From Methylobacterium sp. PvR107 (GTDB lineage Bacteria; Pseudomonadota; Alphaproteobacteria; Rhizobiales; Beijerinckiaceae), in contig NZ_JAFIBW010000001.1 of the NCBI RefSeq assembly GCF_017833295.1, positions 2,232,001-2,296,000 on the forward strand: a stretch of DNA of 64,000 nucleotides, written 5' to 3'. The notes beneath the pieces are model-generated. The model was not told where the DNA came from, ran no database searches, and was given only the letters and a program-made list of their open reading frames with translations. Shown here one piece after another: positions 1 to 64,000 of the stretch. Made by a program: the position numbers and the translations under genes. Each line of letters opens with the position of its first letter. Within the stretch, counting starts at the first letter, position 1.

Positions 1-8
1 TCTCACAT

Positions 9-902
9 ATGATGCTATTAACGGACGAATACACGTGCTATTTAGATAGCCATAGCGAGATGTGCCTCGCCTGCGTCGGGAGACGTTGGTTGCTGCGAAG
101 CGTGCTGCCTGGAGCACACCGCGTGCTGATCGTCGATCCCGACGATGAGAGTCGCTCGGCCCTCGCGCGGCAACTCGCGCTGGAGGGATTCAGCGTCCGA
201 GACACGAGCGGAGCGGCAGGCATGCACCAGTGCCTGGCGCATGACGGGATCGATCTCATCCTCCTCGACCTCGTACTGCCCGACATCGACGGATTGCAGC
301 TCGCACGGGAAATCAGAAGCCTGTCCTGGAAGGTCGGGCTGATCATGCTGGCGGGTCGCACGGACGTCATCGACCGCATCGTCGGATTGGAGATCGGTGC
401 GGACGACTACGTCCTGAAGCCCTTCCATATCCGTGAACTCATCGCCCGGATGAAGAGCATCCTGAGACGCGTTCAGCCCACGATGCCGGCCAGCAGCACG
501 GGCGAGCAGGTCTTCTCCTTCGACGGGTGGCAGTTCAATCCGAGTCGGCGCAAGCTCACCTCGCCCCTGGGCCATGACATCGTTCTGACCTCTGGCGAGT
601 ATGAGCTCCTCAAAGTCTTCGTCGAGCATCCGGGGCAAGTTCTGACCCGCAATCAGCTCATGGATCTCACGCGCGGACGCGAATGGAACGGTCTCGATAG
701 GGTCGTGGATGCGCAGATCGTCCGACTGCGCAAGAAGATCGAGATCGACCCGAAGAACCCGCAGCTGATCAAATCCGTCCGCGGCGCAGGCTATGTCTTC
801 GCCTCCCGTCTCTCCTACGCAAGCGCGCGTATCTGTGCCGTGCCGGCCATGGACAGAGACACGAGCCTCTACCGCCGGGCCGAAAAGTCACAGCCATGCT
901 GA
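9..902 (+). CDS. OmpR/PhoB-family two-component response regulator
   Basis: Predicted DNA-binding response regulator. An N-terminal receiver domain (about residues 38-152) carries the acidic pocket D43/D45, phosphoacceptor D87 in ILLDLVLPD, and K137 in DDYVLKPF. A C-terminal winged helix (about 168-268) ends in the usual RGAGYVF signature. The conserved Thr/Ser switch residue that follows the fourth beta strand is Ala115 (LIMLAGR against OmpR IMVTAK), which is unusual. The N-terminus is about 35 residues longer than usual, so translation may begin later, at ATG 60 or GTG 105; the window edge leaves too little upstream sequence to decide. No partner kinase follows, so it is either an orphan or paired with a gene to the left. 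The family assignment is secure; the target genes are unknown. Confidence 0.88.
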   Translation: MMLLTDEYTCYLDSHSEMCLACVGRRWLLRSVLPGAHRVLIVDPDDESRSALARQLALEGFSVRDTSGAAGMHQCLAHDGIDLILLDLVLPDIDGLQLAREIRSLSWKVGLIMLAGRTDVIDRIVGLEIGADDYVLKPFHIRELIARMKSILRRVQPTMPASSTGEQVFSFDGWQFNPSRRKLTSPLGHDIVLTSGEYELLKVFVEHPGQVLTRNQLMDLTRGREWNGLDRVVDAQIVRLRKKIEIDPKNPQLIKSVRGAGYVFASRLSYASARICAVPAMDRDTSLYRRAEKSQPC

Positions 903-1170
903 GGCAGGCGCTCCTGGTCGAGCGTTCTGCCACATCGGATCCGCGTTCCCTCCTTTTCCGCTCCGGTCCGGCGAGGGGCGCTGCACCGGACCTCTGCATG
1001 ATCCCTCGGCCCGTCGGAAAGGTCAGCGTGAAGCGCCGCCGATCCAGCGCTCGAGCCCGTCTCCGATGACCTGAGATGGGCTTTCGGCTCCGTCCTGTCT
1101 TCGACCGCGCCCGTCGAATCCGATCGACGATTTTTTACGGTAACAGGGACTTAAGGGGCAGCCGAGGGCG

Positions 1171-1902
1171 ATGCGTCTGGTCGTTTACCTTTTGATCGTG
1201 CTCCTCGGTGGCGGGATTGTGGGCGCCGTGCTCCTGGCCGATCCAGCCCGGGTGGAGATCGCCCCCGAGCCTGCCACGCCCGAGCAGCCGCACGCCAACC
1301 AGCCGGTCTGTGAGGTGGACCGCGGACCGTCCGTCAGGCCATCGGACGTCGGTGGTTTCGATATCGGGGGCCTCAAACTTGGCATGACCCTGGAGGACAC
1401 GCAGCACATCATGGAGTGCGCCCACGCGACGGAGCGCAACGTCTCCTTGAAGGAATGTGCCGCGGACGTCATCGCCTACGAGCGAGAATGGCGTGAGGCG
1501 CGCAAGCGGGGGGTGGTCAACACACGGGCGGTGGAGCGGAATTGTATCGGCTCGCTCAACTGGCGCGAGCAGGAACGCCGCGTCAGTGTCAACTTCGTGG
1601 AAGATCTTCCCGATCATCCGGGGCGGATGATCATCTACCAAGTTTCGACCGAGCAGGACGGGTCGGTTAACGACGCCTCCCTTCAAATTTTCCGAAAGGC
1701 CCTGATCGGCAAGTACGGCCTACCAACCTCGGACAGCAAGACAGATTTGGTCTGGGGCAAATATCCGGATCCGCAGCTACGGTTCTTTCCTTATGCGCAA
1801 TACTATCTGGATCTGGTCCATAGGGGCGCAAAGGTGGAGCGGGATCGGATCATGCTCAAATTCGTGAGCGATTCAGCGCCGACCGTTGAGCCGCGGCTCT
1901 GA
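1171..1902 (+). CDS. Hypothetical membrane-anchored or exported protein
   Basis: A 243-residue protein of no family I recognise. Residues 3-24 are a hydrophobic segment preceded by a single Arg, which fits an uncleaved anchor or a signal peptide. A Pro-rich linker follows, then a soluble periplasmic-type domain (about 60-235) containing a GLKLGMTLED stretch and several Cys residues (C48, C84, C97, C125) that could form disulfides. The ATG has a purine-rich GAGGG just upstream. The gene stands alone between the response regulator and the sugar transferase. Coding is supported by length and codon use; the function is open. Confidence 0.7.
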   Translation: MRLVVYLLIVLLGGGIVGAVLLADPARVEIAPEPATPEQPHANQPVCEVDRGPSVRPSDVGGFDIGGLKLGMTLEDTQHIMECAHATERNVSLKECAADVIAYEREWREARKRGVVNTRAVERNCIGSLNWREQERRVSVNFVEDLPDHPGRMIIYQVSTEQDGSVNDASLQIFRKALIGKYGLPTSDSKTDLVWGKYPDPQLRFFPYAQYYLDLVHRGAKVERDRIMLKFVSDSAPTVEPRL

Positions 1903-2288
1903 CTTTCGAAGTCCGAAAGCAGGCTTCAGCACGGACCGATACAACCTCGCTCAGGGCACGCAATAGCTTGAGATTTGTCAATCCACCCCGCTAATTCCGC
2001 CCTAAACTTCTGTCGAGAGTTGATGATTTAGGCCTCGACCACCTTATGGCACTGCTCGATCACAATTCTTGCCGCTGAGGGGATCGCGTCGGTCATCGGA
2101 CCGGCCGGACTGAGCGCCTCCGGCCTGTCGTGCGCAGGCCCGCCTTCCTGCCATCGGCGAGAGGAGACCCGCCAACGGCACGATCGCGGCCGTGGCGCCT
2201 CAAACCTGCGACTGCAGCGCAGCCGCTCCCGGGGGCGACGTGCGACGTCCCTATCAAGGATCGATGTCGATCGCCGTTGGAGACATTT
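1903..2288. other. Intergenic region, no gene seen
   Basis: This 386-base gap starts with a small inverted repeat (CTTTCG...CGAAAG, about 1903-1919) directly after the preceding stop codon. It has no T-run, so it would be a weak terminator at best. The stretch 1960-2080 is AT-richer than its surroundings and probably holds the promoter of the sugar transferase gene. Open frames here extend the downstream gene or run antisense to it and lack their own support. Confidence 0.4.
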
Positions 2289-3821
2289 ATGGCGAGCCTG
2301 CAGGCCGAAACGACATTCCCGGGGCCCGGACTTGCGGGCGCGGCCCTTCCAGGAGCTGGGCTGGGCGGCCGTACGCCCGAGGGTCTGACGGCCGCCGCCG
2401 CCAAAGCGCGGAATCCGAGCCTCCGCCTCCTGTCGAAGGACCTTTTCGTCATTCTGGCAGCCATCGACCTCCTCCTGGTCAGTGGAAGTGCCTTTCTCGG
2501 CGCGATTGGGTACCAGTGGGCGCTGGCGGGTCAGCTGCGCGACATCGAGATCTATATCCTCGTGTCGCTCGGCCTCGCGGCCGCAACCGTCGTGGCAATG
2601 GTCCTCGACGGGGGCTACAGCGTCGAGCAGCAGGGCGACGAGGGCAAGCTCACACGCAAGGCCTTCTTCAGCTTTAACAGCGCTTTCTCCGTCCTCGTCT
2701 GCCTTCTGTTCCTGACCCACTTCACCGATTTCTACTCGCGCGGCAGCCTGGTCACGCAATATGCTGCCGGCTGCGGCGGCCTGCTCCTCGGACGGGCCGC
2801 GGCCGCGCGGCTGATCGAGGCCGCCGTCCGAACCGGCTACCTGGAGGCACAGCGAATCGGCCTGATCGGCACCGCCCAGTCGATCGCCGCCTTCAGGATC
2901 AAACAGCCGGACCGGATCGCCGTCCGGTTCACGGCCTTCGAGCTGCCGGATTGGGCCGTCTGCCCCTCAGGCGTCGCAGATGAGGATGAACTGCGCGGCA
3001 TCGTCGCGAACCGGATCTCCGCCCTGCGCGGGGCCGCCGTCGAGGAAGTGGTGATCCTCCTGCCGGAACAGGCGCGCGAGCTCGTCCATCACATCGTGCG
3101 CGGCTGCACGCATCTGCCGGTCGGACTCAATCTCGTCCTCGATCAGGAACTCTTCGATCCGCAAACGATCGAAGTCCGGCGGTTCGGCTGGAACAGCGCG
3201 GTCAAGCTCTGTCGACCGCCGCTTTCCGCCCTGGATCAGGTGGCGAAGCGCGTGTTCGACATCGTCACCGCCCTCGCCGGCATCGTGACCCTCACGCCGC
3301 TGATGATCCTCGTAGCCGTGGCGATCAAGCTGGACACCAAAGGTCCGGTGTTCTTCCGGCAGAAGCGTCACGGGTATAATCAGCGGCCGTTCCGGATCAC
3401 CAAGTTCCGCACCATGAATACCCTGGACGATGGCCCGGTCATCCGTCAGGCCACGCTCAATGACAGTCGCATCACCAAGGTGGGCGCCATCCTGCGTCGG
3501 ACGAACCTCGACGAGTTGCCGCAATTGTTCGACGTGCTGCGCGGAGACATGTCGCTCGTGGGGCCTCGTCCGCACGCCCTGGCGCACGACTGGGAGTACG
3601 AGAGCAAGATCCCGGCCTATGCGCGCCGCCATAACATCAAGCCGGGTCTCACAGGATGGGCCCAGATCCACGGGCTTCGCGGTGAGACGGACACCGACGA
3701 CAAGATGCGCGCGCGCGTCGAGCACGATCTATACTACATCGATCATTGGTCGTTACTTCTCGATGTCCGTATCATCCTGACGACCGTCTTCTCGTCGCGG
3801 GCCTACCGGAATGCGCGCTAG
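2289..3821 (+). CDS. Undecaprenyl-phosphate hexose-1-phosphate transferase (WcaJ/ExoY-like priming transferase)
   Basis: Predicted inner-membrane enzyme that begins exopolysaccharide repeat-unit assembly by moving a sugar phosphate from a UDP-sugar to undecaprenyl phosphate. The 510-residue form has four N-terminal membrane segments, a soluble CoA-binding-like middle region, and a C-terminal bacterial sugar transferase domain (about 319-505). That domain shows the signatures KRVFDIV, GPVFFRQKR, FRITKFRTM, the catalytic pair D408-E409 in NLDELPQL, and SLVGPRPH. ATG 2289 is preferred over an in-frame start at 2130 because a TTGGAGA ribosome site precedes it and the extra 53 residues look non-coding. 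It is the only priming transferase in the window and fits the nearby export genes. Glucose or galactose specificity cannot be read from the sequence. Confidence 0.9.
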   Translation: MASLQAETTFPGPGLAGAALPGAGLGGRTPEGLTAAAAKARNPSLRLLSKDLFVILAAIDLLLVSGSAFLGAIGYQWALAGQLRDIEIYILVSLGLAAATVVAMVLDGGYSVEQQGDEGKLTRKAFFSFNSAFSVLVCLLFLTHFTDFYSRGSLVTQYAAGCGGLLLGRAAAARLIEAAVRTGYLEAQRIGLIGTAQSIAAFRIKQPDRIAVRFTAFELPDWAVCPSGVADEDELRGIVANRISALRGAAVEEVVILLPEQARELVHHIVRGCTHLPVGLNLVLDQELFDPQTIEVRRFGWNSAVKLCRPPLSALDQVAKRVFDIVTALAGIVTLTPLMILVAVAIKLDTKGPVFFRQKRHGYNQRPFRITKFRTMNTLDDGPVIRQATLNDSRITKVGAILRRTNLDELPQLFDVLRGDMSLVGPRPHALAHDWEYESKIPAYARRHNIKPGLTGWAQIHGLRGETDTDDKMRARVEHDLYYIDHWSLLLDVRIILTTVFSSRAYRNAR

Positions 3822-4410
3822 AGCCGCGGCCGTTCGGATTGCGACACGCTGCGCGAGCGCGGCGCGTGCTGGCGAGCCGCGACAAAGAGCGTCTGTCCCA
3901 TCCCGGCCCTCATCCTGAGGAGCCGATCGGAGCGGAGGTCTCGAAGCAAGGCTTCAGGGATCGCGCGGCCGGCGGGATGGCTCCTTCAGGCGGCTTCGCC
4001 GCACCTCACGATCAGGCCGCGGAGGGGATGATCCGATCCCAGCGAGATTCGACGACGCGCGCGCTTCGCGACCGCCTACCCAGGCAGGCCCGGTTCTCAG
4101 GCTGACGGTCGACCTCCGGATCCTGACGCGCGCGACCCCGCCGGTGCGCGTCTCGACCTCTTGCGCATCAGCCGGACATCCCGCGTCTACCAGCCCCCCG
4201 CCCAGCCGCCGCTCAGGCGACACGCGACGGCGTCCGCGACCCCACGCTGGACGCTATGCACCAGCGTGCGTCATTGTCACCGCATCGTGAAAATCTTCCG
4301 GTGCAGGCTTGACTGTATCTTCCATCCGCCCGGTGACTGATAGACCGTCCAGAGGGGCGGCTCGACCGACGGTTTCGTGCTCCGGCCGGTCACCCTGATG
4401 AGGTTGGACG
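3822..4410. other. Intergenic region with repeat remnants
   Basis: This 589-base gap holds no convincing gene. Its left half carries two inverted, diverged copies of a palindromic intergenic element (listed separately). The right half (about 4250-4400) is AT-richer and probably contains the promoter of the small downstream gene. Short open frames here show no family resemblance or plausible ribosome site. Confidence 0.4.
3907..4016. repeat. Dispersed palindromic intergenic element, two inverted arms
   Basis: Arm one (3907-3948) reads CCCTCATCCTGAGGAGCC and continues through GGAGGTCTCGAAGC. Arm two (3981-4016) is a related sequence in opposite orientation, its complement reading CCTGATCGTGAGGTGCGGC. 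This resembles the CTCATCCTGAGGAG...TCTCGAAG elements common between genes in Hyphomicrobiales. It could fold into a large hairpin in RNA. Confidence 0.5.
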
Positions 4411-4635
4411 ATGAGAGAAGCGACGTTCCGCGAGATGGCCGACTGGATCAGCGCCCTCGAAGCGAATGACGCGCGCCGCCTCCAACCGATCGTGCACATG
4501 GCGAGCGGCAAGACCTTCGCGTGCGACCGTCTCGGGATCAGCGGGCACCGCGTCACGCTCCATCTTGCAGATGGGGAGCGGATCCGCGCCGACGTGGAGT
4601 CCGTCGAAGCGATCGAGGTCCCACGCGTCGATTAG
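4411..4635 (+). CDS. Small hypothetical protein
   Basis: A 74-residue soluble protein, no signal peptide or membrane segment. The start ATG follows a GAGG ribosome site at a good distance. The second half (about 30-70) alternates hydrophobic and charged residues (GHRVTLHLADGERIRADV), suggesting a small beta-barrel or strand-rich fold, perhaps PilZ- or KOW-like; that is only a guess. It stands alone, convergent with the GtrA gene. Composition matches the genome, so I consider it probably real. Confidence 0.5.
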   Translation: MREATFREMADWISALEANDARRLQPIVHMASGKTFACDRLGISGHRVTLHLADGERIRADVESVEAIEVPRVD

Positions 4636-4769
4636 GGGGACGCGCCGCGCTGACCACGCGGCCGGATGCCATACCGCATCAGGACGGCGCTCCGCGACTT
4701 TCCCGGTTCATCCGGTGGAAGGCAGCGGTCGCTTCCCAGAGCATTGGGTCAAACCGCATCTTGGTTGAT

Positions 4770-5210
4770 TCAGATCGGCGCGCCCGACGCGCTACTCCGC
4801 AATGTCGGTTTGAAAACGAAATATCCGTCGAGGATAAATTTGGTTGTATACCCACAGATCAGCACCAAAGTACCTGTGACGTAATAAAGCCCGCACTCGC
4901 CGTATTTGTAATATACCAAGCCCTGCGACGTGAGGTACAGGCCGGTCATGAGCACGCTGGTCCCGAGATAGAGGGCCATGACCCAGATCTCCTGCGCCGC
5001 ACCGGACGAGGTGTGATAGAAGATGTAGTTCCTGTCGAGCAGGTACTTCGCGCCGAACCCGGCCCCCGTTCCGGCGATCAGAGCCGCATAGATGGCCCCG
5101 GCGCCCGGCACCGCCCGGAGCATGCAGAATTGCATCAGCCAGTTGATCGCGATCGAGAGCAGCGCGAACCCCGCGTAGCGCAGCATCAGGGACATGCGAT
5201 CGGGGGGCAT
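4770..5210 (-). CDS. GtrA-family small membrane protein
   Basis: A 146-residue protein with four membrane segments in the GtrA pattern (about residues 10-30, 37-57, 77-97 and 107-130), ending with the family-typical YTTKFILDGYFVFK. GtrA proteins are thought to help flip or position polyprenyl-linked sugars. ATG 5210 is chosen because AAAGGA lies 7 bases upstream; the longer in-frame start at 5315 adds 35 non-family residues. It is the last gene of the six-gene minus-strand operon containing dprE1/dprE2-like genes. In Mycobacterium a GtrA protein (Rv3789) also sits beside dprE1-dprE2, so a role in moving the lipid-linked arabinose donor is a reasonable inference. Confidence 0.85.
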   Translation of the reverse strand: MPPDRMSLMLRYAGFALLSIAINWLMQFCMLRAVPGAGAIYAALIAGTGAGFGAKYLLDRNYIFYHTSSGAAQEIWVMALYLGTSVLMTGLYLTSQGLVYYKYGECGLYYVTGTLVLICGYTTKFILDGYFVFKPTLRSSASGAPI

Positions 5211-5311
5211 CTGCATTTCCTTTCTGGCTTTCCAAAATGCGCCGCGCGTTCGAGCGCCGCGGGCGCTTACAGTGAGATCCGGCTCAAGGGCGAGACCGGC
5301 CGGATGCCCGA

Positions 5312-6637
5312 TCAAGGGTAGGAGCGGGCATCTTCAGCGCTTCGCGGGCAGCGGCCTTGGCCGACGCGGGCGGTCAGGCGACGCGCCTGCTGCATTCGAA
5401 AAGCCCAGGCGTCGAACCGTTTCTGCCAGGGGCGCTCCACGAAGTGGTACGTCCCGGTTGCGACGCCGACGACGGCGGCGATGTAACAGAGGGCAACGAG
5501 ATCACCCGCCCAGAGTGGGCCGACAGCCAGCACGTCGACGGGCCTCCCTGCGACGTCCATGCCGATGCGCAACTTCCGATGCAGAATCTGTTCGAGGACT
5601 CGCGATCCGCCATTGAGCCCGGTGAGAATCACGAAATGAACCAGGTAGATCGAGTAGGAGATCTTCCCGAGTTGCTGGAAGATCCCCGTGCAGAGCACGC
5701 GCGAGACCTGGCCTTCTTCGAAGGCAAAGACAATGATGATGCCGGCAAACAGCAAGGGAAGCACGATCACCAGTTCGTGCAGCCACGCGAACTCGAAGGC
5801 GAGACCGATCAGCGCGAGCGCCACGATCTCGAGATAGGCCCAGGGCAGGCGCACACGGCTACGGATCTGACGGAAGGCGCCGTATGCGGCGACGCCGAGG
5901 AAGAAATTGCAAACGCAGACCGGAAAGGCGGCCCGCAGCCACGCGGCGCCCTGCACCTGCAGGAGGAAGGCCGCGAGCGCACCGGCCATCAGCGCGATAG
6001 CCAGAGCCGCAAGGCTCAGGCGGCCGTAGACCCGGAAGCAGATCCAACCGAACAGCAGATAGGTGAAAAACTCGGCGCTGATACTCCAGCTCGGGACATT
6101 CCAGGTGGGCATCGAGAAGGTGCCCAGGCCGTGAAGCAGGAACGTGTTCAGGACCAGCGCGTGCAATCCGGTCTCGCCGACGAAGGCACCTTCACCGGCA
6201 CGCAGATCGGCGTAGCGCAGCGCCGACCATTTGGCGACCTCGTAGGCGACGAGGAGGCTCAGCGTGAACGCGTGAAGGGGCCAGAGGCGACCGACCCGCC
6301 GGACGATGAAGGCCGCCAACGAGATCCGGTCACGGAGCGCGCTGGCATAGGCGTGCGCGAGCACGAAGCCGCTGAGCACGAAGAAGAATTCGACGAAATA
6401 GCCCCCGTTTCGGACAAGGGATACGTCGTAGAACGTGCCCAGGACGCCAAGGTGATACAGGCAGACCACGAGTGCGGCCGTGCCTCTCCAGCCGTCCAGG
6501 GCCGCAAACCGGAGGTCGTCAACCGCGTCGACACGTTGCTCCGGACGGGACGCGGTGACGGCGTCCTGTGCGCCTGGCTGGCTTGCGGCTGGCTCTCGCC
6601 GGCTGGCGCCTGAGCCGTTCGACCATGGCCGCCTCAC
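5312..6637 (-). CDS. Acyltransferase-3 (OafA-like) membrane acyltransferase
   Basis: Predicted integral-membrane O-acyltransferase of 441 residues with about ten membrane segments. It starts the family domain with LDGWRGTAAL (about 46-55) and the key His62 in CLYHLG, followed by FFVLSGFVLAH. Such enzymes put acetyl or other acyl groups on surface glycans. The GTG start at 6637 overlaps the TGA of the upstream glycosyltransferase gene (GTGA), with GAGG about 8 bases upstream; the longer open frame to 6916 lies antisense-like within that gene and is not coding. The overlap suggests coupled translation. Inferred substrate: the glycan made or arabinosylated by this operon. Confidence 0.88.
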   Translation of the reverse strand: MRRPWSNGSGASRREPAASQPGAQDAVTASRPEQRVDAVDDLRFAALDGWRGTAALVVCLYHLGVLGTFYDVSLVRNGGYFVEFFFVLSGFVLAHAYASALRDRISLAAFIVRRVGRLWPLHAFTLSLLVAYEVAKWSALRYADLRAGEGAFVGETGLHALVLNTFLLHGLGTFSMPTWNVPSWSISAEFFTYLLFGWICFRVYGRLSLAALAIALMAGALAAFLLQVQGAAWLRAAFPVCVCNFFLGVAAYGAFRQIRSRVRLPWAYLEIVALALIGLAFEFAWLHELVIVLPLLFAGIIIVFAFEEGQVSRVLCTGIFQQLGKISYSIYLVHFVILTGLNGGSRVLEQILHRKLRIGMDVAGRPVDVLAVGPLWAGDLVALCYIAAVVGVATGTYHFVERPWQKRFDAWAFRMQQARRLTARVGQGRCPRSAEDARSYP

Positions 6638-7989
6638 GCCCGATGCCTCAGATCGCCGGGCGCGGCTGGGCGGGCGGGTCCGCTCTCGCCCAGCCGAACG
6701 AGGCCGCCATAGGCCCCGATGAGCAGCACGATCACGAAGTGTCGAACGAGTCCCTGCGTCAGCACCATCGGGATGAGGAGCACGCCGCAGAGAGCGAGGA
6801 ACGAGAGCGCGCCGGGGCGGCGCAGCTCGGTCCGGCCGGCGGCGAACAGGCCGACGAGCCCCAGGGCGACCAACACCGCGTAGGCTGCACGATCGACGCC
6901 GGCGGACACCAAGCACCCGTAGCGGCCATCATCCAGGCAGGCGTCGCCGGACAATAGACCCACGACGCGCTCGCCCAGGCGCTTGAGGGCGCTAGCCGGG
7001 TCCATGCGGATCTCGTCGAGGGCGATCGCCTTGAAGATCCGACGCTTGTTCTCGTCATGCAGCCACTGCTCGTAGCGGTTATCGGGCACCACGCGCGGCT
7101 TGGGATAGGCGACCCGGTCTCCGGCGGCGTACCGGCGCTCCATCTCGGCGAACAGCAGTTCGTCGGCGACCCCGCGGGGATGGCTGTTCAGGTACGGATT
7201 GTTGTTGCGGGCGAGATTCTCCTCGGCGGTCGTGGCGAACAGCACCAGGCCGGTGTGCAGGGTGTTCTGGACGACGAAATAGGGCCCGGCGACGGCCAGG
7301 AAGGCGGCGACGAACATCCAGCGACGCCGGAGATCGAGGATGGCGAGCACCGACAGGTACGCGGCGCAGAGCGCGAAGACGGCGTGCGTGAGGCAGGTCA
7401 GTCCGGCCAGGACACCGAGTGCCGCGTAGCCCAGCGGCCGCGCCGGATCAGGCCTGGCGGAATGGAACAGGCGCCCCCGCACGAGGGTGTGACACGCGAG
7501 GCCGACCAGAAGGATCGCCAGGTTTTCCGGCCGGATCTGGAAATAGGTTGTGGTCCCTACCAGGAAGCAGGCCGGCACGACGAGCGAGAGGATCCGCAAC
7601 CGCAGATCGTCGATGCTCCGCGTGAAGGCGGCAAAGCCCGAGAAGACCAACCCGACATTGACCAGCCGCAGCCCGGTCACGCCGAGGCCGGTCGCGGCTT
7701 CGAGGCCGCCCATCAGGGCCGGGTAGAGCGGTGGCCAGATGCCGCCGCCATAGGCGGAAGCGATGAGGTCCGGACTCAATTCGCCCCGCCAGATCCGGGC
7801 GAAGATCATCGTCCGGCGCAGATGCTCGGTCTCGTCCGAGTAGGTCACCCCGCTCGACAGGATCCCGTCCCGTGCGAGGAGCGCGAGGGCGGCCGAGAAG
7901 AGCAGCCCGAGCAGGACCAAGTCCGTCTCGCGCCATCCGCGCCCGGCGCGGGCCATTCCGGGGGCCGGAAGCGTCGACGAGGCGCCCAT
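6634..7989 (-). CDS. GT-C fold membrane glycosyltransferase (candidate arabinosyltransferase)
   Basis: A 451-residue polytopic protein with about ten hydrophobic segments. After the first segment an exported loop carries an acidic D52-E53 pair (TYSDETEHL), the hallmark position of GT-C enzymes that use polyprenyl-phosphate sugars in the periplasm. A large hydrophilic loop (about 255-330) interrupts the membrane segments. Its ATG overlaps the stop of the DprE2-like gene by one base (TGATG). Standing directly behind genes for a predicted polyprenyl-phosphoryl arabinose pathway, it is the best candidate for the enzyme that uses that donor. The family link is by topology and motif, not by strong similarity to known arabinosyltransferases such as AftA or Emb. 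Confidence 0.75.
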   Translation of the reverse strand: MGASSTLPAPGMARAGRGWRETDLVLLGLLFSAALALLARDGILSSGVTYSDETEHLRRTMIFARIWRGELSPDLIASAYGGGIWPPLYPALMGGLEAATGLGVTGLRLVNVGLVFSGFAAFTRSIDDLRLRILSLVVPACFLVGTTTYFQIRPENLAILLVGLACHTLVRGRLFHSARPDPARPLGYAALGVLAGLTCLTHAVFALCAAYLSVLAILDLRRRWMFVAAFLAVAGPYFVVQNTLHTGLVLFATTAEENLARNNNPYLNSHPRGVADELLFAEMERRYAAGDRVAYPKPRVVPDNRYEQWLHDENKRRIFKAIALDEIRMDPASALKRLGERVVGLLSGDACLDDGRYGCLVSAGVDRAAYAVLVALGLVGLFAAGRTELRRPGALSFLALCGVLLIPMVLTQGLVRHFVIVLLIGAYGGLVRLGESGPARPAAPGDLRHRA

Positions 7990-8732
7990 CAGAACTTCAG
8001 CCGCATGAAGAGGGGTTCGGGCAGCAGCCGGATCGGCAGCATGATCCAGCGCCAGCGGCCGAGGGTGTAGATCACCGATCGCCGACCGAGATGGGCGCGG
8101 ACGATCTCCTGGGCGACCTGCGTCGGCGAGGCCGTGAGCACCGCCGGCAGCTTCATTCCGCTCGTCATCCGGGTATCGACGAAGCCCGGCTTCACGGTCA
8201 GCACGTGGATGCCGCGCGCCCGCAGCCGGGCGCGCAAGCCCGACAGGAATGCGCTGAACCCGGCCTTGGCCGAGCCGTACAGGTAGTTGGAGGCGCGCCC
8301 GCGATCCCCGGCGACGGAGCTGACGCCGATGATCGTGCCCGATCCCCGTCCCAGCATCCGGTTGGCCAGGGCCGAGAGGATGAGCGCCGGTGCCACGTAA
8401 TTCGTCGTCATCACGGCCTCGGCGAGCGCCGCGTCGCTCTCCGACCGCTCCTGCTCGCCCAGCAGCCCCGCCACCGAGATCACGGTCCCGGGCACAACGG
8501 GCAGCGCGTCGAGAAACCGCGCGCGGCTGTCTGCGTCCAAGAGATCGAGCGCGATGGATCGCGCGCTCACGCCGTAGCGGTTCTGAAGATCGAGGAGGTC
8601 GGCTTCGAGGCGGTCGGGCTGGCGCGCGGCCAGGATCAGGGCCGCGCCGCGCTTGGCGTATTCGTGCGCCAGGGCGAGTCCGATATCGGACGTCGCGCCG
8701 ACGATCAGGACCGGGGACAGGTCCGCGCTCAT
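7989..8732 (-). CDS. dprE2: DprE2-like SDR reductase (decaprenylphosphoryl-2-keto-ribose reductase type)
   Basis: A 247-residue short-chain dehydrogenase with the nucleotide-binding motif GATSDIG (12-18), D62, N111, catalytic S139, Y152 and K156 (YGSAK), and a C-terminal extension typical of the DprE2 branch. In mycobacteria DprE2 uses NADH to reduce the 2-keto intermediate made by DprE1, completing the 2'-epimerisation of decaprenylphosphoryl ribose to arabinose. ATG 8732 has GGGAG 7 bases upstream; the open frame extends to 8954 but into the dprE1-like gene. The assignment rests on the adjacent dprE1-like gene and the fold; an unrelated SDR role is less likely in this context. Confidence 0.82.
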   Translation of the reverse strand: MSADLSPVLIVGATSDIGLALAHEYAKRGAALILAARQPDRLEADLLDLQNRYGVSARSIALDLLDADSRARFLDALPVVPGTVISVAGLLGEQERSESDAALAEAVMTTNYVAPALILSALANRMLGRGSGTIIGVSSVAGDRGRASNYLYGSAKAGFSAFLSGLRARLRARGIHVLTVKPGFVDTRMTSGMKLPAVLTASPTQVAQEIVRAHLGRRSVIYTLGRWRWIMLPIRLLPEPLFMRLKF

Positions 8733-8799
8733 GCCGATGCTCCCGGATGCTGGCGTTGAAGCCCGGTCCTGAGCGGGGCGCGGTCGGCGATCATCGGTG

Positions 8800-10122
8800 T
8801 CATAGCCCGAGCCTCTCTGACTGAACGGATCGAAACCGCCGCCGCGGGTCGTAGCGGTCGCGCGTGCGGGAGAATTCATCGAGGCGCGGGTAGCCGTCGC
8901 GCAGGAGCCCGGCCCCGCCGCGGGCATCCTTGGCCAGGTAGAGGCGCCCGCCATGGGCCGCCACGACGTCGTCGAGTTCGGTTAGCAAACTGAAGTTGCC
9001 GGCCGTCGCCTGGAAATCCAGCGCCAGGGTGTAGCCCCGGAACGGGAACGAGAGCGGCCCACGCGCCTCCTCCCCGCACAGCTTCAGCACCGCCAGGAAC
9101 GAGCCGGTGCCGCGGGCGGCGATCATCGTGAGCAATTCGCGCAGAGCCTCGGCGCAGGAGGCCAGAGGCAGCACGCATTGGTGCTGCACGAAGCCCTGCC
9201 GCCCGTAGATCCGGTTCCAGCGCAGGAGCGCGTCGAGCGGGTAGAAGAACGTCTGGTACGAGACCAGGGCGCGGCCCGTCTTCGCGCGCCGGTAGTAGAC
9301 CGCATTGAGCGCGCCCATGCTGTAGCGGTTCAGGGCGAAGCTCGGGGGCGAGACCGGGACCGTCCGGCTCCGGATGGACGCCGTGCCGTAGGGGCGGCCG
9401 CCGCGGTCCGGCGGCAGGTCGCCCAGGGTGGCATGCTCGCCCCGGTAGACGACGCCGCGGCCAAGGGCGGGGCCGCGGGCGAGGCAGTCGACCCACGCGA
9501 CCGAGTAGGTTGCCTCGGAGGCGTCCTCCAGCGCCTGCAGCGTCTGCGACAGATCCTGGGTCCGCGTCGTGTGCTGCACGACGAGGTCGGTCTCCACCGG
9601 CCGGAGCCGGAAGGTGGCGCGCAGGATCACGCCGGTGAGGCCCATGCCGCCTTGCGTCGCAGCGAAGAGATCCGGATTCTCGTTGTCGCTGCAGCGCACC
9701 ACCGAGCCGTCGGCCAAAGCGAGGTCGATGGAGATCACGTGACGGCCGAAGGTCCCGTCGAGGTGATGATTCTTGCCGTGAACGTCGCTGGCGATGGCGC
9801 CGCCCACGGTAACGAAGCGCGTGCCTGGCGTGACCCAGGGGAACCAGCCCCGCGGCAGGAACACCTCGATCAGCTCGTCCAGCGTGGTGCCGGCCTCGCA
9901 GGTGACGACGCCGGAGCTCGGATCGAAGGAGGCGATGCGGTTCAACCGCGTGACCACCACGGTCGCGGCGCGGTTGAGCGCGGCGTCGCCGTAGGACCGG
10001 CCTGCGCCGCGGGCAATCAGGGTCGGGCGCGCGCCAATCGCGTCCGTCACCTGTTCGGTGTCCCGAGGACGCAGGACGGCGCAGTCGACGCGCGGGTAGT
10101 TGCCCCAGCCGGACAGCATCAT
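8800..10122 (-). CDS. dprE1: DprE1-like FAD-dependent oxidase (decaprenylphosphoryl ribose 2'-oxidase type)
   Basis: A 440-residue VAO-type flavoprotein. The FAD-binding part shows RGAGRSYGDAA (38-48) and VGGAIASDVHGKNHH (106-120), the latter nearly as in mycobacterial DprE1. The C-terminal substrate domain has SFPFRGYTLALDF (358-370) and YLAKDAR (395-401), where K398 matches the catalytic Lys418 of Mycobacterium tuberculosis DprE1. Alignment of this segment puts Ala367 at the position of Cys387, the residue attacked by benzothiazinones. With the next gene it would convert polyprenylphosphoryl ribose to the arabinose epimer. It lies 55 bases after the HAD-UbiA gene and 67 before dprE2, in the same operon. 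Confidence 0.88.
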   Translation of the reverse strand: MMLSGWGNYPRVDCAVLRPRDTEQVTDAIGARPTLIARGAGRSYGDAALNRAATVVVTRLNRIASFDPSSGVVTCEAGTTLDELIEVFLPRGWFPWVTPGTRFVTVGGAIASDVHGKNHHLDGTFGRHVISIDLALADGSVVRCSDNENPDLFAATQGGMGLTGVILRATFRLRPVETDLVVQHTTRTQDLSQTLQALEDASEATYSVAWVDCLARGPALGRGVVYRGEHATLGDLPPDRGGRPYGTASIRSRTVPVSPPSFALNRYSMGALNAVYYRRAKTGRALVSYQTFFYPLDALLRWNRIYGRQGFVQHQCVLPLASCAEALRELLTMIAARGTGSFLAVLKLCGEEARGPLSFPFRGYTLALDFQATAGNFSLLTELDDVVAAHGGRLYLAKDARGGAGLLRDGYPRLDEFSRTRDRYDPRRRFRSVQSERLGL

Positions 10123-10177
10123 CGCAAGCGTCCCTGACCTGCTACGGGCTCGGTCGTCGCACGGATAGGCATGGTGC

Positions 10178-11692
10178 TCAGATGCTCGCCGCGATGATCA
10201 CCGCGCAGGCGAGGCCCGTCACCAAGCTGACCCTGTCCTTCAGGGCGAACACGATCGGGTCGTCGTCCATCTCGCCCCGGCGCGTCTTCAGGATCATCCG
10301 GCTCACCCAGAACAGGAGCGCGAGACAGATCAGCCACATGCGCTCGGGGTGGCGGTACAGCGCCGAGACGGCGTCGCTGTTGAGGTAGAGGGCCATGACC
10401 AGGGCGGTGAGGTAACCGCTCGCCGCGGCCATCGATTCCAGGGACGGCAGATCATCCAGCTTGTAGCCGCGGCCCGCCGGGTCGCCCTTGCCGGCCTGCA
10501 CGCGGTCGACGAGTTCCGCGCAGCGCTTCACGAGGGCGAGGCACAGGAACAGGAAGATCGACAGCGCCTGGAGCCAATGCGAGAGCGTCAGTCCGACCGC
10601 GGCCGCGCCGCCGACCAGGCGGCAGGCGTAGAGGACCGCCAGGGCGACGACGTCCGCGACCATCTTCCGCTTGAGATACAGGGAGTAGACCGTCGTCAGG
10701 GTGAAGTAGCCGCCGAGGACCAGCAGGAATTCCGGCGGCAGCGCCGCCGCCATCAGGACGGATGCGGACAGGAGCGCCGGGATCATGGCGGCCCCGTGGA
10801 CGAGGGGGACGCGCCCGGAGGCGAACGGGCGACGGCATTTCCGGGGGTGCGCCCGATCCGACCGCAGATCGAGGAGGTCGTTCAGGACATAAACGGCGGA
10901 GGCACAGAAGCTGAAGCTCCAGAACGCCAGCACGCAGAGCATCAGCGTGGGCCATCCGGCATGGGCGGCCAGAGCGGGCGCGAAGACGAGGATGTTCTTG
11001 AGCCACTGGTGCGGGCGCAGGGCGCGCAGGTAATCGCGCCACGGGGTCGTCCCCGCGTCGAGGGACACGGCGTCCGGGCTGAGCATCTTCAGCTTGCGGA
11101 ACAGCCGATCGGTCCCCCCGGCCATCAGCGCCTGCCGGCAGCGGCCCCAGACGTGGAGATCGACGCTCGAGCCGCCGATGTAGTCGAAGCGCCGCTCGCC
11201 GAAGCGGCGGCACAGGGCATCGGCCTTGGCGCGACCCGAGAGGTTCACGCCTCCCGAGGAACCGAGCACGCCGTCGAACAGCCCGACCCGGGCACTCATG
11301 GCCTCGACGAGGCGGATGTCGGACGCGGAAGCGAGATAAATCTGCCGGCCCGCGGCCTTCTCCGCGCGGATCCGCGCGACAACGGCTTCGTTCAGAGGAA
11401 TGCCCCCGATATCGAGCCGCAACTCGTCGACGAGGCGTGCCTTGAGGGCACCTTTGCCGCTGCGCAGGCTCAGGAGCGCGGAGGCCGCCCGCAGGGGTCG
11501 GCTCGCCGCAAGGGCGAGGAAGGATTCGACGAGCAGGTCCGAGTGGATCAGCGTGCCGTCGAGATCGACCACGAGGGGGATCTCGGTCGGGGCGACGCCA
11601 GAGAAGGCCGCGCGATCGGCAGCCGCAACCGGGCCGCTCGGAAGCTCGATGATCGCATCGACGTCGTCGAGCAGTGAGGGCAAACTACTCAC
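10178..11692 (-). CDS. HAD-UbiA fusion: predicted polyprenyl-phosphate phosphoribosyltransferase with phosphatase domain
   Basis: A 504-residue two-domain protein. Residues 35-200 form a HAD hydrolase: motif I VVDLDGTL (D43, D45), motif II ASAS, and motif IV DYIGGSSVD (D170, D178). Residues 218-504 form a UbiA prenyltransferase with NDLLDLRSD (N271, D272, D275, D279) and a second acidic region around ADVVALAVLY. The UbiA half resembles the enzyme that joins phosphoribosyl pyrophosphate to decaprenyl phosphate (Rv3806c, Azorhizobium NoeC type). The HAD half could remove the 5'-phosphate, which mycobacteria do with a separate enzyme. GTG 11692 with GGAGA 10 bases upstream is preferred; the frame stays open to 11944 but overlaps the divergent gene. 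First gene of the operon. Confidence 0.82.
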   Translation of the reverse strand: MSSLPSLLDDVDAIIELPSGPVAAADRAAFSGVAPTEIPLVVDLDGTLIHSDLLVESFLALAASRPLRAASALLSLRSGKGALKARLVDELRLDIGGIPLNEAVVARIRAEKAAGRQIYLASASDIRLVEAMSARVGLFDGVLGSSGGVNLSGRAKADALCRRFGERRFDYIGGSSVDLHVWGRCRQALMAGGTDRLFRKLKMLSPDAVSLDAGTTPWRDYLRALRPHQWLKNILVFAPALAAHAGWPTLMLCVLAFWSFSFCASAVYVLNDLLDLRSDRAHPRKCRRPFASGRVPLVHGAAMIPALLSASVLMAAALPPEFLLVLGGYFTLTTVYSLYLKRKMVADVVALAVLYACRLVGGAAAVGLTLSHWLQALSIFLFLCLALVKRCAELVDRVQAGKGDPAGRGYKLDDLPSLESMAAASGYLTALVMALYLNSDAVSALYRHPERMWLICLALLFWVSRMILKTRRGEMDDDPIVFALKDRVSLVTGLACAVIIAASI

Positions 11693-11932
11693 GTTGCCGG
11701 ATCTCCACGCTACGATGCTGGCAAGAAGATGAAAAAGCGGCCTCTCGACTGCTTTCAACCATCTCTCTTCGGTCACTGAATAGCTGGGCTTCGGCGCCGC
11801 CACATGACTTTTGTCAACACGCTGCCGCACTGCACAGCCTAACTTCGAAACGTGCACTTCCGAGCCGCGGAATGTTCGCGCCCAGCGGCGTAAAGCGGTG
11901 TTCCACGAGCGAGCGCGCCCAGAGAACCCCTG

Positions 11933-14320
11933 ATGGCCATGCACGTAGAGCCGGCTGAACTCTCGGCCCGGCAGTTCAACCTGCTCGAACTGTCACGTAT
12001 CCTTCGGCGGCACTGGCGAGTTCTCGCGCTGGCCTTGATCATCTGCACGGGCGCCGGTGCCTGCTATGCGCTGATGGCTGCGCCGGTCTACCAATCCACC
12101 GCGCGGATGCTCATCGACACGCGGCGGGCGCAGCTGTTCTCGCCGCAGCAATCGGTCGTCTCAAGCGACACCTTCGACGCCGCCTCGGTGGAGAGCCAAG
12201 TCGAAGTCATCCGCTCCGAGAACCTGGCGCGATCGGTGATCCGCGACCTCAAGCTCCTCGACGATCCCGACTTCATGCCGAAATCCACGGGTCTCGGCAG
12301 CATGATCACGGCGCGAATCGCCCGTCTGCTCGGCAACGAATCGCGTCCCACCTCGGAGGATCGCCTGCGCGAAGCCTTGAGCCGCTTCGGGAACAACCTG
12401 AAGATCAACCGCCTCGGCATCACCTACGTCATCGAGATCAGCTTCTCCGCGCGGACGCCGCAGCTGGCGGCGCGCATCGCCAACGGCGTGGCGGCCGGGT
12501 ACATCGCGGGCGAGCTCGACGCCAAGCGCGAGACGACGCGGCGTGCCACCGTCTGGCTTCAGGATCGCATCGCGGAACTTCGCGAGCAGACCTTCGCGGC
12601 GGATCGGGCGGTCCAGTCGTTCAAGGCGGACAACAATCTCGTCACGATCGGGCGCGGCCTGATCAGCGATCAGCAGCTTGCCGAACTCAGCACGCAGCTC
12701 ACCACCGCGCGCGGTCTGACCGCCGAGACGCATGTGCGGCTCGAATGGGCGCAACGGGCGCTCAAGGACGGGATGCCCGACGCCACCACGATCGACAGCT
12801 TGAAGAGCGATGTGCTGGGCCGCCTGCGGCAGCAGATCGTCGACCTCACGGCCCGCGAGCAGGATTGGTCCCGGCGCTTCGGCCGCGACAACTCCGCCTC
12901 CGAGAGCCTGCGCAACTCGCTCAAGCAGGCCCAGCGCGCCTTCGAGGACGAGCTGCGGCGGCTCGCCGAGGTCTATCGCGGCGAGTTTGAGGTGGCGAAG
13001 GCGCGCGAGGAGGCGATCCAGACCAATCTGGGCCACATGCTGAAGGTGTCGGCCGACACGGACCTCAAGGCGGTCGGTTTGCGGGAGCTGGAGAGCTCGG
13101 CCCAGAGCTACAAGGGCCTCTACGACAGCATGCTGACGAAATTCATGGAGGCCAGCCAGCAGGCGCTGCTGCCGACCACGGACGCCCGGATCATCACGGC
13201 TGCCTTTCCTCCCTCCGGCAAATCCGAGCCGCGCACCGTGATCGTCCTGGCCGTGTCCGGCGTGCTCGGCCTGATGGCAGGTCTCGGCGTCGCCTTCCTG
13301 CGGGAGGCCACGGACCGGGTGATCCGCCGGCCGGATCAGATCGAGGCCGCTACCGGGGCCGAGTGCCTGGGCCTCCTGACCGAAATCCCGGGCGGAAAGA
13401 GCCCGCGCCTGCCCGCGGTCCCCTGCACGGACGAGCGCCAGATCCGCTGCAGCACGCTGATCGAGCGCTACTCGGTGATCGAGCCGACCTCGCTGTTCAC
13501 CGAGACGCTGCGCTCGATCCGGGTCGCCATCGACGTCGAATCCGGCGACCAGGCACAGATCATCGGCATAACTTCCACGCTGCCCGGCGAGGGCAAGAGC
13601 ACGATCGCGCTGAACCTCGCGCGGCTGATCGCCCATGGCGGGCACCGCGTGCTGCTGATCGACGGCGATCTGCGCCGCCGGGCGCTCACCCTCGGCGTCA
13701 GCGAGGCTGGCGCCCCGGCCCTGGTCGAGGTGCTCCGCGGCGAGGTGCCCGTCGCGGATGTGCTCTGGCAGTGCCCCGACACCGGGATGCATTTCCTTCC
13801 GGTCGGCGCCTACGAGGGCGGTCGACACATGGCCGAGCTGATCCCGGCCTCGGGCTTGGCGCAGGTGCTCGCCTGGACGCGCGAGGCGTTCGACTACGTC
13901 CTGATCGACCTTCCGCCTCTCGTGCCGGTGGTCGACGTGCGCGCGGCGAACCGGCTGATCGACCGGTTCCTCCTGGTCGCGGAATGGGGGCAGACGACAC
14001 AGGATGTTGTCCGGGCCGAACTCGCCGCGAACCGTGTCATCCGCGACAAGCTCCTGGGTGTCGTTCTCAACCGCATCGATCCCCGCTTCCTCAAGCAGAT
14101 CGATGCGAATCGCGGTAGCCGATACGGCGCCTACCTGCAGCGTTCCGAGCCTGAGCTGGCGGCGCAGCCTGTTCCGACTTGGCGTAACGCGATCCCGCGG
14201 ATGCTCGCCTCGCTGCGCCGCGGCCGCCCGGCGCCGCGGCGTCGCGAGCAACGCGGCGTTGCCGGACATGTCCCGCCCGCCCAGACCAATCCCACCCGGC
14301 ACGGCGGCGAAGCCTCATGA
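11933..14320 (+). CDS. Wzc/ExoP-type polysaccharide co-polymerase and tyrosine autokinase
   Basis: A 795-residue inner-membrane protein that would control exopolysaccharide chain length and export. It has a Wzz domain with membrane segments at about 29-49 and 435-456 flanking a long coiled-coil periplasmic part. A cytoplasmic BY-kinase domain follows: Walker A TLPGEGKST (549-557), Walker A' LLIDGDLRR (D577, D579) and Walker B YVLIDLPP (D659). The C-terminal tail has only Y731 and Y734 rather than a tyrosine cluster and is instead Arg/Pro rich. The start ATG at 11933 has only a weak AGAGAA site; ATG 11939 is an alternative. The next gene overlaps it (ATGA). It is the first gene of the export operon and diverges from the arabinose-donor operon. 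Confidence 0.93.
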   Translation: MAMHVEPAELSARQFNLLELSRILRRHWRVLALALIICTGAGACYALMAAPVYQSTARMLIDTRRAQLFSPQQSVVSSDTFDAASVESQVEVIRSENLARSVIRDLKLLDDPDFMPKSTGLGSMITARIARLLGNESRPTSEDRLREALSRFGNNLKINRLGITYVIEISFSARTPQLAARIANGVAAGYIAGELDAKRETTRRATVWLQDRIAELREQTFAADRAVQSFKADNNLVTIGRGLISDQQLAELSTQLTTARGLTAETHVRLEWAQRALKDGMPDATTIDSLKSDVLGRLRQQIVDLTAREQDWSRRFGRDNSASESLRNSLKQAQRAFEDELRRLAEVYRGEFEVAKAREEAIQTNLGHMLKVSADTDLKAVGLRELESSAQSYKGLYDSMLTKFMEASQQALLPTTDARIITAAFPPSGKSEPRTVIVLAVSGVLGLMAGLGVAFLREATDRVIRRPDQIEAATGAECLGLLTEIPGGKSPRLPAVPCTDERQIRCSTLIERYSVIEPTSLFTETLRSIRVAIDVESGDQAQIIGITSTLPGEGKSTIALNLARLIAHGGHRVLLIDGDLRRRALTLGVSEAGAPALVEVLRGEVPVADVLWQCPDTGMHFLPVGAYEGGRHMAELIPASGLAQVLAWTREAFDYVLIDLPPLVPVVDVRAANRLIDRFLLVAEWGQTTQDVVRAELAANRVIRDKLLGVVLNRIDPRFLKQIDANRGSRYGAYLQRSEPELAAQPVPTWRNAIPRMLASLRRGRPAPRRREQRGVAGHVPPAQTNPTRHGGEAS

Positions 14321-15492
14321 TCCCGTCACCCGTCTCTCCGAGTCCGACGGTCAGCCCGTACGGCGGCCGGTCGTCCGATGCGGCGCGGCTTGACGCTTTC
14401 AAGGGTGTCTTCATCGCGCTCATCGTGGCCGGGCACAACCATACCTTCGAGGCCGTGGCCGGGGAGGCGCGGGGCGGTCTCTACCTTGTCCACGTGGCGA
14501 TGTTCCTGTTGCTGCCGTTCCTCCGGCCGCGGGGCGAATGGAGCCGGCTCGGCTGGGCCGACGGCTTGGTCCGTTACGGCTGGCCCATGGTGGTCTTCTG
14601 CACGCTTTACGCGGGCCTGTTCGCCCTCTTCAGCGGCCGAAGCCCGGGCGAGGCCGTCCTGGGCGTCCCCTACGCCGCCTTCGCGATGAGCGTACCGGTT
14701 TTTGAGCGGGTCACCGGCCTGCAGATCCTCTGGTTCCTGCCGGCGCTGATCGGCCTGCGCTTCACCCTGAAGCTTCTCGGCGCCGCGGCGATGCCGTCCC
14801 TGCGCCTGCTGCTCGTCCTGGCGTTCGCGGCGCATCTGTGTGTCGGGCTGCTGCCTGCGGCCTGGCTTCAGGTGACGCCGCTCGGATGGCCGATCGTCGC
14901 CTATATGCTCTTCCCCGGTCTCGTCGCGCATGCGCTGCAGAGCGGCGGGTTCCGAATCCCCCTCCGGCAGGTCGGGCCGGCGCTGCTCGTCGCGGCCCTC
15001 CTTGCCGTTCTCTACCGCCATGCGGGACCCGTCTTCGGCGCATCACCCTCAGCGCCGCTGTTCTCGCTGGGCAAGCTGGAAGTCCCCTCGATCGCCGAGC
15101 CCGTCCGGCTGCTTGCGGCGGATGCCGCTCAGCTGATCGTCCTGTTCTCGGGCCTGACCGTGTGCGGGCTCGCTGCGACGCAAGTCATCTTCGCGGATCT
15201 CGGGCGGCACTCACTCGAGATCTATCTGTTCCACCAGCCGATCTACATTGGGCTGCTCACCGTGAGCCGGAAGCTCGGCATTGCCTCTGGCGATATCGGC
15301 ATGGGGCTGGTGCTGTTCGCACTCACCCTAGCGCTCGCTTTCGCAATGGCCCGCCTCCTGGCCGAATTCCCGCGGTTGCGGCGCCTGCTGTTTCCGCAGG
15401 GCGCCCCGGACCTGCGGCGCCTGTCAGCGCTGCGGATCGGCACGGCCGTGCCGATCCGCGCCCGCGCGTCGGACAGGCCGGCCGGGCGATGA
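14317..15492 (+). CDS. Acyltransferase-3 family membrane protein
   Basis: A 391-residue protein with about ten membrane segments and the family opening LDAFKG (26-31) followed by His40 and His42 in VAGHNHTF. It probably transfers acetyl, succinyl or another acyl group to the exopolysaccharide or its lipid-linked unit. Its ATG overlaps the stop of the kinase gene by four bases, and its own stop overlaps a possible start of the next gene, so the genes are translationally coupled. It shares the family of the protein encoded at 5312-6637, but the two are clearly not recent duplicates. The acyl donor and acceptor are unknown. Confidence 0.87.
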   Translation: MIPSPVSPSPTVSPYGGRSSDAARLDAFKGVFIALIVAGHNHTFEAVAGEARGGLYLVHVAMFLLLPFLRPRGEWSRLGWADGLVRYGWPMVVFCTLYAGLFALFSGRSPGEAVLGVPYAAFAMSVPVFERVTGLQILWFLPALIGLRFTLKLLGAAAMPSLRLLLVLAFAAHLCVGLLPAAWLQVTPLGWPIVAYMLFPGLVAHALQSGGFRIPLRQVGPALLVAALLAVLYRHAGPVFGASPSAPLFSLGKLEVPSIAEPVRLLAADAAQLIVLFSGLTVCGLAATQVIFADLGRHSLEIYLFHQPIYIGLLTVSRKLGIASGDIGMGLVLFALTLALAFAMARLLAEFPRLRRLLFPQGAPDLRRLSALRIGTAVPIRARASDRPAGR

Positions 15493-15551
15493 GAGCGACG
15501 ATGCCCGGAATGATCGTGGCGGACGCCGCACCCCAGACGAGGACAGCAACC

Positions 15552-17027
15552 ATGCGTGAACGCAGCGCGAGATGGCTCGGTCTGACGGTTGTGCTCGCGA
15601 CCATGGTGGTCTCCGGGCAGAGCTTGGCCGACCCAGCGACCGCGCCGACCCGGCCGGCCTCCAGCGCGTCGGCGGCGCACCGGATGGAGCCCGGAGACGT
15701 CCTGGAGATCAACGTCGTCGGCATGTCGGACCTGAAACAGCGCGTTGTGGTTGGGCTCGACGGCGACGTCCAGCTTCATCTGGCGGGACCCGTCACGGCG
15801 GCGGGCCTGACCCTGCAGGAGCTGCGCGGGCAGATCTGCACGGCGCTGTCGCGGAAGGTGCTCAAGCAGCGCACGCTCGACGGACGGGACACGGTGCAGA
15901 CGATCGAGCCCGACGACGTGACTGTCACGATCGCGGAGTATCGCCCGATCTACATAAGCGGTGACGTGGCGCGTCCCGGCGAGATCGCGTTCCGTCCAGG
16001 CATCCTGGTGAGCCAGGCCATCACCCTGGCCGGCGGGTACGACATCATGCGGTTCCGGCTCAGCAATCCGTTCCTCGATACCGCCGACATGAAGAGCGAT
16101 TACGACACGCTCTGGATGGACTTGGTGCGCGAGCAGAGCCGCATCGCGCGCCTGGAGGCTGAGCTGAAGGGGCAGGCCGATCTGGGCGGTTTCGACGTCC
16201 GCGGCACCCCGCTGCGTCCCGCAGCCGTGCAGCAGATCATCCGCCTCGAGGCGGAGCAGATGAAGGTCCGCAACGCCGACTACCAGAAGGAGCGCGACTT
16301 CTTCGAGCGCGCCATCGTGCAGTCCGACCACAACCTGACGGTTCTGACGGAGCAGCAGAAGAACGAGAAGGAGGGCGCCGACCTCGACGCCTCCGATTAC
16401 GAGCGAATCCGCGAGCTGTTCCAGCGCGGAGCGGTGCCGATCACCCGGCTGACCGATGCAAGGCGGTCCATGCTGCTCTCCTCCACCCGCGCGCTCCAGA
16501 CGCAGAATCAGATCGAGCAGGTGAAGAAGGATCGCGAGGACGCCCGGCGCAACCTCCAGAGGACGTCCGACAAGCGCCAGATGGACCTGACGCAGGATCT
16601 CCAGAACTCGGTCTCCAAGATTGCCGCGTTGCGCAACAAGCTGGAGGCCGTCGGGGACAAGCTGGTCTATACCGGCCTCGTCAAGTCGCAGCTCGTCCGC
16701 GGCAAGGGCGCGGAGCCCGATCTCAAGATCTCGCGGCGCAGTGCGACGGGGGGGCGGGTGCGCCGCCCGGCCCGGGACGATACCGAACTGCTGCCCGGCG
16801 ACGTGCTGGAGGTGTCGCTGGAAGCCGAGCTGGTCCCGCCGCTCCCCCCTCAGACGAACTTCTCCAATGACAAGCCGACTTCGCAGGCCGATCAGCCCGC
16901 GGGGAATGTCGAGCAGAAGGACGGCACGCGCGGCGCCACCGTCGCGGCCAACGAGTCGGGCCGGCCACCGGTTCGGGCCACCCCAGGTAAGCCGCCGGGC
17001 GAGCGTGGCGCCGGGGCCGTCCGGTGA
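15552..17027 (+). CDS. ExoF-like outer-membrane polysaccharide export protein (OPX)
   Basis: Predicted periplasmic or outer-membrane component of the export channel, 491 residues. A signal peptide (1-26, ending SGQSLA) has no lipobox Cys, unlike Wza. A Poly_export domain starts at MEPGDVLEINVVG (45-57), followed by an SLBB-like segment (YISGDVARPGEIAFRPG, 134-150). A long coiled coil (about 185-400) and a second short LLPGDVLEVSLE motif near the C-terminus match the ExoF layout of Rhizobium. ATG 15552 has GAGGA 8 bases upstream and gives a clean signal peptide; ATG 15489, overlapping the previous stop, would add 21 residues. A Pro/Asn/Gln-rich tail ends the protein. Confidence 0.87.
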   Translation: MRERSARWLGLTVVLATMVVSGQSLADPATAPTRPASSASAAHRMEPGDVLEINVVGMSDLKQRVVVGLDGDVQLHLAGPVTAAGLTLQELRGQICTALSRKVLKQRTLDGRDTVQTIEPDDVTVTIAEYRPIYISGDVARPGEIAFRPGILVSQAITLAGGYDIMRFRLSNPFLDTADMKSDYDTLWMDLVREQSRIARLEAELKGQADLGGFDVRGTPLRPAAVQQIIRLEAEQMKVRNADYQKERDFFERAIVQSDHNLTVLTEQQKNEKEGADLDASDYERIRELFQRGAVPITRLTDARRSMLLSSTRALQTQNQIEQVKKDREDARRNLQRTSDKRQMDLTQDLQNSVSKIAALRNKLEAVGDKLVYTGLVKSQLVRGKGAEPDLKISRRSATGGRVRRPARDDTELLPGDVLEVSLEAELVPPLPPQTNFSNDKPTSQADQPAGNVEQKDGTRGATVAANESGRPPVRATPGKPPGERGAGAVR

Positions 17028-18295
17028 CGGCACCGTCCCTGATGGAGCGAGCCGTGGCGGCCGGCCTAGTGCTGGCGCTGGCCGGGCTCTTCAGCGGGCT
17101 TACGGCCAACACGCCGCTGGGCAGCCTGAAGCCGTTCGACATCCTGATCATGTCGATCACGGTGCCCTGCCTCGCGAGCAAGAGCCTGGCGCACTTCAAG
17201 ATCAGCACGGGCCTGCTCCTGATGATCGTCTTCTATCTTGTCTGCACGGTGCCGAGCTGCCTGGAGAACGACTTCCTCTACGGCCTGCGTCGGGCGATCC
17301 AGGTCATGATCCTCGTGTCGTTCGGCGTCGTGCTGCTGAATGTGAACCCCGCCGCTCTCACGCGCCGGCACTACGTCTTTGCCCTCGCAATCATGGCCTG
17401 CATCGTCGCGGTCAACGTCGCGTGGCACGTGGCGAACGGCTATCTGACCGATTGGAAGCGGCTCGGGGACCCGAAGTCGCTGTTCATCTTCCTGCCGGCC
17501 TGCGTCGGCGTCGGGATCGTGCTCAAGGTCCTGCCGCGCAACGCGCTCACGGCCGCGATCTGGGCGCTCCTGTGCGTGCTCATCCTGATGTCGGGAGAGC
17601 GCAAGGCGCTTCCGGCCTTCTTCCTGATCAGTCTGGCCGTCTACCTCGACCTGAACAGCCTGCGCGGCTTCGCGCTGGCGGTCTGCGCCGGCCTCGTCGT
17701 CGTCATCGCCGGCGATGTCCTGCTCGACGGCTACGTCTTCCGCCGCATCGACAGCATCTTCGCGGGTTCGGATGCGCGCAATGATCCGCTGTACATTCTC
17801 CAGGGCGGTATCCCCGCTTCCTTGAGCGATGCCCAGCGGAAGCTCGGCATCCAGGTCGCGACCCAGCTGTTCAACGACAATCCGATCTTCGGCTCGGGGA
17901 TGGAATCGACCGCGAACTACGCCCGGAGCCATTTCGCGAACTATCCGAAGTTTCTGACCGGCGTCGCGCATAATGAATTCTGGAGAGTACTTGCCGAGCA
18001 CGGCATCTTCGGCATGACCTTCATGCTGATACCGATGCTGAGAACACTCTACCTGACGACGATGGACAGCATCACCCTGTACCGCGCGAACGGGCAGACC
18101 GCTTACCCGCGTTGCATGCTCATCATCCTGATCCCGATCGCGGCCTACATGTGGTCCGAAGGATCGGGCGTCGAGATGTTCGCGCTGGTCATGCTCGTCG
18201 CGCTCCTGCCCGACCTCATGCCGGGGATCGCCGCGCGGGCTCAGGCGCGCACCCGGCCGAAACCCCATCGCGCGCTCGTCGCCGTGCCCGCTTGA
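17024..18295 (+). CDS. O-antigen ligase/Wzy-like polysaccharide polymerase
   Basis: A 423-residue membrane protein with about eleven hydrophobic segments and a large periplasmic loop (about 240-320). That loop ends with HNEFWRVLAEHGIFG (from H316), the signature shared by Wzy polymerases and O-antigen ligases. It would join lipid-linked repeat units in the periplasm. The GTG start overlaps the preceding TGA (GTGA). In this operon, between the outer-membrane export gene and UDP-glucose dehydrogenase, a polymerase role (like ExoQ) is more likely than lipid A ligation. Confidence 0.85.
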   Translation: MTAPSLMERAVAAGLVLALAGLFSGLTANTPLGSLKPFDILIMSITVPCLASKSLAHFKISTGLLLMIVFYLVCTVPSCLENDFLYGLRRAIQVMILVSFGVVLLNVNPAALTRRHYVFALAIMACIVAVNVAWHVANGYLTDWKRLGDPKSLFIFLPACVGVGIVLKVLPRNALTAAIWALLCVLILMSGERKALPAFFLISLAVYLDLNSLRGFALAVCAGLVVVIAGDVLLDGYVFRRIDSIFAGSDARNDPLYILQGGIPASLSDAQRKLGIQVATQLFNDNPIFGSGMESTANYARSHFANYPKFLTGVAHNEFWRVLAEHGIFGMTFMLIPMLRTLYLTTMDSITLYRANGQTAYPRCMLIILIPIAAYMWSEGSGVEMFALVMLVALLPDLMPGIAARAQARTRPKPHRALVAVPA

Positions 18296-18359
18296 GCGGA
18301 TCGAGCCACCGCAGCGCCTCACCCGTCACCCCGACTCGGTTTCAACCAAGGAGATCCAG

Positions 18360-19691
18360 ATGAAGATCACGATCGTCGGCTCAGGCTATGTCGGGCTCGT
18401 CTCCGGGGCGTGCTTCGCGGATTTCGGTCACAGCGTCGTCTGCGTCGACAAGGACGCCGACAAGATCGCCGCGCTCAAGGCCGGCCGCATGCCGATCTAC
18501 GAGCCGGGCCTCGACGCGCTGGTCGCCGAGAACGTGCGGCAGGAGCGGCTGATCTTCACCACCGACCTGGCGGCCGCGGCCTCCGATGCCGATGCGGTGT
18601 TCATCGCGGTGGGCACGCCGTCGCGCCGCGGCGACGGCTTCGCCGACCTGAGCTTCGTCCACGCGGTCGCCCGGGAAATCGCCCCGGCGCTGCGCGGCTA
18701 TACGGTGGTCTGCACCAAGTCGACGGTGCCGGTGGGCACGGGCGACGAGGTCGAGCGGATCATCCGGGAGGCCAACCCGGCCGCGGAGGTCTCGGTGGCG
18801 TCGAACCCCGAATTCCTGCGCGAGGGCGCGGCGATCGCCGACTTCAAGCGGCCCGACCGGATCGTGGTCGGCACCCAGGATGCCCGCGCCGAGGCGGTGA
18901 TGCGCGAGGTCTACCGGCCGCTCTACCTCAATCAGGCGCCGATCCTGGTCACCGACCGGCGCACCGCCGAACTGACCAAGTACGCCGCCAACGCGTTCCT
19001 GGCCGCCAAGATCACCTTCATCAACGAGGTCGCCGACCTGTGCGAGGCGGTCGGGGCCGACGTCCAGCAGGTCGCCCGCGGCATCGGCCTGGACAAGCGC
19101 ATCGGCGCCAAGTTCCTGCATGCCGGGCCGGGCTATGGCGGCTCGTGCTTTCCCAAGGACACGCTGGCGCTGGTCAAGACCGCCCAGGATGCCGGCACGC
19201 CGCTGCGGCTGGTCGAGACCGTGGTGGCGGTCAACGACCAGCGCAAGCGCGCCATGGCCCGCAAGGTGATCAAGGCCTGCGGCGGCTCGGTGCGGGGCAA
19301 GACGGTGGCGCTGCTCGGGCTGACGTTCAAGCCCGACACCGACGACATGCGCGACGCGCCCTCGCTGGCGATCGTGGCCGGGCTGCAGGATGCCGGCGCG
19401 CGGATCGTGGCCTACGATCCGGAGGGCATGGCGCAGGCCCGCGCGCTGATGCCGGAGGTGACCTATGCCGAGGATGCCTATGCCTGCGCTGAGGGCGCCG
19501 ACGCCCTGGTCATCGTCACCGAGTGGAACGCCTTCCGGGCCCTGGATCTCGGTCGCCTCGCCCGGATCATGAACACGCCGGTCATGGTCGATCTGCGCAA
19601 CATCTACCGTTCGCAGGATGTCCGCGCGAAGGGCTTTTCCTACCGGGGCATCGGGACCGATCCCGGCACGTCCGAGCCGGACAAGGCGTAG
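18360..19691 (+). CDS. ugd: UDP-glucose 6-dehydrogenase
   Basis: Oxidises UDP-glucose to UDP-glucuronate with two NAD+, supplying a glycan precursor. The 443-residue protein is of normal length. It has the dinucleotide motif GSGYVG (7-12), K207 and N211 in ELTKYAANAF, and catalytic Cys263 in GPGYGGSCFPKD. It follows the polymerase gene by 64 bases with an AAGGAGATC ribosome site and closes the exopolysaccharide operon. Its presence suggests that the polymer contains glucuronic acid or a sugar derived from it. Confidence 0.96.
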   Translation: MKITIVGSGYVGLVSGACFADFGHSVVCVDKDADKIAALKAGRMPIYEPGLDALVAENVRQERLIFTTDLAAAASDADAVFIAVGTPSRRGDGFADLSFVHAVAREIAPALRGYTVVCTKSTVPVGTGDEVERIIREANPAAEVSVASNPEFLREGAAIADFKRPDRIVVGTQDARAEAVMREVYRPLYLNQAPILVTDRRTAELTKYAANAFLAAKITFINEVADLCEAVGADVQQVARGIGLDKRIGAKFLHAGPGYGGSCFPKDTLALVKTAQDAGTPLRLVETVVAVNDQRKRAMARKVIKACGGSVRGKTVALLGLTFKPDTDDMRDAPSLAIVAGLQDAGARIVAYDPEGMAQARALMPEVTYAEDAYACAEGADALVIVTEWNAFRALDLGRLARIMNTPVMVDLRNIYRSQDVRAKGFSYRGIGTDPGTSEPDKA

Positions 19692-19695
19692 GCTG

Positions 19696-19995
19696 GTGTC
19701 GGAGCCCGCCGCGCCATACGCCGAGGGGCGGACCGCCCGGGTGCAACGCCGCGCGCGGTGTGCCGGATGGCGCGAGGCCCCTCGCTCCCCGCCGACCGGC
19801 GCGGACCTGCGGGGCGGGGTGGCCGGCTGGCTGTTCCTCATCGGCTGCGCGCTCATCCTGATCGGAATGGCGCTGGCCCGTTGGGACGTGCGGCCAGGAC
19901 TCGAGAGCGTTCGGCCTCTTCGCGACAATCAAGCGCCGGGTCTGCTGGGCCGGGTCGCGTCCTGGCCTCCGCCTCTCGAGCGACGGCCCGGTTGA
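19696..19995 (+). CDS. Possible small single-pass membrane protein
   Basis: A 99-residue open frame beginning at GTG 19696, four bases after ugd stops. It has an Arg-rich first part, one clear membrane segment (about residues 42-61, GWLFLIGCALILIGMALA), and a Pro/Arg-rich tail. Third codon positions are GC-rich in the middle, as in genuine genes here. No ribosome site stands out and I do not recognise a family, so it may be a chance frame at the end of the operon. Confidence 0.35.
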   Translation: MSEPAAPYAEGRTARVQRRARCAGWREAPRSPPTGADLRGGVAGWLFLIGCALILIGMALARWDVRPGLESVRPLRDNQAPGLLGRVASWPPPLERRPG

Positions 19996-20069
19996 CGTGC
20001 CGGACCATCTCGGCTGCCTTGCGGGCCGGCGGCCGAGACGCTAGGGATCTGAACCCCTCGCTGGGGTGT

Positions 20070-20146
<77 letters not shown>

Positions 20147-20171
20147 TTTATTCAGGAGCATGTCGCGTCAG

Positions 20172-20483
20172 ATGCCGAGCGCCCGGATCTTCCGTCCATC
20201 TCGGGATGCCACGCAGTCGGGCCTCGCCCGGACCAAGCAGTGGATCCTGGAGTTCGATCGGACCAGCCCGCGCGAGATCGATCCGCTCATGGGTTGGAAC
20301 GGGTCCTCCGACATGATGCAGCAGGTGCGGCTGGAATTCGACACCGAGGACGAGGCCGTGGCCTACGCGAAGCGCGAGGGCGTCGCCTACCGGGTCGAGC
20401 AGCCGGCAAAGCCGGCCCTGCGCAAGGGCCTGTCCTACTCCGACAATTTCAAATTCAACCGTACCGCGCCCTGGACTCACTGA
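20172..20483 (+). CDS. Complex I accessory subunit (NDUFS4-type, ETC complex I subunit)
   Basis: A 103-residue homologue of the mitochondrial NDUFS4 (18 kDa) subunit, found in alphaproteobacterial NADH:ubiquinone oxidoreductase. The family core is visible: ARIFRP near the start, TKQWILEFD, PLMGWNGSSDM, V-L-F-D-T-E-D-E-A-AYA, and the C-terminal YSDNFKFNR. ATG 20172 gives the usual family N-terminus. ATG 20160 is possible, but AGGAG sits only one base before it, against 13 bases for 20172. It follows the tRNA closely and is far from the main nuo operon, which is normal for this gene. Confidence 0.9.
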   Translation: MPSARIFRPSRDATQSGLARTKQWILEFDRTSPREIDPLMGWNGSSDMMQQVRLEFDTEDEAVAYAKREGVAYRVEQPAKPALRKGLSYSDNFKFNRTAPWTH

Positions 20484-20487
20484 CGCG

Positions 20488-20946
20488 TCAGGCGCCCCGG
20501 CGCGCCTGCCACGCGGCATAGGGCGCTGCGCCGGCCGGCCGGATCTGGCTCAGCTGCATCGGCTGCGTCTCGAGCGGCTGGCATAATTCGGCGTAGATCG
20601 CGGCGCTGCCGGCGCCGTATTGTTCGGCCTCTTCGGCCGAGAAGGCGAAATAGCCCTGCTTGAAGCCCGCGAGCCGCATGGCGGCATGGCACATCGGGCA
20701 TGGGCGGCCGCTCGCGTACATCACGCAATCGGACAGGTCGCGACGGCCCAGGATCTGGCTCGCCTCGCGCAACGCCACCATCTCGGCATGGGCACTCGGG
20801 TCGTTGGTCGCGTGCACATTGTTGGCCGCGCGCACGAGCACGGCGCCGTCGCGGACGATCACCGCCCCGTAGGGTGAGCCGCCGGCCGCGACATTCGCCT
20901 CGGCAAGCGCCACCGCCTCGCGGATATAAGCCTCGTGCATGGACAT
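20488..20946 (-). CDS. Nucleoside deaminase (CMP/dCMP or guanine deaminase family)
   Basis: A 152-residue zinc hydrolase. The catalytic zinc site is complete: H53-A-E55 and C83-P-M-C86 (RPCPMC). The short C-terminal extension and the SPYGAVIV segment recall guanine deaminase or tRNA-adenosine deaminase relatives; the exact substrate is not readable. ATG 20946 follows a strong GGAGGAG at 9 bases. It ends a few bases from the convergent complex I gene and lies just downstream of the SPL-like gene on the same strand, so those two may be co-transcribed. Confidence 0.85.
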   Translation of the reverse strand: MSMHEAYIREAVALAEANVAAGGSPYGAVIVRDGAVLVRAANNVHATNDPSAHAEMVALREASQILGRRDLSDCVMYASGRPCPMCHAAMRLAGFKQGYFAFSAEEAEQYGAGSAAIYAELCQPLETQPMQLSQIRPAGAAPYAAWQARRGA

Positions 20947-20996
20947 GGATCCGAACTCCTCCGCCGGCGCCCCAACGCCGCGCGCGGCCCCGGAGT

Positions 20997-22064
20997 TCAG
21001 AAGGCGTAGCGCACCGTGCAGTACGGCATGGTCTCGGCGAGCAGGGTCTTGAACCGGGCGAGCCATTGGCCCTTCCAACCGGCCCGGTAGCGCAGGTTCG
21101 TGCCGCCGCCCTCCGAGACCTTCGCCTCCTGGATATCCGGCCGCCAGAGCAGATCCTCGGCACGGGGATGCCAGCCCAGGTTCACGGCGTGCAGATCCGC
21201 GTTGTGGGTCAGCATGATGATCTCGCATTTGAGCTGCGCCTTGGCGGCGTCCGACAGCGTGCCGTCGATCTCGGCGAACAGCGCCCGCCAATCGGCCTCC
21301 CAGCCCTCGTAGAGGATCACGGGCGAGAAATTGGCGTGGACCTCGTAGCCGGCGGCGATGAAGTCATCGATGGCGGAGATCCGTTCCGAAATCGCGGCGG
21401 TGCGTACGTCGACGATCTTGGCGATCTTGGCCGGCATGAGCGAGAAGCGGATCCGAGTCTTGCCTTGCGGATCGTAATCCAGAAGCTCGCGATTCACCGC
21501 CTTGGTGGCGAAGGAAGCTTTCGCGTTCGGCAGGGATCGGAACAGCCCGACCATGCTGCGCACGCCGCTGCTGACGGCCGCGTCCACCGAAAGATCGCCG
21601 TTCTCGCCGATGTCGTAGATCCAGAAGTCCGGATCGATCGCGTCGGGCTCGGACAGGGGTCCCTGTCGCCCGGCATGCCGGGCGATGGCCGCGCAGGCCT
21701 GCTCGACGTTCACGAACAACGAGATCGGGTTCGCGAAGCCCTTGCGGCGCGGCACGTAGCAATACGCGCAGGCCATGGCGCAGCCGTTGGAGGTGGAGGG
21801 CGCGATGAAATGGGCGCTGCGCCCGTTCGGGCGCATCGTCAGGCTCTTCTTCACGCCGAGAACGAGCGTCGAGCGCTTGATCCGGACCCAATCCTCCACG
21901 GACCCGGCATTCCCGTGCAGGTCCGGAATGTTCCAGTGGGACGGCACCGCGATGCGCTCCGCCTCGGGGTAGCGCGCGAGGATCTGCTGCCCGACGGGAA
22001 ACGCCTCGACCGCGGGCTCGTGGTAGATCGTCCGGATGTCGAGAAGATCGCGGGTCAGTGCCAT
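20997..22064 (-). CDS. Spore photoproduct lyase-family radical SAM protein
   Basis: A 355-residue radical SAM protein with the cluster motif C95-AMA-C99-AY-C102 and the SPL-family features TIYHEPAVE near the start and PSTSNGCAMACAYCY. True SPL repairs the UV thymine photoproduct in spore DNA. This organism does not sporulate, so the role is either repair of another lesion or something unrelated. ATG 22064 matches the family N-terminus; the frame remains open to 22127 and ribosome signals are weak for both. It is transcribed towards the deaminase and away from the GGDEF-EAL gene. Confidence 0.85.
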   Translation of the reverse strand: MALTRDLLDIRTIYHEPAVEAFPVGQQILARYPEAERIAVPSHWNIPDLHGNAGSVEDWVRIKRSTLVLGVKKSLTMRPNGRSAHFIAPSTSNGCAMACAYCYVPRRKGFANPISLFVNVEQACAAIARHAGRQGPLSEPDAIDPDFWIYDIGENGDLSVDAAVSSGVRSMVGLFRSLPNAKASFATKAVNRELLDYDPQGKTRIRFSLMPAKIAKIVDVRTAAISERISAIDDFIAAGYEVHANFSPVILYEGWEADWRALFAEIDGTLSDAAKAQLKCEIIMLTHNADLHAVNLGWHPRAEDLLWRPDIQEAKVSEGGGTNLRYRAGWKGQWLARFKTLLAETMPYCTVRYAF

Positions 22065-22257
22065 GGCGGGTCCGGGCGCCTGAAGTGGCGCGCGAATCGA
22101 TATGGTGTTCGGCAGCCGGACTGACATGGCTTGCGGCCTGACGCCTCGATCAACCGCAAGACCGGTTCAGATCAGGGAGATCTCGGCTTCCCGGCCGATC
22201 TTCAACGATATCTTACGATTCCCTGGCAATCCTCACGCGCCTCTCAGTGGACACGCG

Positions 22258-24285
22258 ATGATCGGTCAGGACCAGAAGAGATCCGGTCCGGAGACATCCG
22301 GCCCCGGCGAGGGCGTCGGACCTGCGGGATCGATGCGCGACGCGCTGGTCCGTCGGGACCAGCTCGAAGCCATGCGCGGCAGCGTCCTGACGGCGATCCC
22401 CATCAACATGCTGCTCGGGCTGGCGAGCCTGCTGGTCGCGTTCCGAAGCGATCACGGGTCTGCGGGAGCCCTCTGGTTTGCGGCCTCGACCGGCGTCAAC
22501 CTGCTGCGCATCGCGGTCTGCCGCGCGCCCTGCCTCGGCTTGTCCCTCACGGCCGACATGCCGCCGCGCATGGCCGAGGCGGCCGCGCGCTCGGTCGAGC
22601 GGCACCTGCGCGCCAACGCCGCCGCGGCGTTCCTGTCCGGCTCGGTCTGGGCCTGCCAGCCTTTGCTCTGCGAGGGCTACACCACCCCGCAGGCATTGTT
22701 CTACCTCGGCGTGACCTGCGGCGTCACGGCCGGAGCCGTGACCCACGGGACGGCGTACGCTCGCATCCCGGTCAGCTTCATCCTGCTCCCGCTGCTGTCG
22801 GTGACCGGCTGCCTCATCGTTGCCGGGGACTTCGACCGGACCTGCCTGGCGGCCTGCGTGCTGCTCTATTTCCTCGCCCTGACCCACACCGCCTTCCGCA
22901 GCGAGGCCGGGTTCCGCGAGGCGAGCCGGCTCAAGAACGAGGCCACCGCGCTGGCGCGCTCGCGCGCCGAGGCCCATGCGAGCGCGAGCGCCCTCGTCGA
23001 CGAGATGCGCTGGCGCGCCACGCACGACGACCTGACCGGCCTGCTGAACCGGGCCGGCTTCATCCAGCAGGCGGAAGACCGGCTCGCGGCCGGCGCGCAC
23101 AGCCTGCTGCTGCTCGACCTCGACGGCTTCAAGTTCGTCAACGACGTCTACGGGCACAAAGCCGGCGATCATGTGCTGATCGAGGTCGCCCGCCGGTTGC
23201 GCGCCGCCGCGCCGGAGACCGGTCTCGCCGCCCGCCTCGGCGGCGACGAGTTCGCGGTTCTGTACGACCACACCGTTTCCGGGACGTCCCACGACGTGCT
23301 GGCGGAGCGCCTCATCGCGGCGGTCGGCCTGCCGTTTGCGGGCTTCGATGCGGGCCGGCTCGGGGTCAGCATCGGCATCCATGCCGGACCCGAACCGAGC
23401 CTGACCGAGATGCTGAGCTGCGCCGACGAAGCGCTGTATGCCGCAAAGGCGTCCGGCCCGAGCCAGTTCCGCACCTTCGATGCCGGATTGCGTGACCGCC
23501 TGCAGATGCGCCGCGACCTGGAACGCGATCTCTCCCAGGCGCTGGCCGAGAACGCCCTGGAGGTTTGGTTTCAGCCGATCTACGCCCTGGATGCGCATAC
23601 GCTGGTGGGGTTGGAAGCCCTGGTGCGTTGGCAGCATCCCCGGCTCGGCTGGATCGCGCCGCCGGACCTGATCGCGGCGGCCGCGTCTGTCGGCCTGACC
23701 GAATCGCTGCTCCGCACCATCCTCGAGCAGGTCTGCGCGATGATGCAGATCCTGCGCAGCCGGGGACTCGGCACCGTCCGCGTGGCGATGAACATCTCCC
23801 CGCGGGAGATGGCGCAGGTTCCGGTTGACGAGATCGTCATTGAGCGGCTGAGCCTCCTCGACCTGCCGCCCGCCATGCTGGAGATCGAGATCACCGAGGA
23901 GACCGCGCTCGATATCGGGGCGGTGCAAAGCAAGCTGCAGGCCCTGTCGCGGGCCGGTATCCGGGTGGCCCTGGACGATTTCGGCATCGGCTACTCGTCG
24001 CTCTCATCGCTGCGCCAGCTCCGAGCCGATCGAATCAAGATCGACCGGAGCTTCGTCACCGGGCTTGGGACCTGCGAGGACAAGCACGGGCTGGTTCTCG
24101 CCGTGCTGGGCCTTGGCCGGCTGCTCGGGCTCGAGGTCGTCGCCGAGGGCGTCGAATCCGCCGAGGATCTCCACATCCTGCAGGCGATGGGATGTCCGTT
24201 CCTCCAGGGCTATCACCTCGGCCGACCGATGTCGGTGCGCGCCTTGGAACCCACGCTGCTCGTCGCTCGGACCGAGGCGGCCTGA
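22258..24285 (+). CDS. Membrane GGDEF-EAL protein (diguanylate cyclase/phosphodiesterase)
   Basis: A 675-residue cyclic-di-GMP enzyme. Six membrane segments fill about residues 45-220, then a short coiled linker, a GGDEF domain with intact GGDEF at 328-332, and an EAL domain with intact EAL at 453-455. Later EAL motifs are also present: NISPREM, EITEET, DDFGIGYSSL, KIDRSFV and VAEGVES. Both activities are therefore possible; which dominates cannot be read. No recognised sensor domain other than the membrane part is present. ATG 22258 is chosen from several in-frame starts; the longer one at 22102 overlaps the divergent SPL-like gene. Cyclic-di-GMP commonly controls exopolysaccharide, so a link to the nearby export operon is plausible but unproven. 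Confidence 0.92.
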   Translation: MIGQDQKRSGPETSGPGEGVGPAGSMRDALVRRDQLEAMRGSVLTAIPINMLLGLASLLVAFRSDHGSAGALWFAASTGVNLLRIAVCRAPCLGLSLTADMPPRMAEAAARSVERHLRANAAAAFLSGSVWACQPLLCEGYTTPQALFYLGVTCGVTAGAVTHGTAYARIPVSFILLPLLSVTGCLIVAGDFDRTCLAACVLLYFLALTHTAFRSEAGFREASRLKNEATALARSRAEAHASASALVDEMRWRATHDDLTGLLNRAGFIQQAEDRLAAGAHSLLLLDLDGFKFVNDVYGHKAGDHVLIEVARRLRAAAPETGLAARLGGDEFAVLYDHTVSGTSHDVLAERLIAAVGLPFAGFDAGRLGVSIGIHAGPEPSLTEMLSCADEALYAAKASGPSQFRTFDAGLRDRLQMRRDLERDLSQALAENALEVWFQPIYALDAHTLVGLEALVRWQHPRLGWIAPPDLIAAAASVGLTESLLRTILEQVCAMMQILRSRGLGTVRVAMNISPREMAQVPVDEIVIERLSLLDLPPAMLEIEITEETALDIGAVQSKLQALSRAGIRVALDDFGIGYSSLSSLRQLRADRIKIDRSFVTGLGTCEDKHGLVLAVLGLGRLLGLEVVAEGVESAEDLHILQAMGCPFLQGYHLGRPMSVRALEPTLLVARTEAA

Positions 24286-24572
24286 CCGTTGCCCGGTCGC
24301 GCCGAGGATCATCGGGACCACGCCGCCGCGGGCCAAGATGGCCGCCTTGCCCCTCCATCCGCATCGCGGTGGCGTTGCCATCCGCGCCAGGGAAGTGCGG
24401 CCTGCACACCAGATGTGTTCCTATCGTTGATAGGGCTAATCCCCCACCCGAATATCGAATATGTACCTATAAGCCGCGGGATTCGCTTTTTTCACATTGC
24501 ATTCCATCCGCATGAGAATGCTTAATCAAACCCGACGGTAGTGTGACTGCCGGACTGATTGCAGGACTCGTC

Positions 24573-25379
24573 ATGCGCGCCTTGCGCACACGCCGCGCCC
24601 TTTATTCGCTGATGATTGCAGCAGCCGCCTGTCCTGTCTCCGCACGGGCCGATATGCGCATCGAGGCCGCGAAGATTACCGGTGGGGATCTCTGGATCAT
24701 CGGGTATGCCGACGACCCCGATACAGAGATTACCCTGGACGATAAGTTTCCGCAGCGAACAGACGGCCGCGGCTACTTTGAGTTCCGCGTCGTCTACCAT
24801 CCGGCGACCTGTATCGCGACGCTCCGCACCCCGCGCCAGTCCCGCGATGTCGTCATCGCCGGCTGTGGTCAGATGGGGCCGCAGGCGGCCGGGCTTGTCG
24901 GACCGGCAGGGCCGCGCGGGGAGAGAGGAGAGCCCGGCCAACGAGGCGAACCGGGCACCATGGGACCGCCCGGCCCCCCCGGCGCCGATGGCGCGCGCGG
25001 CGATCCCGGACCGGCCGGCGCTGCCGGAGAGATCGGTCCGGCGGGCCCGGCAGGCCCCCCCGGGTTGGTCGGGGCAGCCGGTCCGGCGGGCCCGACAGGC
25101 GCTCCCGGCCTGGCAGGCACTCCGGGCCCGGCAGGTGAGGTCGGCCCGGCGGGTCCGGCGGGTGCGCCCGGTGCCCGCGGTCCGCAAGGACCTCACGGAC
25201 CACCCGGCCCCCCGGGGCCGCCCGGCAAGATGGGACCGCCCGGGACGCTCGCGAAGCCGAAGGTGCCCGCCACGCCGCCACGGGCGGCGAGACCCCGCCC
25301 AGCGCGCGATTCGGCTCGCCCGAACGACGCCCCCGAGGCCGAACCGGGCGCCGGGGTGCCGGCCGAGGATCGCTATTGA
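24573..25379 (+). CDS. Secreted collagen-like protein with Gly-X-Y repeats
   Basis: A 268-residue exported protein. Residues 1-26 are a signal peptide ending VSARA. A globular domain (27-106) with three Cys precedes about 39 uninterrupted Gly-X-Y triplets (residues 107-223), rich in GPP, GPA and GEP. A Pro/Arg/Ala-rich tail ends the protein. Such stretches form collagen triple helices, so the protein is probably a trimeric surface or periplasmic fibre. ATG 24573 has AGGA 6 bases upstream; GTG 24543 is also in frame. No LPXTG, autotransporter or lipobox signal is seen, so how it reaches the surface is unclear; the TolC gene follows. Upstream DNA is AT-richer than the rest of the region. Confidence 0.88.
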
Positions 25380-25746
25380 GCATGGCGGCGATCCGTCGTG
25401 TGGTGTCGCGCCGGTCCCGGAGCGCGGAGCATCCGGATGCGCGCCAGCCCCGGCCTCCATCGCACGACGCGGCCATTGAAGCCGCGCGCCGCCACCGAAA
25501 AAGCGCTTTCGTAGGGAGGCTCGCCGCCGCAAAAGGGCGGCCCGGCGCCCCGTCTGAGACCTGTCACCTTAATGCCCCAACCGCACACTTTCAGAGGCCA
25601 TCGGGCAGCCGACGCGAGCCAAGACGCTCGATTTGCGTTAAGCGTGACGGTGGGGTGGGCTTAATCGGATCCCAACGGAACGCCATGCCTTGGCTGTTTT
25701 CGTCGCAGACATCCGGATCGGAAGAGGCCGGAAGGGCTTGTTCATC
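25380..25746. other. Intergenic region, no gene seen
   Basis: This 367-base gap between the collagen-like and TolC genes holds no convincing coding sequence or terminator. The overlapping plus-strand open frame has no ribosome site or family features. A promoter for the TolC gene is expected in its right half, but I cannot place one. Confidence 0.4.
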
Positions 25747-27411
25747 GTGAAACGACGTCCGCCAGCGAGTCGCCCATCATTCCGCGGGGTCGGAATGGTG
25801 GCGTCCGGGCTCGCGATCTTAGCAACGGCTCCGGCTACCGCCGAGACGTTGGAGAGCGCACTCGCGAAGGCCTATCAGGGCAACCCGAGCCTCAACGCGA
25901 GCCGTGCCGGCGTGCGCGCGATCGACGAGAACGTCGCGATCGCGCAATCCGGCTACCGGCCGCAGGTCAATGTCAACGCTGCGATTGGCGTCCAGTACCT
26001 GGAGACCCAGGGCAGCAGCTCCATCTCCGTGCCCAACTCTTCGGCGAGTTCAGCGACCTCGACTGGAACCGCATCGGCCCTGGGCAACACCGCCAATGCC
26101 GCCTCCACTCTCGGCACATCGACGGGTCTCGGGTCCGGGCTGAGCACCACGACCGGTCTCGGAGCCGCCGGAACGTTGGGTTCCGGCCTAACGTCAGGAC
26201 TCACGTCGGGCACGACAGCGAGCGGGGGCGGTTCCTCGCTCGGCTCTGCGGCGTCGAACGCGACGACGGCGCAGACGATCACGTCGCGACGGACGGTGGC
26301 ATCGACCTACCTTCCGAGCAGCGCGGGCCTGAGCATCTCGCAAACGATCTTCAACGGATTCCAGACCGACAACACGACCCGGCGTGCCGAGTCGACCGTC
26401 TACAGCCAGCGCGAGATCCTGCGCTTCACGGAGCTGACGGTCCTCTACAACGCCGTTCAATCCTACATGAACGTGCTCAGCAACACGGCCACGCTCGAGC
26501 TGAACCGGAACAATGTCGAGGTTCTGGAGGAGCAGCTTCGACAGACGCGCGACCGGTTCAACGTCGGTGAGGTCACGCGCACGGACGTTGCGCAGGCGGA
26601 AGCCCGCCTAGCCGGAGCACGCTCGCAGGTCAGCGCGGCTGAGTCGGCCCTGCGCACGAGCATCGGCATCTATCGTCAGAATATCGGCGTGGAACCGCGC
26701 CAATTAGCTCCGGGCCGGCCGTTGGACCGATTCGTACCGCGAACACTGGATGCGGCCATTGCCATCGGCTTGCGCGAGCATCCGCAGATCGTGTCGGCCA
26801 TGCACGCTGTCGATGCCGCCGAGGCACAAGTGAAGGTACTGGAAGGGCAGCTTGCGCCGCAGCTGAATTTGACAGGCACACTTACCCAATACTACGATTC
26901 GAGTGGCCCGAACCAGAGCTTCTTCGTCGGATTCGTCGGCGGCCAGCTCAGGATCCCGATCTACGAGGGCGGCCAGGTCTACGCGTCGATCCGCCAGGCC
27001 AAGGAGACGGTCGGCCAGAACCGCATCCAGGTCGACCAGGCACGCGACCAGGTCCGGGCGCAGATCGTCGATTTCTGGGGCCGACTGGAGGCCGCGAAGG
27101 CCCAGGTCATCGCCGCGCAGGCCCAGGTCCAGGCCAACGAGGTGGCGCTGAACGGCGTGCGCGAGGAAGCGCGTGTCGGCCAGCGCACGACCCTCGACGT
27201 GCTCAACGCGCAGCAGGAGCTCCTGACCTCGCGCGTGAATCTGATCGTCGCCCAGCGCGATCGCGTGATCTTTTCCTACGGGGTGGTTCAGGCGATCGGA
27301 CAGCTGACGGCGCGGTTCACCGCCCTGCCGGTCGAGTACTACAGCGCCAAGGTCCATTACGATCAGGTCAAGGATTTGTGGTTCGGCCTGCGCACGCCGG
27401 ACGGGCGCTGA
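25747..27411 (+). CDS. tolC: TolC-family outer-membrane efflux/type I secretion protein
   Basis: A 554-residue TolC homologue forming the outer-membrane exit duct for efflux pumps or type I secretion. Signal peptide to about residue 32 (ATAPATA, then ETLESAL). Both halves of the OEP domain are present: AYQGNPSL and IDENVAIAQSGYRPQ in the first, AKETVGQNRIQVDQARDQVRAQI and ARVGQRTTLDVLNAQQELL in the second. Residues about 89-181 form an inserted Ser/Thr/Gly/Ala-rich low-complexity segment where TolC normally has a short extracellular loop. GTG 25747 with GGAAGGG upstream is chosen; TTG 25690 is an alternative. It precedes popZ, as in Caulobacter. Confidence 0.93.
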   Translation: MKRRPPASRPSFRGVGMVASGLAILATAPATAETLESALAKAYQGNPSLNASRAGVRAIDENVAIAQSGYRPQVNVNAAIGVQYLETQGSSSISVPNSSASSATSTGTASALGNTANAASTLGTSTGLGSGLSTTTGLGAAGTLGSGLTSGLTSGTTASGGGSSLGSAASNATTAQTITSRRTVASTYLPSSAGLSISQTIFNGFQTDNTTRRAESTVYSQREILRFTELTVLYNAVQSYMNVLSNTATLELNRNNVEVLEEQLRQTRDRFNVGEVTRTDVAQAEARLAGARSQVSAAESALRTSIGIYRQNIGVEPRQLAPGRPLDRFVPRTLDAAIAIGLREHPQIVSAMHAVDAAEAQVKVLEGQLAPQLNLTGTLTQYYDSSGPNQSFFVGFVGGQLRIPIYEGGQVYASIRQAKETVGQNRIQVDQARDQVRAQIVDFWGRLEAAKAQVIAAQAQVQANEVALNGVREEARVGQRTTLDVLNAQQELLTSRVNLIVAQRDRVIFSYGVVQAIGQLTARFTALPVEYYSAKVHYDQVKDLWFGLRTPDGR

Positions 27412-27483
27412 GGTCTTTTCCACGGGGAGTGTGGTGCGGGCGCGCTTGCCGCAACGAAATGGCATGGAATACTGATTGAACAC

Positions 27484-27499
27484 CGGCCCGTTCGGGCCG
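27484..27499 (+). terminator. Weak hairpin after tolC
   Basis: CGGCCC and GGGCCG pair around a GTTC tetraloop, followed by CTTTCC. The T-run is short, so this is a weak intrinsic terminator at best, possibly an attenuator between tolC and popZ. Confidence 0.3.
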
Positions 27500-27533
27500 C
27501 TTTCCAGTCTCCCATGCCCGAGTGCGCCTGCCG

Positions 27534-28124
27534 ATGAGTGCAGCAAGCCCCAAGATCCCGGACACCAATTTCCAGGACAAGGCTGCCGACAAGGCGCACG
27601 AGCCTTCGATGGAAGAGATCCTGGCGTCGATCCGGAGGATCATCGCCGACGATCAGGCGACCAAGCCGGCCGAGGTCGCCCCGGCACCCGAGCCCGACGA
27701 CGTGCTCGATCTCGCCGAGGTCGCTGAACCGGTCGTCCGCCCGCGCGCCGTCGCGCCGGAGCCAGAGCCGGCGATGATCGATTTCGACGCGATCGACTTC
27801 GACGAGCCGGTCGCCATGGAGCCGGAGCCGATCCCGGAGCCTCCGGCACCGCCGCCGCCATCGCCGCCACCGCAGCCGGTGTTCCAGGCGGCGCGGCCGG
27901 AGCCGGAGCTCGAGACCCTGGTCTCGCCGGCCACCGACGCCAGCGTCAGCGGCGCGTTCAATCTGCTGGCCCACACGGTGCTGACGCAGAACGCCCGGAC
28001 CCTGGAGGATCTCGTCAAGGAGATGCTCCGGCCGATGCTGAAATCCTGGCTCGACGACAACCTGCCGGCTGTAGTGGAGCGCCTCGTGCGTGCCGAGATC
28101 GAGCGCGTCTCGCGCGGGCGCTGA
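27534..28124 (+). CDS. popZ: Polar organising protein PopZ (DUF2497)
   Basis: A 196-residue acidic scaffold protein that forms condensates at the cell pole and anchors the chromosome origin through ParB. Order of parts: conserved N-terminal helix EPSMEEILASIRRIIADD (about 24-41), a long Pro/Glu/Asp-rich disordered region (about 45-125), and three C-terminal helices for oligomerisation, including LLAHTVLTQNARTLEDLVKEML and LKSWLDDNLP. The position between tolC and valS is the same as in Caulobacter, which strongly supports the identification. ATG 27534 is chosen over GTG 27522; neither has a strong ribosome site. Confidence 0.92.
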   Translation: MSAASPKIPDTNFQDKAADKAHEPSMEEILASIRRIIADDQATKPAEVAPAPEPDDVLDLAEVAEPVVRPRAVAPEPEPAMIDFDAIDFDEPVAMEPEPIPEPPAPPPPSPPPQPVFQAARPEPELETLVSPATDASVSGAFNLLAHTVLTQNARTLEDLVKEMLRPMLKSWLDDNLPAVVERLVRAEIERVSRGR

Positions 28125-28454
28125 GTTTCACACCCGGGCAGCGGGGCGGGATCCGCGGGTCCTTCAGGGGAACGAGCCGAACGACTTCGCCCCTCCCAGT
28201 CATCCCGGGTCCGCATAGCGGAACCCGGCACCGAGAGCCGCCGAAGCGCCAAGCACGGGCACGGGTTGAGTGTCTGGGTTCCGGGCCCTTCTGTGCAGCC
28301 CCGGAACGCCGGGTTTGTCGTTGGACGCGCCGCACATTCGCGATGGCACCCATGTCGCCCAGCCCCGGGGGCGTCGGCCGCGTGTTGACGGAAGCGGCGT
28401 GACGGTCGAAAGCGGGTCCAACCCCCTTTGGACAAGCGCCCGCCCGTACCCGCG
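28125..28454. other. Intergenic region with hairpin repeats between popZ and valS
   Basis: This 330-base stretch has no gene. It holds two palindromes: about 28204-28229 (CCGGGTCCGC paired with GCGGAACCCGG) and about 28273-28305 (GTTCCGGG paired with CCCCGGAAC around a 14-base loop). Both resemble GC-rich dispersed intergenic repeats. The valS promoter must lie here or the gene is read through from popZ. Confidence 0.45.
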
Positions 28455-31295
28455 ATGATGGACAAGACCTTCGAGCCCGCCTCCGTCGAGGCGCGGATCT
28501 CCGCAGCCTGGGCCGAGGCGGACGCCTTCCGCGCCGGCCGTCCCGAGCGCGCCGGCGCTCCACCGTACTGCATCGTGATCCCGCCGCCGAACGTGACGGG
28601 CTCGCTGCACATGGGCCATGCCCTCAACAACACCCTGCAGGACGTGCTGTGCCGCTTCGAGCGCATGCGCGGCAAGGACGTGCTGTGGCAGCCTGGGACC
28701 GATCATGCCGGGATCGCGACCCAGATGGTGGTCGAGCGGCGCATGGCCGAGGCCAAGGAACCCGGTCGCCGCGAGATCGGCCGCGCGGCCTTCGTCGAGA
28801 AGGTCTGGTCCTGGAAGGCGGAATCCGGGGGGGCCATCGTCAACCAGCTCAAGCGCCTCGGCGCCTCCTGCGACTGGTCGCGGGAGCGCTTCACCATGGA
28901 TGAGGGCTTGAGCCGCGCCGTGCTCAAGACCTTCGTCGACCTGCACCGCCAGGGCCTGATCTACCGCGACAAGCGGCTGGTGAACTGGGATCCGAAGTTC
29001 CAGACCGCGATCTCGGACCTGGAGGTCCAGCAGATCGAGACCAGGGGCCATCTCTGGCACTTCGACTACCCGGTGGTGGACGAGTCCGGCAACGAGACCG
29101 GCGCCATCATCACGGTGGCGACGACCCGCCCCGAGACGATGCTGGGCGATACCGGCGTCGCGGTCCATCCCGAGGACGAGCGCTACCGGGCGCTGGTCGG
29201 CAAGCGCGTGCGCCTGCCGCTGGTCGGCCGCCTGATCCCGATCGTCGCCGACGAGTATTCCGATCCCGAAAAGGGCACCGGCGCGGTCAAGATCACCCCG
29301 GCCCACGACTTCAACGACTTCGAGGTCGGGCGGCGCCACGGGCTCGGCCTGATCAACGTGCTTGATCCCGAGGGCCGGATGCTGCTCGACGGTAACGCGG
29401 CGTTCCTCGACGGGACCTCGCCCGAGCCGGAGGTCCTGGCGCTCGACGGCATCGACCGGGCGCAGGCGCGCAAGGAGGTCGTCGCCCTGATGGAGGCGCG
29501 CGAGCGCCTGCGCATGATCGAGCCGAACACCCATGCGGTCCCGCACGGCGACCGCTCGGGCGTCGTGATCGAGCCGTACCTGACCGACCAATGGTACGTG
29601 AACGTCAAGCCGCTGGCCGAGCGCGCCCTTCAGGCGGTGCGCGACGGGCAGACCAAGTTCGTCCCCGAGAATTACGAGAAGACGTTCTTCCAGTGGCTCA
29701 CCAACATCGAGCCCTGGTGCGTGTCGCGCCAGCTCTGGTGGGGCCACCAGATCCCAGCATGGTTTGGCCCCACCCTCTCGTCAGATCTGACTTCTGGCCT
29801 TTTCGACAAACAAGCTTTCGTTGCCCTAGACGAATCCGAGGCAATCTTGGAGGCAGCGAAGTTTCTTTCAAGCATTGGAAAATCCGACAGCACGGTCCGT
29901 GTAGCGCGCTCGGACGCCGAGTATGCGACGCTGCTGCAATCATGGGGTAGCGGAGATTCGAAAGAATTTCCATTGATCCGGGATCCGGACGTCCTCGACA
30001 CGTGGTTCTCGTCGGCCCTCTGGCCGTTCTCGACGCTCGGCTGGCCGGATTCGACCCCGGAACTCGCTCGCTTCTACCCAACCAATACCCTTGTGACCGG
30101 CAAGGACATCCTGTTCTTCTGGGTCGCCCGGATGATGATGATGGGGCTGCACCTCACCGACCGGGCGCCGTTCGACACGGTCTACCTGCACACCCTCGTG
30201 CGGGACGCGTCGGGCGCGAAGATGTCGAAGTCGAAGGGCAACGTCGTCGACCCCCTCGAACTCATCGAGAAGATGGGCGCGGACGCCCTGCGCTTCACCC
30301 TGTGCGCGCTCGCCGTCCAGGGCCGCGACATCAAGCTGTCGGAGGACAGGGTCAAGGATTACCGGAACTTCACCACCAAGCTCTGGAACGCCGCCCGCTT
30401 CGCCGAGCTGAACGGCTGCGGCCTAGACCCGGCCTTCGACCCGCGCTCCGCCACCGGCGCGATCAACCGCTGGGCGCTGACCGAAGCCGCCCGCGCGGTC
30501 CACGAGGTGACAACGGCGCTGGAGGCCTTCCGCTTCAACGACGCTGCGGGCGCCGCCTACCGCTTCGTCTGGAACATCTTCTGCGACTGGTACCTCGAAC
30601 TCGCCAAGCCCGTGCTCCAGGGCGAGGGCGTCGATCCCGCGATCCGGGCCGAGACGCAGGCCAGCGTGGCGTTCCTGATCGATCAGGTCGCCAAGCTCCT
30701 GCACCCGTTCATGCCGTTCCTCACCGAGGAGCTGTGGGCGATCAAGGGCGCCGGCCTGCCCGAGCGCGGCCTCCTGACCCTCGCATCCTGGCCGGAGCTC
30801 GGCGGCCTCGCCGATGCGGCCGCGGAGGCCGAGGTCGGCTTCGTGGTCGATCTCGTCAGCCAGATCCGCTCGGCGCGGTCCGAGACCAATGTGCCGGCCG
30901 GCGCGCAGATCCCGCTCGTGATGGTCGGCGCGGCTGCGGACGTCCGGGCGCGGGTCGAGGCGTGGCGGGACACGCTGCTGCGCCTCGCCCGCCTGTCGGA
31001 GATCACCTTCTCGGACACGCCGCCCAAGAACTCGGTGCAGCTCCTGGTGCGCGGCAGTGTCGCCGCCCTTCCCCTGGAAGGCGTTGTCGATCTCGCCGCC
31101 GAGGTCGCGCGGCTGAAGAAGGAGCAGGGCAAGGCGGAGGGCGAGATCAAGAAGATCGACGCCAAGCTCGGCAACGCCGACTTCGTCGCCCGCGCACCGG
31201 AGGAGATCATCGAGGAGAACCGCGAGCGCCGGGAGAGCGAGGCGGCGCGGCTCGTGAAGATCGAGGAGGCGCTGGCGCGTCTGAGCGGGGACTGA
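28455..31295 (+). CDS. valS: Valyl-tRNA synthetase
   Basis: Class I aminoacyl-tRNA synthetase that charges tRNA-Val and edits mischarged threonine. The 946-residue protein has the HIGH-type motif HMGH at 52-55, the CP1 editing domain, KMSKS at 589-593, the anticodon-binding domain, and a C-terminal coiled-coil arm (about 880-940). Residues about 434-512 (29755-29990), between WWGHQIPAW and DVLDTWFSSALWPFSTLGWPD, are unlike the family at that point. They are Ser/Asp-rich and encoded by clearly AT-richer codons than the rest. The frame is intact and the active-site motifs are untouched. The start has no obvious ribosome site; ATG 28458 is equally possible. Confidence 0.96.
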   Translation: MMDKTFEPASVEARISAAWAEADAFRAGRPERAGAPPYCIVIPPPNVTGSLHMGHALNNTLQDVLCRFERMRGKDVLWQPGTDHAGIATQMVVERRMAEAKEPGRREIGRAAFVEKVWSWKAESGGAIVNQLKRLGASCDWSRERFTMDEGLSRAVLKTFVDLHRQGLIYRDKRLVNWDPKFQTAISDLEVQQIETRGHLWHFDYPVVDESGNETGAIITVATTRPETMLGDTGVAVHPEDERYRALVGKRVRLPLVGRLIPIVADEYSDPEKGTGAVKITPAHDFNDFEVGRRHGLGLINVLDPEGRMLLDGNAAFLDGTSPEPEVLALDGIDRAQARKEVVALMEARERLRMIEPNTHAVPHGDRSGVVIEPYLTDQWYVNVKPLAERALQAVRDGQTKFVPENYEKTFFQWLTNIEPWCVSRQLWWGHQIPAWFGPTLSSDLTSGLFDKQAFVALDESEAILEAAKFLSSIGKSDSTVRVARSDAEYATLLQSWGSGDSKEFPLIRDPDVLDTWFSSALWPFSTLGWPDSTPELARFYPTNTLVTGKDILFFWVARMMMMGLHLTDRAPFDTVYLHTLVRDASGAKMSKSKGNVVDPLELIEKMGADALRFTLCALAVQGRDIKLSEDRVKDYRNFTTKLWNAARFAELNGCGLDPAFDPRSATGAINRWALTEAARAVHEVTTALEAFRFNDAAGAAYRFVWNIFCDWYLELAKPVLQGEGVDPAIRAETQASVAFLIDQVAKLLHPFMPFLTEELWAIKGAGLPERGLLTLASWPELGGLADAAAEAEVGFVVDLVSQIRSARSETNVPAGAQIPLVMVGAAADVRARVEAWRDTLLRLARLSEITFSDTPPKNSVQLLVRGSVAALPLEGVVDLAAEVARLKKEQGKAEGEIKKIDAKLGNADFVARAPEEIIEENRERRESEAARLVKIEEALARLSGD

Positions 31296-31298
31296 GCG

Positions 31299-31664
31299 TT
31301 ACCGGCGGGTGCCGAGGGCGCCGGTGAACGCCTTCGGCGCCCCCGAACTGCCGGACGACATGGCGCTGGGTCTCCGGAAGTCATTCTGTGACGCAACACG
31401 CGGATGCGTGGTGTAGTCCGGCGGAACATACCCGCCGGCCTGATTCCGGTACCCGGGCTTCAGGTTGGCTGCCGTCTTGGCGTCACGACCCGCATCGTGG
31501 CGGCCCGTATCGACGCCGTAGGTCGTCTTGGCATTGCTGCGCGCGACCGGCACCGCGAAGGCGGGCGTGGCGTCGAAATAGTCGCGGAAATTTGTGTACG
31601 GCTCGACAGCCAACGCCCCGACAGTCGATCCGAAGAACACGGCGGCCGCGAACGGCGTCCCCAT
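31299..31664 (-). CDS. Small exported hypothetical protein
   Basis: A 121-residue protein with a signal peptide (about 1-20, ending GALA) followed by an Asn/Tyr/Ser-rich mature part, probably periplasmic and disordered. ATG 31664 has GAGGA 8 bases upstream, better than the in-frame start at 31694. It is convergent with valS, the two stops being only three bases apart, and no terminator lies between them. I do not recognise a family. The ribosome site and signal peptide make it a probable gene. Confidence 0.65.
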   Translation of the reverse strand: MGTPFAAAVFFGSTVGALAVEPYTNFRDYFDATPAFAVPVARSNAKTTYGVDTGRHDAGRDAKTAANLKPGYRNQAGGYVPPDYTTHPRVASQNDFRRPSAMSSGSSGAPKAFTGALGTRR

Positions 31665-31949
31665 GATTGTATTCCTCAGCCTCAAGGCGGGCATCTCGCG
31701 GATCCGAAAGTACCGACCGCTGCCGAACGCGGTGGGATCATGGATCGACGCTGAGGAAGCGCGGTGGCAAGCGGCACAAGCCAGGGGCGTTTCCCACGCC
31801 GCACGGCGTCGTGGCGAGCCGCCTCCGCACCTGTCGAAACCGTAATGTGACCGCCACGCCCGGGTCAGGGGCCGCCCTCTAGACAGATCCTATCGACCGC
31901 CGCGTGAGCCGGCGTCGTCCCGATCAGTCCCGAGAGGTTTCAGACCCCC

Positions 31950-33476
31950 ATGACCGAGACCCGTCCTTCCGGCCGCACATCGCGCCGCGCCCTCGCCTCC
32001 GTGGCCGCCGCCGCCCTGATCGCCGGCGGCGCCCTCGGCAGCGGCTACCTGCCGTCCGCCACCCCGGCCTACGCGCAGGCCCTTCCGAAATCCCCGATCG
32101 AGGCCCCCGAGCACCCGCCGGGCTCGTTCGCCGGCATCGTCAACAAGGTGAAGCCGGGCGTCGTCTCGGTGAAGGTGAAGCTCGACGATTCGGCGAGCAG
32201 CGACGACGACGACGGCCCGAGCCAGGGCCGCAACCTCCAGAACGTGCCGCCGCAGCTGCGCGAGTTCTTCAAGCGCTTCGGCCAGAACGGGCCCGGCGGG
32301 ATGCAGCCCCAGCATCAGGGCCCGCGCGGCGCGGTCGGCTCCGGCTTCATCATCTCGGCCGACGGCTACGTGGTGACCAACAACCACGTCGTCGACCATG
32401 CCAAGACCGTGCAGGTGACGCTGGACGACGGCCGCACCCTCGACGCGAAGGTCATCGGGAAGGATTCCAAGACCGATGTCGCGCTGCTGAAGATCACAGA
32501 GGGCTCGAACTTCCCGTACGTGCAGTTCGGCAAGGCCGCGCCGCAGGTCGGCGACTGGGTCGTGGCGATCGGTAACCCGTTCGGCCTCGGCGGCACCGTG
32601 ACCGCCGGCATCGTCTCGGCCCGCGGCCGCGACATCGGCGCCGGCCCGTACGACGACTTCCTGCAGATCGACGCTCCGATCAACAAGGGCAATTCGGGCG
32701 GCCCGACCTTCAACGTCAACGGCGAGGTGGTCGGCGTGAACACCGCGATCGCCTCTCCGTCGGGCGGCAGCGTCGGCCTCGCCTTCGCGATCCCGGCCGA
32801 GACCGTGCAGGCGGTGGTAGAGCAGCTCCGCACCGACGGCAAGGTCGCCCGCGGCTATCTCGGCGTCCAGATCCAGCCGGTGACGCAGGACATCGCCGAG
32901 GGTCTCGGCCTCGACAAGGCCAAGGGCGCCCTCGTCGACCACGCCGAGAACGGCACCCCAGCGGCGAAGGCCGGCCTCAAGTCGGGCGACGTGATCGAGA
33001 AAGTCAACGGCGACACGGTGGACAGCGCGCGCGAACTGTCGCGCCGGATCGCCGGGATGAAGCCCGGGGCGAAGGTGGAGCTCAGCTACCTGCGCGGCGG
33101 CAAGTCGGACGTCGCCACGGTGACGCTCGGCACCATGCCGACCGACGGCACCAAGGTCGCGAGCCGCGACGAGGATACGGGCAACGGCCAGCCGCGACTC
33201 GGCCTCCAGCTCGCGCCAGCCGGCGATGTCGGCCTGTCCGACCAGGGTGTCGCGGTGGTGCAGGTTGATCCGGACGGGCCGGCGGCCGCCAAGGGTATCG
33301 AGGCGGGCGACGTGATCCTCGACGTCGGCGGCCAGAGCGTCTCCCGTCCGGCGGATGTGGCCGCGCAGATCCGGGCAGCGGAGTCCAGTGGGCGCAAGGC
33401 CGTGCTGATGCGGGTGAAGAGCGGCAAGGGGCAGACCCGCTTCGTCGCGGTCTCGCTCAGCAAGAACGCCGGCTGA
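31950..33476 (+). CDS. degP: DegP/HtrA-family periplasmic serine protease
   Basis: A 508-residue protease-chaperone that degrades misfolded envelope proteins. Signal peptide of about 42 residues with basic n-region. The trypsin-like domain has H146 (TNNHVV), D176 (KTDVALL) and S249 (GNSGGP). Two PDZ domains follow at about 285-375 and 395-495. An Asp-rich loop (about 80-90) and a Gln/Gly-rich loop precede the His. The ATG follows GAGAGG. It is monocistronic, ending in a strong hairpin terminator. Do-like proteases are typically under envelope-stress control; no such promoter could be identified by eye. Confidence 0.95.
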   Translation: MTETRPSGRTSRRALASVAAAALIAGGALGSGYLPSATPAYAQALPKSPIEAPEHPPGSFAGIVNKVKPGVVSVKVKLDDSASSDDDDGPSQGRNLQNVPPQLREFFKRFGQNGPGGMQPQHQGPRGAVGSGFIISADGYVVTNNHVVDHAKTVQVTLDDGRTLDAKVIGKDSKTDVALLKITEGSNFPYVQFGKAAPQVGDWVVAIGNPFGLGGTVTAGIVSARGRDIGAGPYDDFLQIDAPINKGNSGGPTFNVNGEVVGVNTAIASPSGGSVGLAFAIPAETVQAVVEQLRTDGKVARGYLGVQIQPVTQDIAEGLGLDKAKGALVDHAENGTPAAKAGLKSGDVIEKVNGDTVDSARELSRRIAGMKPGAKVELSYLRGGKSDVATVTLGTMPTDGTKVASRDEDTGNGQPRLGLQLAPAGDVGLSDQGVAVVQVDPDGPAAAKGIEAGDVILDVGGQSVSRPADVAAQIRAAESSGRKAVLMRVKSGKGQTRFVAVSLSKNAG

Positions 33477-33533
33477 GGCCGGTATCGCCCGCGCGGGGGG
33501 CCTCCCCCGCGTCATTTCGTGGTGACCTCCGAC

Positions 33534-33564
33534 TGGCGCCGGCCGAGCAGGCCGGCGCCATTTT
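33534..33564 (+). terminator. Intrinsic terminator after degP
   Basis: An 11-bp perfect stem (TGGCGCCGGCC with GGCCGGCGCCA) around the loop GAGCA, followed by TTTTC. It serves degP on the plus strand and may also block readthrough from the convergent methyltransferase gene. A second GC hairpin lies just upstream at 33492-33511. Confidence 0.8.
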
Positions 33565-33603
33565 CGTCAGGACCGGCTTGCGCCGACCGCTCCCAAGGGG
33601 GCG

Positions 33604-34335
33604 CTACCGCGCGGTCTCTGCATCCCGGCAGGGGCGGATGGTATCCGGCATCGGACGCGCGTCCGGTGCGGGCGCCGCGAACACGGCGAGATAGGCACCG
33701 CCCTTCAAGGGTTGGAAGCCGGTCTCCCGATAGCCGGCCGCGGCCAGCTCGCAGCGCAGGAGGGCCGGCGGGGTGCCGTGGCGGGAGGGAATGTCGTCCG
33801 CGTCGACGATGCCGACGCGCCCGCCCGGACGCATCGCCGGGGCGAGGTTGTGCAGCAGGCCGAAGGGCTGTGTGATCTCGTGGTACATGTGCACGAGGAT
33901 CGCCGCGTCCACGGATGCCGGGGGCAGGCGCGGATCATGCGGCTCGCCCCGCACCACGGTGACGTTGCCGAGCCCGCGCACGCGCTTCTCGAGGGCCGCC
34001 AGGTAATCCGGGGTCACATCCTCGGCCAGCACCCGGCCGCCGGGCCCGACCGACGGGCTCAACCGGACTACATAGTAGCCGCTGCCGGCGCCGATATCGG
34101 CCACGGTCTGGCCGGGGGCGATGCCCATCCCCTTGGCGACCTCGGCGAACTCGCCGGCCTTGTCGCGCTCGGCCTCCGAGGACCAGCGCGGCGCGACGAT
34201 CTCGGCCACGGGCCGGTCGGGCTTGGGGAAGGCGCTCGCGGGCGCGCCCGGGGGTGCGAGGGGCTCGGCGGCGAGCGCCGGACCGGTCAGGGCTACGGAG
34301 AGGAGTGCCAAGCGGCGGGTCAAGGCGCGGATCAT
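33604..34335 (-). CDS. Exported class I SAM-dependent methyltransferase
   Basis: A 243-residue protein with a predicted signal peptide (1-22, ending GPALA) and then a complete class I methyltransferase fold: [15 protein letters not shown] (motif I, about 80-94), LAEDVTPD (motif II), and a [12 protein letters not shown] segment. Such exported methyltransferases are a recurring family in Proteobacteria with unknown substrates; the odd point is that SAM is not known to be abundant in the periplasm. ATG 34335 gives the signal peptide; GTG 34347 is also in frame. It is divergent from trmD. Confidence 0.8.
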
Positions 34336-34410
34336 GGCCGACAACACGCGGAGCGCCCTGGCGGTGCCGCGGACGTTGACCGTGCCGCACCCCGCGCGCC
34401 ATCAAGCGCC

Positions 34411-35127
34411 ATGACGCGCGCGGACACGCCCTGGCGGGCCACGATCCTCACCCTCTACCCGGAGATGTTCCCGGGCCCGCTTGGCCTGTCCCTCTCGGGC
34501 GACGCCCTGGCGCGCGGCGACTGGAGCCTGGAGGCGCGCAACATCCGCGAGCACGGCCTCGGCCGCCACCGCTCCGTGGACGATACGCCGGCGGGCGGTG
34601 GCGCCGGAATGGTGCTCCGCTGCGACGTGCTCGGCGCCGCCATCGACGCCGCGACCGGGACGGACGATCCGCGCCCGCGCCTGCTGATGTCTCCGCGCGG
34701 CCGGCCGCTCACCCAGGCGCGGGTGCGGGCGCTCGCCGCCGGTCCGGGGGCGCTGATCGTCTGCGGACGCTTCGAGGGGGTCGACGAGCGGGTGATCGCC
34801 GGGCGCGGGCTGGAGGAGGTCTCGATCGGCGACTACGTGCTCTCCGGCGGCGAGATCGCCGCCCTGGTGGTGCTCGACGCCTGCGTGCGGCTGCTGCCCG
34901 GGGTGATGGGCAAGAGCGAATCGGGCGACGAGGAGAGCTTCGAGGGCGGTCTCCTGGAATACCCGCACTACACCCGGCCGCGGGACTGGGAGGGTCGCGC
35001 GATCCCCGATGTGCTCTCCGGCGGAAATCACGGGGCTATCGCCCGCTGGCGGCGGGCGGAGGCCGAGCGCATCACCGCCGAACGCCGTCCGGATCTGCCG
35101 GGTGCGGGCGCCCGCACCCGGTCCTGA
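34411..35127 (+). CDS. trmD: tRNA (guanine-37-N1)-methyltransferase
   Basis: Methylates G37 next to the anticodon and so prevents frameshifting. The 238-residue SPOUT enzyme shows [15 protein letters not shown] at the start, [10 protein letters not shown]-type loop, GGGAGMV, and the knot region with [11 protein letters not shown] and [10 protein letters not shown]. Length is normal. It stands alone here: rpsP and rimM do not precede it and rplS does not follow, unlike the usual operon. Its stop is immediately adjacent to the stop of a small minus-strand gene. The ATG at 34411 has no strong ribosome site. Confidence 0.95.
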
Positions 35128-35307
35128 TCACGCCGCCTCGAGGTCGATCACCGGGCCATCGCCCTCGTAATCCATCGGATCGAGGCGCAGCGGCTGCGCC
35201 ATGGGCCTCCGGAGGCGGCTCGGGAGCGCGACATGGGCTGTTAAGGCCCCAATAACCACAAGCAGAACAGACCAGACCGCCAATATCGCGGCGCTGTGGG
35301 TAGACAT
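35128..35307 (-). CDS. Small single-pass membrane protein, convergent with trmD
   Basis: A 59-residue gene on the minus strand. The ATG at 35307 is preceded by GAGGT at 6 bases. The protein has one membrane segment (about residues 7-26, ILAVWSVLLVVIGALTAHVA), then a basic stretch (RLRRP) and an acidic C-terminus with DPMDYEGDGPVIDLEAA. The stop TGA directly abuts the trmD stop (35127/35128), so no sequence is shared. Good ribosome site, membrane topology by the positive-inside rule (N-out, C-in) and GC-rich third positions in the tail argue that it is real. The function is unknown. Confidence 0.65.
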   Translation of the reverse strand: MSTHSAAILAVWSVLLVVIGALTAHVALPSRLRRPMAQPLRLDPMDYEGDGPVIDLEAA

Positions 35308-35460
35308 CGGCGTACCTCAAACGCAACGCGGCACAGCATTAAGGCTAACGGCCCAGGATTAATCGACTGTTCCGCCGCTCCAGACGGGCTGTCCCGGGTG
35401 GGGCCAGGCGGCCAAGACTGCTTGCCGGACAGGCGCTTGCAAGCCGGCCGGTTTCGGCGC

Positions 35461-35511
35461 ATGCGCGGGAGCGGGAACGCTTCCCCGCCGAGGCGCGCCC
35501 CTCTGCAAGGA
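35461..35511 (+). ncRNA. Possible serC leader RNA structure
   Basis: A nested hairpin directly before the serC ribosome site. The outer stem is GCGCG (35463-35467) with CGCGC (35494-35498). The inner stem is GCGGGAA (35471-35477) with TTCCCCGC (35481-35488), with one bulged C and loop CGC. AAGGA follows at 35507-35511. A conserved serC leader motif is known in alphaproteobacteria; I cannot confirm that this is it. Confidence 0.35.
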
Positions 35512-35521
35512 TGGATTCGTC

Positions 35522-36691
35522 ATGACCAGCCGCCCCGCGCAGCGACCGCGCGTGCCCCATTTCTCCTCCGGCCCTTGCGCCAAGCGTCCGGGCTGGAACC
35601 CGGCCGCCCTGGCCGATGCCGCCCTGGGCCGGTCGCACCGCTCCCCCGTCGGCAAGGCCAAGCTCAGCCGGGCGATCGACCTGACACGGGCGGTCCTGCA
35701 GGTGCCCGCCGACTATCGGATCGGCATCGTGCCCGCCTCCGATACCGGCGCCGTCGAGATGGCGATGTGGACGATGCTCGGGCCGAAGCCCGTCGAGGTC
35801 GCCGCCTGGGAGGCGTTCGGCAAGGAGTGGGTCACCGACGCGCTGAAGCAGCTCAAGATCGCGCCCCGCATCCACCAGACGCCCTACGGAATCCTTCCCG
35901 ACCTCGCGGCGATCGATACGAAGAACAGCGACGTGGTCTTCACCTGGAATGGCACCGCGGCCGGCGTGAAGGTGCCGAACGGCGACTGGATCGCGGCGGA
36001 CCGCGAAGGTCTGACGATCTGCGACGCCACCTCGGCGGCCTTCGCGCAGCCCCTGCCGTGGGACAAGCTCGATGTCGTGACCTTCTCCTGGCAGAAGGTG
36101 ATGGGCGGCGAGGCGGCGCACGGCATGCTGATCCTCTCGCCCCGCGCCGTGGCGCGGCTCGAGAGCCACACGCCGTCCTGGCCGCTGCCGAAGGTCTTCC
36201 GCCTCACCAAGGATGGCACGCTGATCGAGGGCATTTTCAAGGGCGACACGATCAACACGCCCTCGATGCTGGCGGTGGAGGATTACCTCGACACGCTTGG
36301 CTGGGCCGAGCGGATCGGCGGCCTGCCGGCGCTCCATGCGCGGGCGGATGCGAATGCCGAGGTGATCTACGATTGGGTCGCACGGACGCCCTGGATCGCG
36401 CCGCTGGCCGTCGATCCCGCCACCTACTCGAATACCGGCGTCTGCCTCGTGGTCGCCGATCCGGACGTGCTCGCCCGGGGCGACGCGGCGGTCTCGTCCT
36501 TCGCGGCGGGGATCGTGGACCGCCTCGAGCGGGAGGGCGTCGCCCTCGACATCGGCGCCTACCGGGACGCCCCGGCGGGCCTGCGGATCTGGTGCGGCGC
36601 CACGGTCGAGGCTTCGGATCTGGAAGCGCTGACGCCCTGGCTCGACTGGGCCTTCACTGAGGAGAAGGCGGCGCTGACGCGGGCGGCTTAA
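35522..36691 (+). CDS. serC: Phosphoserine aminotransferase
   Basis: Converts 3-phosphohydroxypyruvate and glutamate to phosphoserine and 2-oxoglutarate, the second step of serine synthesis. The 389-residue class V aminotransferase has PHFSSGPCAKRPGW at the start, ASDTGAVEMAMW for phosphate binding, D (ICDATSAAF) and the PLP lysine K192 in FSWQKVMGG. The sequence belongs to the archaeal/alphaproteobacterial branch rather than the E. coli type. The ATG has AAGGA 10 bases upstream, directly after a possible leader hairpin. In a serine-cycle methylotroph this gene feeds biosynthesis alongside assimilation. serA does not follow here. Confidence 0.95.
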   Translation: MTSRPAQRPRVPHFSSGPCAKRPGWNPAALADAALGRSHRSPVGKAKLSRAIDLTRAVLQVPADYRIGIVPASDTGAVEMAMWTMLGPKPVEVAAWEAFGKEWVTDALKQLKIAPRIHQTPYGILPDLAAIDTKNSDVVFTWNGTAAGVKVPNGDWIAADREGLTICDATSAAFAQPLPWDKLDVVTFSWQKVMGGEAAHGMLILSPRAVARLESHTPSWPLPKVFRLTKDGTLIEGIFKGDTINTPSMLAVEDYLDTLGWAERIGGLPALHARADANAEVIYDWVARTPWIAPLAVDPATYSNTGVCLVVADPDVLARGDAAVSSFAAGIVDRLEREGVALDIGAYRDAPAGLRIWCGATVEASDLEALTPWLDWAFTEEKAALTRAA

Positions 36692-36727
36692 AAGCTTTGG
36701 GTTCGATGTCCGGTCGCAGCCCCACTT

Positions 36728-36820
36728 CGTCTTTGCGAGCGGAGCGAAGCCATCCAGGGGTTCGCGCCCTTTTCCGGCCGTAGCGCTGCCCGGGGTCGCA
36801 TCGTTGCGCTCCCGATGACG
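36728..36820. repeat. Dispersed REP-like element, inverted pair
   Basis: The unit at 36728-36760 (CGTCTTTGCGAGCGGAGCGAAGC then CATCCAGGGG) faces an inverted diverged copy at 36791-36820 (complement CGTCATCGGGAGCGCAACGATGC). A closely related unit recurs at 61896-61927. This matches the TTGCGAGCG-AGCGAAGC-ATCC repeats spread through alphaproteobacterial genomes. Confidence 0.6.
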
Positions 36821-36831
36821 TCCCGACGTAA

Positions 36832-36862
36832 AAAACCCCGGCCCTTTCGGAGCCGGGGTTTT
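36832..36862. terminator. Bidirectional intrinsic terminator between serC and amtB
   Basis: AAAACCCCGGC (36832-36842) pairs with GCCGGGGTTTT (36852-36862) around a 9-base loop. A-run on one side and T-run on the other let it stop transcription from both convergent genes. Confidence 0.85.
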
Positions 36863-36903
36863 CGTTTGTGTGGACGCGGCCCCGAGGGGCCGCGCCGTCC
36901 GTC

Positions 36904-38403
36904 TCAGTAATTGTAGGCGCGCTCGCCGTGATCGGCGATGTCGAGACCCTCGCGCTCCTCCTCCTGCGTGACACGCAGGCCGATCGTCACGTCGACGAGC
37001 TTGTAGAGGATCGCCGAGCCGATGCCCGACCACAGGAGCGTCAGGCCGACCGCCTCCGCCTGGATGATGAGCTGGCTCATCATGTCGTAGGCACCGACCG
37101 CCAGTTCACCCGGCTTCGAGGTATAGTCGGGGATGCCGACGCCGCCGAGGTTCGGGTCGACCAGGATGCCGGTCGCCAGCGCGCCCAGGATGCCGCCGAT
37201 GCAGTGGACGCCGAACACGTCCAGCGAGTCGTCGTAGCCCAGCGCGTTCTTCACGGTGGAGCACATCACGAAGCAGACCACGCCGGCGACAAGGCCGAGC
37301 ACGATCGAGCCCATCGGGCCGGCGAAGCCGGAGGCCGGGGTGACGGCGACGAGGCCGGCGACCGCGCCCGACAGCATGCCGAGCAGCGACGGCTTGCCCT
37401 TGAGGGCCCACTCGGCGAACAGCCACGCCACCGCGGCGCCGCAGGTCGCCACGAAGGTGTTGAGCATGGCGAGCGCGGCGGTGCCGTTGGACTCGAGGTT
37501 CGAGCCGGCATTGAAGCCGAACCAGCCGACCCACAGCAGCGAGGCGCCGATCATCGTCATGGTCAGGGAGTGCGGGGCGAGCAGGTCACGGCCGTAGCCG
37601 ATGCGCTTGCCCATGATCAGGCAGCCGACGAAGCCGGCGATGCCCGCGTTGATGTGGACCACGGTGCCGCCCGCGAAGTCGAGGGCGCCCTTCTGGAAGA
37701 GGAAGCCGGCATCCTTGTTGACCGCGTCGAGGGCCGCCTGGGCGGTCGCCTTCGAGGCATCGTCGGTGGCGGCAGCCAGTGCCTTGGCGGCGTTGCCGAC
37801 GGCGTCCGGGCCGGCCCAGTACCAGACCATGTGGGCCATCGGGAAGTAGATGACCGTGACCCAGAGGATCGTGAAGACCACCAGGGCGGAGAACTTCATC
37901 CGCTCGGCGAAGGCGCCGACGATCAGCGCGGGGGTGATCATCGCGAACGTCATCTGGAAGCACAGATAGGCGTATTCGGGGATCACGACGCCGTTCGAGA
38001 AGGTCGCCACGGTGGAATTGGCGTCGATGCCCTTCAAGAAGGCCTTCGAGAAGCCGCCGACGAAGTCGTTGAGGCCGCCGCCGTTGGTGAAGGCGAGGCT
38101 GTAGCCGTAGAACACCCAGAGCAGGCCCACGATCGACACGATCGCGAAGACCTGGGTCAGCACCGACAGCATGTTCTTGGTGCGGACGAGGCCGCCGTAG
38201 AACAGCGCGAGGCCCGGGACCGACATCATCAGCACCAGGGCCGACGAGATCATCATCCAGGCCGTATCGCCCTTGTTGGGGATCGGGGCCGGCGGCGGCG
38301 AGGCCGCCTCCGGCGTCGGCGTCTGCGCGAGAGACGGCTCGATCAGGAGGGCGGCGATCGCCGCCCCTCCCAAGCCGAGCATGAGGGCATGACGAAGTTT
38401 CAT
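36904..38403 (-). CDS. amtB: Ammonium transporter AmtB
   Basis: Inner-membrane ammonia channel, 499 residues. A cleavable-type N-terminal signal (1-28) and a Pro-rich linker precede eleven membrane segments; the family signatures DTAWMMISSALVLMM, FYGGLVR, GGTVVHINAG and DDSLDVFGVHCIGG are present. ATG 38403 follows GGGAG at 10 bases; an upstream GTG at 38409 is in frame. It lies 95 bases behind glnK on the same strand, the standard pair in which GlnK plugs the channel when nitrogen is ample. A bidirectional terminator follows. Confidence 0.97.
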   Translation of the reverse strand: MKLRHALMLGLGGAAIAALLIEPSLAQTPTPEAASPPPAPIPNKGDTAWMMISSALVLMMSVPGLALFYGGLVRTKNMLSVLTQVFAIVSIVGLLWVFYGYSLAFTNGGGLNDFVGGFSKAFLKGIDANSTVATFSNGVVIPEYAYLCFQMTFAMITPALIVGAFAERMKFSALVVFTILWVTVIYFPMAHMVWYWAGPDAVGNAAKALAAATDDASKATAQAALDAVNKDAGFLFQKGALDFAGGTVVHINAGIAGFVGCLIMGKRIGYGRDLLAPHSLTMTMIGASLLWVGWFGFNAGSNLESNGTAALAMLNTFVATCGAAVAWLFAEWALKGKPSLLGMLSGAVAGLVAVTPASGFAGPMGSIVLGLVAGVVCFVMCSTVKNALGYDDSLDVFGVHCIGGILGALATGILVDPNLGGVGIPDYTSKPGELAVGAYDMMSQLIIQAEAVGLTLLWSGIGSAILYKLVDVTIGLRVTQEEEREGLDIADHGERAYNY

Positions 38404-38498
38404 GGGCACGTGGCTCCCGGTCGGAATTCGCGTTGTGTCAGGAAAGCATGAAGCTCTGCAGGCCCGGCGCGCCGGGCGTGGACTCGGACAGCGTCCGG

Positions 38499-38837
38499 TC
38501 AGAGGGCGTCGGCGTCGGTCTCGCCGGTCCGGATGCGCACCGCCTTTTCCAGCGGCATCACGAAGATCTTGCCGTCACCGATCTGGCCGGTGCGGGCCGC
38601 GCCCGCGATGGCGTCGATCACGCTCGACGTCAGGTCGGAGGCGACGGCGACCTCGATCTTCAGCTTCGGCAGGAAGCTCACCGCGTACTCGGCGCCGCGG
38701 TAGATTTCGGTGTGGCCCTTCTGCCGGCCGTAGCCCTTCACCTCCGTCACCGTCAGGCCGTGCACGCCGATTCCGGTCAGCGCATCGCGGACCTCCTCGA
38801 GCTTGAACGGCTTGATGATGGCCATCACGATTTTCAT
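38499..38837 (-). CDS. glnK: PII nitrogen regulatory protein GlnK
   Basis: A 112-residue PII signal protein. The T-loop contains the uridylylation target Tyr51 (YRGAEYAVSF), the B-loop TGQIGDGKIFV binds ATP/ADP, and the C-loop RIRTGE is present. It binds 2-oxoglutarate and ATP and inhibits AmtB. Paired with amtB downstream on the same strand. I looked for a sigma-54 promoter (GG-N10-GC) in the 300 bases upstream and did not see a convincing one. Confidence 0.96.
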   Translation of the reverse strand: MKIVMAIIKPFKLEEVRDALTGIGVHGLTVTEVKGYGRQKGHTEIYRGAEYAVSFLPKLKIEVAVASDLTSSVIDAIAGAARTGQIGDGKIFVMPLEKAVRIRTGETDADAL

Positions 38838-39137
38838 GGGCGACGCCCCCTTCGAAGTCCTTGGGAACCGGTGCCGTCGCCCGACTTGCAGGACGACCCG
38901 GCCCGGATCGTCCGCAGGCTCGGGATGGCCCGCGGTCGAAGGCCGCTATTCAAGGACTATGCCAGAGGAGCTGGACCGGGAACATTTTCCCGCATCACGC
39001 TTCTGCCCACGGATTAGCCCATAACGGCCAGATCCGAGGCAGAGCGGCCGGCAAAGGCGCTCAGCCAATGGGCAAACTGCCCAATTCGATGCACTGAACC
39101 GCGTTGCAGGTGCGCAACACACGCGTCGGAACGTGTT
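38838..39137. other. Intergenic region upstream of glnK
   Basis: This 300-base gap lies between the end of tesB and the start of glnK, both read leftwards. It must hold the glnK promoter, but no sigma-54 element or terminator for tesB is clear. Short open frames here lack support. Confidence 0.4.
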
Positions 39138-40037
39138 TTAATCCCTGATCCTGCGAATGAGGCCCTCCTGCGCGACGGAGGCCACGAGGTTGCCGGCCCG
39201 GTCGAAGATCTGCCCGCGGGCAAAGCCGCGGGCACCCCCGGCAACCGGACTGTCCTGCGCGTAGAGCAGCCACTCGTCGATCTTCACGGGGCGGTGGAAC
39301 CAGAGCGCGTGGTCGAGGCTCGCCGCCTGGATGGCGGGGTCGAACACCGAGCGCCCGTGCGGGATCAGCGAGACGTCGAGCAGGGTCATGTCGGAGGCGT
39401 AGGCCAGGACCGCCCGGTGCAGGGCCGGATCGTCCGGAAGCGCTGAGGCTGCGCGCAGCCAGACATTGAAGACCGGCTCAGGCGGCCGTCCGCCCGCCCG
39501 GGCCGGGATGTAGCGGTTGAGATCGACCGGACGCAGGTCGATCGGGCGCTCGCGCCCGAAATAGGCGGCAATCGCCTCCGGCATGCCGGTGCCGCCCGCC
39601 GCCGCCAGGGCCTTGCCGTCGAGGAGACCTTCCGGCCCCGCCACCACCGGCATCGCGGGCTGGTGCGTGAGGCCCTCCTCGGCGACCTGGTAGGAGACCG
39701 TCGTGGCGAAAATCGCCCGCCCGTGCTGGATCGCCTTAACCCGGCGCGTGGTGAAGCTCCGGCCGTCCCGGATCCGCTCGACCTCGTAGACGATGGGCGT
39801 GCGGGGATCGCCCGGGAGCATGAAATACGCGTGCAGCGAGTGGGCGGGGCGGTCGTCCGGCACCGTGCGGGTCGCGGCGACCAGGGCCTGCGCGACGACC
39901 TGGCCGCCGAAGACCCGGCGCCAGCCCGTCTTCGGGTTCTGACCGCGGAAGAGATCGACCTCCAGCCGCTCCAGGTCGAGGATGGCGATCAGCTCGGCGA
40001 CGGCATCCGTCATCGCGTCGGTATTGGCGTCGGTCAT
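39138..40037 (-). CDS. tesB: Acyl-CoA thioesterase II
   Basis: Hydrolyses acyl-CoA to free fatty acid and CoA. The 299-residue double-hotdog protein shows FRGQNPKTGWRRVFGGQVVAQAL near the start, the central HSLHAYFMLPGD, and the C-terminal SLDHALWFHRPVKIDEWLLY followed by GARGFARGQIFD. Length matches E. coli TesB. ATG 40037 is chosen; an internal ATG 40013 is also possible and the upstream ribosome signal is weak. Divergent from the flavin hydroxylase gene with about 100 bases between. Confidence 0.93.
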   Translation of the reverse strand: MTDANTDAMTDAVAELIAILDLERLEVDLFRGQNPKTGWRRVFGGQVVAQALVAATRTVPDDRPAHSLHAYFMLPGDPRTPIVYEVERIRDGRSFTTRRVKAIQHGRAIFATTVSYQVAEEGLTHQPAMPVVAGPEGLLDGKALAAAGGTGMPEAIAAYFGRERPIDLRPVDLNRYIPARAGGRPPEPVFNVWLRAASALPDDPALHRAVLAYASDMTLLDVSLIPHGRSVFDPAIQAASLDHALWFHRPVKIDEWLLYAQDSPVAGGARGFARGQIFDRAGNLVASVAQEGLIRRIRD

Positions 40038-40138
40038 GACAAGCGGGGTTTCCGTTCGTTGCCCGCGTGCGACATAGGCTTTTCGGACGAACCAATCCAC
40101 GCGTCCCGCACGGGACGCCACACCGGAGATCCGCGACC

Positions 40139-41404
40139 ATGACGGCCGAGATGTCCCGCCCCGGCAGCCGCAGCCTCCTGATCGCCGGCGGCGGCCTGCC
40201 GAGCCTCGCCTTGGCGCTGGCCCTCAAGCAAGCGCACGGCCCGGCGCTCGCCGTGACGGTGATCGACCCGGGCGCCGCGGATCCCGCACGGCACCGCGGC
40301 CGCGCCTACGCCCTCGCGGCCGGCGGACGCCGGATGCTGGCGCAGCTCGGCCTGTGGCCCCGCGTCGCGGAGGCGGCCGAGCCGATCACCGAGATGGTGA
40401 TCAGCGACAGCCGCCTGGCCGATCCGGTCCGGCCCGTCTTCCTCACCTTCGGGCGCGAGGATGCGGATTCCCGCGCGGCCGACGAACCCTTCGCCCACAT
40501 GGTCGAGGCCGAACCCCTGGCTGCGGCACTGGCGGAGGCCTGCCGGGCGGCCGGCGTGTCCTTCGTGGCCGCGGGGGTGGTGCGGGCCATGCCGGAGGGC
40601 GCCGGAATCCGCGCGGTGCTGACGACCGGCGACAGTATGCGCGGCGACCTGCTGGTGGCCGCCGACGGCGCGGCCTCGCGCCTGCGCGAGGCCGCGCGGA
40701 TCGGCTGGGTCGGCTGGTCCTATCCGCAGGTCGGAATCGTGGCGACCATCGGCCATACCCGGCCGCATGCGGGACGGGCCTTCGAGCATTTCCTGCCGGC
40801 CGGCCCGTTCGCGATCCTGCCGCTGCGCGACGGGGGCGCCCTGGGCCATCGCTCGTCCATCGTCTGGACCGAGCGGTCGGACGCAGCCGAGGCTTTGCTC
40901 TCCGGGGCGCCCGACGAGGTGCTGGCCGAGATCGAGCGCCGGTTCACCCTGGACCTCGGCGCCCTCGCGCTGGAACACGGCCCGAGCCGGCACCCGCTGG
41001 CCTTCGGCATCGCCCGGGCGTTCCGCGCTGAGCGGCTCGCCCTACTGGGGGATGCCGCCCACGTCATCCACCCGATCGCCGGCCAGGGCCTCAATCTCGG
41101 CCTCGCCGACGCGGCAGCGTTGGCCGAGGCCATGACGGGCGCGCTGCGCCTCGGCCTCGACCCGGGCAGCCCGGACGTCCTGCGCGCCTACGAGCGTGCG
41201 CGCCGGTTCGACAGCTTCGCCATGGCGGCGGCGACGGACGGGCTGAACCGCCTGTTCTCGAACGACGCCCTGCCGCTCCGGCTCGCCCGCGACCTGGGCC
41301 TCGGGATCGTGGACCGGCTGCCCGGCCTCAAGCGCTTCTTCATCGGCGAGGCGGCCGCCGCGCGGGGGTCGCGGCCGCGGCTGATGCGGGGGGAGGCGCT
41401 GTAG
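40139..41404 (+). CDS. UbiH/COQ6-family FAD-dependent hydroxylase
   Basis: A 421-residue flavoprotein of the ubiquinone-hydroxylase family. It has an N-terminal FAD motif IAGGGLPSLALALAL (15-29; the last Gly of the Rossmann motif is Ser), the middle ADGAASRLRE segment, and the second FAD signature LLGDAAHVIHPIAGQGLNLGL. It probably hydroxylates the ring of a ubiquinone precursor; which position (UbiH, UbiF or the alphaproteobacterial UbiL/UbiM) cannot be told. The ATG has GGAGA 9 bases upstream. Convergent with the cupin gene. Confidence 0.88.
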   Translation: MTAEMSRPGSRSLLIAGGGLPSLALALALKQAHGPALAVTVIDPGAADPARHRGRAYALAAGGRRMLAQLGLWPRVAEAAEPITEMVISDSRLADPVRPVFLTFGREDADSRAADEPFAHMVEAEPLAAALAEACRAAGVSFVAAGVVRAMPEGAGIRAVLTTGDSMRGDLLVAADGAASRLREAARIGWVGWSYPQVGIVATIGHTRPHAGRAFEHFLPAGPFAILPLRDGGALGHRSSIVWTERSDAAEALLSGAPDEVLAEIERRFTLDLGALALEHGPSRHPLAFGIARAFRAERLALLGDAAHVIHPIAGQGLNLGLADAAALAEAMTGALRLGLDPGSPDVLRAYERARRFDSFAMAAATDGLNRLFSNDALPLRLARDLGLGIVDRLPGLKRFFIGEAAAARGSRPRLMRGEAL

Positions 41405-41465
41405 GGCCTCCCGGATCGGCGCATCATCGCGACGCGGCGGCTGCCGGGCATACCCGCCTCGGTCC

Positions 41466-41960
41466 TCAACCGGCGACGAGAACGCGGGCCCGGCGCATCC
41501 AGCGCATCGAGGCCTCGACCAGGGTCGGGCTCCGGTGCTTGAGGATCGCCGACTTCAGGAGGTTCGTGGGGACCTCCCAGAGCTGGACGGACCCGATCGG
41601 GAAATGCGCCACATCGCCTGCCGTGAGGTGGCGGCGCTCGCCATCCGCCCCGGTGATGAAGACGTCGCCATCAAGGATCGTGATGATCTCGTCGGCTTGG
41701 TGGGTCCAGCGGAACGTGCTCGCCGTGGTGCGCCAGAGATAGACATGCGCACTCCCGTCGTGGGTCTGCGAGACCTCTGCCACTTCAGTGACGGGACTTC
41801 CCGAGACGACCCAGTCGGCCGGAATCGGCGAAGGACTGAAGGCGGCGATCCCGGGCTTGATCGTGGTTCCGGAGATGGGACGCCCCTGCTCGTGGATCCG
41901 GATCTCCGCATAGGCGCCGGCCGCCAGCAGGAGGGCGGCGACGATGGCGATCTTCCTCAC
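41466..41960 (-). CDS. Exported cupin-domain protein
   Basis: A 164-residue protein with a signal peptide (1-18, AAGAYA) and a single cupin barrel (about 60-140): WTHQADEIITILDGDVFITG followed by LTAGDVAHFPIGSVQLWEV. One metal-ligand His (H in WTHQADE) and a Glu are in place; the second motif lacks the usual His, so metal binding is uncertain. GTG 41960 has GGAG 6 bases upstream, and the longer frame to 42401 is not coding. Upstream DNA (41965-42110) is AT-rich and probably holds its promoter. The substrate is unknown. Confidence 0.8.
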   Translation of the reverse strand: MRKIAIVAALLLAAGAYAEIRIHEQGRPISGTTIKPGIAAFSPSPIPADWVVSGSPVTEVAEVSQTHDGSAHVYLWRTTASTFRWTHQADEIITILDGDVFITGADGERRHLTAGDVAHFPIGSVQLWEVPTNLLKSAILKHRSPTLVEASMRWMRRARVLVAG

Positions 41961-42204
41961 GGGAGGCTCCGGCGTACTGCGCTCTAGGCATCCTCGAACG
42001 AGACAGCAGTATCCGTGCTTTATCTTTTGCTGAATAGCGGCCGGACAGCCTAAAACGGCACCTCCATTCGATCTTTGTGTGTTTGTCTTAATTCCACATC
42101 CCGGCGAACGTCTCGTCCGGTCCTTGCGAGACTGCAGATGTCCGCGGCCATTCGCGGCCGCCGTTACGCTCCGGCGGATCCCATCGCGGGCGCGAGCAGC
42201 CGGG

Positions 42205-43809
42205 TCAGCGCGCGGCGGCCGCTCCGGTCCCGGGCTCGGTGATCCAGCGGGTTGCGTCGGTCCGCGGCGCGACCACGTCTGTGTCGGTGCGCAGCTGCGG
42301 GCTGTAGGAGGGATCCTCCGCCAGGACGTCGTGCCAGCGGCGCAGGAAGCGCGCTGTCTGCGAGCCGGGGGCGAAGCTCGTCGTGCGCGACGCGCTCTCA
42401 TGATGCGCCATCTCGGCGAACGGCGTGTAGACGATACGATAGCCGAGCAGGCGCAGCTTCAGGCAGAGATCGACGTCGTTGAAGTCGAGGGCGAAGCCCT
42501 CGTCGAAGCCGTTGACGGCCTCCAGCACGGCCTTGCGGGTGGCAAACAGCGCCCCGGTCACCGCCGCGCAGTCGCGCTGGGTGAGCGCCCAGTCCGCATA
42601 GGTCCGCTCCGCCGCCGGCCGCTTGTACCAGGGATGGGCGAAGACGCCGAAGATGCCCCCGGTCATGCCGGCGTGCTGGATCGTCCCGTCCGGGAAGAGC
42701 AGCCGCCCGCCGACGCCGCCGACGCCGTGGTCCATGGCGAAGGTCAGCAAGGCCTCGATCCATCCGCGCCGACGGACCACGAGGTCGTCGTTCATCAGGA
42801 TGACCAGGTCGGTCTCGGCGGCGCGCCACAACCGGTTCATCTTGGCGGCATAGTTGAACGGCTCGCCCGCGGGACGACGCGTGTCGATGCGCTTGACCGT
42901 GAACCGGTCGGCGCGGCCCCGATAGATCGCGTCATCCTCGCGGTCGTCGCCGATCAGCACGGTGATCCGGTTGGCCGGGTAGGTGCTGCGCCCGAGGCTG
43001 TCCAGGAGCTGGACGATGTGCGGCCGGTCGGTGGGGACGCCGTCGCCGTCCTTGGGCCGGCTCTGCGCGGTCGGGATCACCAGGGTCACCGGGGGCGGAT
43101 CGCCCAGCGTCCGCCGGATCTCCAGCGTATCCGGCGTGAGCCCGGCCGCCGTCGTGAGCGGCTGGCCGGCGGCGCGGAACCACCGCTCCAGGACACGGGC
43201 GCGGGCCTTGCGCCCGGCCTTCGGCCGAGCGAGGGGCGAGGCGAGCAGCGTGTGCGGGATGCGATCGAGGCCGATCCCGGCCGAGAGCGCCTCCAGGCAG
43301 AAGGCGAACCACGCGGCGTTCCCCTCGCGCCGGCCGAAGGTGGGCGTCACGGCTGCGAGTGCCGAGGCGCGGATGATCAGGGGGAAACCGATATAGTCAT
43401 CCGCCATCAGCAGGCCGGGATTGAAGGCCGGCTTGCAATGGACGCTCGTCACCAAGCCCTCGGCGTCGACGACGGCGTCATCCCCGTAGAAGATGCCGAC
43501 GTCGGGCCGCGCCGACAGGGCCGCGCGGATCCGCTCGAGCACATCCGGGCAGGGCGTGGCGGTTGCCGGCGCGACGAGGAACACCGCGCCATCCGCCCGC
43601 TCGATCGAGTCCGCGGCGAGGGGACGTGTGTCGAAAGGCTGAAGGTCCGCGTCGAGGAGGATCGGCACGACGGGCGTGTTCGCGTTGGGCCCGGCCGCCT
43701 TGGGGTCGGCGGGCGTCCCCCAGGCGATCGCCTCCCAGGCTGGCGAGGGGGCCGAATGGCTGCGCATCGTGATCGGTCTCAGCGAGAGGGCCGGATGTCC
43801 GGCGGTCAT
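42205..43809 (-). CDS. Family 2 glycosyltransferase
   Basis: A 534-residue cytosolic protein. The N-terminal part (about 45-200) looks like a degenerate GT-A fold with FYGDDAVVD. The second half (about 238-480) is a canonical GT2 domain: VTLVIPTAQ, LIGDDRED, the metal-site region LVILMNDDLVV, the acceptor region ALFATRKAVLEAVNGFDE and ED-type DFNDVDLCLKL. Its ATG overlaps the stop of the large glycosyltransferase gene (ATGA), so the two are translated together. It probably adds sugars to a surface polysaccharide. Two GT-like domains in one chain suggest it could add two residues, though the first may be inactive. Confidence 0.88.
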   Translation of the reverse strand: MTAGHPALSLRPITMRSHSAPSPAWEAIAWGTPADPKAAGPNANTPVVPILLDADLQPFDTRPLAADSIERADGAVFLVAPATATPCPDVLERIRAALSARPDVGIFYGDDAVVDAEGLVTSVHCKPAFNPGLLMADDYIGFPLIIRASALAAVTPTFGRREGNAAWFAFCLEALSAGIGLDRIPHTLLASPLARPKAGRKARARVLERWFRAAGQPLTTAAGLTPDTLEIRRTLGDPPPVTLVIPTAQSRPKDGDGVPTDRPHIVQLLDSLGRSTYPANRITVLIGDDREDDAIYRGRADRFTVKRIDTRRPAGEPFNYAAKMNRLWRAAETDLVILMNDDLVVRRRGWIEALLTFAMDHGVGGVGGRLLFPDGTIQHAGMTGGIFGVFAHPWYKRPAAERTYADWALTQRDCAAVTGALFATRKAVLEAVNGFDEGFALDFNDVDLCLKLRLLGYRIVYTPFAEMAHHESASRTTSFAPGSQTARFLRRWHDVLAEDPSYSPQLRTDTDVVAPRTDATRWITEPGTGAAAAR

Positions 43810-46800
43810 TCGACCAGGAGGCGGGCGAGGCTCGCCTCCATCGCGGCGGCGACGGCGGCGGCCGACAGGCGCTCCCGGATCCGAGCCCTGGCCGCCGCGC
43901 CGATCCGCTGCGCCTCGCCGCTCGTCACCGCAGCGGCAGCGGCGTTCAGGGCACGCGCGAGATCGTCCTCGTCGACGCGTCCCCAGGTCGAGCCTTTGAG
44001 GTAAGGGCCGTACGAATCCTCAAGGGCGACGATGTCGGCCCGGACCGGGAAACCGCAGGTCGCGTCGAGGAAGTCGCGGCTGCCGCCGAAATCGGTGGCG
44101 ACCACGACCTTGCCCATCTCCATGGCCTCCGCGATCGTCAGGCCGAAGCCCTCCGAGGAATGCGAGGAGGCATAGACGTCACAGGTCTCGAACAGGATCG
44201 CGAGCTCCCGCGCCGAGAGCGGCTGATCGATCACGACCACGTCTCCGCCCTTGCCCACGAGCTCGAGGAGCCGCTTGCCTTCACCCGGAAGGTCGAAGAC
44301 GTGCTTGGTCTTCAGCACGAGCTGCCAGCCGCTCTTCGCGAGCCCGGCGGCACGGAAGGCCCGGATCAGGGCGTGCGGGTTCTTGCGGGCCAGATAGCTC
44401 GAGCCGTCGAAGGCGTAGAGGATCAGCCGCTTGGCCGGGTCGATCGAGAAGCTCGCCCGCAGGCGGGCCTTGGCCGCGGCGCTCGCGGGCTCCCCGGGCT
44501 CGTTCTCGACGACGTGCGGCACGATCTCGACCGGGATGTCGGTGATCGAGCGGAAGATGTCGGCGCAGAATTCGGTCGGGGTCCAGATCGCGTCGAGGCC
44601 GTCCACGGTCCGAAGCCAGTCCTCCGGGACGTAGGAGGTCTCCCAGACGAACAGCCCGACCTTCCGGCGCGCCTGCGCGACGATCGTCTGCTGGCGCGGG
44701 CTCATCAGCGAGGTCCACGTCTCGCCGTTGAGATGGACCACGGCGACGTCGGCCGGTCCCGCGAAGGTCTCGGCCTGCCAGCCCGGCGCGACGCGCGCGT
44801 GGACGTGGAACGGCACTTCGAGCGGGTGCAGATTCACCTGCCAGGGCGTCCGGTGGATCGCCCGGGCGTAGCCGCGGCCGGCCACGCCGAGACCGTTGGC
44901 GTAGTTGGTCGGGCTTACGAAGGTCACGCGCGGCGGTCCGGCGGCGCGCGTCGGCCGCGCCAAGTCTGCCCAGACCCTGGCGCCCGGGGTGGCATAGGTC
45001 GGCTCCAGCCGGTCGAGGTCGAAGCCCGAGTCCTCAAGCGCCTTCCGCAACGGCTTCCCGCCCAGCGCCGCGTGCTCGCCGAGGAGCGAGCGCTTCACGA
45101 ACGGGAAGCCCTGCCCCAGCAGGTTCTCCCAGTCGAACAGGGCGCGGTTGTTGCGCGGGTCGTTCACAAGGGTCGTGTGCCGGTTGCGGGTGGAGAACAG
45201 GGCCCGCGTGTTCATGCCCGCCGCGCGCATCCGGGCCGAGAAGGTCAGCTCGTACTCGGTGATGACGACATTCTTGTCCGGCCAGCTCCGGATCGCCTGC
45301 ATGTACTGGTTGAAGCCGTAGCACGACAGGCAGCGCCGCTTCAGCGCCAGGAAGAAGCTCTGCAGGTGGTCACTGTAGTAGAAGTTGTCGAGCAGACCGA
45401 CGACCTCCTCGGAGCAGCCATCGATCCGGGCCAGGATGCCGGCGAAGGCGTCGCGGTCGAGGGGACCGACGAGGCTGTCGTTTACGAGGTAGAGCGTGTC
45501 CGCGTCCAGCAGGTCGCCGTCCTCGGCCAGCACATGCGCCCAGGCGGCGAAGTCGAAGCCGCCGTTCTCGCGTACGTAGACCGAGGCGCACAGGTCGATC
45601 AGCGCCTGCGGCACGACCGTCTTGCGCTGGTCGGCCGCGACGATCAGCACCACGTCGGCGTCGTTCTCGATGAAGGCGCGCAGGTAGGGCTCGACATGGC
45701 CCTTGATGCGGCCGTTGCCGGAATGCGTGATGAACAGGGCGGTGCGGGCATGCCTGCGCGGCTCGCGCTTCAGGCAGACGAGCGGGGCCTGGGCCGAATC
45801 CCGGGACCCCGCCGTGCCCGCGACGCAGCGGGTCCGCTTCCCCTGGCCGATGCCGTACTGGATGTAGTGGACCAGCGGGTTCAGTCCGCGCGCCGCGGCC
45901 TCCGGGTATTCCGAGCGGTACCAGGGCGCGTCGAAGCGGGGGGACGGGCTGGTGGTGCGGCCGCCATCCGCGAGGAAGTGCGCGAGCGGGTTGGTCGCCG
46001 CATCGTCGGGGAGGTAGGCCGCGCGGAACCAGCGCGTGTCGAACCACGGGCCCGGATCGAGACCGGCGGCGGCACCGTGCTCCAGGAAATGGACCAGCGG
46101 ATTGAGGCTCTCCGGCACGATCTCGGGCGCCTGGGCGGCGTACCAGTCCGGATCGAACAGCGGGTGCGGCGCGTGGCGGCGGTAACCGCCGGCCATCACG
46201 TAATGCTCCAGCGGCTCGAGGCCGCTGGTCTCGGCCTCCGGACAGTGACGGCGGTAATACGCGGCGTCGAACAGCCCGGATTGCCGGATCAGCTCGACGT
46301 GGCGGGAGAGGCTGGCGAGTTCCTCGGCATTGCGCAGGTAGCCCTGCTGCTTCCCGACCGTGATGTAGTGGACGAGCGCGTTGACCGGCTCGCGCCGTGC
46401 GTCCGGATAGCGGGCGCGGTACCACGCCGTATCGAAGGCGGGCGACGGGTCGGTCTCACCGCTCTCCAGAAAATGGAACAGGGCCCGCGCGCGCGCGGCC
46501 CGACCGCCGAGATACCGCTCGGCGTACCAGTCGGGATCGAACAGCGGGTTCGGCGCCTGCCCGGCCGCCGCGCCGCGCTCGACATAGTGCAGGAGCGGGT
46601 TGATGCCCTCGACACGCAGGGTCGGGTTCGCCGCGAGGTACAGGTCGCCGTGGAACAGCGGGTGCGGCCAGCGGCCCTCGCGTCCGCCGTGGACGGCGTA
46701 ATGGGTCGCGGGATCGATCCCCTCGGTGGCGACATCCGGGTAGCGCCGCGCGTACCAGGCCGCGTCGAACAGGCCCGAATCCTTCACGGCCCGGACGAGA

Positions 46801-46931
46801 TCGGCCTGTCGCGGCCCGCTGCGGCGATCCCGCTTCAGGCGCCGGGTGAGCGGCCGCGCGAGGGATTGCGCGGCCTTGGCGAGGCCGGCCTTCTCGGATG
46901 ACCCGGCGGCGAACACATCTCGAAGGCGCAT
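43806..46931 (-). CDS. Large glycosyltransferase: eight tandem repeats, RgpF domain and GT4 domain
   Basis: A 1041-residue cytosolic protein. Residues about 55-368 hold eight tandem repeats of 34-50 residues, each with a FDxxWYxxxYP-like start and an NPLxHYxxxG-like end. Residues about 394-600 match the rhamnan-synthesis RgpF domain (ALFITHSGNGRIKGHVEPYL is its start, with VRENGGFDFAAW later). Residues about 673-1030 form a GT4 (GT-B) domain with KVGLFVWETSYVP, YASSHSSEGFGLTIAEAMEMGK and GSRDFL. ATG 46931 lies after a non-coding-looking extension to 47072; no clear ribosome site. It overlaps the following GT2 gene. It may build a rhamnose-containing surface glycan. Confidence 0.85.
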   Translation of the reverse strand: MRLRDVFAAGSSEKAGLAKAAQSLARPLTRRLKRDRRSGPRQADLVRAVKDSGLFDAAWYARRYPDVATEGIDPATHYAVHGGREGRWPHPLFHGDLYLAANPTLRVEGINPLLHYVERGAAAGQAPNPLFDPDWYAERYLGGRAARARALFHFLESGETDPSPAFDTAWYRARYPDARREPVNALVHYITVGKQQGYLRNAEELASLSRHVELIRQSGLFDAAYYRRHCPEAETSGLEPLEHYVMAGGYRRHAPHPLFDPDWYAAQAPEIVPESLNPLVHFLEHGAAAGLDPGPWFDTRWFRAAYLPDDAATNPLAHFLADGGRTTSPSPRFDAPWYRSEYPEAAARGLNPLVHYIQYGIGQGKRTRCVAGTAGSRDSAQAPLVCLKREPRRHARTALFITHSGNGRIKGHVEPYLRAFIENDADVVLIVAADQRKTVVPQALIDLCASVYVRENGGFDFAAWAHVLAEDGDLLDADTLYLVNDSLVGPLDRDAFAGILARIDGCSEEVVGLLDNFYYSDHLQSFFLALKRRCLSCYGFNQYMQAIRSWPDKNVVITEYELTFSARMRAAGMNTRALFSTRNRHTTLVNDPRNNRALFDWENLLGQGFPFVKRSLLGEHAALGGKPLRKALEDSGFDLDRLEPTYATPGARVWADLARPTRAAGPPRVTFVSPTNYANGLGVAGRGYARAIHRTPWQVNLHPLEVPFHVHARVAPGWQAETFAGPADVAVVHLNGETWTSLMSPRQQTIVAQARRKVGLFVWETSYVPEDWLRTVDGLDAIWTPTEFCADIFRSITDIPVEIVPHVVENEPGEPASAAAKARLRASFSIDPAKRLILYAFDGSSYLARKNPHALIRAFRAAGLAKSGWQLVLKTKHVFDLPGEGKRLLELVGKGGDVVVIDQPLSARELAILFETCDVYASSHSSEGFGLTIAEAMEMGKVVVATDFGGSRDFLDATCGFPVRADIVALEDSYGPYLKGSTWGRVDEDDLARALNAAAAAVTSGEAQRIGAAARARIRERLSAAAVAAAMEASLARLLVE

Positions 46932-47317
46932 GACATGGTCCGGATACGCGGGAAGCCCGCAAAGCTGCCCACGCCGCGATCCGCGAGAGACATCAAGGGG
47001 TTCGGCCGGCGGTCGCGGGCACGACCGGCCCGGCTCAGGCGCCTTCCTAATGGTCCAGCCCGCCGACGCCAAGACCCGGGCGCTGTGCCGGGCCGAGGCC
47101 TGAGGCGCGGCGCGATCCCGGAAAAATCCGTCCGTCGCCTATCCGGGCGCCCTCACGTTCGTATACGAGGCGCGCTCACGGCAACGCAGCGCGCCTGCAC
47201 GGCGCATTTGCAAGGAGAGCAGCCCGGTGGCTGATCTCATCCCGAGGACGGGCCGTCCGCCGGGAAGCCGCCGGACACGCCCTCCCCTTCGTGCCGCAAC
47301 CGATGGAGCCTACCGTC
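46932..47317. other. Divergent intergenic region
   Basis: This 386-base gap separates the minus-strand glycosyltransferase pair from the plus-strand Fae paralogue, so it must contain promoters for both. I see no clear -35/-10 pair, no repeat and no conserved RNA structure. The overlapping open frames look like extensions of the flanking genes. Confidence 0.4.
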
Positions 47318-47866
47318 ATGAGTGAACGCATCATCCTCCGCGCCGGCGAAGCCCTGGTGGCGGGCGGGCCGCCCAACACGGCGTCCGAGCCGGAAGTCAT
47401 CATCGGCGAGCTCGACGGGCCGGTCGGCACGGCCCTGGCGACGCTGACCGGCGACCAGGTGGTGGGCCACAGCCGCGTCTTCGCGCTGCTCAACACCGAC
47501 ATCATGGTCCGTCCGGTGACGCTGTGCGTCTCCAAGGTCAGCGTGACCGAGAGCAAGTACACGTCGATCCTGATGGGCACGGTGCAGTTCGCGATCGCCA
47601 ACGGCGTGCTCGACGCCGTGCGGGCGGGCTACATCCCGAAGGAGAAGGCCAATGATCTCGGCATCATCTGCTCGGTCTGGCTGAGCCCGGGCGTGATCGA
47701 GGCCCAGACCGTCGACCACAAGGCGCTGTTCGAGATCCAGCGCAAGGGCATGACCGAGGCGATCCGCAAGGCGATGGCCAACGAGCCGTCGATCGACTGG
47801 CTCTTGGAGAACCAGGAGAAGATCGTCCACAAATACTACACGATGGGCCTCGAAGGAAAAATCTGA
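47318..47866 (+). CDS. Formaldehyde-activating enzyme (Fae) paralogue
   Basis: A 182-residue protein of the Fae family. True Fae joins formaldehyde to tetrahydromethanopterin in methylotrophs. Recognisable features are GEALVAGG, PEVIIGELDGPVGTAL, VTLCVSKVSV and the KYTSILMGTVQFAIANGVLDAV helix. Aligned with Methylobacterium Fae (AHIDLIIG), the catalytic His falls on Glu (SEPEVIIG), so ordinary Fae activity is doubtful. The C-terminus is longer than in Fae (KIVHKYYTMGLEGKI). ATG 47318 has GGAG 9 bases upstream. It stands alone, away from the main C1 genes, and is followed by a hairpin. Confidence 0.85.
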   Translation: MSERIILRAGEALVAGGPPNTASEPEVIIGELDGPVGTALATLTGDQVVGHSRVFALLNTDIMVRPVTLCVSKVSVTESKYTSILMGTVQFAIANGVLDAVRAGYIPKEKANDLGIICSVWLSPGVIEAQTVDHKALFEIQRKGMTEAIRKAMANEPSIDWLLENQEKIVHKYYTMGLEGKI

Positions 47867-47886
47867 TCGCTTCCCCGGCCTGTGCC

Positions 47887-47922
47887 GGAGCGGGATCCGC
47901 GCCTACGGCCGGAACCCGCTCC
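47887..47922. repeat. Inverted repeat after the Fae paralogue
   Basis: GGAGCGGGATCCG (47887-47899) pairs with CGGAACCCGCTCC (47910-47922) with one A-A mismatch and a 10-base loop. It has no T-run, so it is more likely a dispersed GC-rich palindrome that also serves as a transcript end than a classical terminator. It recalls the palindrome at 28204-28229. Confidence 0.5.
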
Positions 47923-48057
47923 GCCCGTCCGGGCCGGCGCGCGCCAGTCCGGTTTCTGAAGCCCCAAGCGGGGCGCGGATCCGGGCGCGCCCACGGGAAG
48001 CGGCCGTTCCGGTTCACCGGCGTTTCGGCCGCATGAGGTCTTACGAAGGGAGACGCC

Positions 48058-48810
48058 ATGACCGTATCCAGCGAGGACGACCTGGCCGGACTGAAGCGGA
48101 TCGGGCGCATCGTCGCCGAGGCGCTGGAGATCATGGGCAAGGCGATCGAGCCCGGCATCACGGAGCGCGAGCTGGACCGGATCGGACGCGCCTATCTCGA
48201 CGCGGCCGGAGCCCGCCCGGCGCCCGAGATGGTCTACGGCTTTCCCGGCGCGACCTGCATCAGCGTCAACGAGCGGATCGCGCACGGCATCCCGGGCGAC
48301 CGCCGGATCGAGCCGGGCGACCTGGTCAACATCGATGTCTCTGCCGAGAAAGACGGCTACTTCGCCGATACGGGCGCGTCCTTTGCCGTTCCGCCGGTGA
48401 CCCGCAGGGTCGAGCGGCTGTGCCGGGACGGGCGCCGGGCGATGTGGGCGGGCCTGCGCCAGGTCGGCACCGGCATGCCGCTGGCGGGGATCGGCCGGGC
48501 GGTCGGCGACTTCGCGCGGAAGAATGGCTACACGCTCGTGCGCAACCTCGCCAGCCACGGCGTCGGCCTGTCGCTTCACGAGGAGCCGACGGAGATCGCG
48601 ACCTGGCCCGACGCCTCAGAGCGCCGGATCATGACGGAGGGGCTGGTATTCACAATCGAGCCGTTCCTGTCGCTGGGCGCCGATTACGCCGAGGACGGCG
48701 ACGATCCCTGGACCCTGTACAGCCGGCCGAGGGCTCCGACGGTCCAATATGAGCACACCGTCGTCGCCACGCGCAGCGGTCCGCTGGTTCTGACGATGCC
48801 CGGACAATAG
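48058..48810 (+). CDS. map: Methionine aminopeptidase, type I
   Basis: Removes the initiator methionine from new proteins. The 250-residue enzyme has all five metal ligands of the family: D93, D104, H174, E201 and E232, and the substrate His76 (AHGIP) and H167. It lacks the N-terminal zinc-finger or SH3 extensions seen in some forms. It lies outside any ribosomal context, so it may be a second paralogue. The ATG follows GGGAGA at 5 bases. Codon use matches neighbours. Confidence 0.95.
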   Translation: MTVSSEDDLAGLKRIGRIVAEALEIMGKAIEPGITERELDRIGRAYLDAAGARPAPEMVYGFPGATCISVNERIAHGIPGDRRIEPGDLVNIDVSAEKDGYFADTGASFAVPPVTRRVERLCRDGRRAMWAGLRQVGTGMPLAGIGRAVGDFARKNGYTLVRNLASHGVGLSLHEEPTEIATWPDASERRIMTEGLVFTIEPFLSLGADYAEDGDDPWTLYSRPRAPTVQYEHTVVATRSGPLVLTMPGQ

Positions 48811-49065
48811 GGGGCCGGCCGGCCCTGAGGTGACACCGTCGACCGTCGCGCCACGCAGCAGCGGGCGAGGCGCCCCGCATCCGGCCTCATCGCCGTCACC
48901 GAAGAGCGGCGCGGTCCGGACCAGGGTCGCGGCGCCGTGCGCCAGCTTCGGCCGCGATTCGGCGTGCGGCGATCCCGACCTTGCCAGCCCGCTATCAGAA
49001 GCCCCACACTTGTCGCGATGACCCGTGGGGTTCCGCGGGGCCCCGGACCGGAGATGGATAACGGC

Positions 49066-50070
<1,005 letters not shown>

Positions 50071-50072
50071 CT

Positions 50073-50984
50073 TTGGTCGCGACGAACGCCCTCGACGCGG
50101 GCAGGCGCGTACCCGGCCGGCGCGAGAGCGAGGGCGCGACCGCCCTGTCGGACAAGATGCCCCGCCTCGTCCTAGAGGCGCGGCGGGTGTCGAGCCTGCT
50201 GGCCCACGGCCTCCACGGCCGCCGCCGGGCGGGTCCCGGCGAGAGCTTCTGGCAATTCCGTCCCTTCGTCACCGGCGAGGCCGCGGCGCGGGTCGACTGG
50301 CGTCGCTCGGCCCGGGACGACCGGCTTTACGTGCGCGAGCGCGAATGGGAGGCGGCTCACAATATCTGGCTGTGGATCGACCGCTCGGCCTCCATGGGCT
50401 TCTCCTCGGACCTGGCGTCGGCCCCGAAGGTCGAGCGCGCGCTCATCCTGGGGTTGGGGCTCGCCGACGCCTTTGTGGAAGGCGGCGAACGCGTGGGCCT
50501 TCTCGGACTGACCCGGGCGACGGCGTCCCGGGGGATCGTCGAGCGGCTGGCGCAGGCGCTCGTGGCGGACAAAGCCGGTCTCACCCAGGATCTGCCGCCC
50601 CGGGCGAGCCCCGCCCGCTTCGACGAGGTGGTGCTGATCGGCGACTTCCTGACCGCGCCGGCCCGGATCGCCGATTCCGTGCAGAACCTCGCCGGCCGCG
50701 GCAGCCGCGGCCATCTCCTGATGATCGTCGATCCGATCGAGGAGACCTTCCCGTTCACCGGCCAGGCCGTGCTGCACGACCTCGAAGGCAGCCTCAGCCT
50801 CGACATCGGCGACGCCGACGCCTGGGGCGCGCGCTACCGCGCCCGGATCGCCGAGCACCGGGCCGCGTTGGCCGCCATCACCCGAAGCCAGGGCTGGACT
50901 CTGACGATCCACCGCACCGACCGGCCGGCGAGCGAGGCGGCCCTTCGGCTCGCCACGCTGATCGCCGCCCGCGGCACGGAGTGA
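50073..50984 (+). CDS. DUF58 domain protein
   Basis: A 303-residue soluble protein with the DUF58 signature in order: a basic loop (LHGRRRAGPGESFWQFRPF), the core GEAAARVDWRRSAR, and a VWA-like part (IDRSASMGF, DxSxS metal-site pattern). Probable partner of MoxR in an envelope chaperone-like system. The TTG start at 50073, two bases after the MoxR stop, has GGAG 11 bases upstream; no ATG gives a full domain. The downstream gene begins 7 bases after its stop, so all are co-transcribed. Confidence 0.88.
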   Translation: MVATNALDAGRRVPGRRESEGATALSDKMPRLVLEARRVSSLLAHGLHGRRRAGPGESFWQFRPFVTGEAAARVDWRRSARDDRLYVREREWEAAHNIWLWIDRSASMGFSSDLASAPKVERALILGLGLADAFVEGGERVGLLGLTRATASRGIVERLAQALVADKAGLTQDLPPRASPARFDEVVLIGDFLTAPARIADSVQNLAGRGSRGHLLMIVDPIEETFPFTGQAVLHDLEGSLSLDIGDADAWGARYRARIAEHRAALAAITRSQGWTLTIHRTDRPASEAALRLATLIAARGTE

Positions 50985-50991
50985 GGCCGGC

Positions 50992-53811
50992 ATGCTGGGT
51001 CTGACCTTCGCGGCGCCTCTGGCGCTCGCAGCCCTGATCGGCCTTCCCGCCCTGTGGTTCCTGCTGCGGGTAACCCCGCCGCGCCCGCGGCGGATCAACT
51101 TCCCGCCGCTGAAGCTCGTCGCGGACCTGATCCCGCAGCGCCAGACGCCGGCCCGGACGCCGCCCTGGCTGCTGATCCTCCGGCTGCTGATCGCCGCCGC
51201 CCTGATCCTGGCGGTCGCCGGCCCGGTCTGGAACGCCGGGGGCGCCGGGGCCGGGGGCGGCCGCAGCGCGCTCCTCGTGCTCCTCGACAACGGCTTTCCC
51301 GCCGCCCACGACTGGCGCGACCGGCTGCGTGTCGCCACCGACGCCCTGGAGGGCGCTGCCCGCGACGGCCGGCCCGTGGCGGTGATCGGGCTGGCGGATG
51401 CGCCCGCAGCCTTCGAGGCGAAGGCGCCGGCCGCCGCCCTGGAGCGGCTGCGCGCCCTCGCGCCGCGCCCGATCCTGCCCGCTCGGGACGCGCATCTCGC
51501 CACGATCGGCGCCTTCCTGGAGAAGAACCAGGGCGCCGGACTCGTGTGGATCAGCGACGGCGTCGCCGGCGCGAGCGACGAGCGCTTCGCAAAGGGCCTC
51601 GCCGATCTCGTCGGCAGCAGCGGCGCCGCGCTCACCATCCTGCGCGCCGACCGGCCCCCGGCGCTGGCTCTTACCGCCACCGAGAATGCCGGCAAGCTCG
51701 TCACCCATGCCCTCCGGGCCGTGCCGAACGGGCGCGATTCCGGCGTGATCCGGGCGCTGGACCAGAAGGGCCTGCCGCTCGCCGAGCGCGACTTCGCCTT
51801 CGCGGCCGACGCCACGGAGGCGGACGCGACCTTCGAGATGCCCGTGGAACTGCGCAACAGCATCAGCCGGCTGGAGATCGCGGGGGAGCGCTCGGCCGGC
51901 GCCGTGGTGCTGCAGGACGAGCGCGGCAAGCGGCGCCGGGTCGGCCTCGTCTTCGGCGGCACCCTCGACCAGGCCCAGCCGCTCCTGGCCCCGACCTACT
52001 ACCTGTCCCGCGCACTCCAGCCCTTCGCGGACGTGCAGGAGCCGCGGGGCGCCAAGGGCACGGCGGACTCGATCAACCAGCTCCTCGACAATCAGGTATC
52101 GGTCCTCGTGCTGGCCGATGTCGGCGCGCTGGACGAGAAGACCACCGCTCGGATCGAGAGCTTCGTGAAGGAGGGCGGCATGCTGTTGCGCTTCGCCGGC
52201 CCCCGGCTCGCCGCCGGCAACGATCCGCTGGTGCCGGTGCGCCTGCGCCGGGGCGGCCGGACGCTCGGCGGGACGCTCTCCTGGGACAGCCCCAAGACCC
52301 TGGCCCCCTTCCCGCCCGAGAGTCCGTTCGCGGGCTTGAAGCCGCCGGTCGATATCGGCGTGCGCCGCCAGATCCTCGCCGAGCCGGATGGCGACCTGCC
52401 GAACCGGACCTGGGCCTCCCTCCAGGACGGCACCCCGATCGTCACCGCGCAGAAGCGCGGCCAGGGCACGATCGTGCTGTTCCACGTGACCGCCGACACG
52501 ACGTGGTCGAACCTGCCGCTCTCCGGGCTGTTCATCGACATGCTTCGGCGCGTCGTGGCGCTGGCCGGCGCCTCGGCGCCGGTCCAGGGCGAAGCCGTGC
52601 GGGCCGCTGCCCCGGTGCTCGCCCCGCGGGTGACACTGGACGGGTTCGGGGCGCTCGGCTCGCCCCCCGCCTCGGCCACCGCGGTGGCGGCCGACTACGC
52701 CGATCGGGCGAATTCCGAACATCCGCCGGGCTTCTACGGCCCGCCGGACGGAGGCATCAGCGTGAACGCCCTGCAACCGGACGACCGGCTGAAGCCCCTC
52801 GACACGGCCGCCTTGGAGAGCGCCCGCACCGGATCGCTCGCCGGGGCCGAAGCCTTGGACCTGCGCCCGAGCCTGTTCACCCTCGCGCTGCTTCTGCTCG
52901 CCCTCGACACCCTGGCGGGCCTGTGGCTCGGCGGCTTCCTGCGCCGCGGCGGGCTGGCGGCCCGCCTGCGCGGGCGCCCCGCAATCCTGGCGCTGGCGGG
53001 CCTGCTGGCGTTCGCCACGCTCCCGGGACAGCCCTTGCGGGCCGAGGAACCGCCGGCCAACCGGCCGAACGGCATCGAGTCGGCGCTGGTCACGCGCCTC
53101 GCCTACGTGATCACCGGCGACGCCGCTTTGGACGAGGCGAGCCGGACCGGGCTCACCGGCCTGACCCAGATGCTGGCCTCCCGCACCGCCCTGGAACCCG
53201 GCGAGCCCGCCGGGATCGACCCGGCCAAGGACGAGCTGGCCTTCTATCCGCTGATCTATTGGCCGATCGCACCCGCCCGGCCGCAACCCTCGGAAGCCGC
53301 GATCCGGAAGATCGACGCATTCATGCGCAATGGCGGCACGGTCCTGTTCGACACCCGCGACGCGCTCACCGCCCGGCCCGGCGGGCCGCCCTCCCCCGAG
53401 GCTGCCTATCTCCGCAAGATGCTGGGAACGCTCGAAGTCCCGGAACTGGAGCCGGTGCCCCTAGACCACGTGCTGACCAAGGCGTTCTACCTCGTGGACA
53501 GCTTCCCGGGCCGCTACGCCACCGGGCAGACCTGGGTCGAGGCGCTTCCGCCCGCCGCCGAGGGCGCCGAGCGCCGCCCCGCCCGCGCGGGCGATGGGGT
53601 GAGCCCGATCATCATCACGGGCAACGATCTCGCCGCCGCCTGGGCGGTGGGCCGCCGGGGCGAGCCGCTCTACCCGGTGGTGGGCGGCGACCAGCGCCAG
53701 CGCGAGATGGCGTTCCGCGGCGGCGTCAACATCGTGATGTACACGCTGACCGGCAACTACAAGGCGGATCAGGTCCACGTGCCTGCGCTGCTGGAGCGGC
53801 TGGGGCAGTGA
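50992..53811 (+). CDS. BatA/DUF4159 membrane protein
   Basis: A 939-residue membrane-anchored protein. The N-terminal BatA domain (about 1-85, LGLPALWFLLRVTPPRPRRINFPPLK-type opening followed by a second helix) is followed by a VWA-like region (about 90-230). A long middle part with a gatase-like fold lies at about 330-530. Two membrane segments lie near 635-655 and 662-680. The C-terminal DUF4159 domain (about 690-935) includes IDAFMRNGGTVLFDTRD and the ending FRGGVNIVMYTLTGNYKADQVHVP. It starts 7 bases after the DUF58 gene with GAGG in the junction. The role in a MoxR complex at the membrane is inferred from the operon. Confidence 0.85.
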   Translation: MLGLTFAAPLALAALIGLPALWFLLRVTPPRPRRINFPPLKLVADLIPQRQTPARTPPWLLILRLLIAAALILAVAGPVWNAGGAGAGGGRSALLVLLDNGFPAAHDWRDRLRVATDALEGAARDGRPVAVIGLADAPAAFEAKAPAAALERLRALAPRPILPARDAHLATIGAFLEKNQGAGLVWISDGVAGASDERFAKGLADLVGSSGAALTILRADRPPALALTATENAGKLVTHALRAVPNGRDSGVIRALDQKGLPLAERDFAFAADATEADATFEMPVELRNSISRLEIAGERSAGAVVLQDERGKRRRVGLVFGGTLDQAQPLLAPTYYLSRALQPFADVQEPRGAKGTADSINQLLDNQVSVLVLADVGALDEKTTARIESFVKEGGMLLRFAGPRLAAGNDPLVPVRLRRGGRTLGGTLSWDSPKTLAPFPPESPFAGLKPPVDIGVRRQILAEPDGDLPNRTWASLQDGTPIVTAQKRGQGTIVLFHVTADTTWSNLPLSGLFIDMLRRVVALAGASAPVQGEAVRAAAPVLAPRVTLDGFGALGSPPASATAVAADYADRANSEHPPGFYGPPDGGISVNALQPDDRLKPLDTAALESARTGSLAGAEALDLRPSLFTLALLLLALDTLAGLWLGGFLRRGGLAARLRGRPAILALAGLLAFATLPGQPLRAEEPPANRPNGIESALVTRLAYVITGDAALDEASRTGLTGLTQMLASRTALEPGEPAGIDPAKDELAFYPLIYWPIAPARPQPSEAAIRKIDAFMRNGGTVLFDTRDALTARPGGPPSPEAAYLRKMLGTLEVPELEPVPLDHVLTKAFYLVDSFPGRYATGQTWVEALPPAAEGAERRPARAGDGVSPIIITGNDLAAAWAVGRRGEPLYPVVGGDQRQREMAFRGGVNIVMYTLTGNYKADQVHVPALLERLGQ

Positions 53812-53841
53812 TGGACGCGAACATCCGATGCGACGCTGCAT

Positions 53842-54005
53842 CCCCTCCCCCCTCCGCGGGTGGGGGCGGCCCCCGGAGGGGGTCGGGAGAGGGGCAGCGC
53901 GACGGCTCAGGATCTGATGCCCATCGTGACCTCTTCGGCACCGTCGCGCCCCTCTCCCGACCCCTGCTGACGCAGGGGCCACCCTCCCCCGCAGAGGGGG
54001 GAGGG
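53842..54005. repeat. Large GC-rich inverted repeat between operon genes
   Basis: Arm one (53842-53903) and the complement of arm two (53943-54005) are closely similar: both begin CCCTCCCCCCTC and end GTCGGGAGAGGGGC followed by GCGCGAC. About 40 bases separate them. Each arm also contains its own smaller hairpin. A partial third copy lies at 56131-56160. It looks like an inserted palindromic element. Confidence 0.75.
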
Positions 54006-54019
54006 AAAGGTGGTGCCCC

Positions 54020-56104
54020 ATGCTGAGCCTCAGCTTCACGCCCCTCCTTCCGTGGCCGGCGCTCGCCGTCCTGGGCGTCGTCGTCGCCGTCCTGGCGGTG
54101 TTCGCCGTCCTGGCGCGCGGCCGGACCGCGTTGCTGCGGGTCCTGGTCCTCAGCCTGGTCCTGGCGGCGCTGACCAATCCGGCCCTGGTGCGGGAGGACC
54201 GCGAGCCTGTGAAGGACGTGGCGGCCATCGTGGTCGACCGGTCTGGATCGCAGCAGCTCGGCGACCGCCCGCAGATGACCGAGGCGGTCCGCGCCGAGCT
54301 GCAGCGCCGCTTCGGCGCGCTGACCAATATCGAGCCGCGCTTTATCGACGTGCCCGACGCCAAGGATGGCGATGACGGCACCAAGCTGTTCACCGCCCTG
54401 GGCCAGGCGCTGGCCGATGTCCCTCCGGAGCGGCTCGCCGGGATCGTGATGCTCACCGACGGCGTGGTCCACGACATCCCCGCGTCGATGGCCCAGCTCG
54501 GCATCAAGGCGCCGCTCCACGTGCTGGTGACCGGCCATCCGGATGAGCGCGACCGGCAGATCAAGCTGCTGGAGGCGCCCCGCTTCGGAATCGTCGGCAA
54601 GGACCTGACGATCCGCGCCGAGGTGATGGAGCGCGGCGGCACCGGCCACGCCGTCGTCACCGTGCGCCGCGACGGCGAGGAGATCGGCCGCCGGGATGTC
54701 GCCACCGACAAGCCGTTCTCGCTGACCACCCGCATCGAGCATGGCGGCCCGAACGTGGTGGAGATCGAGGTCGAGCCGCTTCCGGGCGAGCTCACCAATG
54801 TCAACAACCGCGCGGTCCTGCCGATCGAGGGCATCCGCGAGAAGCTCCGGGTGCTGCTCGTCTCCGGCGAGCCCCACCAGGGCGAGCGGACCTGGCGCAA
54901 CCTGCTGAAGTCCGATGCCAACGTCGACCTCGTCCATTTCACCATCCTGCGCCCGCCGGAGAAGCAGGACGGCACGCCGATTTCCGAGCTGTCGCTGATC
55001 GCCTTCCCGACGCGTGAGCTGTTCGTCCAGAAGATCAAGGATTTCGACCTGATCATCTTCGACCGCTACGCCAACCAGAGCGTGCTGCCGCAGGCCTATT
55101 TCGACAATATCGTCCGCTACGTCCGCGAGGGCGGCGCCCTGCTGATCGCCGCCGGCCCCGAATTCGCCGGCCCCGCGAGCCTTGCCCGCACGCGCCTCGC
55201 CGGCATCCTGCCCGGTGATCCGGACGGACGCGTCGTCGAGAAGCCCTACAAGGCGGCGCCGACCCAGACCGGCCAGCGGCACCCGGTCACCCGAGCCCTG
55301 CCGGGCTCGGACGCGAATCCGCCCGCCTGGGGCGATTGGCTGCGCATCATCGAGGCTCGGACCCGCCCGGGCATCCAGCCGATCCTGTCGGGCGCCGAGG
55401 GGCTGCCGCTGCTCGCCCTCTCGCGGGAGGACAAGGGCCGCGTCGCCCTGCTCCTGTCGGACCATGCCTGGCTCTGGGCCCGGGGTTACCAGGAGGGTGG
55501 CCCGTATCTCGACCTGCTGCGCCGCCTCGGCCACTGGCTGATGAAGGAGCCGGCCCTGGAGGAGGAGGCCCTGCGCGCCCAGACCACCGGTCGCGGCCGG
55601 GAGGTGCGGGTCGAGCGGCAGACCATGGCCGACCAGACCGAGCCCGTCACCGTCACCGGACCGACCGGCAAGGTGACGACGCTGACGCTGAAGCCCAGCG
55701 AGCCCGGCCTGTTCACCGGCACCTTCGACGCCGAGACACTCGGGCTGCACACCCTGCGCTCGGGCACCCTCGTGGCCTTCGTCAGCGTCGGACCCGCCAA
55801 TCCGCGCGAGCTCGCCGACGTCTTCAGCGACACCGATCGCCTGAAGGCCGTGGCCGACGGATCGGGCGGCTCGGTCCGCCGGATCGCCGAGGCCGGCGGC
55901 GGCATCCAGGTGCCGCGTCTCGCGGTGGTGCGCGGCGGCCGCCTGGCGGGCGGCGACTGGATCGGCTTCCGGCCAAGCGACAGCGCCAATATCCGCGGCG
56001 TCGAGGTCTATCCGCTGGCGCTGGGTCTGGCGGCGCTCGCCGCGCTCGCCGCCTCCCTGCTCGCCATGTGGCTGGTCGAGGGCCGACGCGGTCGGGCGGC
56101 GTGA
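54020..56104 (+). CDS. VWA/gatase-like membrane protein of the MoxR operon
   Basis: A 694-residue protein with two N-terminal membrane segments (about 8-30 and 36-54), a VWA-like domain (VVDRSGSQQLGD at about 71-82 and MLTDGVVHD), Ig-like domains (about 180-260), a glutamine amidotransferase-like domain (about 275-500; LLVSGEPHQG, RYVREGGALLIAAGP), and a C-terminal membrane segment (about 665-688). This is the usual large partner gene in alphaproteobacterial MoxR-DUF58-DUF4159 operons. The start lies just after the inverted repeat, and the ribosome site GGGAAAGG sits at the end of that repeat. The function is unknown. Confidence 0.83.
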   Translation: MLSLSFTPLLPWPALAVLGVVVAVLAVFAVLARGRTALLRVLVLSLVLAALTNPALVREDREPVKDVAAIVVDRSGSQQLGDRPQMTEAVRAELQRRFGALTNIEPRFIDVPDAKDGDDGTKLFTALGQALADVPPERLAGIVMLTDGVVHDIPASMAQLGIKAPLHVLVTGHPDERDRQIKLLEAPRFGIVGKDLTIRAEVMERGGTGHAVVTVRRDGEEIGRRDVATDKPFSLTTRIEHGGPNVVEIEVEPLPGELTNVNNRAVLPIEGIREKLRVLLVSGEPHQGERTWRNLLKSDANVDLVHFTILRPPEKQDGTPISELSLIAFPTRELFVQKIKDFDLIIFDRYANQSVLPQAYFDNIVRYVREGGALLIAAGPEFAGPASLARTRLAGILPGDPDGRVVEKPYKAAPTQTGQRHPVTRALPGSDANPPAWGDWLRIIEARTRPGIQPILSGAEGLPLLALSREDKGRVALLLSDHAWLWARGYQEGGPYLDLLRRLGHWLMKEPALEEEALRAQTTGRGREVRVERQTMADQTEPVTVTGPTGKVTTLTLKPSEPGLFTGTFDAETLGLHTLRSGTLVAFVSVGPANPRELADVFSDTDRLKAVADGSGGSVRRIAEAGGGIQVPRLAVVRGGRLAGGDWIGFRPSDSANIRGVEVYPLALGLAALAALAASLLAMWLVEGRRGRAA

Positions 56105-56130
56105 GACGATGGTCCCGCGCGCTCCGCAAC

Positions 56131-56160
56131 CTCCCCTCCCCCGCAGAGGGGGGCGGGAGA
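56131..56160. repeat. Partial copy of the 53842-54005 repeat
   Basis: CCTCCCCCGCAGAGGGGGG followed by CGGG repeats the right arm of the inverted repeat at 53943-54005 with one change. It can fold by itself into an 8-bp GC hairpin and lies in the short gap after the VWA gene, where it may end transcripts. Confidence 0.65.
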
Positions 56161-56284
56161 AGCCGCGCCTCCCTCCCCACCGCGCGTGTGCGAGCGCGCT
56201 CGACGCCCGGGCCGCGCCCGGCCTATGACCCTAACTGAACGCCCGCGCGCCGCGCGGGCGCGACGCAACGGAGACAGCCTGCCC

Positions 56285-58198
56285 GTGACAGCGCAGACCG
56301 CGACCGGACGCCTTCTCGCCGCGACTCTTCTCGTCGCCTGCCTCCAGCTCGCCCCGGCGCAGGCGCAGGAACCGGCCGCGATGCCGTCGACGCCGGCGAC
56401 CCTGCCCGCCGCCAACGGCCAGTGGACCCACGCGATCACGCTGATGGGCCAGCCGAAATACGGCCCCGACTTCAAGCATTTCGACTACGCCGACCCGGCC
56501 GCCCCCAAGGGCGGGATGGTCCGCTTCGGCGCGCAGGGCGGGTTCGACAACTTCAACATCGTCGTCGCCGGCCTGAAGGGCGACCTCGAAGGCGGCATCC
56601 AGCAGATCTACGATCCGCTGATGACCGAGTCCTCGGACGAGCCGTTCACGTCCTACGGGCTGCTCGCCGAGGCGGTCCGGATTGCCCCCGATCTCGGCTC
56701 GGTGTCGTACCGGCTGCGCCAGAACGCCCGCTGGCACGACGGCCAGCCGATCACGCCCGAGGACGTGGTCTGGTCCTTCGACGTGCTCAAGGCCAACAGC
56801 CCGTTCTACGCCGCCTATTACCAGACGGTCGCGAAGGCCGAAGCGACCGGGCCGCACGAGGTCACCTTCACCTTCACCGAGACCGGCAACCGCGAGCTGC
56901 CGCAGGTGATCGGGCAGCTGCGCGTCCTGCCCAAGCACTGGTGGACCGCCAAGGACGCCAACGGCAAGCAACGCAGCGTCACCGAGACCACCCTGGAGCC
57001 GCCGCTCGGCTCCGGCCCGTACCGGCTCGCGAAGTTCGAGCCCGGGCGGACCGCGACCTACGCCCGGGTGCCCGACTATTGGGGCAAGGACCTGCCGGTG
57101 AATGCCGGGCGCTACAACTTCGACACCGAGCGCTACGAGTATTTCCGCGACGGCACCGTGCTGGTCGAGGCGCTGAAGGGCGACCTGTACGACTTCCGCG
57201 TCGAGAACATCGCCCGGAACTGGGCCACGGCCTACGACGATTTCCCGGCCGTGAAGGAAGGTCGCCTGATCAAGGAGGCGTTCCCCGACCGCGGCATGGG
57301 CATCATGCAGGCCTTCGTGTTCAACACCCGCAAGGACAAGTTCAAGGATCCGCGCGTGCGCCGGGCCTTCAACCTCGCGATGAACTACGAGGAGATGAAC
57401 AAGGCCCTGTTCTACGGCCTCTACAACCGGATCAATTCCTACTTCTTCGGCTCGGAGCTGGCCTCCTCGGGATTGCCGGAGGGCGACGAGAAGGCGGTCC
57501 TCGAGAGCGTCAAGGACAAGGTCCCGCCATCCGTCTTCACCACGCCGTACACCAACCCGGTCAACGACAGCCCCGAGGCCGTGCGCAAGAACCTGCGCGA
57601 GGCCGTCGGCCTGCTGCGCGAGGCGGGCTACGAGCAGCGCGGCGGCAAGATGGTCAGCAAGGCCACGGGCGAGCCGCTGACCGTCGAGTTCCTGGAATTC
57701 CAGAACACCTTCGAGCGGGTAATCCTGCCGTTCTCGGCGCAGCTGAAGCTCATCGGCATCGAGGCGACGCTGCGGGTGATCGATCAGGCCCAGTACCAGA
57801 ACCGGATCCGCAACTTCGATTTCGACGTCACCACGTCGAACTGGGGCGAGTCGCTCTCGCCGGGCAACGAGCAGCGCGAGTACTGGGGTTCGGCGGCCGC
57901 CGACAAGCCGGGCTCGCGCAACCTGATCGGCATCAAGGATTCGGGCATCGACGCGCTGATCGAGAAGGTGATCTTCGCCAAGGACCGGCCCGCGGTCATC
58001 GCGGCCACCCGCGCCCTCGACCGGGTGCTGCTCGCCCACGATTACGTCGTGCCGCAATGGTCCTCGAACCAACAGCGGACCCTGCGCTGGAACCGCTTCG
58101 GCCACCCTTCGATCCTTCCGCTCTACGCCAGTTCCGGCTTCCCGACCACGTGGTGGTACGACGAGGCGCGGGCCGCGAAGACCGGAGCCCCGCGTTGA
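56285..58198 (+). CDS. Peptide-type ABC transporter substrate-binding protein (YejA-like)
   Basis: A 637-residue periplasmic solute-binding protein of family 5. Signal peptide 1-27 (ending APAQA). It shares the YejA features: HAITLMGQPKYGPDFKHFDYADPAAPKGG at the mature start, YGLLAEAVRI, SFDVLKANSPFYAAYY, and LGSGPYRLAKFEPGR. In the family these proteins bind oligopeptides, including antimicrobial peptides. GTG 56285 with GGAGA 10 bases upstream gives a clean signal peptide; ATG 56225 is a longer option. Its stop overlaps the start of a second binding-protein gene (TTGA). Confidence 0.88.
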   Translation: MTAQTATGRLLAATLLVACLQLAPAQAQEPAAMPSTPATLPAANGQWTHAITLMGQPKYGPDFKHFDYADPAAPKGGMVRFGAQGGFDNFNIVVAGLKGDLEGGIQQIYDPLMTESSDEPFTSYGLLAEAVRIAPDLGSVSYRLRQNARWHDGQPITPEDVVWSFDVLKANSPFYAAYYQTVAKAEATGPHEVTFTFTETGNRELPQVIGQLRVLPKHWWTAKDANGKQRSVTETTLEPPLGSGPYRLAKFEPGRTATYARVPDYWGKDLPVNAGRYNFDTERYEYFRDGTVLVEALKGDLYDFRVENIARNWATAYDDFPAVKEGRLIKEAFPDRGMGIMQAFVFNTRKDKFKDPRVRRAFNLAMNYEEMNKALFYGLYNRINSYFFGSELASSGLPEGDEKAVLESVKDKVPPSVFTTPYTNPVNDSPEAVRKNLREAVGLLREAGYEQRGGKMVSKATGEPLTVEFLEFQNTFERVILPFSAQLKLIGIEATLRVIDQAQYQNRIRNFDFDVTTSNWGESLSPGNEQREYWGSAAADKPGSRNLIGIKDSGIDALIEKVIFAKDRPAVIAATRALDRVLLAHDYVVPQWSSNQQRTLRWNRFGHPSILPLYASSGFPTTWWYDEARAAKTGAPR

Positions 58199-60057
58199 CG
58201 GGCGCCCCGTGGACGCCAACCCGCCGGGGTCTGGTCCTGGGAGCCGGTGCCCTGGCGGCGATCCGGCCGTCGGGCGGGACCTGGGCGGCCGACGCGGAGC
58301 GCCACGGCCTATCCAGTTTCGGCGAGCTGAAATACGGCCCCGCCTTCGAGCACTTCGACTACGTGAACCCGATGGCGCCGCGGGGCGGCCGCTTCTCGGG
58401 CCAGCTCTCGTCGTCGACCGGAAATCAGGCGCTCAACACCTTCAACACGCTCAACATCTACGTGCTGCGCGGCGAGGGTGCCGCCGGGATGAACCTGACC
58501 TTCGACAGCCTGATGGTCCGCGCCCTCGACGAGCCGGATGCGGTCTACGGGCTGCTGGCGCGCTCCGTCGCGGTCAGTCCGGACGGGCTGACCTACACGT
58601 TCTCGCTCCGCCCGCAGGCGCGGTTCCACGACGGCTCGCGTCTCACCGCACAGGACGCCGCCTTCAGCCTCAAGCTCCTGCGCGACAAGGGCCATCCCGA
58701 GATCGCCGAGGTCATCCGGGCCATGACCGATGCGCGGGCCGAGGGTGAGGATCGGCTCGTCGTCACCTTCGCGCCGGACCGCGCCCGCGACCTGCCGCTG
58801 TTCGTGGCGCAATTGCCGATCTTCTCGGCGGCCTATTACGGCGGCCGCGACTTCGAGGCCTCGACCCTTGAGGCACCTCTGGGTTCCGGCCCCTACCGGG
58901 TCGGGGCGGTCGATCCCGGCCGCTCGATCGGGCTGGAGCGGGTGCCGGATTACTGGGCGGCCGATCTGCCGGTGAATGTCGGCCAGAACAGTTTCGACAC
59001 GATCCGCTACGAGTATTTCCGCGACCGGACCGTGGCGTTCGAAGCGTTCAAGAGCGGCGCGTTCACGTTCCGCGAGGAATTCACCGCCCGGGTCTGGGCC
59101 ACCGGCTACGACTTCCCGGCGCTCGCCGAGAGGCGCGTCGTCCGCGAGACGGTGCCGGATGCGCGGCCGAGCGGCACCCAGGGCTGGTGGATCAACACCC
59201 GCCGGGAGGCCTTCCGCGATCCCCGGGTGCGCGAGGCGATCGGCCTGTGCTTCGACTTCGAATGGTCGAACCGCAACCTGATGTACGGCGCCTACACGCG
59301 CACCGCCTCGTTCTTCGAGAATTCCGATCTCAAGGCGACCGGCAAGCCCTCGGCCGAGGAAATCGCCCTGCTGGAACCGCTCAAGGATCTGCCGCCGGAG
59401 GTGTTCGGCGAGGCCTGGACGCCGCCGGTCTCGGACGGATCCGGCCAGGACCGGGCCCTGCTCAAGCGCGCCGACGCGCTGCTGCGCGAGGCGGGCTGCA
59501 CCCGACAGGGGGGAAGCCTCCTGCTGCCCGGCGGGCAGCCGCTGACCCTCGAGTTCCTGGACGACGATCCGGTGTTCCAGGCCGTCACGCAGCCCTTCAT
59601 CCGCAATCTCGGGCTGCTGGGGATCCGGGCGAGCCTCCGCACCGTCGATCCCTCGCAGTATCAAGCGCGGCTCAAGGATTTCGACTTCGATCTCACGGCC
59701 CGCCGTTACGCCAGCGGCATGACGCCGGGCGCGGAGCTGCGCGAGACCTACGGCTCCCGGGCGGCCAGAACCGCGGGATCGAACAACCTGTCGGGGATTG
59801 CGGACCCGGCGATCGACTCGCTGCTGACCGCGATCGCCGACGCCAAGTCGCGGGCGGAGCTCACCACGGCCTGCCGCGCCCTCGACCGGGTGCTCCGGGC
59901 CGGGCGCTACTGGGTGCCGATGTGGTACGGTTCGACCCATCGCCTCGCGCTGTGGGACATTTACGGCCGCCCGGCCAACCCGCCGAAATACGATCTCGGC
60001 GCCCCCGGCACGTGGTGGTTCGACGCCGACAAGGCGAAACGGATCGGGCGGGATTGA
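58195..60057 (+). CDS. Second YejA-like substrate-binding protein with Tat signal
   Basis: A 620-residue paralogue of the preceding protein. The N-terminus has a twin-arginine signal (PTRRGLVLGAGALAA) rather than a Sec signal. The mature part keeps the same landmarks (SFGELKYGPAFEHFDYVNPMAPRGG, LLARSVAVSPDG, LGSGPYRVGAVDPGRS). The TTG start overlaps the preceding TGA and has GGAG 7 bases upstream. Tandem binding proteins before one permease suggest wider substrate range; similarity looks distant, so the duplication is old. Confidence 0.87.
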   Translation: MTGAPWTPTRRGLVLGAGALAAIRPSGGTWAADAERHGLSSFGELKYGPAFEHFDYVNPMAPRGGRFSGQLSSSTGNQALNTFNTLNIYVLRGEGAAGMNLTFDSLMVRALDEPDAVYGLLARSVAVSPDGLTYTFSLRPQARFHDGSRLTAQDAAFSLKLLRDKGHPEIAEVIRAMTDARAEGEDRLVVTFAPDRARDLPLFVAQLPIFSAAYYGGRDFEASTLEAPLGSGPYRVGAVDPGRSIGLERVPDYWAADLPVNVGQNSFDTIRYEYFRDRTVAFEAFKSGAFTFREEFTARVWATGYDFPALAERRVVRETVPDARPSGTQGWWINTRREAFRDPRVREAIGLCFDFEWSNRNLMYGAYTRTASFFENSDLKATGKPSAEEIALLEPLKDLPPEVFGEAWTPPVSDGSGQDRALLKRADALLREAGCTRQGGSLLLPGGQPLTLEFLDDDPVFQAVTQPFIRNLGLLGIRASLRTVDPSQYQARLKDFDFDLTARRYASGMTPGAELRETYGSRAARTAGSNNLSGIADPAIDSLLTAIADAKSRAELTTACRALDRVLRAGRYWVPMWYGSTHRLALWDIYGRPANPPKYDLGAPGTWWFDADKAKRIGRD

Positions 60058-60061
60058 CGCC

Positions 60062-61168
60062 ATGCTCGCCTACATCCTGCGCCGTATCGGCCTGATGATC
60101 CCGACCCTGCTGGGGATCATGCTGATCACCTTCACCATCGTGCAGTTCGCCCCCGGCGGACCGGTGGAGCGGGTGCTGTCCCAGCTCCAGGGCCAGCGCG
60201 ACGGCGCGATGTCGCGCGTGACCGGCGGCTCCGGCGATCTCGGCGGCGCCGCACGCCCCTCCGGCGGCGGCGGCGAGGCGAGTTCCCGCTACCGCGGCGC
60301 GCAGGGCCTCAGCCCCGAATTCATCGCCAAGCTGGAGAAGCAATTCGGCTTCGACAGGCCGGCGCCGGAGCGCTTCGCCAAGATGCTCTGGGACTACGTC
60401 CGATTTGATTTCGGCCGCAGCTACTTCCGCGACGTCACCGTCATCCAGCTGATCAAGGAGCGCCTGCCGGTCTCGATTTCGCTGGGCCTGTGGATGACGC
60501 TTCTGTCCTACGCGATCTCGATCCCGCTCGGTATCCGCAAGGCCGTGAAGGACGGCGAGCGCTTCGACCGCTGGACCTCGTTCGTGGTGATCATCGGCTA
60601 CGCGATCCCGGGCTTCATGTTCGGGCTGATGCTGATCATCCTGTTCGCCGGCGGCTCGTTCTACCAGTTTTTCCCGCTGCGCGGCCTGACCAGCGAGGGA
60701 TGGGAGGGCTTCTCGACCTGGCACAAGGTCACCGACTACGCATGGCACATGGTGCTTCCGCTGACTGCCCTGGTGATCGGCGCCTTCGCCACCTCGACCC
60801 TGCTGACGAAGAACTCGTTCCTCGACGAGATCCGCAAGCAATACGTGCTGACCGCGCGGATGAAGGGATTGTCCGAGCGACGCGTGCTCTACGGCCACGT
60901 CTTCCGCAACGCCATGCTGATCGTAATCGCGGGCTTCCCCGGAGCGTTCATCTCGGCCTTCTTCACAGGCTCGCTTCTGATCGAGACGATCTTTTCGCTC
61001 GACGGGCTCGGGGAACTGTCGTTCCGGGCGATCGTCGGGCGGGATTACCCGGTGGTGTTCGCCACGCTCTACATCTTCTCGCTGCTCGGGCTCGCGGTGA
61101 ACCTGCTCTCCGACCTGATCTACGTCTGGATCGATCCGCGGATCGATTTTTCCGCGCGGGCGACGTGA
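60062..61168 (+). CDS. yejB: Oligopeptide ABC transporter permease YejB
   Basis: A 368-residue inner-membrane permease. First membrane segment at residues 9-30, then a Gly/Ser-rich periplasmic insert (about 48-78), five more segments, and the EAA loop KQYVLTARMKGLSERRVLYGHVFRNA (about 258-283) that contacts the ATPase. The C-terminus is complete. It begins four bases after the second binding-protein gene. The expected yejE permease and yejF ATPase do not follow; the next gene is convergent. Confidence 0.92.
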   Translation: MLAYILRRIGLMIPTLLGIMLITFTIVQFAPGGPVERVLSQLQGQRDGAMSRVTGGSGDLGGAARPSGGGGEASSRYRGAQGLSPEFIAKLEKQFGFDRPAPERFAKMLWDYVRFDFGRSYFRDVTVIQLIKERLPVSISLGLWMTLLSYAISIPLGIRKAVKDGERFDRWTSFVVIIGYAIPGFMFGLMLIILFAGGSFYQFFPLRGLTSEGWEGFSTWHKVTDYAWHMVLPLTALVIGAFATSTLLTKNSFLDEIRKQYVLTARMKGLSERRVLYGHVFRNAMLIVIAGFPGAFISAFFTGSLLIETIFSLDGLGELSFRAIVGRDYPVVFATLYIFSLLGLAVNLLSDLIYVWIDPRIDFSARAT

Positions 61169-61175
61169 GGCTGCG

Positions 61176-61787
61176 TCAGGACAGCGGCGAGCCCGGATCC
61201 GGCAGCGCGATGGTCGAGGTCGCTTCCGCGATCTGGTCCGGGCCGCCCTTCGGCGGCCAGGCGCCGGAGGCGTACGCGGCCGCCCGGAGGGCCGCGCGCT
61301 CCTCCAAGCTGGAGAAGGCCCAGATGTGCGTGATCCGCGGCGGGCCGTCGAGGGCGTAGAGGTTGGTGACGAGGTGCTCGGTATAGGTCCGGGCCGGCGC
61401 GATCGCCGCCTTCCAGGCCGCCAGCGTCGGCGCGAGACCGCCGGGCTTCAGACGGTAGGTGCGAACCTCGTAGACGCCGCCGCGGGATCCGGTGCGCAGC
61501 GGCGGCAGGAACGGGAACGGCGCGTAGCTGTCCATGGACAGGGCCGTGAGGCGATCGCCGGCGTTGAACGGCGCCGCGCTCATCAGGGCGCGCCGCCGCT
61601 CCGCCGTCAAAGCCTCTTGCGTGTCGAAGCCGCGCAGGACGAGTACCTGCCCGAGGGCGCCGATGTCGGTTCGCCAGCAGCCCAGCAGCGTCCCGGCCTC
61701 CGCTTCGGCGGCCCAGGCCCGCGCCTGTTCGCAGACGGGACCGACGGCGAGAATCGGACAGGACAGGGTCGCGAGTTCGTAGAGCAT
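61176..61787 (-). CDS. NIPSNAP-family protein
   Basis: A 203-residue protein with two dimeric alpha-beta (ferredoxin-like) halves. The second shows YEVRTYRLKPGGLAPTLAAWKAAI followed by HIWAFSSLEERAALRAAAYASGAWP, typical of NIPSNAP. Function in bacteria is unclear. ATG 61787 has GGAAG about 10 bases upstream and the longer frame to 61877 is Arg-rich and unlikely. It is convergent with yejB, whose stop lies 8 bases away, with no terminator between. Confidence 0.85.
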   Translation of the reverse strand: MLYELATLSCPILAVGPVCEQARAWAAEAEAGTLLGCWRTDIGALGQVLVLRGFDTQEALTAERRRALMSAAPFNAGDRLTALSMDSYAPFPFLPPLRTGSRGGVYEVRTYRLKPGGLAPTLAAWKAAIAPARTYTEHLVTNLYALDGPPRITHIWAFSSLEERAALRAAAYASGAWPPKGGPDQIAEATSTIALPDPGSPLS

Positions 61788-61832
61788 GGCCTGCTTCCGC
61801 CTTCGATGGGCATTTTCGCCGATGCGGTCCGC

Positions 61833-61927
61833 TCCGTCACTCCGCGCGAAGCGACGGGCCCCAGGGCGGCGCGACATCGGGAGCCGTGGCGCTGCCCCGG
61901 ATTGCTTCGCTTCGCTCGCAAGGACGG
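61833..61927. repeat. Dispersed REP-like element, second copy
   Basis: The unit at 61896-61927, read on the minus strand, is CGTCCTTGCGAGCGAAGCGAAGC followed by AATCCGGGG, closely matching 36728-36760. An inverted, more diverged partner lies at about 61833-61870 (CGTCACTCCGCGCGAAGCGAC). It fills the gap between the NIPSNAP and AraC genes. Confidence 0.6.
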
Positions 61928-61973
61928 CGCCGGGAGTGTCGACGCGAACGAGCGTAACGTCTGACGGACGAAG

Positions 61974-62807
61974 CTAGATCACGTCACTCACCGGTCCAGG
62001 ATCCGTCTGTGTCCGCTCCGGCTGATCCAGAACCCTGGCCACCGTCAGGCGCAGCGCCTGGGCGCTCCGGTAGCCCACCGCCGCCGCCACGGCCTGGGGT
62101 GAGCGCCCCTCGGCCTCCAGCGCCAGGGCGCGGATCACCCGCGCGCGCGCCCGCCAGTCGCCGAAGCTCAGGCCGGTCTCCGCCCGGAAACCGCGGGTCA
62201 GCGTGCGCCGGCTCGCCCCGGCGCGGTCGGCCCAAACGTCGAGATCCGCCCCCGAGGCCGGATCCTCGATCAACCCGAGGCAGACCCGGCGCAGGCGCGG
62301 GTCGCGGGGCAGCGGCAGGACGAGCGGCGTCGCGGGCGCACGGCCGATCTCGTCGAGCACCAGGGCCGCGAGATGGCCGCCGCGCCCGTCCTCGTCATAG
62401 AGCACCGGCTCCGCCGCGAGGGCCGTCAGCGCCGCGGCCAGGAGCGATGAGACCGCGATCACCCGGCAGCCCGTCGGGAAGCCGGTGACGGCGGCAGGAT
62501 CGAGATAGGCCGAGCACATCGCCACCGCACCGTGGGTCGCCACCGCGTGCGGCAGGCGCGGCGGGATCCAGAGGGCGTGGCCCTCAGGCACGACCCAGGT
62601 CCCATCCTCGGCGGACGCCATCATCAGGCCGGCGGTGGCGTAGAGGAGCTGCGCGCGCGGGTGGAAGTGGCGATCCAGCACCATCCCGGCCGCGTAGGCC
62701 TTGGGCATCACCGCGACCGCGCGCGGCACGTCCTGATAGTCAGCCGCGTTCGTGGACCGCGCAGGTCGGTGCGCCGCCGCCAGCGAATTTGGCCCGTTCG
62801 CATACAT
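61974..62807 (-). CDS. AraC-family transcriptional regulator
   Basis: A 277-residue regulator with an N-terminal cupin sensor (about 40-110; DRHFHPRAQLLYATAG, VVPEGHALWIPPRLPHAV) and a C-terminal pair of helix-turn-helix motifs (about 175-265; LDVWADRAGASRRTLTRGFRAETG and SPQAVAAAVGYRSAQALRLT). It diverges from an MFS transporter gene 62 bases away, so it probably controls that transporter and itself in response to a small molecule. Start ATG 62807 fits the family length. Confidence 0.92.
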   Translation of the reverse strand: MYANGPNSLAAAHRPARSTNAADYQDVPRAVAVMPKAYAAGMVLDRHFHPRAQLLYATAGLMMASAEDGTWVVPEGHALWIPPRLPHAVATHGAVAMCSAYLDPAAVTGFPTGCRVIAVSSLLAAALTALAAEPVLYDEDGRGGHLAALVLDEIGRAPATPLVLPLPRDPRLRRVCLGLIEDPASGADLDVWADRAGASRRTLTRGFRAETGLSFGDWRARARVIRALALEAEGRSPQAVAAAVGYRSAQALRLTVARVLDQPERTQTDPGPVSDVI

Positions 62808-62869
62808 ACTCGGCCCGACACCTCCATCGGGTCAGGCTATCAGGGTCCAATCCCGGAGGATACGCCGCG

Positions 62870-64000
62870 ATGGATTCGGACACGCTGTCCCGCCGCACCC
62901 TGCGCTTCGTTAACGTCGCGCACGCCCTCGATCACTTCGTGCTGCTGATCTACCCGACCGCGGTCATCGCCATCGCGGCGCAGACCGGGCTCGGCTACGG
63001 CGAGTTGATCGGGCTCGCCACCGGCGCCTTCGTGGCCTTCGGCCTGTGCTCCCTGCCGATGGGGTCGCTGGCCGACCGGTTCGGGCGCCGCAACATGCTG
63101 GCGGTGTTCTTCTTCGGCTACGGCCTGTCCTGCCTCGGCGTGGCGAGCGCCTCGACGCCGCTCGGCTTCGCCCTCTGGCTCTGCGTGCTCGGCCTCGCCT
63201 CGGCGATCTACCACCCGGTCGGCTCGGCCATGCTGGTGACCCATGCCCGCCGGCTCGGGCGCGACCTCGGGATCAACGGCGTCTGGGGCAATTTCGGCGC
63301 GGCCTCGGCCTCCGGCCTCACGGCGCTGCTCGCCGCCACCATCAGCTGGCGCGCGGCCTTCGTGGTCCCGGGCCTCGTCTGCCTCGCCTGCGGGGCGGCC
63401 TTCCTGGCGCTGGTGCCGGGCGACGGCGAGGCCTCGGGCAAGAAGGCCGGCGGCGCCGCGGTGATCCCGGTCACCCGGCCCTGGGCGCTGATGGCGATGT
63501 TCGGCCTGTCGATCTTCGCGGGCGGCCTGACCTTCAACCTGACGACGATCAGCCTGCCCAAGGTGATCGACGAGGGCGTCGGCCACGCGCTGCCCCTGGC
63601 ACTGACCGGCTCGATCGCCACCGGCGTGTTCCTGTTCGGCGCCCTGATGCAGCTCGCCATGGGCCGGCTGATCGACCGCTACAGCCTGCCCGCCCTGTTC
63701 GTGGCGCTCTCGGTGCTGCAGCCGCTGGGCCTCGGGATCGCGGCCCTGAGCACCGGCGTGCCCCTGCTCGGCGGACTCGTGCTGGCTATGACGGCGATCT
63801 ACGGGCAGGTGGTGATCAACGACGCCATGATCGCCCGCTACGTGCCCCCTGCCTACCGGGCCCGGGCCTACAGCGTGCGCTACTTCGTGGGGTTCACGGC
63901 GAGTGGATTCGTAGTCCCGGCCATCGCGCTGCTGCACGACCGCGGCGGCTTCGCGCTGGTGCTCGGCGCCGCCTCGGCCTGCGGCGCGGTGATCTGGCTC
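62870..64000 (+). CDS. MFS transporter (3' end beyond window)
   Basis: The first 377 codons of a major facilitator transporter; the frame is open to the last base. About eleven membrane segments are visible. The MFS loop-2/3 signature appears as GSLADRFGRRNM (about 65-76), repeated in weaker form after segment 8 (GRLIDRY). The ATG has GGAGGA 9 bases upstream. It is divergent from the AraC regulator, the usual layout for a regulated efflux or uptake gene. The substrate is not readable. Confidence 0.9.
   Translation, partial: MDSDTLSRRTLRFVNVAHALDHFVLLIYPTAVIAIAAQTGLGYGELIGLATGAFVAFGLCSLPMGSLADRFGRRNMLAVFFFGYGLSCLGVASASTPLGFALWLCVLGLASAIYHPVGSAMLVTHARRLGRDLGINGVWGNFGAASASGLTALLAATISWRAAFVVPGLVCLACGAAFLALVPGDGEASGKKAGGAAVIPVTRPWALMAMFGLSIFAGGLTFNLTTISLPKVIDEGVGHALPLALTGSIATGVFLFGALMQLAMGRLIDRYSLPALFVALSVLQPLGLGIAALSTGVPLLGGLVLAMTAIYGQVVINDAMIARYVPPAYRARAYSVRYFVGFTASGFVVPAIALLHDRGGFALVLGAASACGAVIWL

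Follow-up and report, generated by a model that had tools for sequence, protein, structure and literature searches.

A candidate pentofuranose donor-and-transfer operon beside exopolysaccharide genes of Methylobacterium, with a proposed GT-C arabinofuranosyltransferase

The 64,000-nucleotide stretch of Methylobacterium sp. PvR107 DNA that was analyzed here (the window) harbors, on the minus strand at positions 4770-11692, six open reading frames:

10178..11692, minus strand: HAD phosphatase domain fused to a UbiA phosphoribosyltransferase (HAD-UbiA), GTG start
8800..10122, minus strand: DprE1-like FAD oxidase (profile and PDB match)
7989..8732, minus strand: DprE2-like short-chain reductase (profile and Y-x-x-x-K)
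6634..7989, minus strand: GT-C fold transferase, 451 residues (predicted model)
5312..6637, minus strand: acyltransferase family 3, accessory (PF01757)
4770..5216, minus strand: GtrA-type small membrane protein, proposed lipid-linked pentose flippase (NF037976)

The ATG of the GT-C gene overlaps the DprE2 stop codon, and the acyltransferase GTG overlaps the GT-C stop codon; apart from the HAD-UbiA start, gene starts were picked by reading the sequence. Directly upstream of the HAD-UbiA GTG start, indels separate the window from its two Methylobacterium relatives. An earlier note on this DNA had described a six-gene minus-strand operon, and all six frames are indeed present and open, by which the possibility that the cassette represents a pseudogene in the window was rejected. 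Among 87 DprE1-centred loci, a DprE2 match was present in 81 and a UbiA or HAD-UbiA match in 60 (same strand, centres at most 4 kb apart), and the gene grouping is, therefore, not one of chance; the loci compared reach approximately 10 kb either side, four having been picked via the GT-C protein and the others via DprE1.

The operon lies among genes, all on the plus strand, which are predicted to function in exopolysaccharide (EPS) biosynthesis:

2283..3821 (start approximate), plus strand: polyprenyl-phosphate sugar transferase, predicted to start the EPS repeat (PF02397, 228 bits)
11933..14320, plus strand: Wzc-like chain-length protein of the divergent EPS operon (PF02706, PF13614)
14317..15492, plus strand: second acyltransferase family 3, in the EPS operon (PF01757, 49 bits)
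15492..17027 (start approximate), plus strand: Wza-like export protein (PF02563, 57 bits)
17024..18295, plus strand: Wzy/O-antigen-ligase-type polymerase (PF04932, 44 bits)
18360..19691, plus strand: UDP-glucose dehydrogenase (PF03721, PF00984, PF03720)

The HAD-UbiA protein matches PRK08238 with 588 bits, above the curated cut-off of 351, and the DPPR synthase structure PDB 8j8j at E=1e-22. Its UbiA residues N324, D325, D328, D332, R443, and E446, belonging to the N-D-x-x-D-x-x-x-D and R-x-x-E motifs, are kept in all 57 long alignment rows, of which the window protein is one (residue numbers are those of P0006, starting at 11851); these six correspond to the residues mutated in ORF15 of Citrobacter youngae (PMC11127046). 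The HAD residues D96 and D98, both present in the window protein, occur in 56 and 55 of the 57 rows, respectively. HAD motif IV reads GGSSVD in the window, with D231 kept and G as the second residue, a state shared by 6/57 rows; because this residue is D in 36/57 rows, the phosphatase activity could be altered.

In a tree of 28 rows, comprising a hand-chosen 25 of 87 UbiA domain hits and the three other UbiA proteins of the same genome, the UbiA domain falls among the UbiAs linked to DprE1; the three other proteins, which form long branches, are far from it, beyond a branch of length 6.34 (support 99/98). Read by eye, we take these three to be of the heme-o, 4-hydroxybenzoate, and chlorophyll-synthase types. 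Clustering with ubiquinone- or heme-pathway enzymes had been named in the earlier note as an outcome that would speak against its reading, and such an identity is rejected by the tree position.

The GT-C protein has no Pfam or NCBIfam match at E<=0.01; a PDB sequence search returned two chance-level rows only, a PDB search with a 13-row profile returned none at E<=10, and Pfam searches with the 13 members yielded weak, scattered hits, each confined to one or two members (best E, 0.0021). Profile searches of approximately 5.8 billion proteins, in which 8000 candidates were scored each time, recovered the same set of at least 12 relatives. Among 397 genomes sampled from the order (up to 4 first-look candidates scored per genome), the profile matched the window's own protein, along with two partial matches in one other family of the order (E values of 5.4e-4 and 6.3e-4), which were not counted as relatives. 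A plasmid search with a Mesorhizobium relative found nothing. As up to 4, 15, or 11 first-look candidates per genome were scored in the genome searches, the resulting counts represent lower bounds.

The GT-C fold itself was assigned from a predicted model, and a fold comparison (VIA-align), whose matches include AftA, AftB, EmbB, EmbC, and AftD, bears out the fold claimed in the earlier note. The top of the ranking is held by protein O-mannosyltransferases and ArnT instead of arabinosyltransferases, and the fold does not show specificity. ArnT, the lipid A 4-amino-4-deoxy-arabinose transferase, differs in donor and acceptor from what is proposed for the window protein, which reaches 11.7 bits with the ArnT profile (cut-off, 567). 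Residues S51, D52, and E53, following the first long helix (22-40), are invariant in 13/13 members and provide the acidic position that GT-C enzymes carry in their first extracytoplasmic loop. The protein is considered to represent a small unassigned family and is proposed to be an arabinofuranosyltransferase.

It is probable, in our assessment, that the operon constitutes a pentofuranose donor-and-transfer module for the EPS of the flanking genes, by which lipid-linked D-arabinofuranose is made, flipped, and transferred. HAD-UbiA would join PRPP and polyprenyl phosphate as the first step, after which its fused HAD domain would take off the 5'-phosphate; the DprE1-like protein would then oxidise C2 of the lipid-linked ribose and the DprE2-like protein would reduce it to yield D-arabinose, the pair thus inverting C2. 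The GtrA protein (77 bits against NF037976, cut-off 50; 21 bits against PF04138, below the cut-off of 26.1) would flip the arabinose lipid to the periplasm, where the GT-C protein is proposed to move D-arabinofuranose onto a Wzx/Wzy-type EPS as a side chain, and the acyltransferase, where present, may acylate the arabinose or the EPS. Homology and motif residues underlie the predicted functions of the enzymes; flipping by GtrA, the sugar's in vivo identity, its acceptor, and acylation are inferred.

Lipid-linked arabinose is chiefly familiar as a sugar donor for the cell wall in tuberculosis, the mycobacterial decaprenyl-phosphate arabinose pathway comprising Rv3806c, Rv3807c, DprE1, DprE2, Rv3789, and AftA/AftB/Emb. 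The proposed pathway resembles it in reaction order, in the homology of UbiA, DprE1, and DprE2, and in the use of a small flippase and a GT-C transferase, whereas the separate Rv3807c phosphatase has its counterpart in the HAD domain, and a single GT-C protein without sequence match to solved AftA, AftB, or Emb chains is encoded. The lipid is presumably undecaprenyl rather than decaprenyl; the term "DPA" applied previously should read polyprenyl-phosphate arabinose, a name that does not specify lipid length.

The overall scheme has been described before in other bacteria as a three-component pentofuranose system (Kelly et al. 2024, PMC11127046); what is new here is the transferase, together with its likely target. 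In C. youngae O1/O2, this system is encoded by ORF12 (GT136), ORF13 (epimerase), ORF14 (flippase), and ORF15 (HAD-UbiA) (PMC11127046), and the corresponding set of HAD-UbiA, flippase, GT-C, and epimerase genes is present in its entirety in the window operon, the likeness extending to a HAD domain N-terminal to UbiA, an epimerisation step, and adjoining polysaccharide genes. In contrast to the single ORF13 epimerase, the MATE/EmrE-like ORF14 flippase, and the O-antigen target of C. youngae, the window possesses a DprE1/DprE2 pair, GtrA, and a likely EPS target; ORF12 carries a C-terminal carbohydrate-binding domain and the 451-residue GT-C protein does not, the two being set apart by description only. 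In Azorhizobium, noeC, noeH, and noeO of noeCHOP are, in PMC2443382, proposed D-arabinose precursor makers by virtue of similarity to mycobacterial proteins; this system acts on Nod factor and is likened to the window by description, not sequence.

The link to EPS made in the earlier note is strengthened by two findings. First, the GT-C protein and the Wzy of the locus (E<=1e-20) co-occur in the same genomes, at least 3 of 111 in the genus (up to 15 first-look candidates per genome scored for GT-C), although the three, all Methylobacterium, may be closely related to one another and the co-occurrence is then not independent. Second, relatives of the initiating transferase and of two backbone glycosyltransferases adjoin GT-C in a second genus. 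An alternative that we regard as unlikely retains the donor and directs it to another acceptor (lipopolysaccharide, a surface protein, pili, or a hopanoid), the EPS genes being mere neighbours. Consistent with this, the donor genes are found in varied settings: of the 25 DprE1-bearing genus genomes, 22 show neither a window-type GT-C nor a window-type Wzy; pilin arabinosylation in Pseudomonas is cited by PMC11127046, and Nod-factor arabinosylation by PMC2443382. Moreover, gene content overlaps only partly between the two EPS clusters: in the four second-genus GT-C loci, all from one genus, no close relative was found of the window cluster's third GT4, Wzc, Wza, Wzy, or GMC oxidoreductase, and Wzx has only a distant one (23%, one locus). 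A locus lacking GT-C gives a higher score for the third GT4 (65 bits) than do these four (50-57). Tracking of GT-C with the EPS polymerase in one genus and with EPS-type glycosyltransferases in another nevertheless argues for EPS as the acceptor.

The identity of the delivered sugar would depend on the DprE pair. The DprE1-like protein matches PDB DprE1 over its whole length (E=5e-94) and scores 464 bits against NF053785, under the equivalog cut-off of 500, which was reached in none of the 61 genomes searched. Its DprE2-like partner scores 189 bits against NF053786 (equivalog cut-off, 250), passes another SDR model, PRK07102 (313 versus 267), and contains Y-x-x-x-K within YLYGSAK. These shortfalls, together with the replacement of mycobacterial DprE1 N385 by T or S and of C387 by A or T (alanine in the window) in 110/110 rows, one being the window protein, would be compatible with delivery of ribose or another epimer, the oxidoreductases acting on a different position or substrate. 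We consider this quite improbable, as equivalents of the pocket residues H132, K134, Q334, Q336, and K367 are conserved in 110/110 rows and that of K418 in 109/110 (one gap), and as DprE1 and DprE2 occur together in 81/87 loci. Synthesis of the arabinose donor, as originally claimed, is supported by the conserved UbiA and DprE1 motif residues, though one HAD motif is altered. That the GT-C protein instead polymerizes a D-arabinan chain, as EmbB, EmbC, and AftD among its fold matches might suggest, is very improbable given one GT-C gene in the operon and a 451-residue model in which no separate extra domain is seen.

The earlier interpretation is thus supported in part: its donor synthesis, GT-C fold, and EPS link are supported, whereas acylation as a final step is weaker in that it does not hold generally, the acyltransferase gene being present in the window (84 bits against PF01757 [Acyl_transf_3], cut-off 31) but no match to it being found in 29 kb around the G480 operon.

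The favored reading, that of a D-arabinofuranose module for EPS, links a mycobacterial-type sugar donor to the EPS of a probably plant-associated bacterium and directs attention to a single small GT-C family, as yet unnamed, for the candidate enzyme. In the titles and abstract openings listed for Methylobacterium, exopolysaccharide, and arabinose, nothing on this operon was found, and in the accessible part of PMC12502750 arabinose appears only as an inducer or vector name. If true, this reading would provide a simple non-mycobacterial system for the study of lipid-linked arabinose, a candidate new glycosyltransferase family, and a chemical prediction, namely, D-arabinofuranose in Methylobacterium EPS and, possibly, lyxofuranose in Mesorhizobium-type relatives. 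A broader and rather doubtful extension is that the GT-C protein founds a new Rhizobiales family of EPS pentofuranose transferases whose donor is set by epimerase swaps, giving D-arabinofuranose in Methylobacterium and, through inversion of both C2 and C3, lyxofuranose, a sugar present in no solved carbohydrate structure (PMC11127046), in two Mesorhizobium-type loci. In these two loci, an extended-SDR epimerase and an ArnE/ArnF-like small transporter are located between HAD-UbiA and DprE1.

The six minus-strand genes which the earlier note had read as a single operon for making, flipping and using a lipid-linked arabinose were confirmed to be present and consecutive; neighbors either overlap or lie no more than about 95 bases apart, and the genome that contains the window is a single contig of 6.36 Mb.

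11692 to 4770, minus strand: HAD-UbiA, DprE1-like protein, DprE2-like protein, membrane protein (GT-C), acyltransferase and GtrA, in consecutive order
8800-10122, minus strand: gene of the DprE1-like protein, in which residues 365 and 367 align with the N385 and Cys387 positions of mycobacterial DprE1

Indels directly upstream of position 11692, seen when the window is compared with two Methylobacterium relatives, support the GTG there as the start of HAD-UbiA. The UbiA half of this protein is a match (E=1e-22) for 8j8j, the mycobacterial decaprenyl-phosphate phosphoribosyltransferase of known structure, and it harbors all six of the motif residues whose mutation in ORF15, the HAD-UbiA of C. 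youngae, is reported in PMC11127046. In a tree of 28 rows, comprising 25 author-chosen sequences of 87 UbiA hits and the three other UbiAs of the window's genome, the window UbiA was placed among DprE1-linked UbiAs, and those three were set apart by a branch of length 6.34 (support 99/98). In the HAD half (part of 10178-11692), both loop I aspartates are kept; motif IV reads GGSSVD, its second position being D in 36, N in 11 and G in 6 of 57 aligned rows, the window itself included.

The DprE1-like protein aligns with mycobacterial DprE1 along its length (E=5e-94). Across 110 aligned rows, again including the window, equivalents of H132, K134, Q334, Q336 and K367 are invariant, and that of K418 is present in 109, the remaining row having a gap. 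The N385 position is occupied by T (106 rows) or S (4 rows) and the Cys387 position by A (103 rows) or T (7 rows); in the mycobacterial enzyme, this cysteine is the covalent site of benzothiazinone drugs. The designations "DprE1-like" and "DprE2-like" are used because both proteins score below their NCBI equivalog cut-offs, that of the DprE1 model being reached in none of the 61 genomes searched.

The donor genes are widespread and not new, as is evident from genome and locus counts. Of the 111 genus genomes, 25 carry DprE1 of the window's kind (E<=1e-60), with one match each. A sample of 397 genomes from the order included 102 that passed the HAD-UbiA model, some of them through the UbiA part alone. 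Among 87 listed DprE1-centered loci (80 from the matches listed in one scan and 7 from another), same-strand genes centered within 4 kb of DprE1 comprised UbiA or HAD-UbiA with GtrA and DprE2 in 37, UbiA with DprE2 in 21, DprE2 only in 18, GtrA with DprE2 in 5, UbiA only in 2 and none of these in 4; the window's GT-C and operon acyltransferase were found near DprE1 in 0 of the 87. Kelly et al. (2024; PMC11127046) described the three-component scheme, demonstrated HAD-UbiA activity and founded family GT136, and also noted DprE1/E2 homologs in candidate systems of Araf-containing glycans as well as Xanthomonas and Bacillus systems that contain more than one candidate epimerase or GT-C. Given this scheme and these DprE1/E2-bearing systems, the operon is an instance of a published kind of system, with a GT-C lacking a family assignment and with an exopolysaccharide (EPS) as its likely target. 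The words Methylobacterium and acyltransferase are missing from the main text of that paper.

The EPS cluster extends beyond what could be seen from the window.

Left of the window: epimerase, three GT4 glycosyltransferases, GMC oxidoreductase and Wzx flippase
Inside the window: response regulator, initiating sugar transferase, Wzc, second acyltransferase, Wza, Wzy and UDP-glucose dehydrogenase

The proposal that the EPS is the target was strengthened, and this link has more support than the first reading could provide, since the GT-C and Wzy occur in the same genomes and two of the EPS glycosyltransferases, along with the initiating transferase, have relatives near the GT-C in a second genus. 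The GT-C profile (E<=0.001) and the EPS-cluster Wzy (E<=1e-20) each match 3 of 111 genus genomes, namely, that of the window (G000) and those of two relatives (G480 and G495); the chance of both selecting the same three is 1 in 221,815 if genomes are independent, but as these three are related the co-occurrence is only suggestive. The GT-C of Methylobacterium sp. J-070 (P0011) is 77% identical to that of the window. The left half of the EPS cluster is also present in G480 and G495, where the main segments of the individual genes are 76-98% identical to those of the window's genome. In G480 this half is reordered, the initiating transferase, Wzx and two GT4s being more distant and in the opposite orientation. 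The operon acyltransferase has no match in the 29 kb surrounding the G480 operon. Acylation, which had been proposed as the final step, is thus optional, and the original interpretation is otherwise mostly right in outline, with arabinose being the sugar that we infer. In G495 (L155 and L218), frames are broken once in DprE1, once in the acyltransferase, twice in Wzc and once in one GT4 within a region that is otherwise 91-98% identical, and these breaks look like assembly indels.

Three of these EPS-cluster genes are also of note. An OmpR-type response regulator (window 9-902), located between Wzx and the initiating transferase, is a candidate regulator and is kept in G495 (96%) and G480 (83%). 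A GMC-type oxidoreductase (11169-12815 of L216, the stretch bearing the left half of the cluster) is kept in G480 (80%) and G495 (92%). A second acyltransferase of family 3, in the divergent EPS operon (window 14317-15492) is, unlike that of the arabinose operon, kept in all three genomes.

Relatives of the GT-C (50-55% identity) were found in 4 of 146 genomes of a second genus, that of genome G141, which is probably Mesorhizobium. All four of these GT-C loci encode a relative of the initiating transferase (36-38%), three a relative of the GT4 at L216 12921 (44.6-45.6%) and two, one of them partial, a relative of the GT4 at L216 9613 (40-41%). Across the 110 loci compared, which have limited flanks and in which at least two contigs were apparently entered twice (L050/L157 and L052/L159), the GT-C is present in 6; alongside it these enzymes score 313-318 bits (first GT4), 149-630 bits (second GT4) and 259-1021 bits (initiating transferase), versus best scores of 59, 50 and 109, respectively, in the 104 GT-C-free loci. 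Weighing against this link, the four second-genus loci contain no close counterpart of the third GT4, Wzc, Wza, Wzy or the GMC oxidoreductase, and Wzx has a 23% match in one only. The initiating transferase, backbone enzymes and GT-C common to both suggest that the two genera produce glycans that are alike in part and carry a common acceptor sugar.

Two of the second-genus loci, L209 and L211, follow the order initiating transferase, HAD-UbiA, short GtrA, ArnE/ArnF-like transporter, extended-SDR epimerase, DprE1, DprE2 and GT-C, the gene families having been tested on L209.

L209 12299-13736 and L211 5718-7155: ArnE/ArnF-like small transporter and GalE-like extended-SDR epimerase, between HAD-UbiA and DprE1

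The epimerase has a partial copy in L210; in the loci compared other than these three, its best match is 44 bits and the transporter has none. Together with DprE1/E2, such an epimerase would permit inversion at both C2 and C3, yielding lyxofuranose. In L210, an IS66 transposase (4845-6629) interrupts HAD-UbiA, and in L212 (9987-12101) a UbiA remnant lies beside a shortened DprE2, with most of HAD-UbiA missing and no DprE1. One TGA within the GT-C match was flagged by the search in two genomes.
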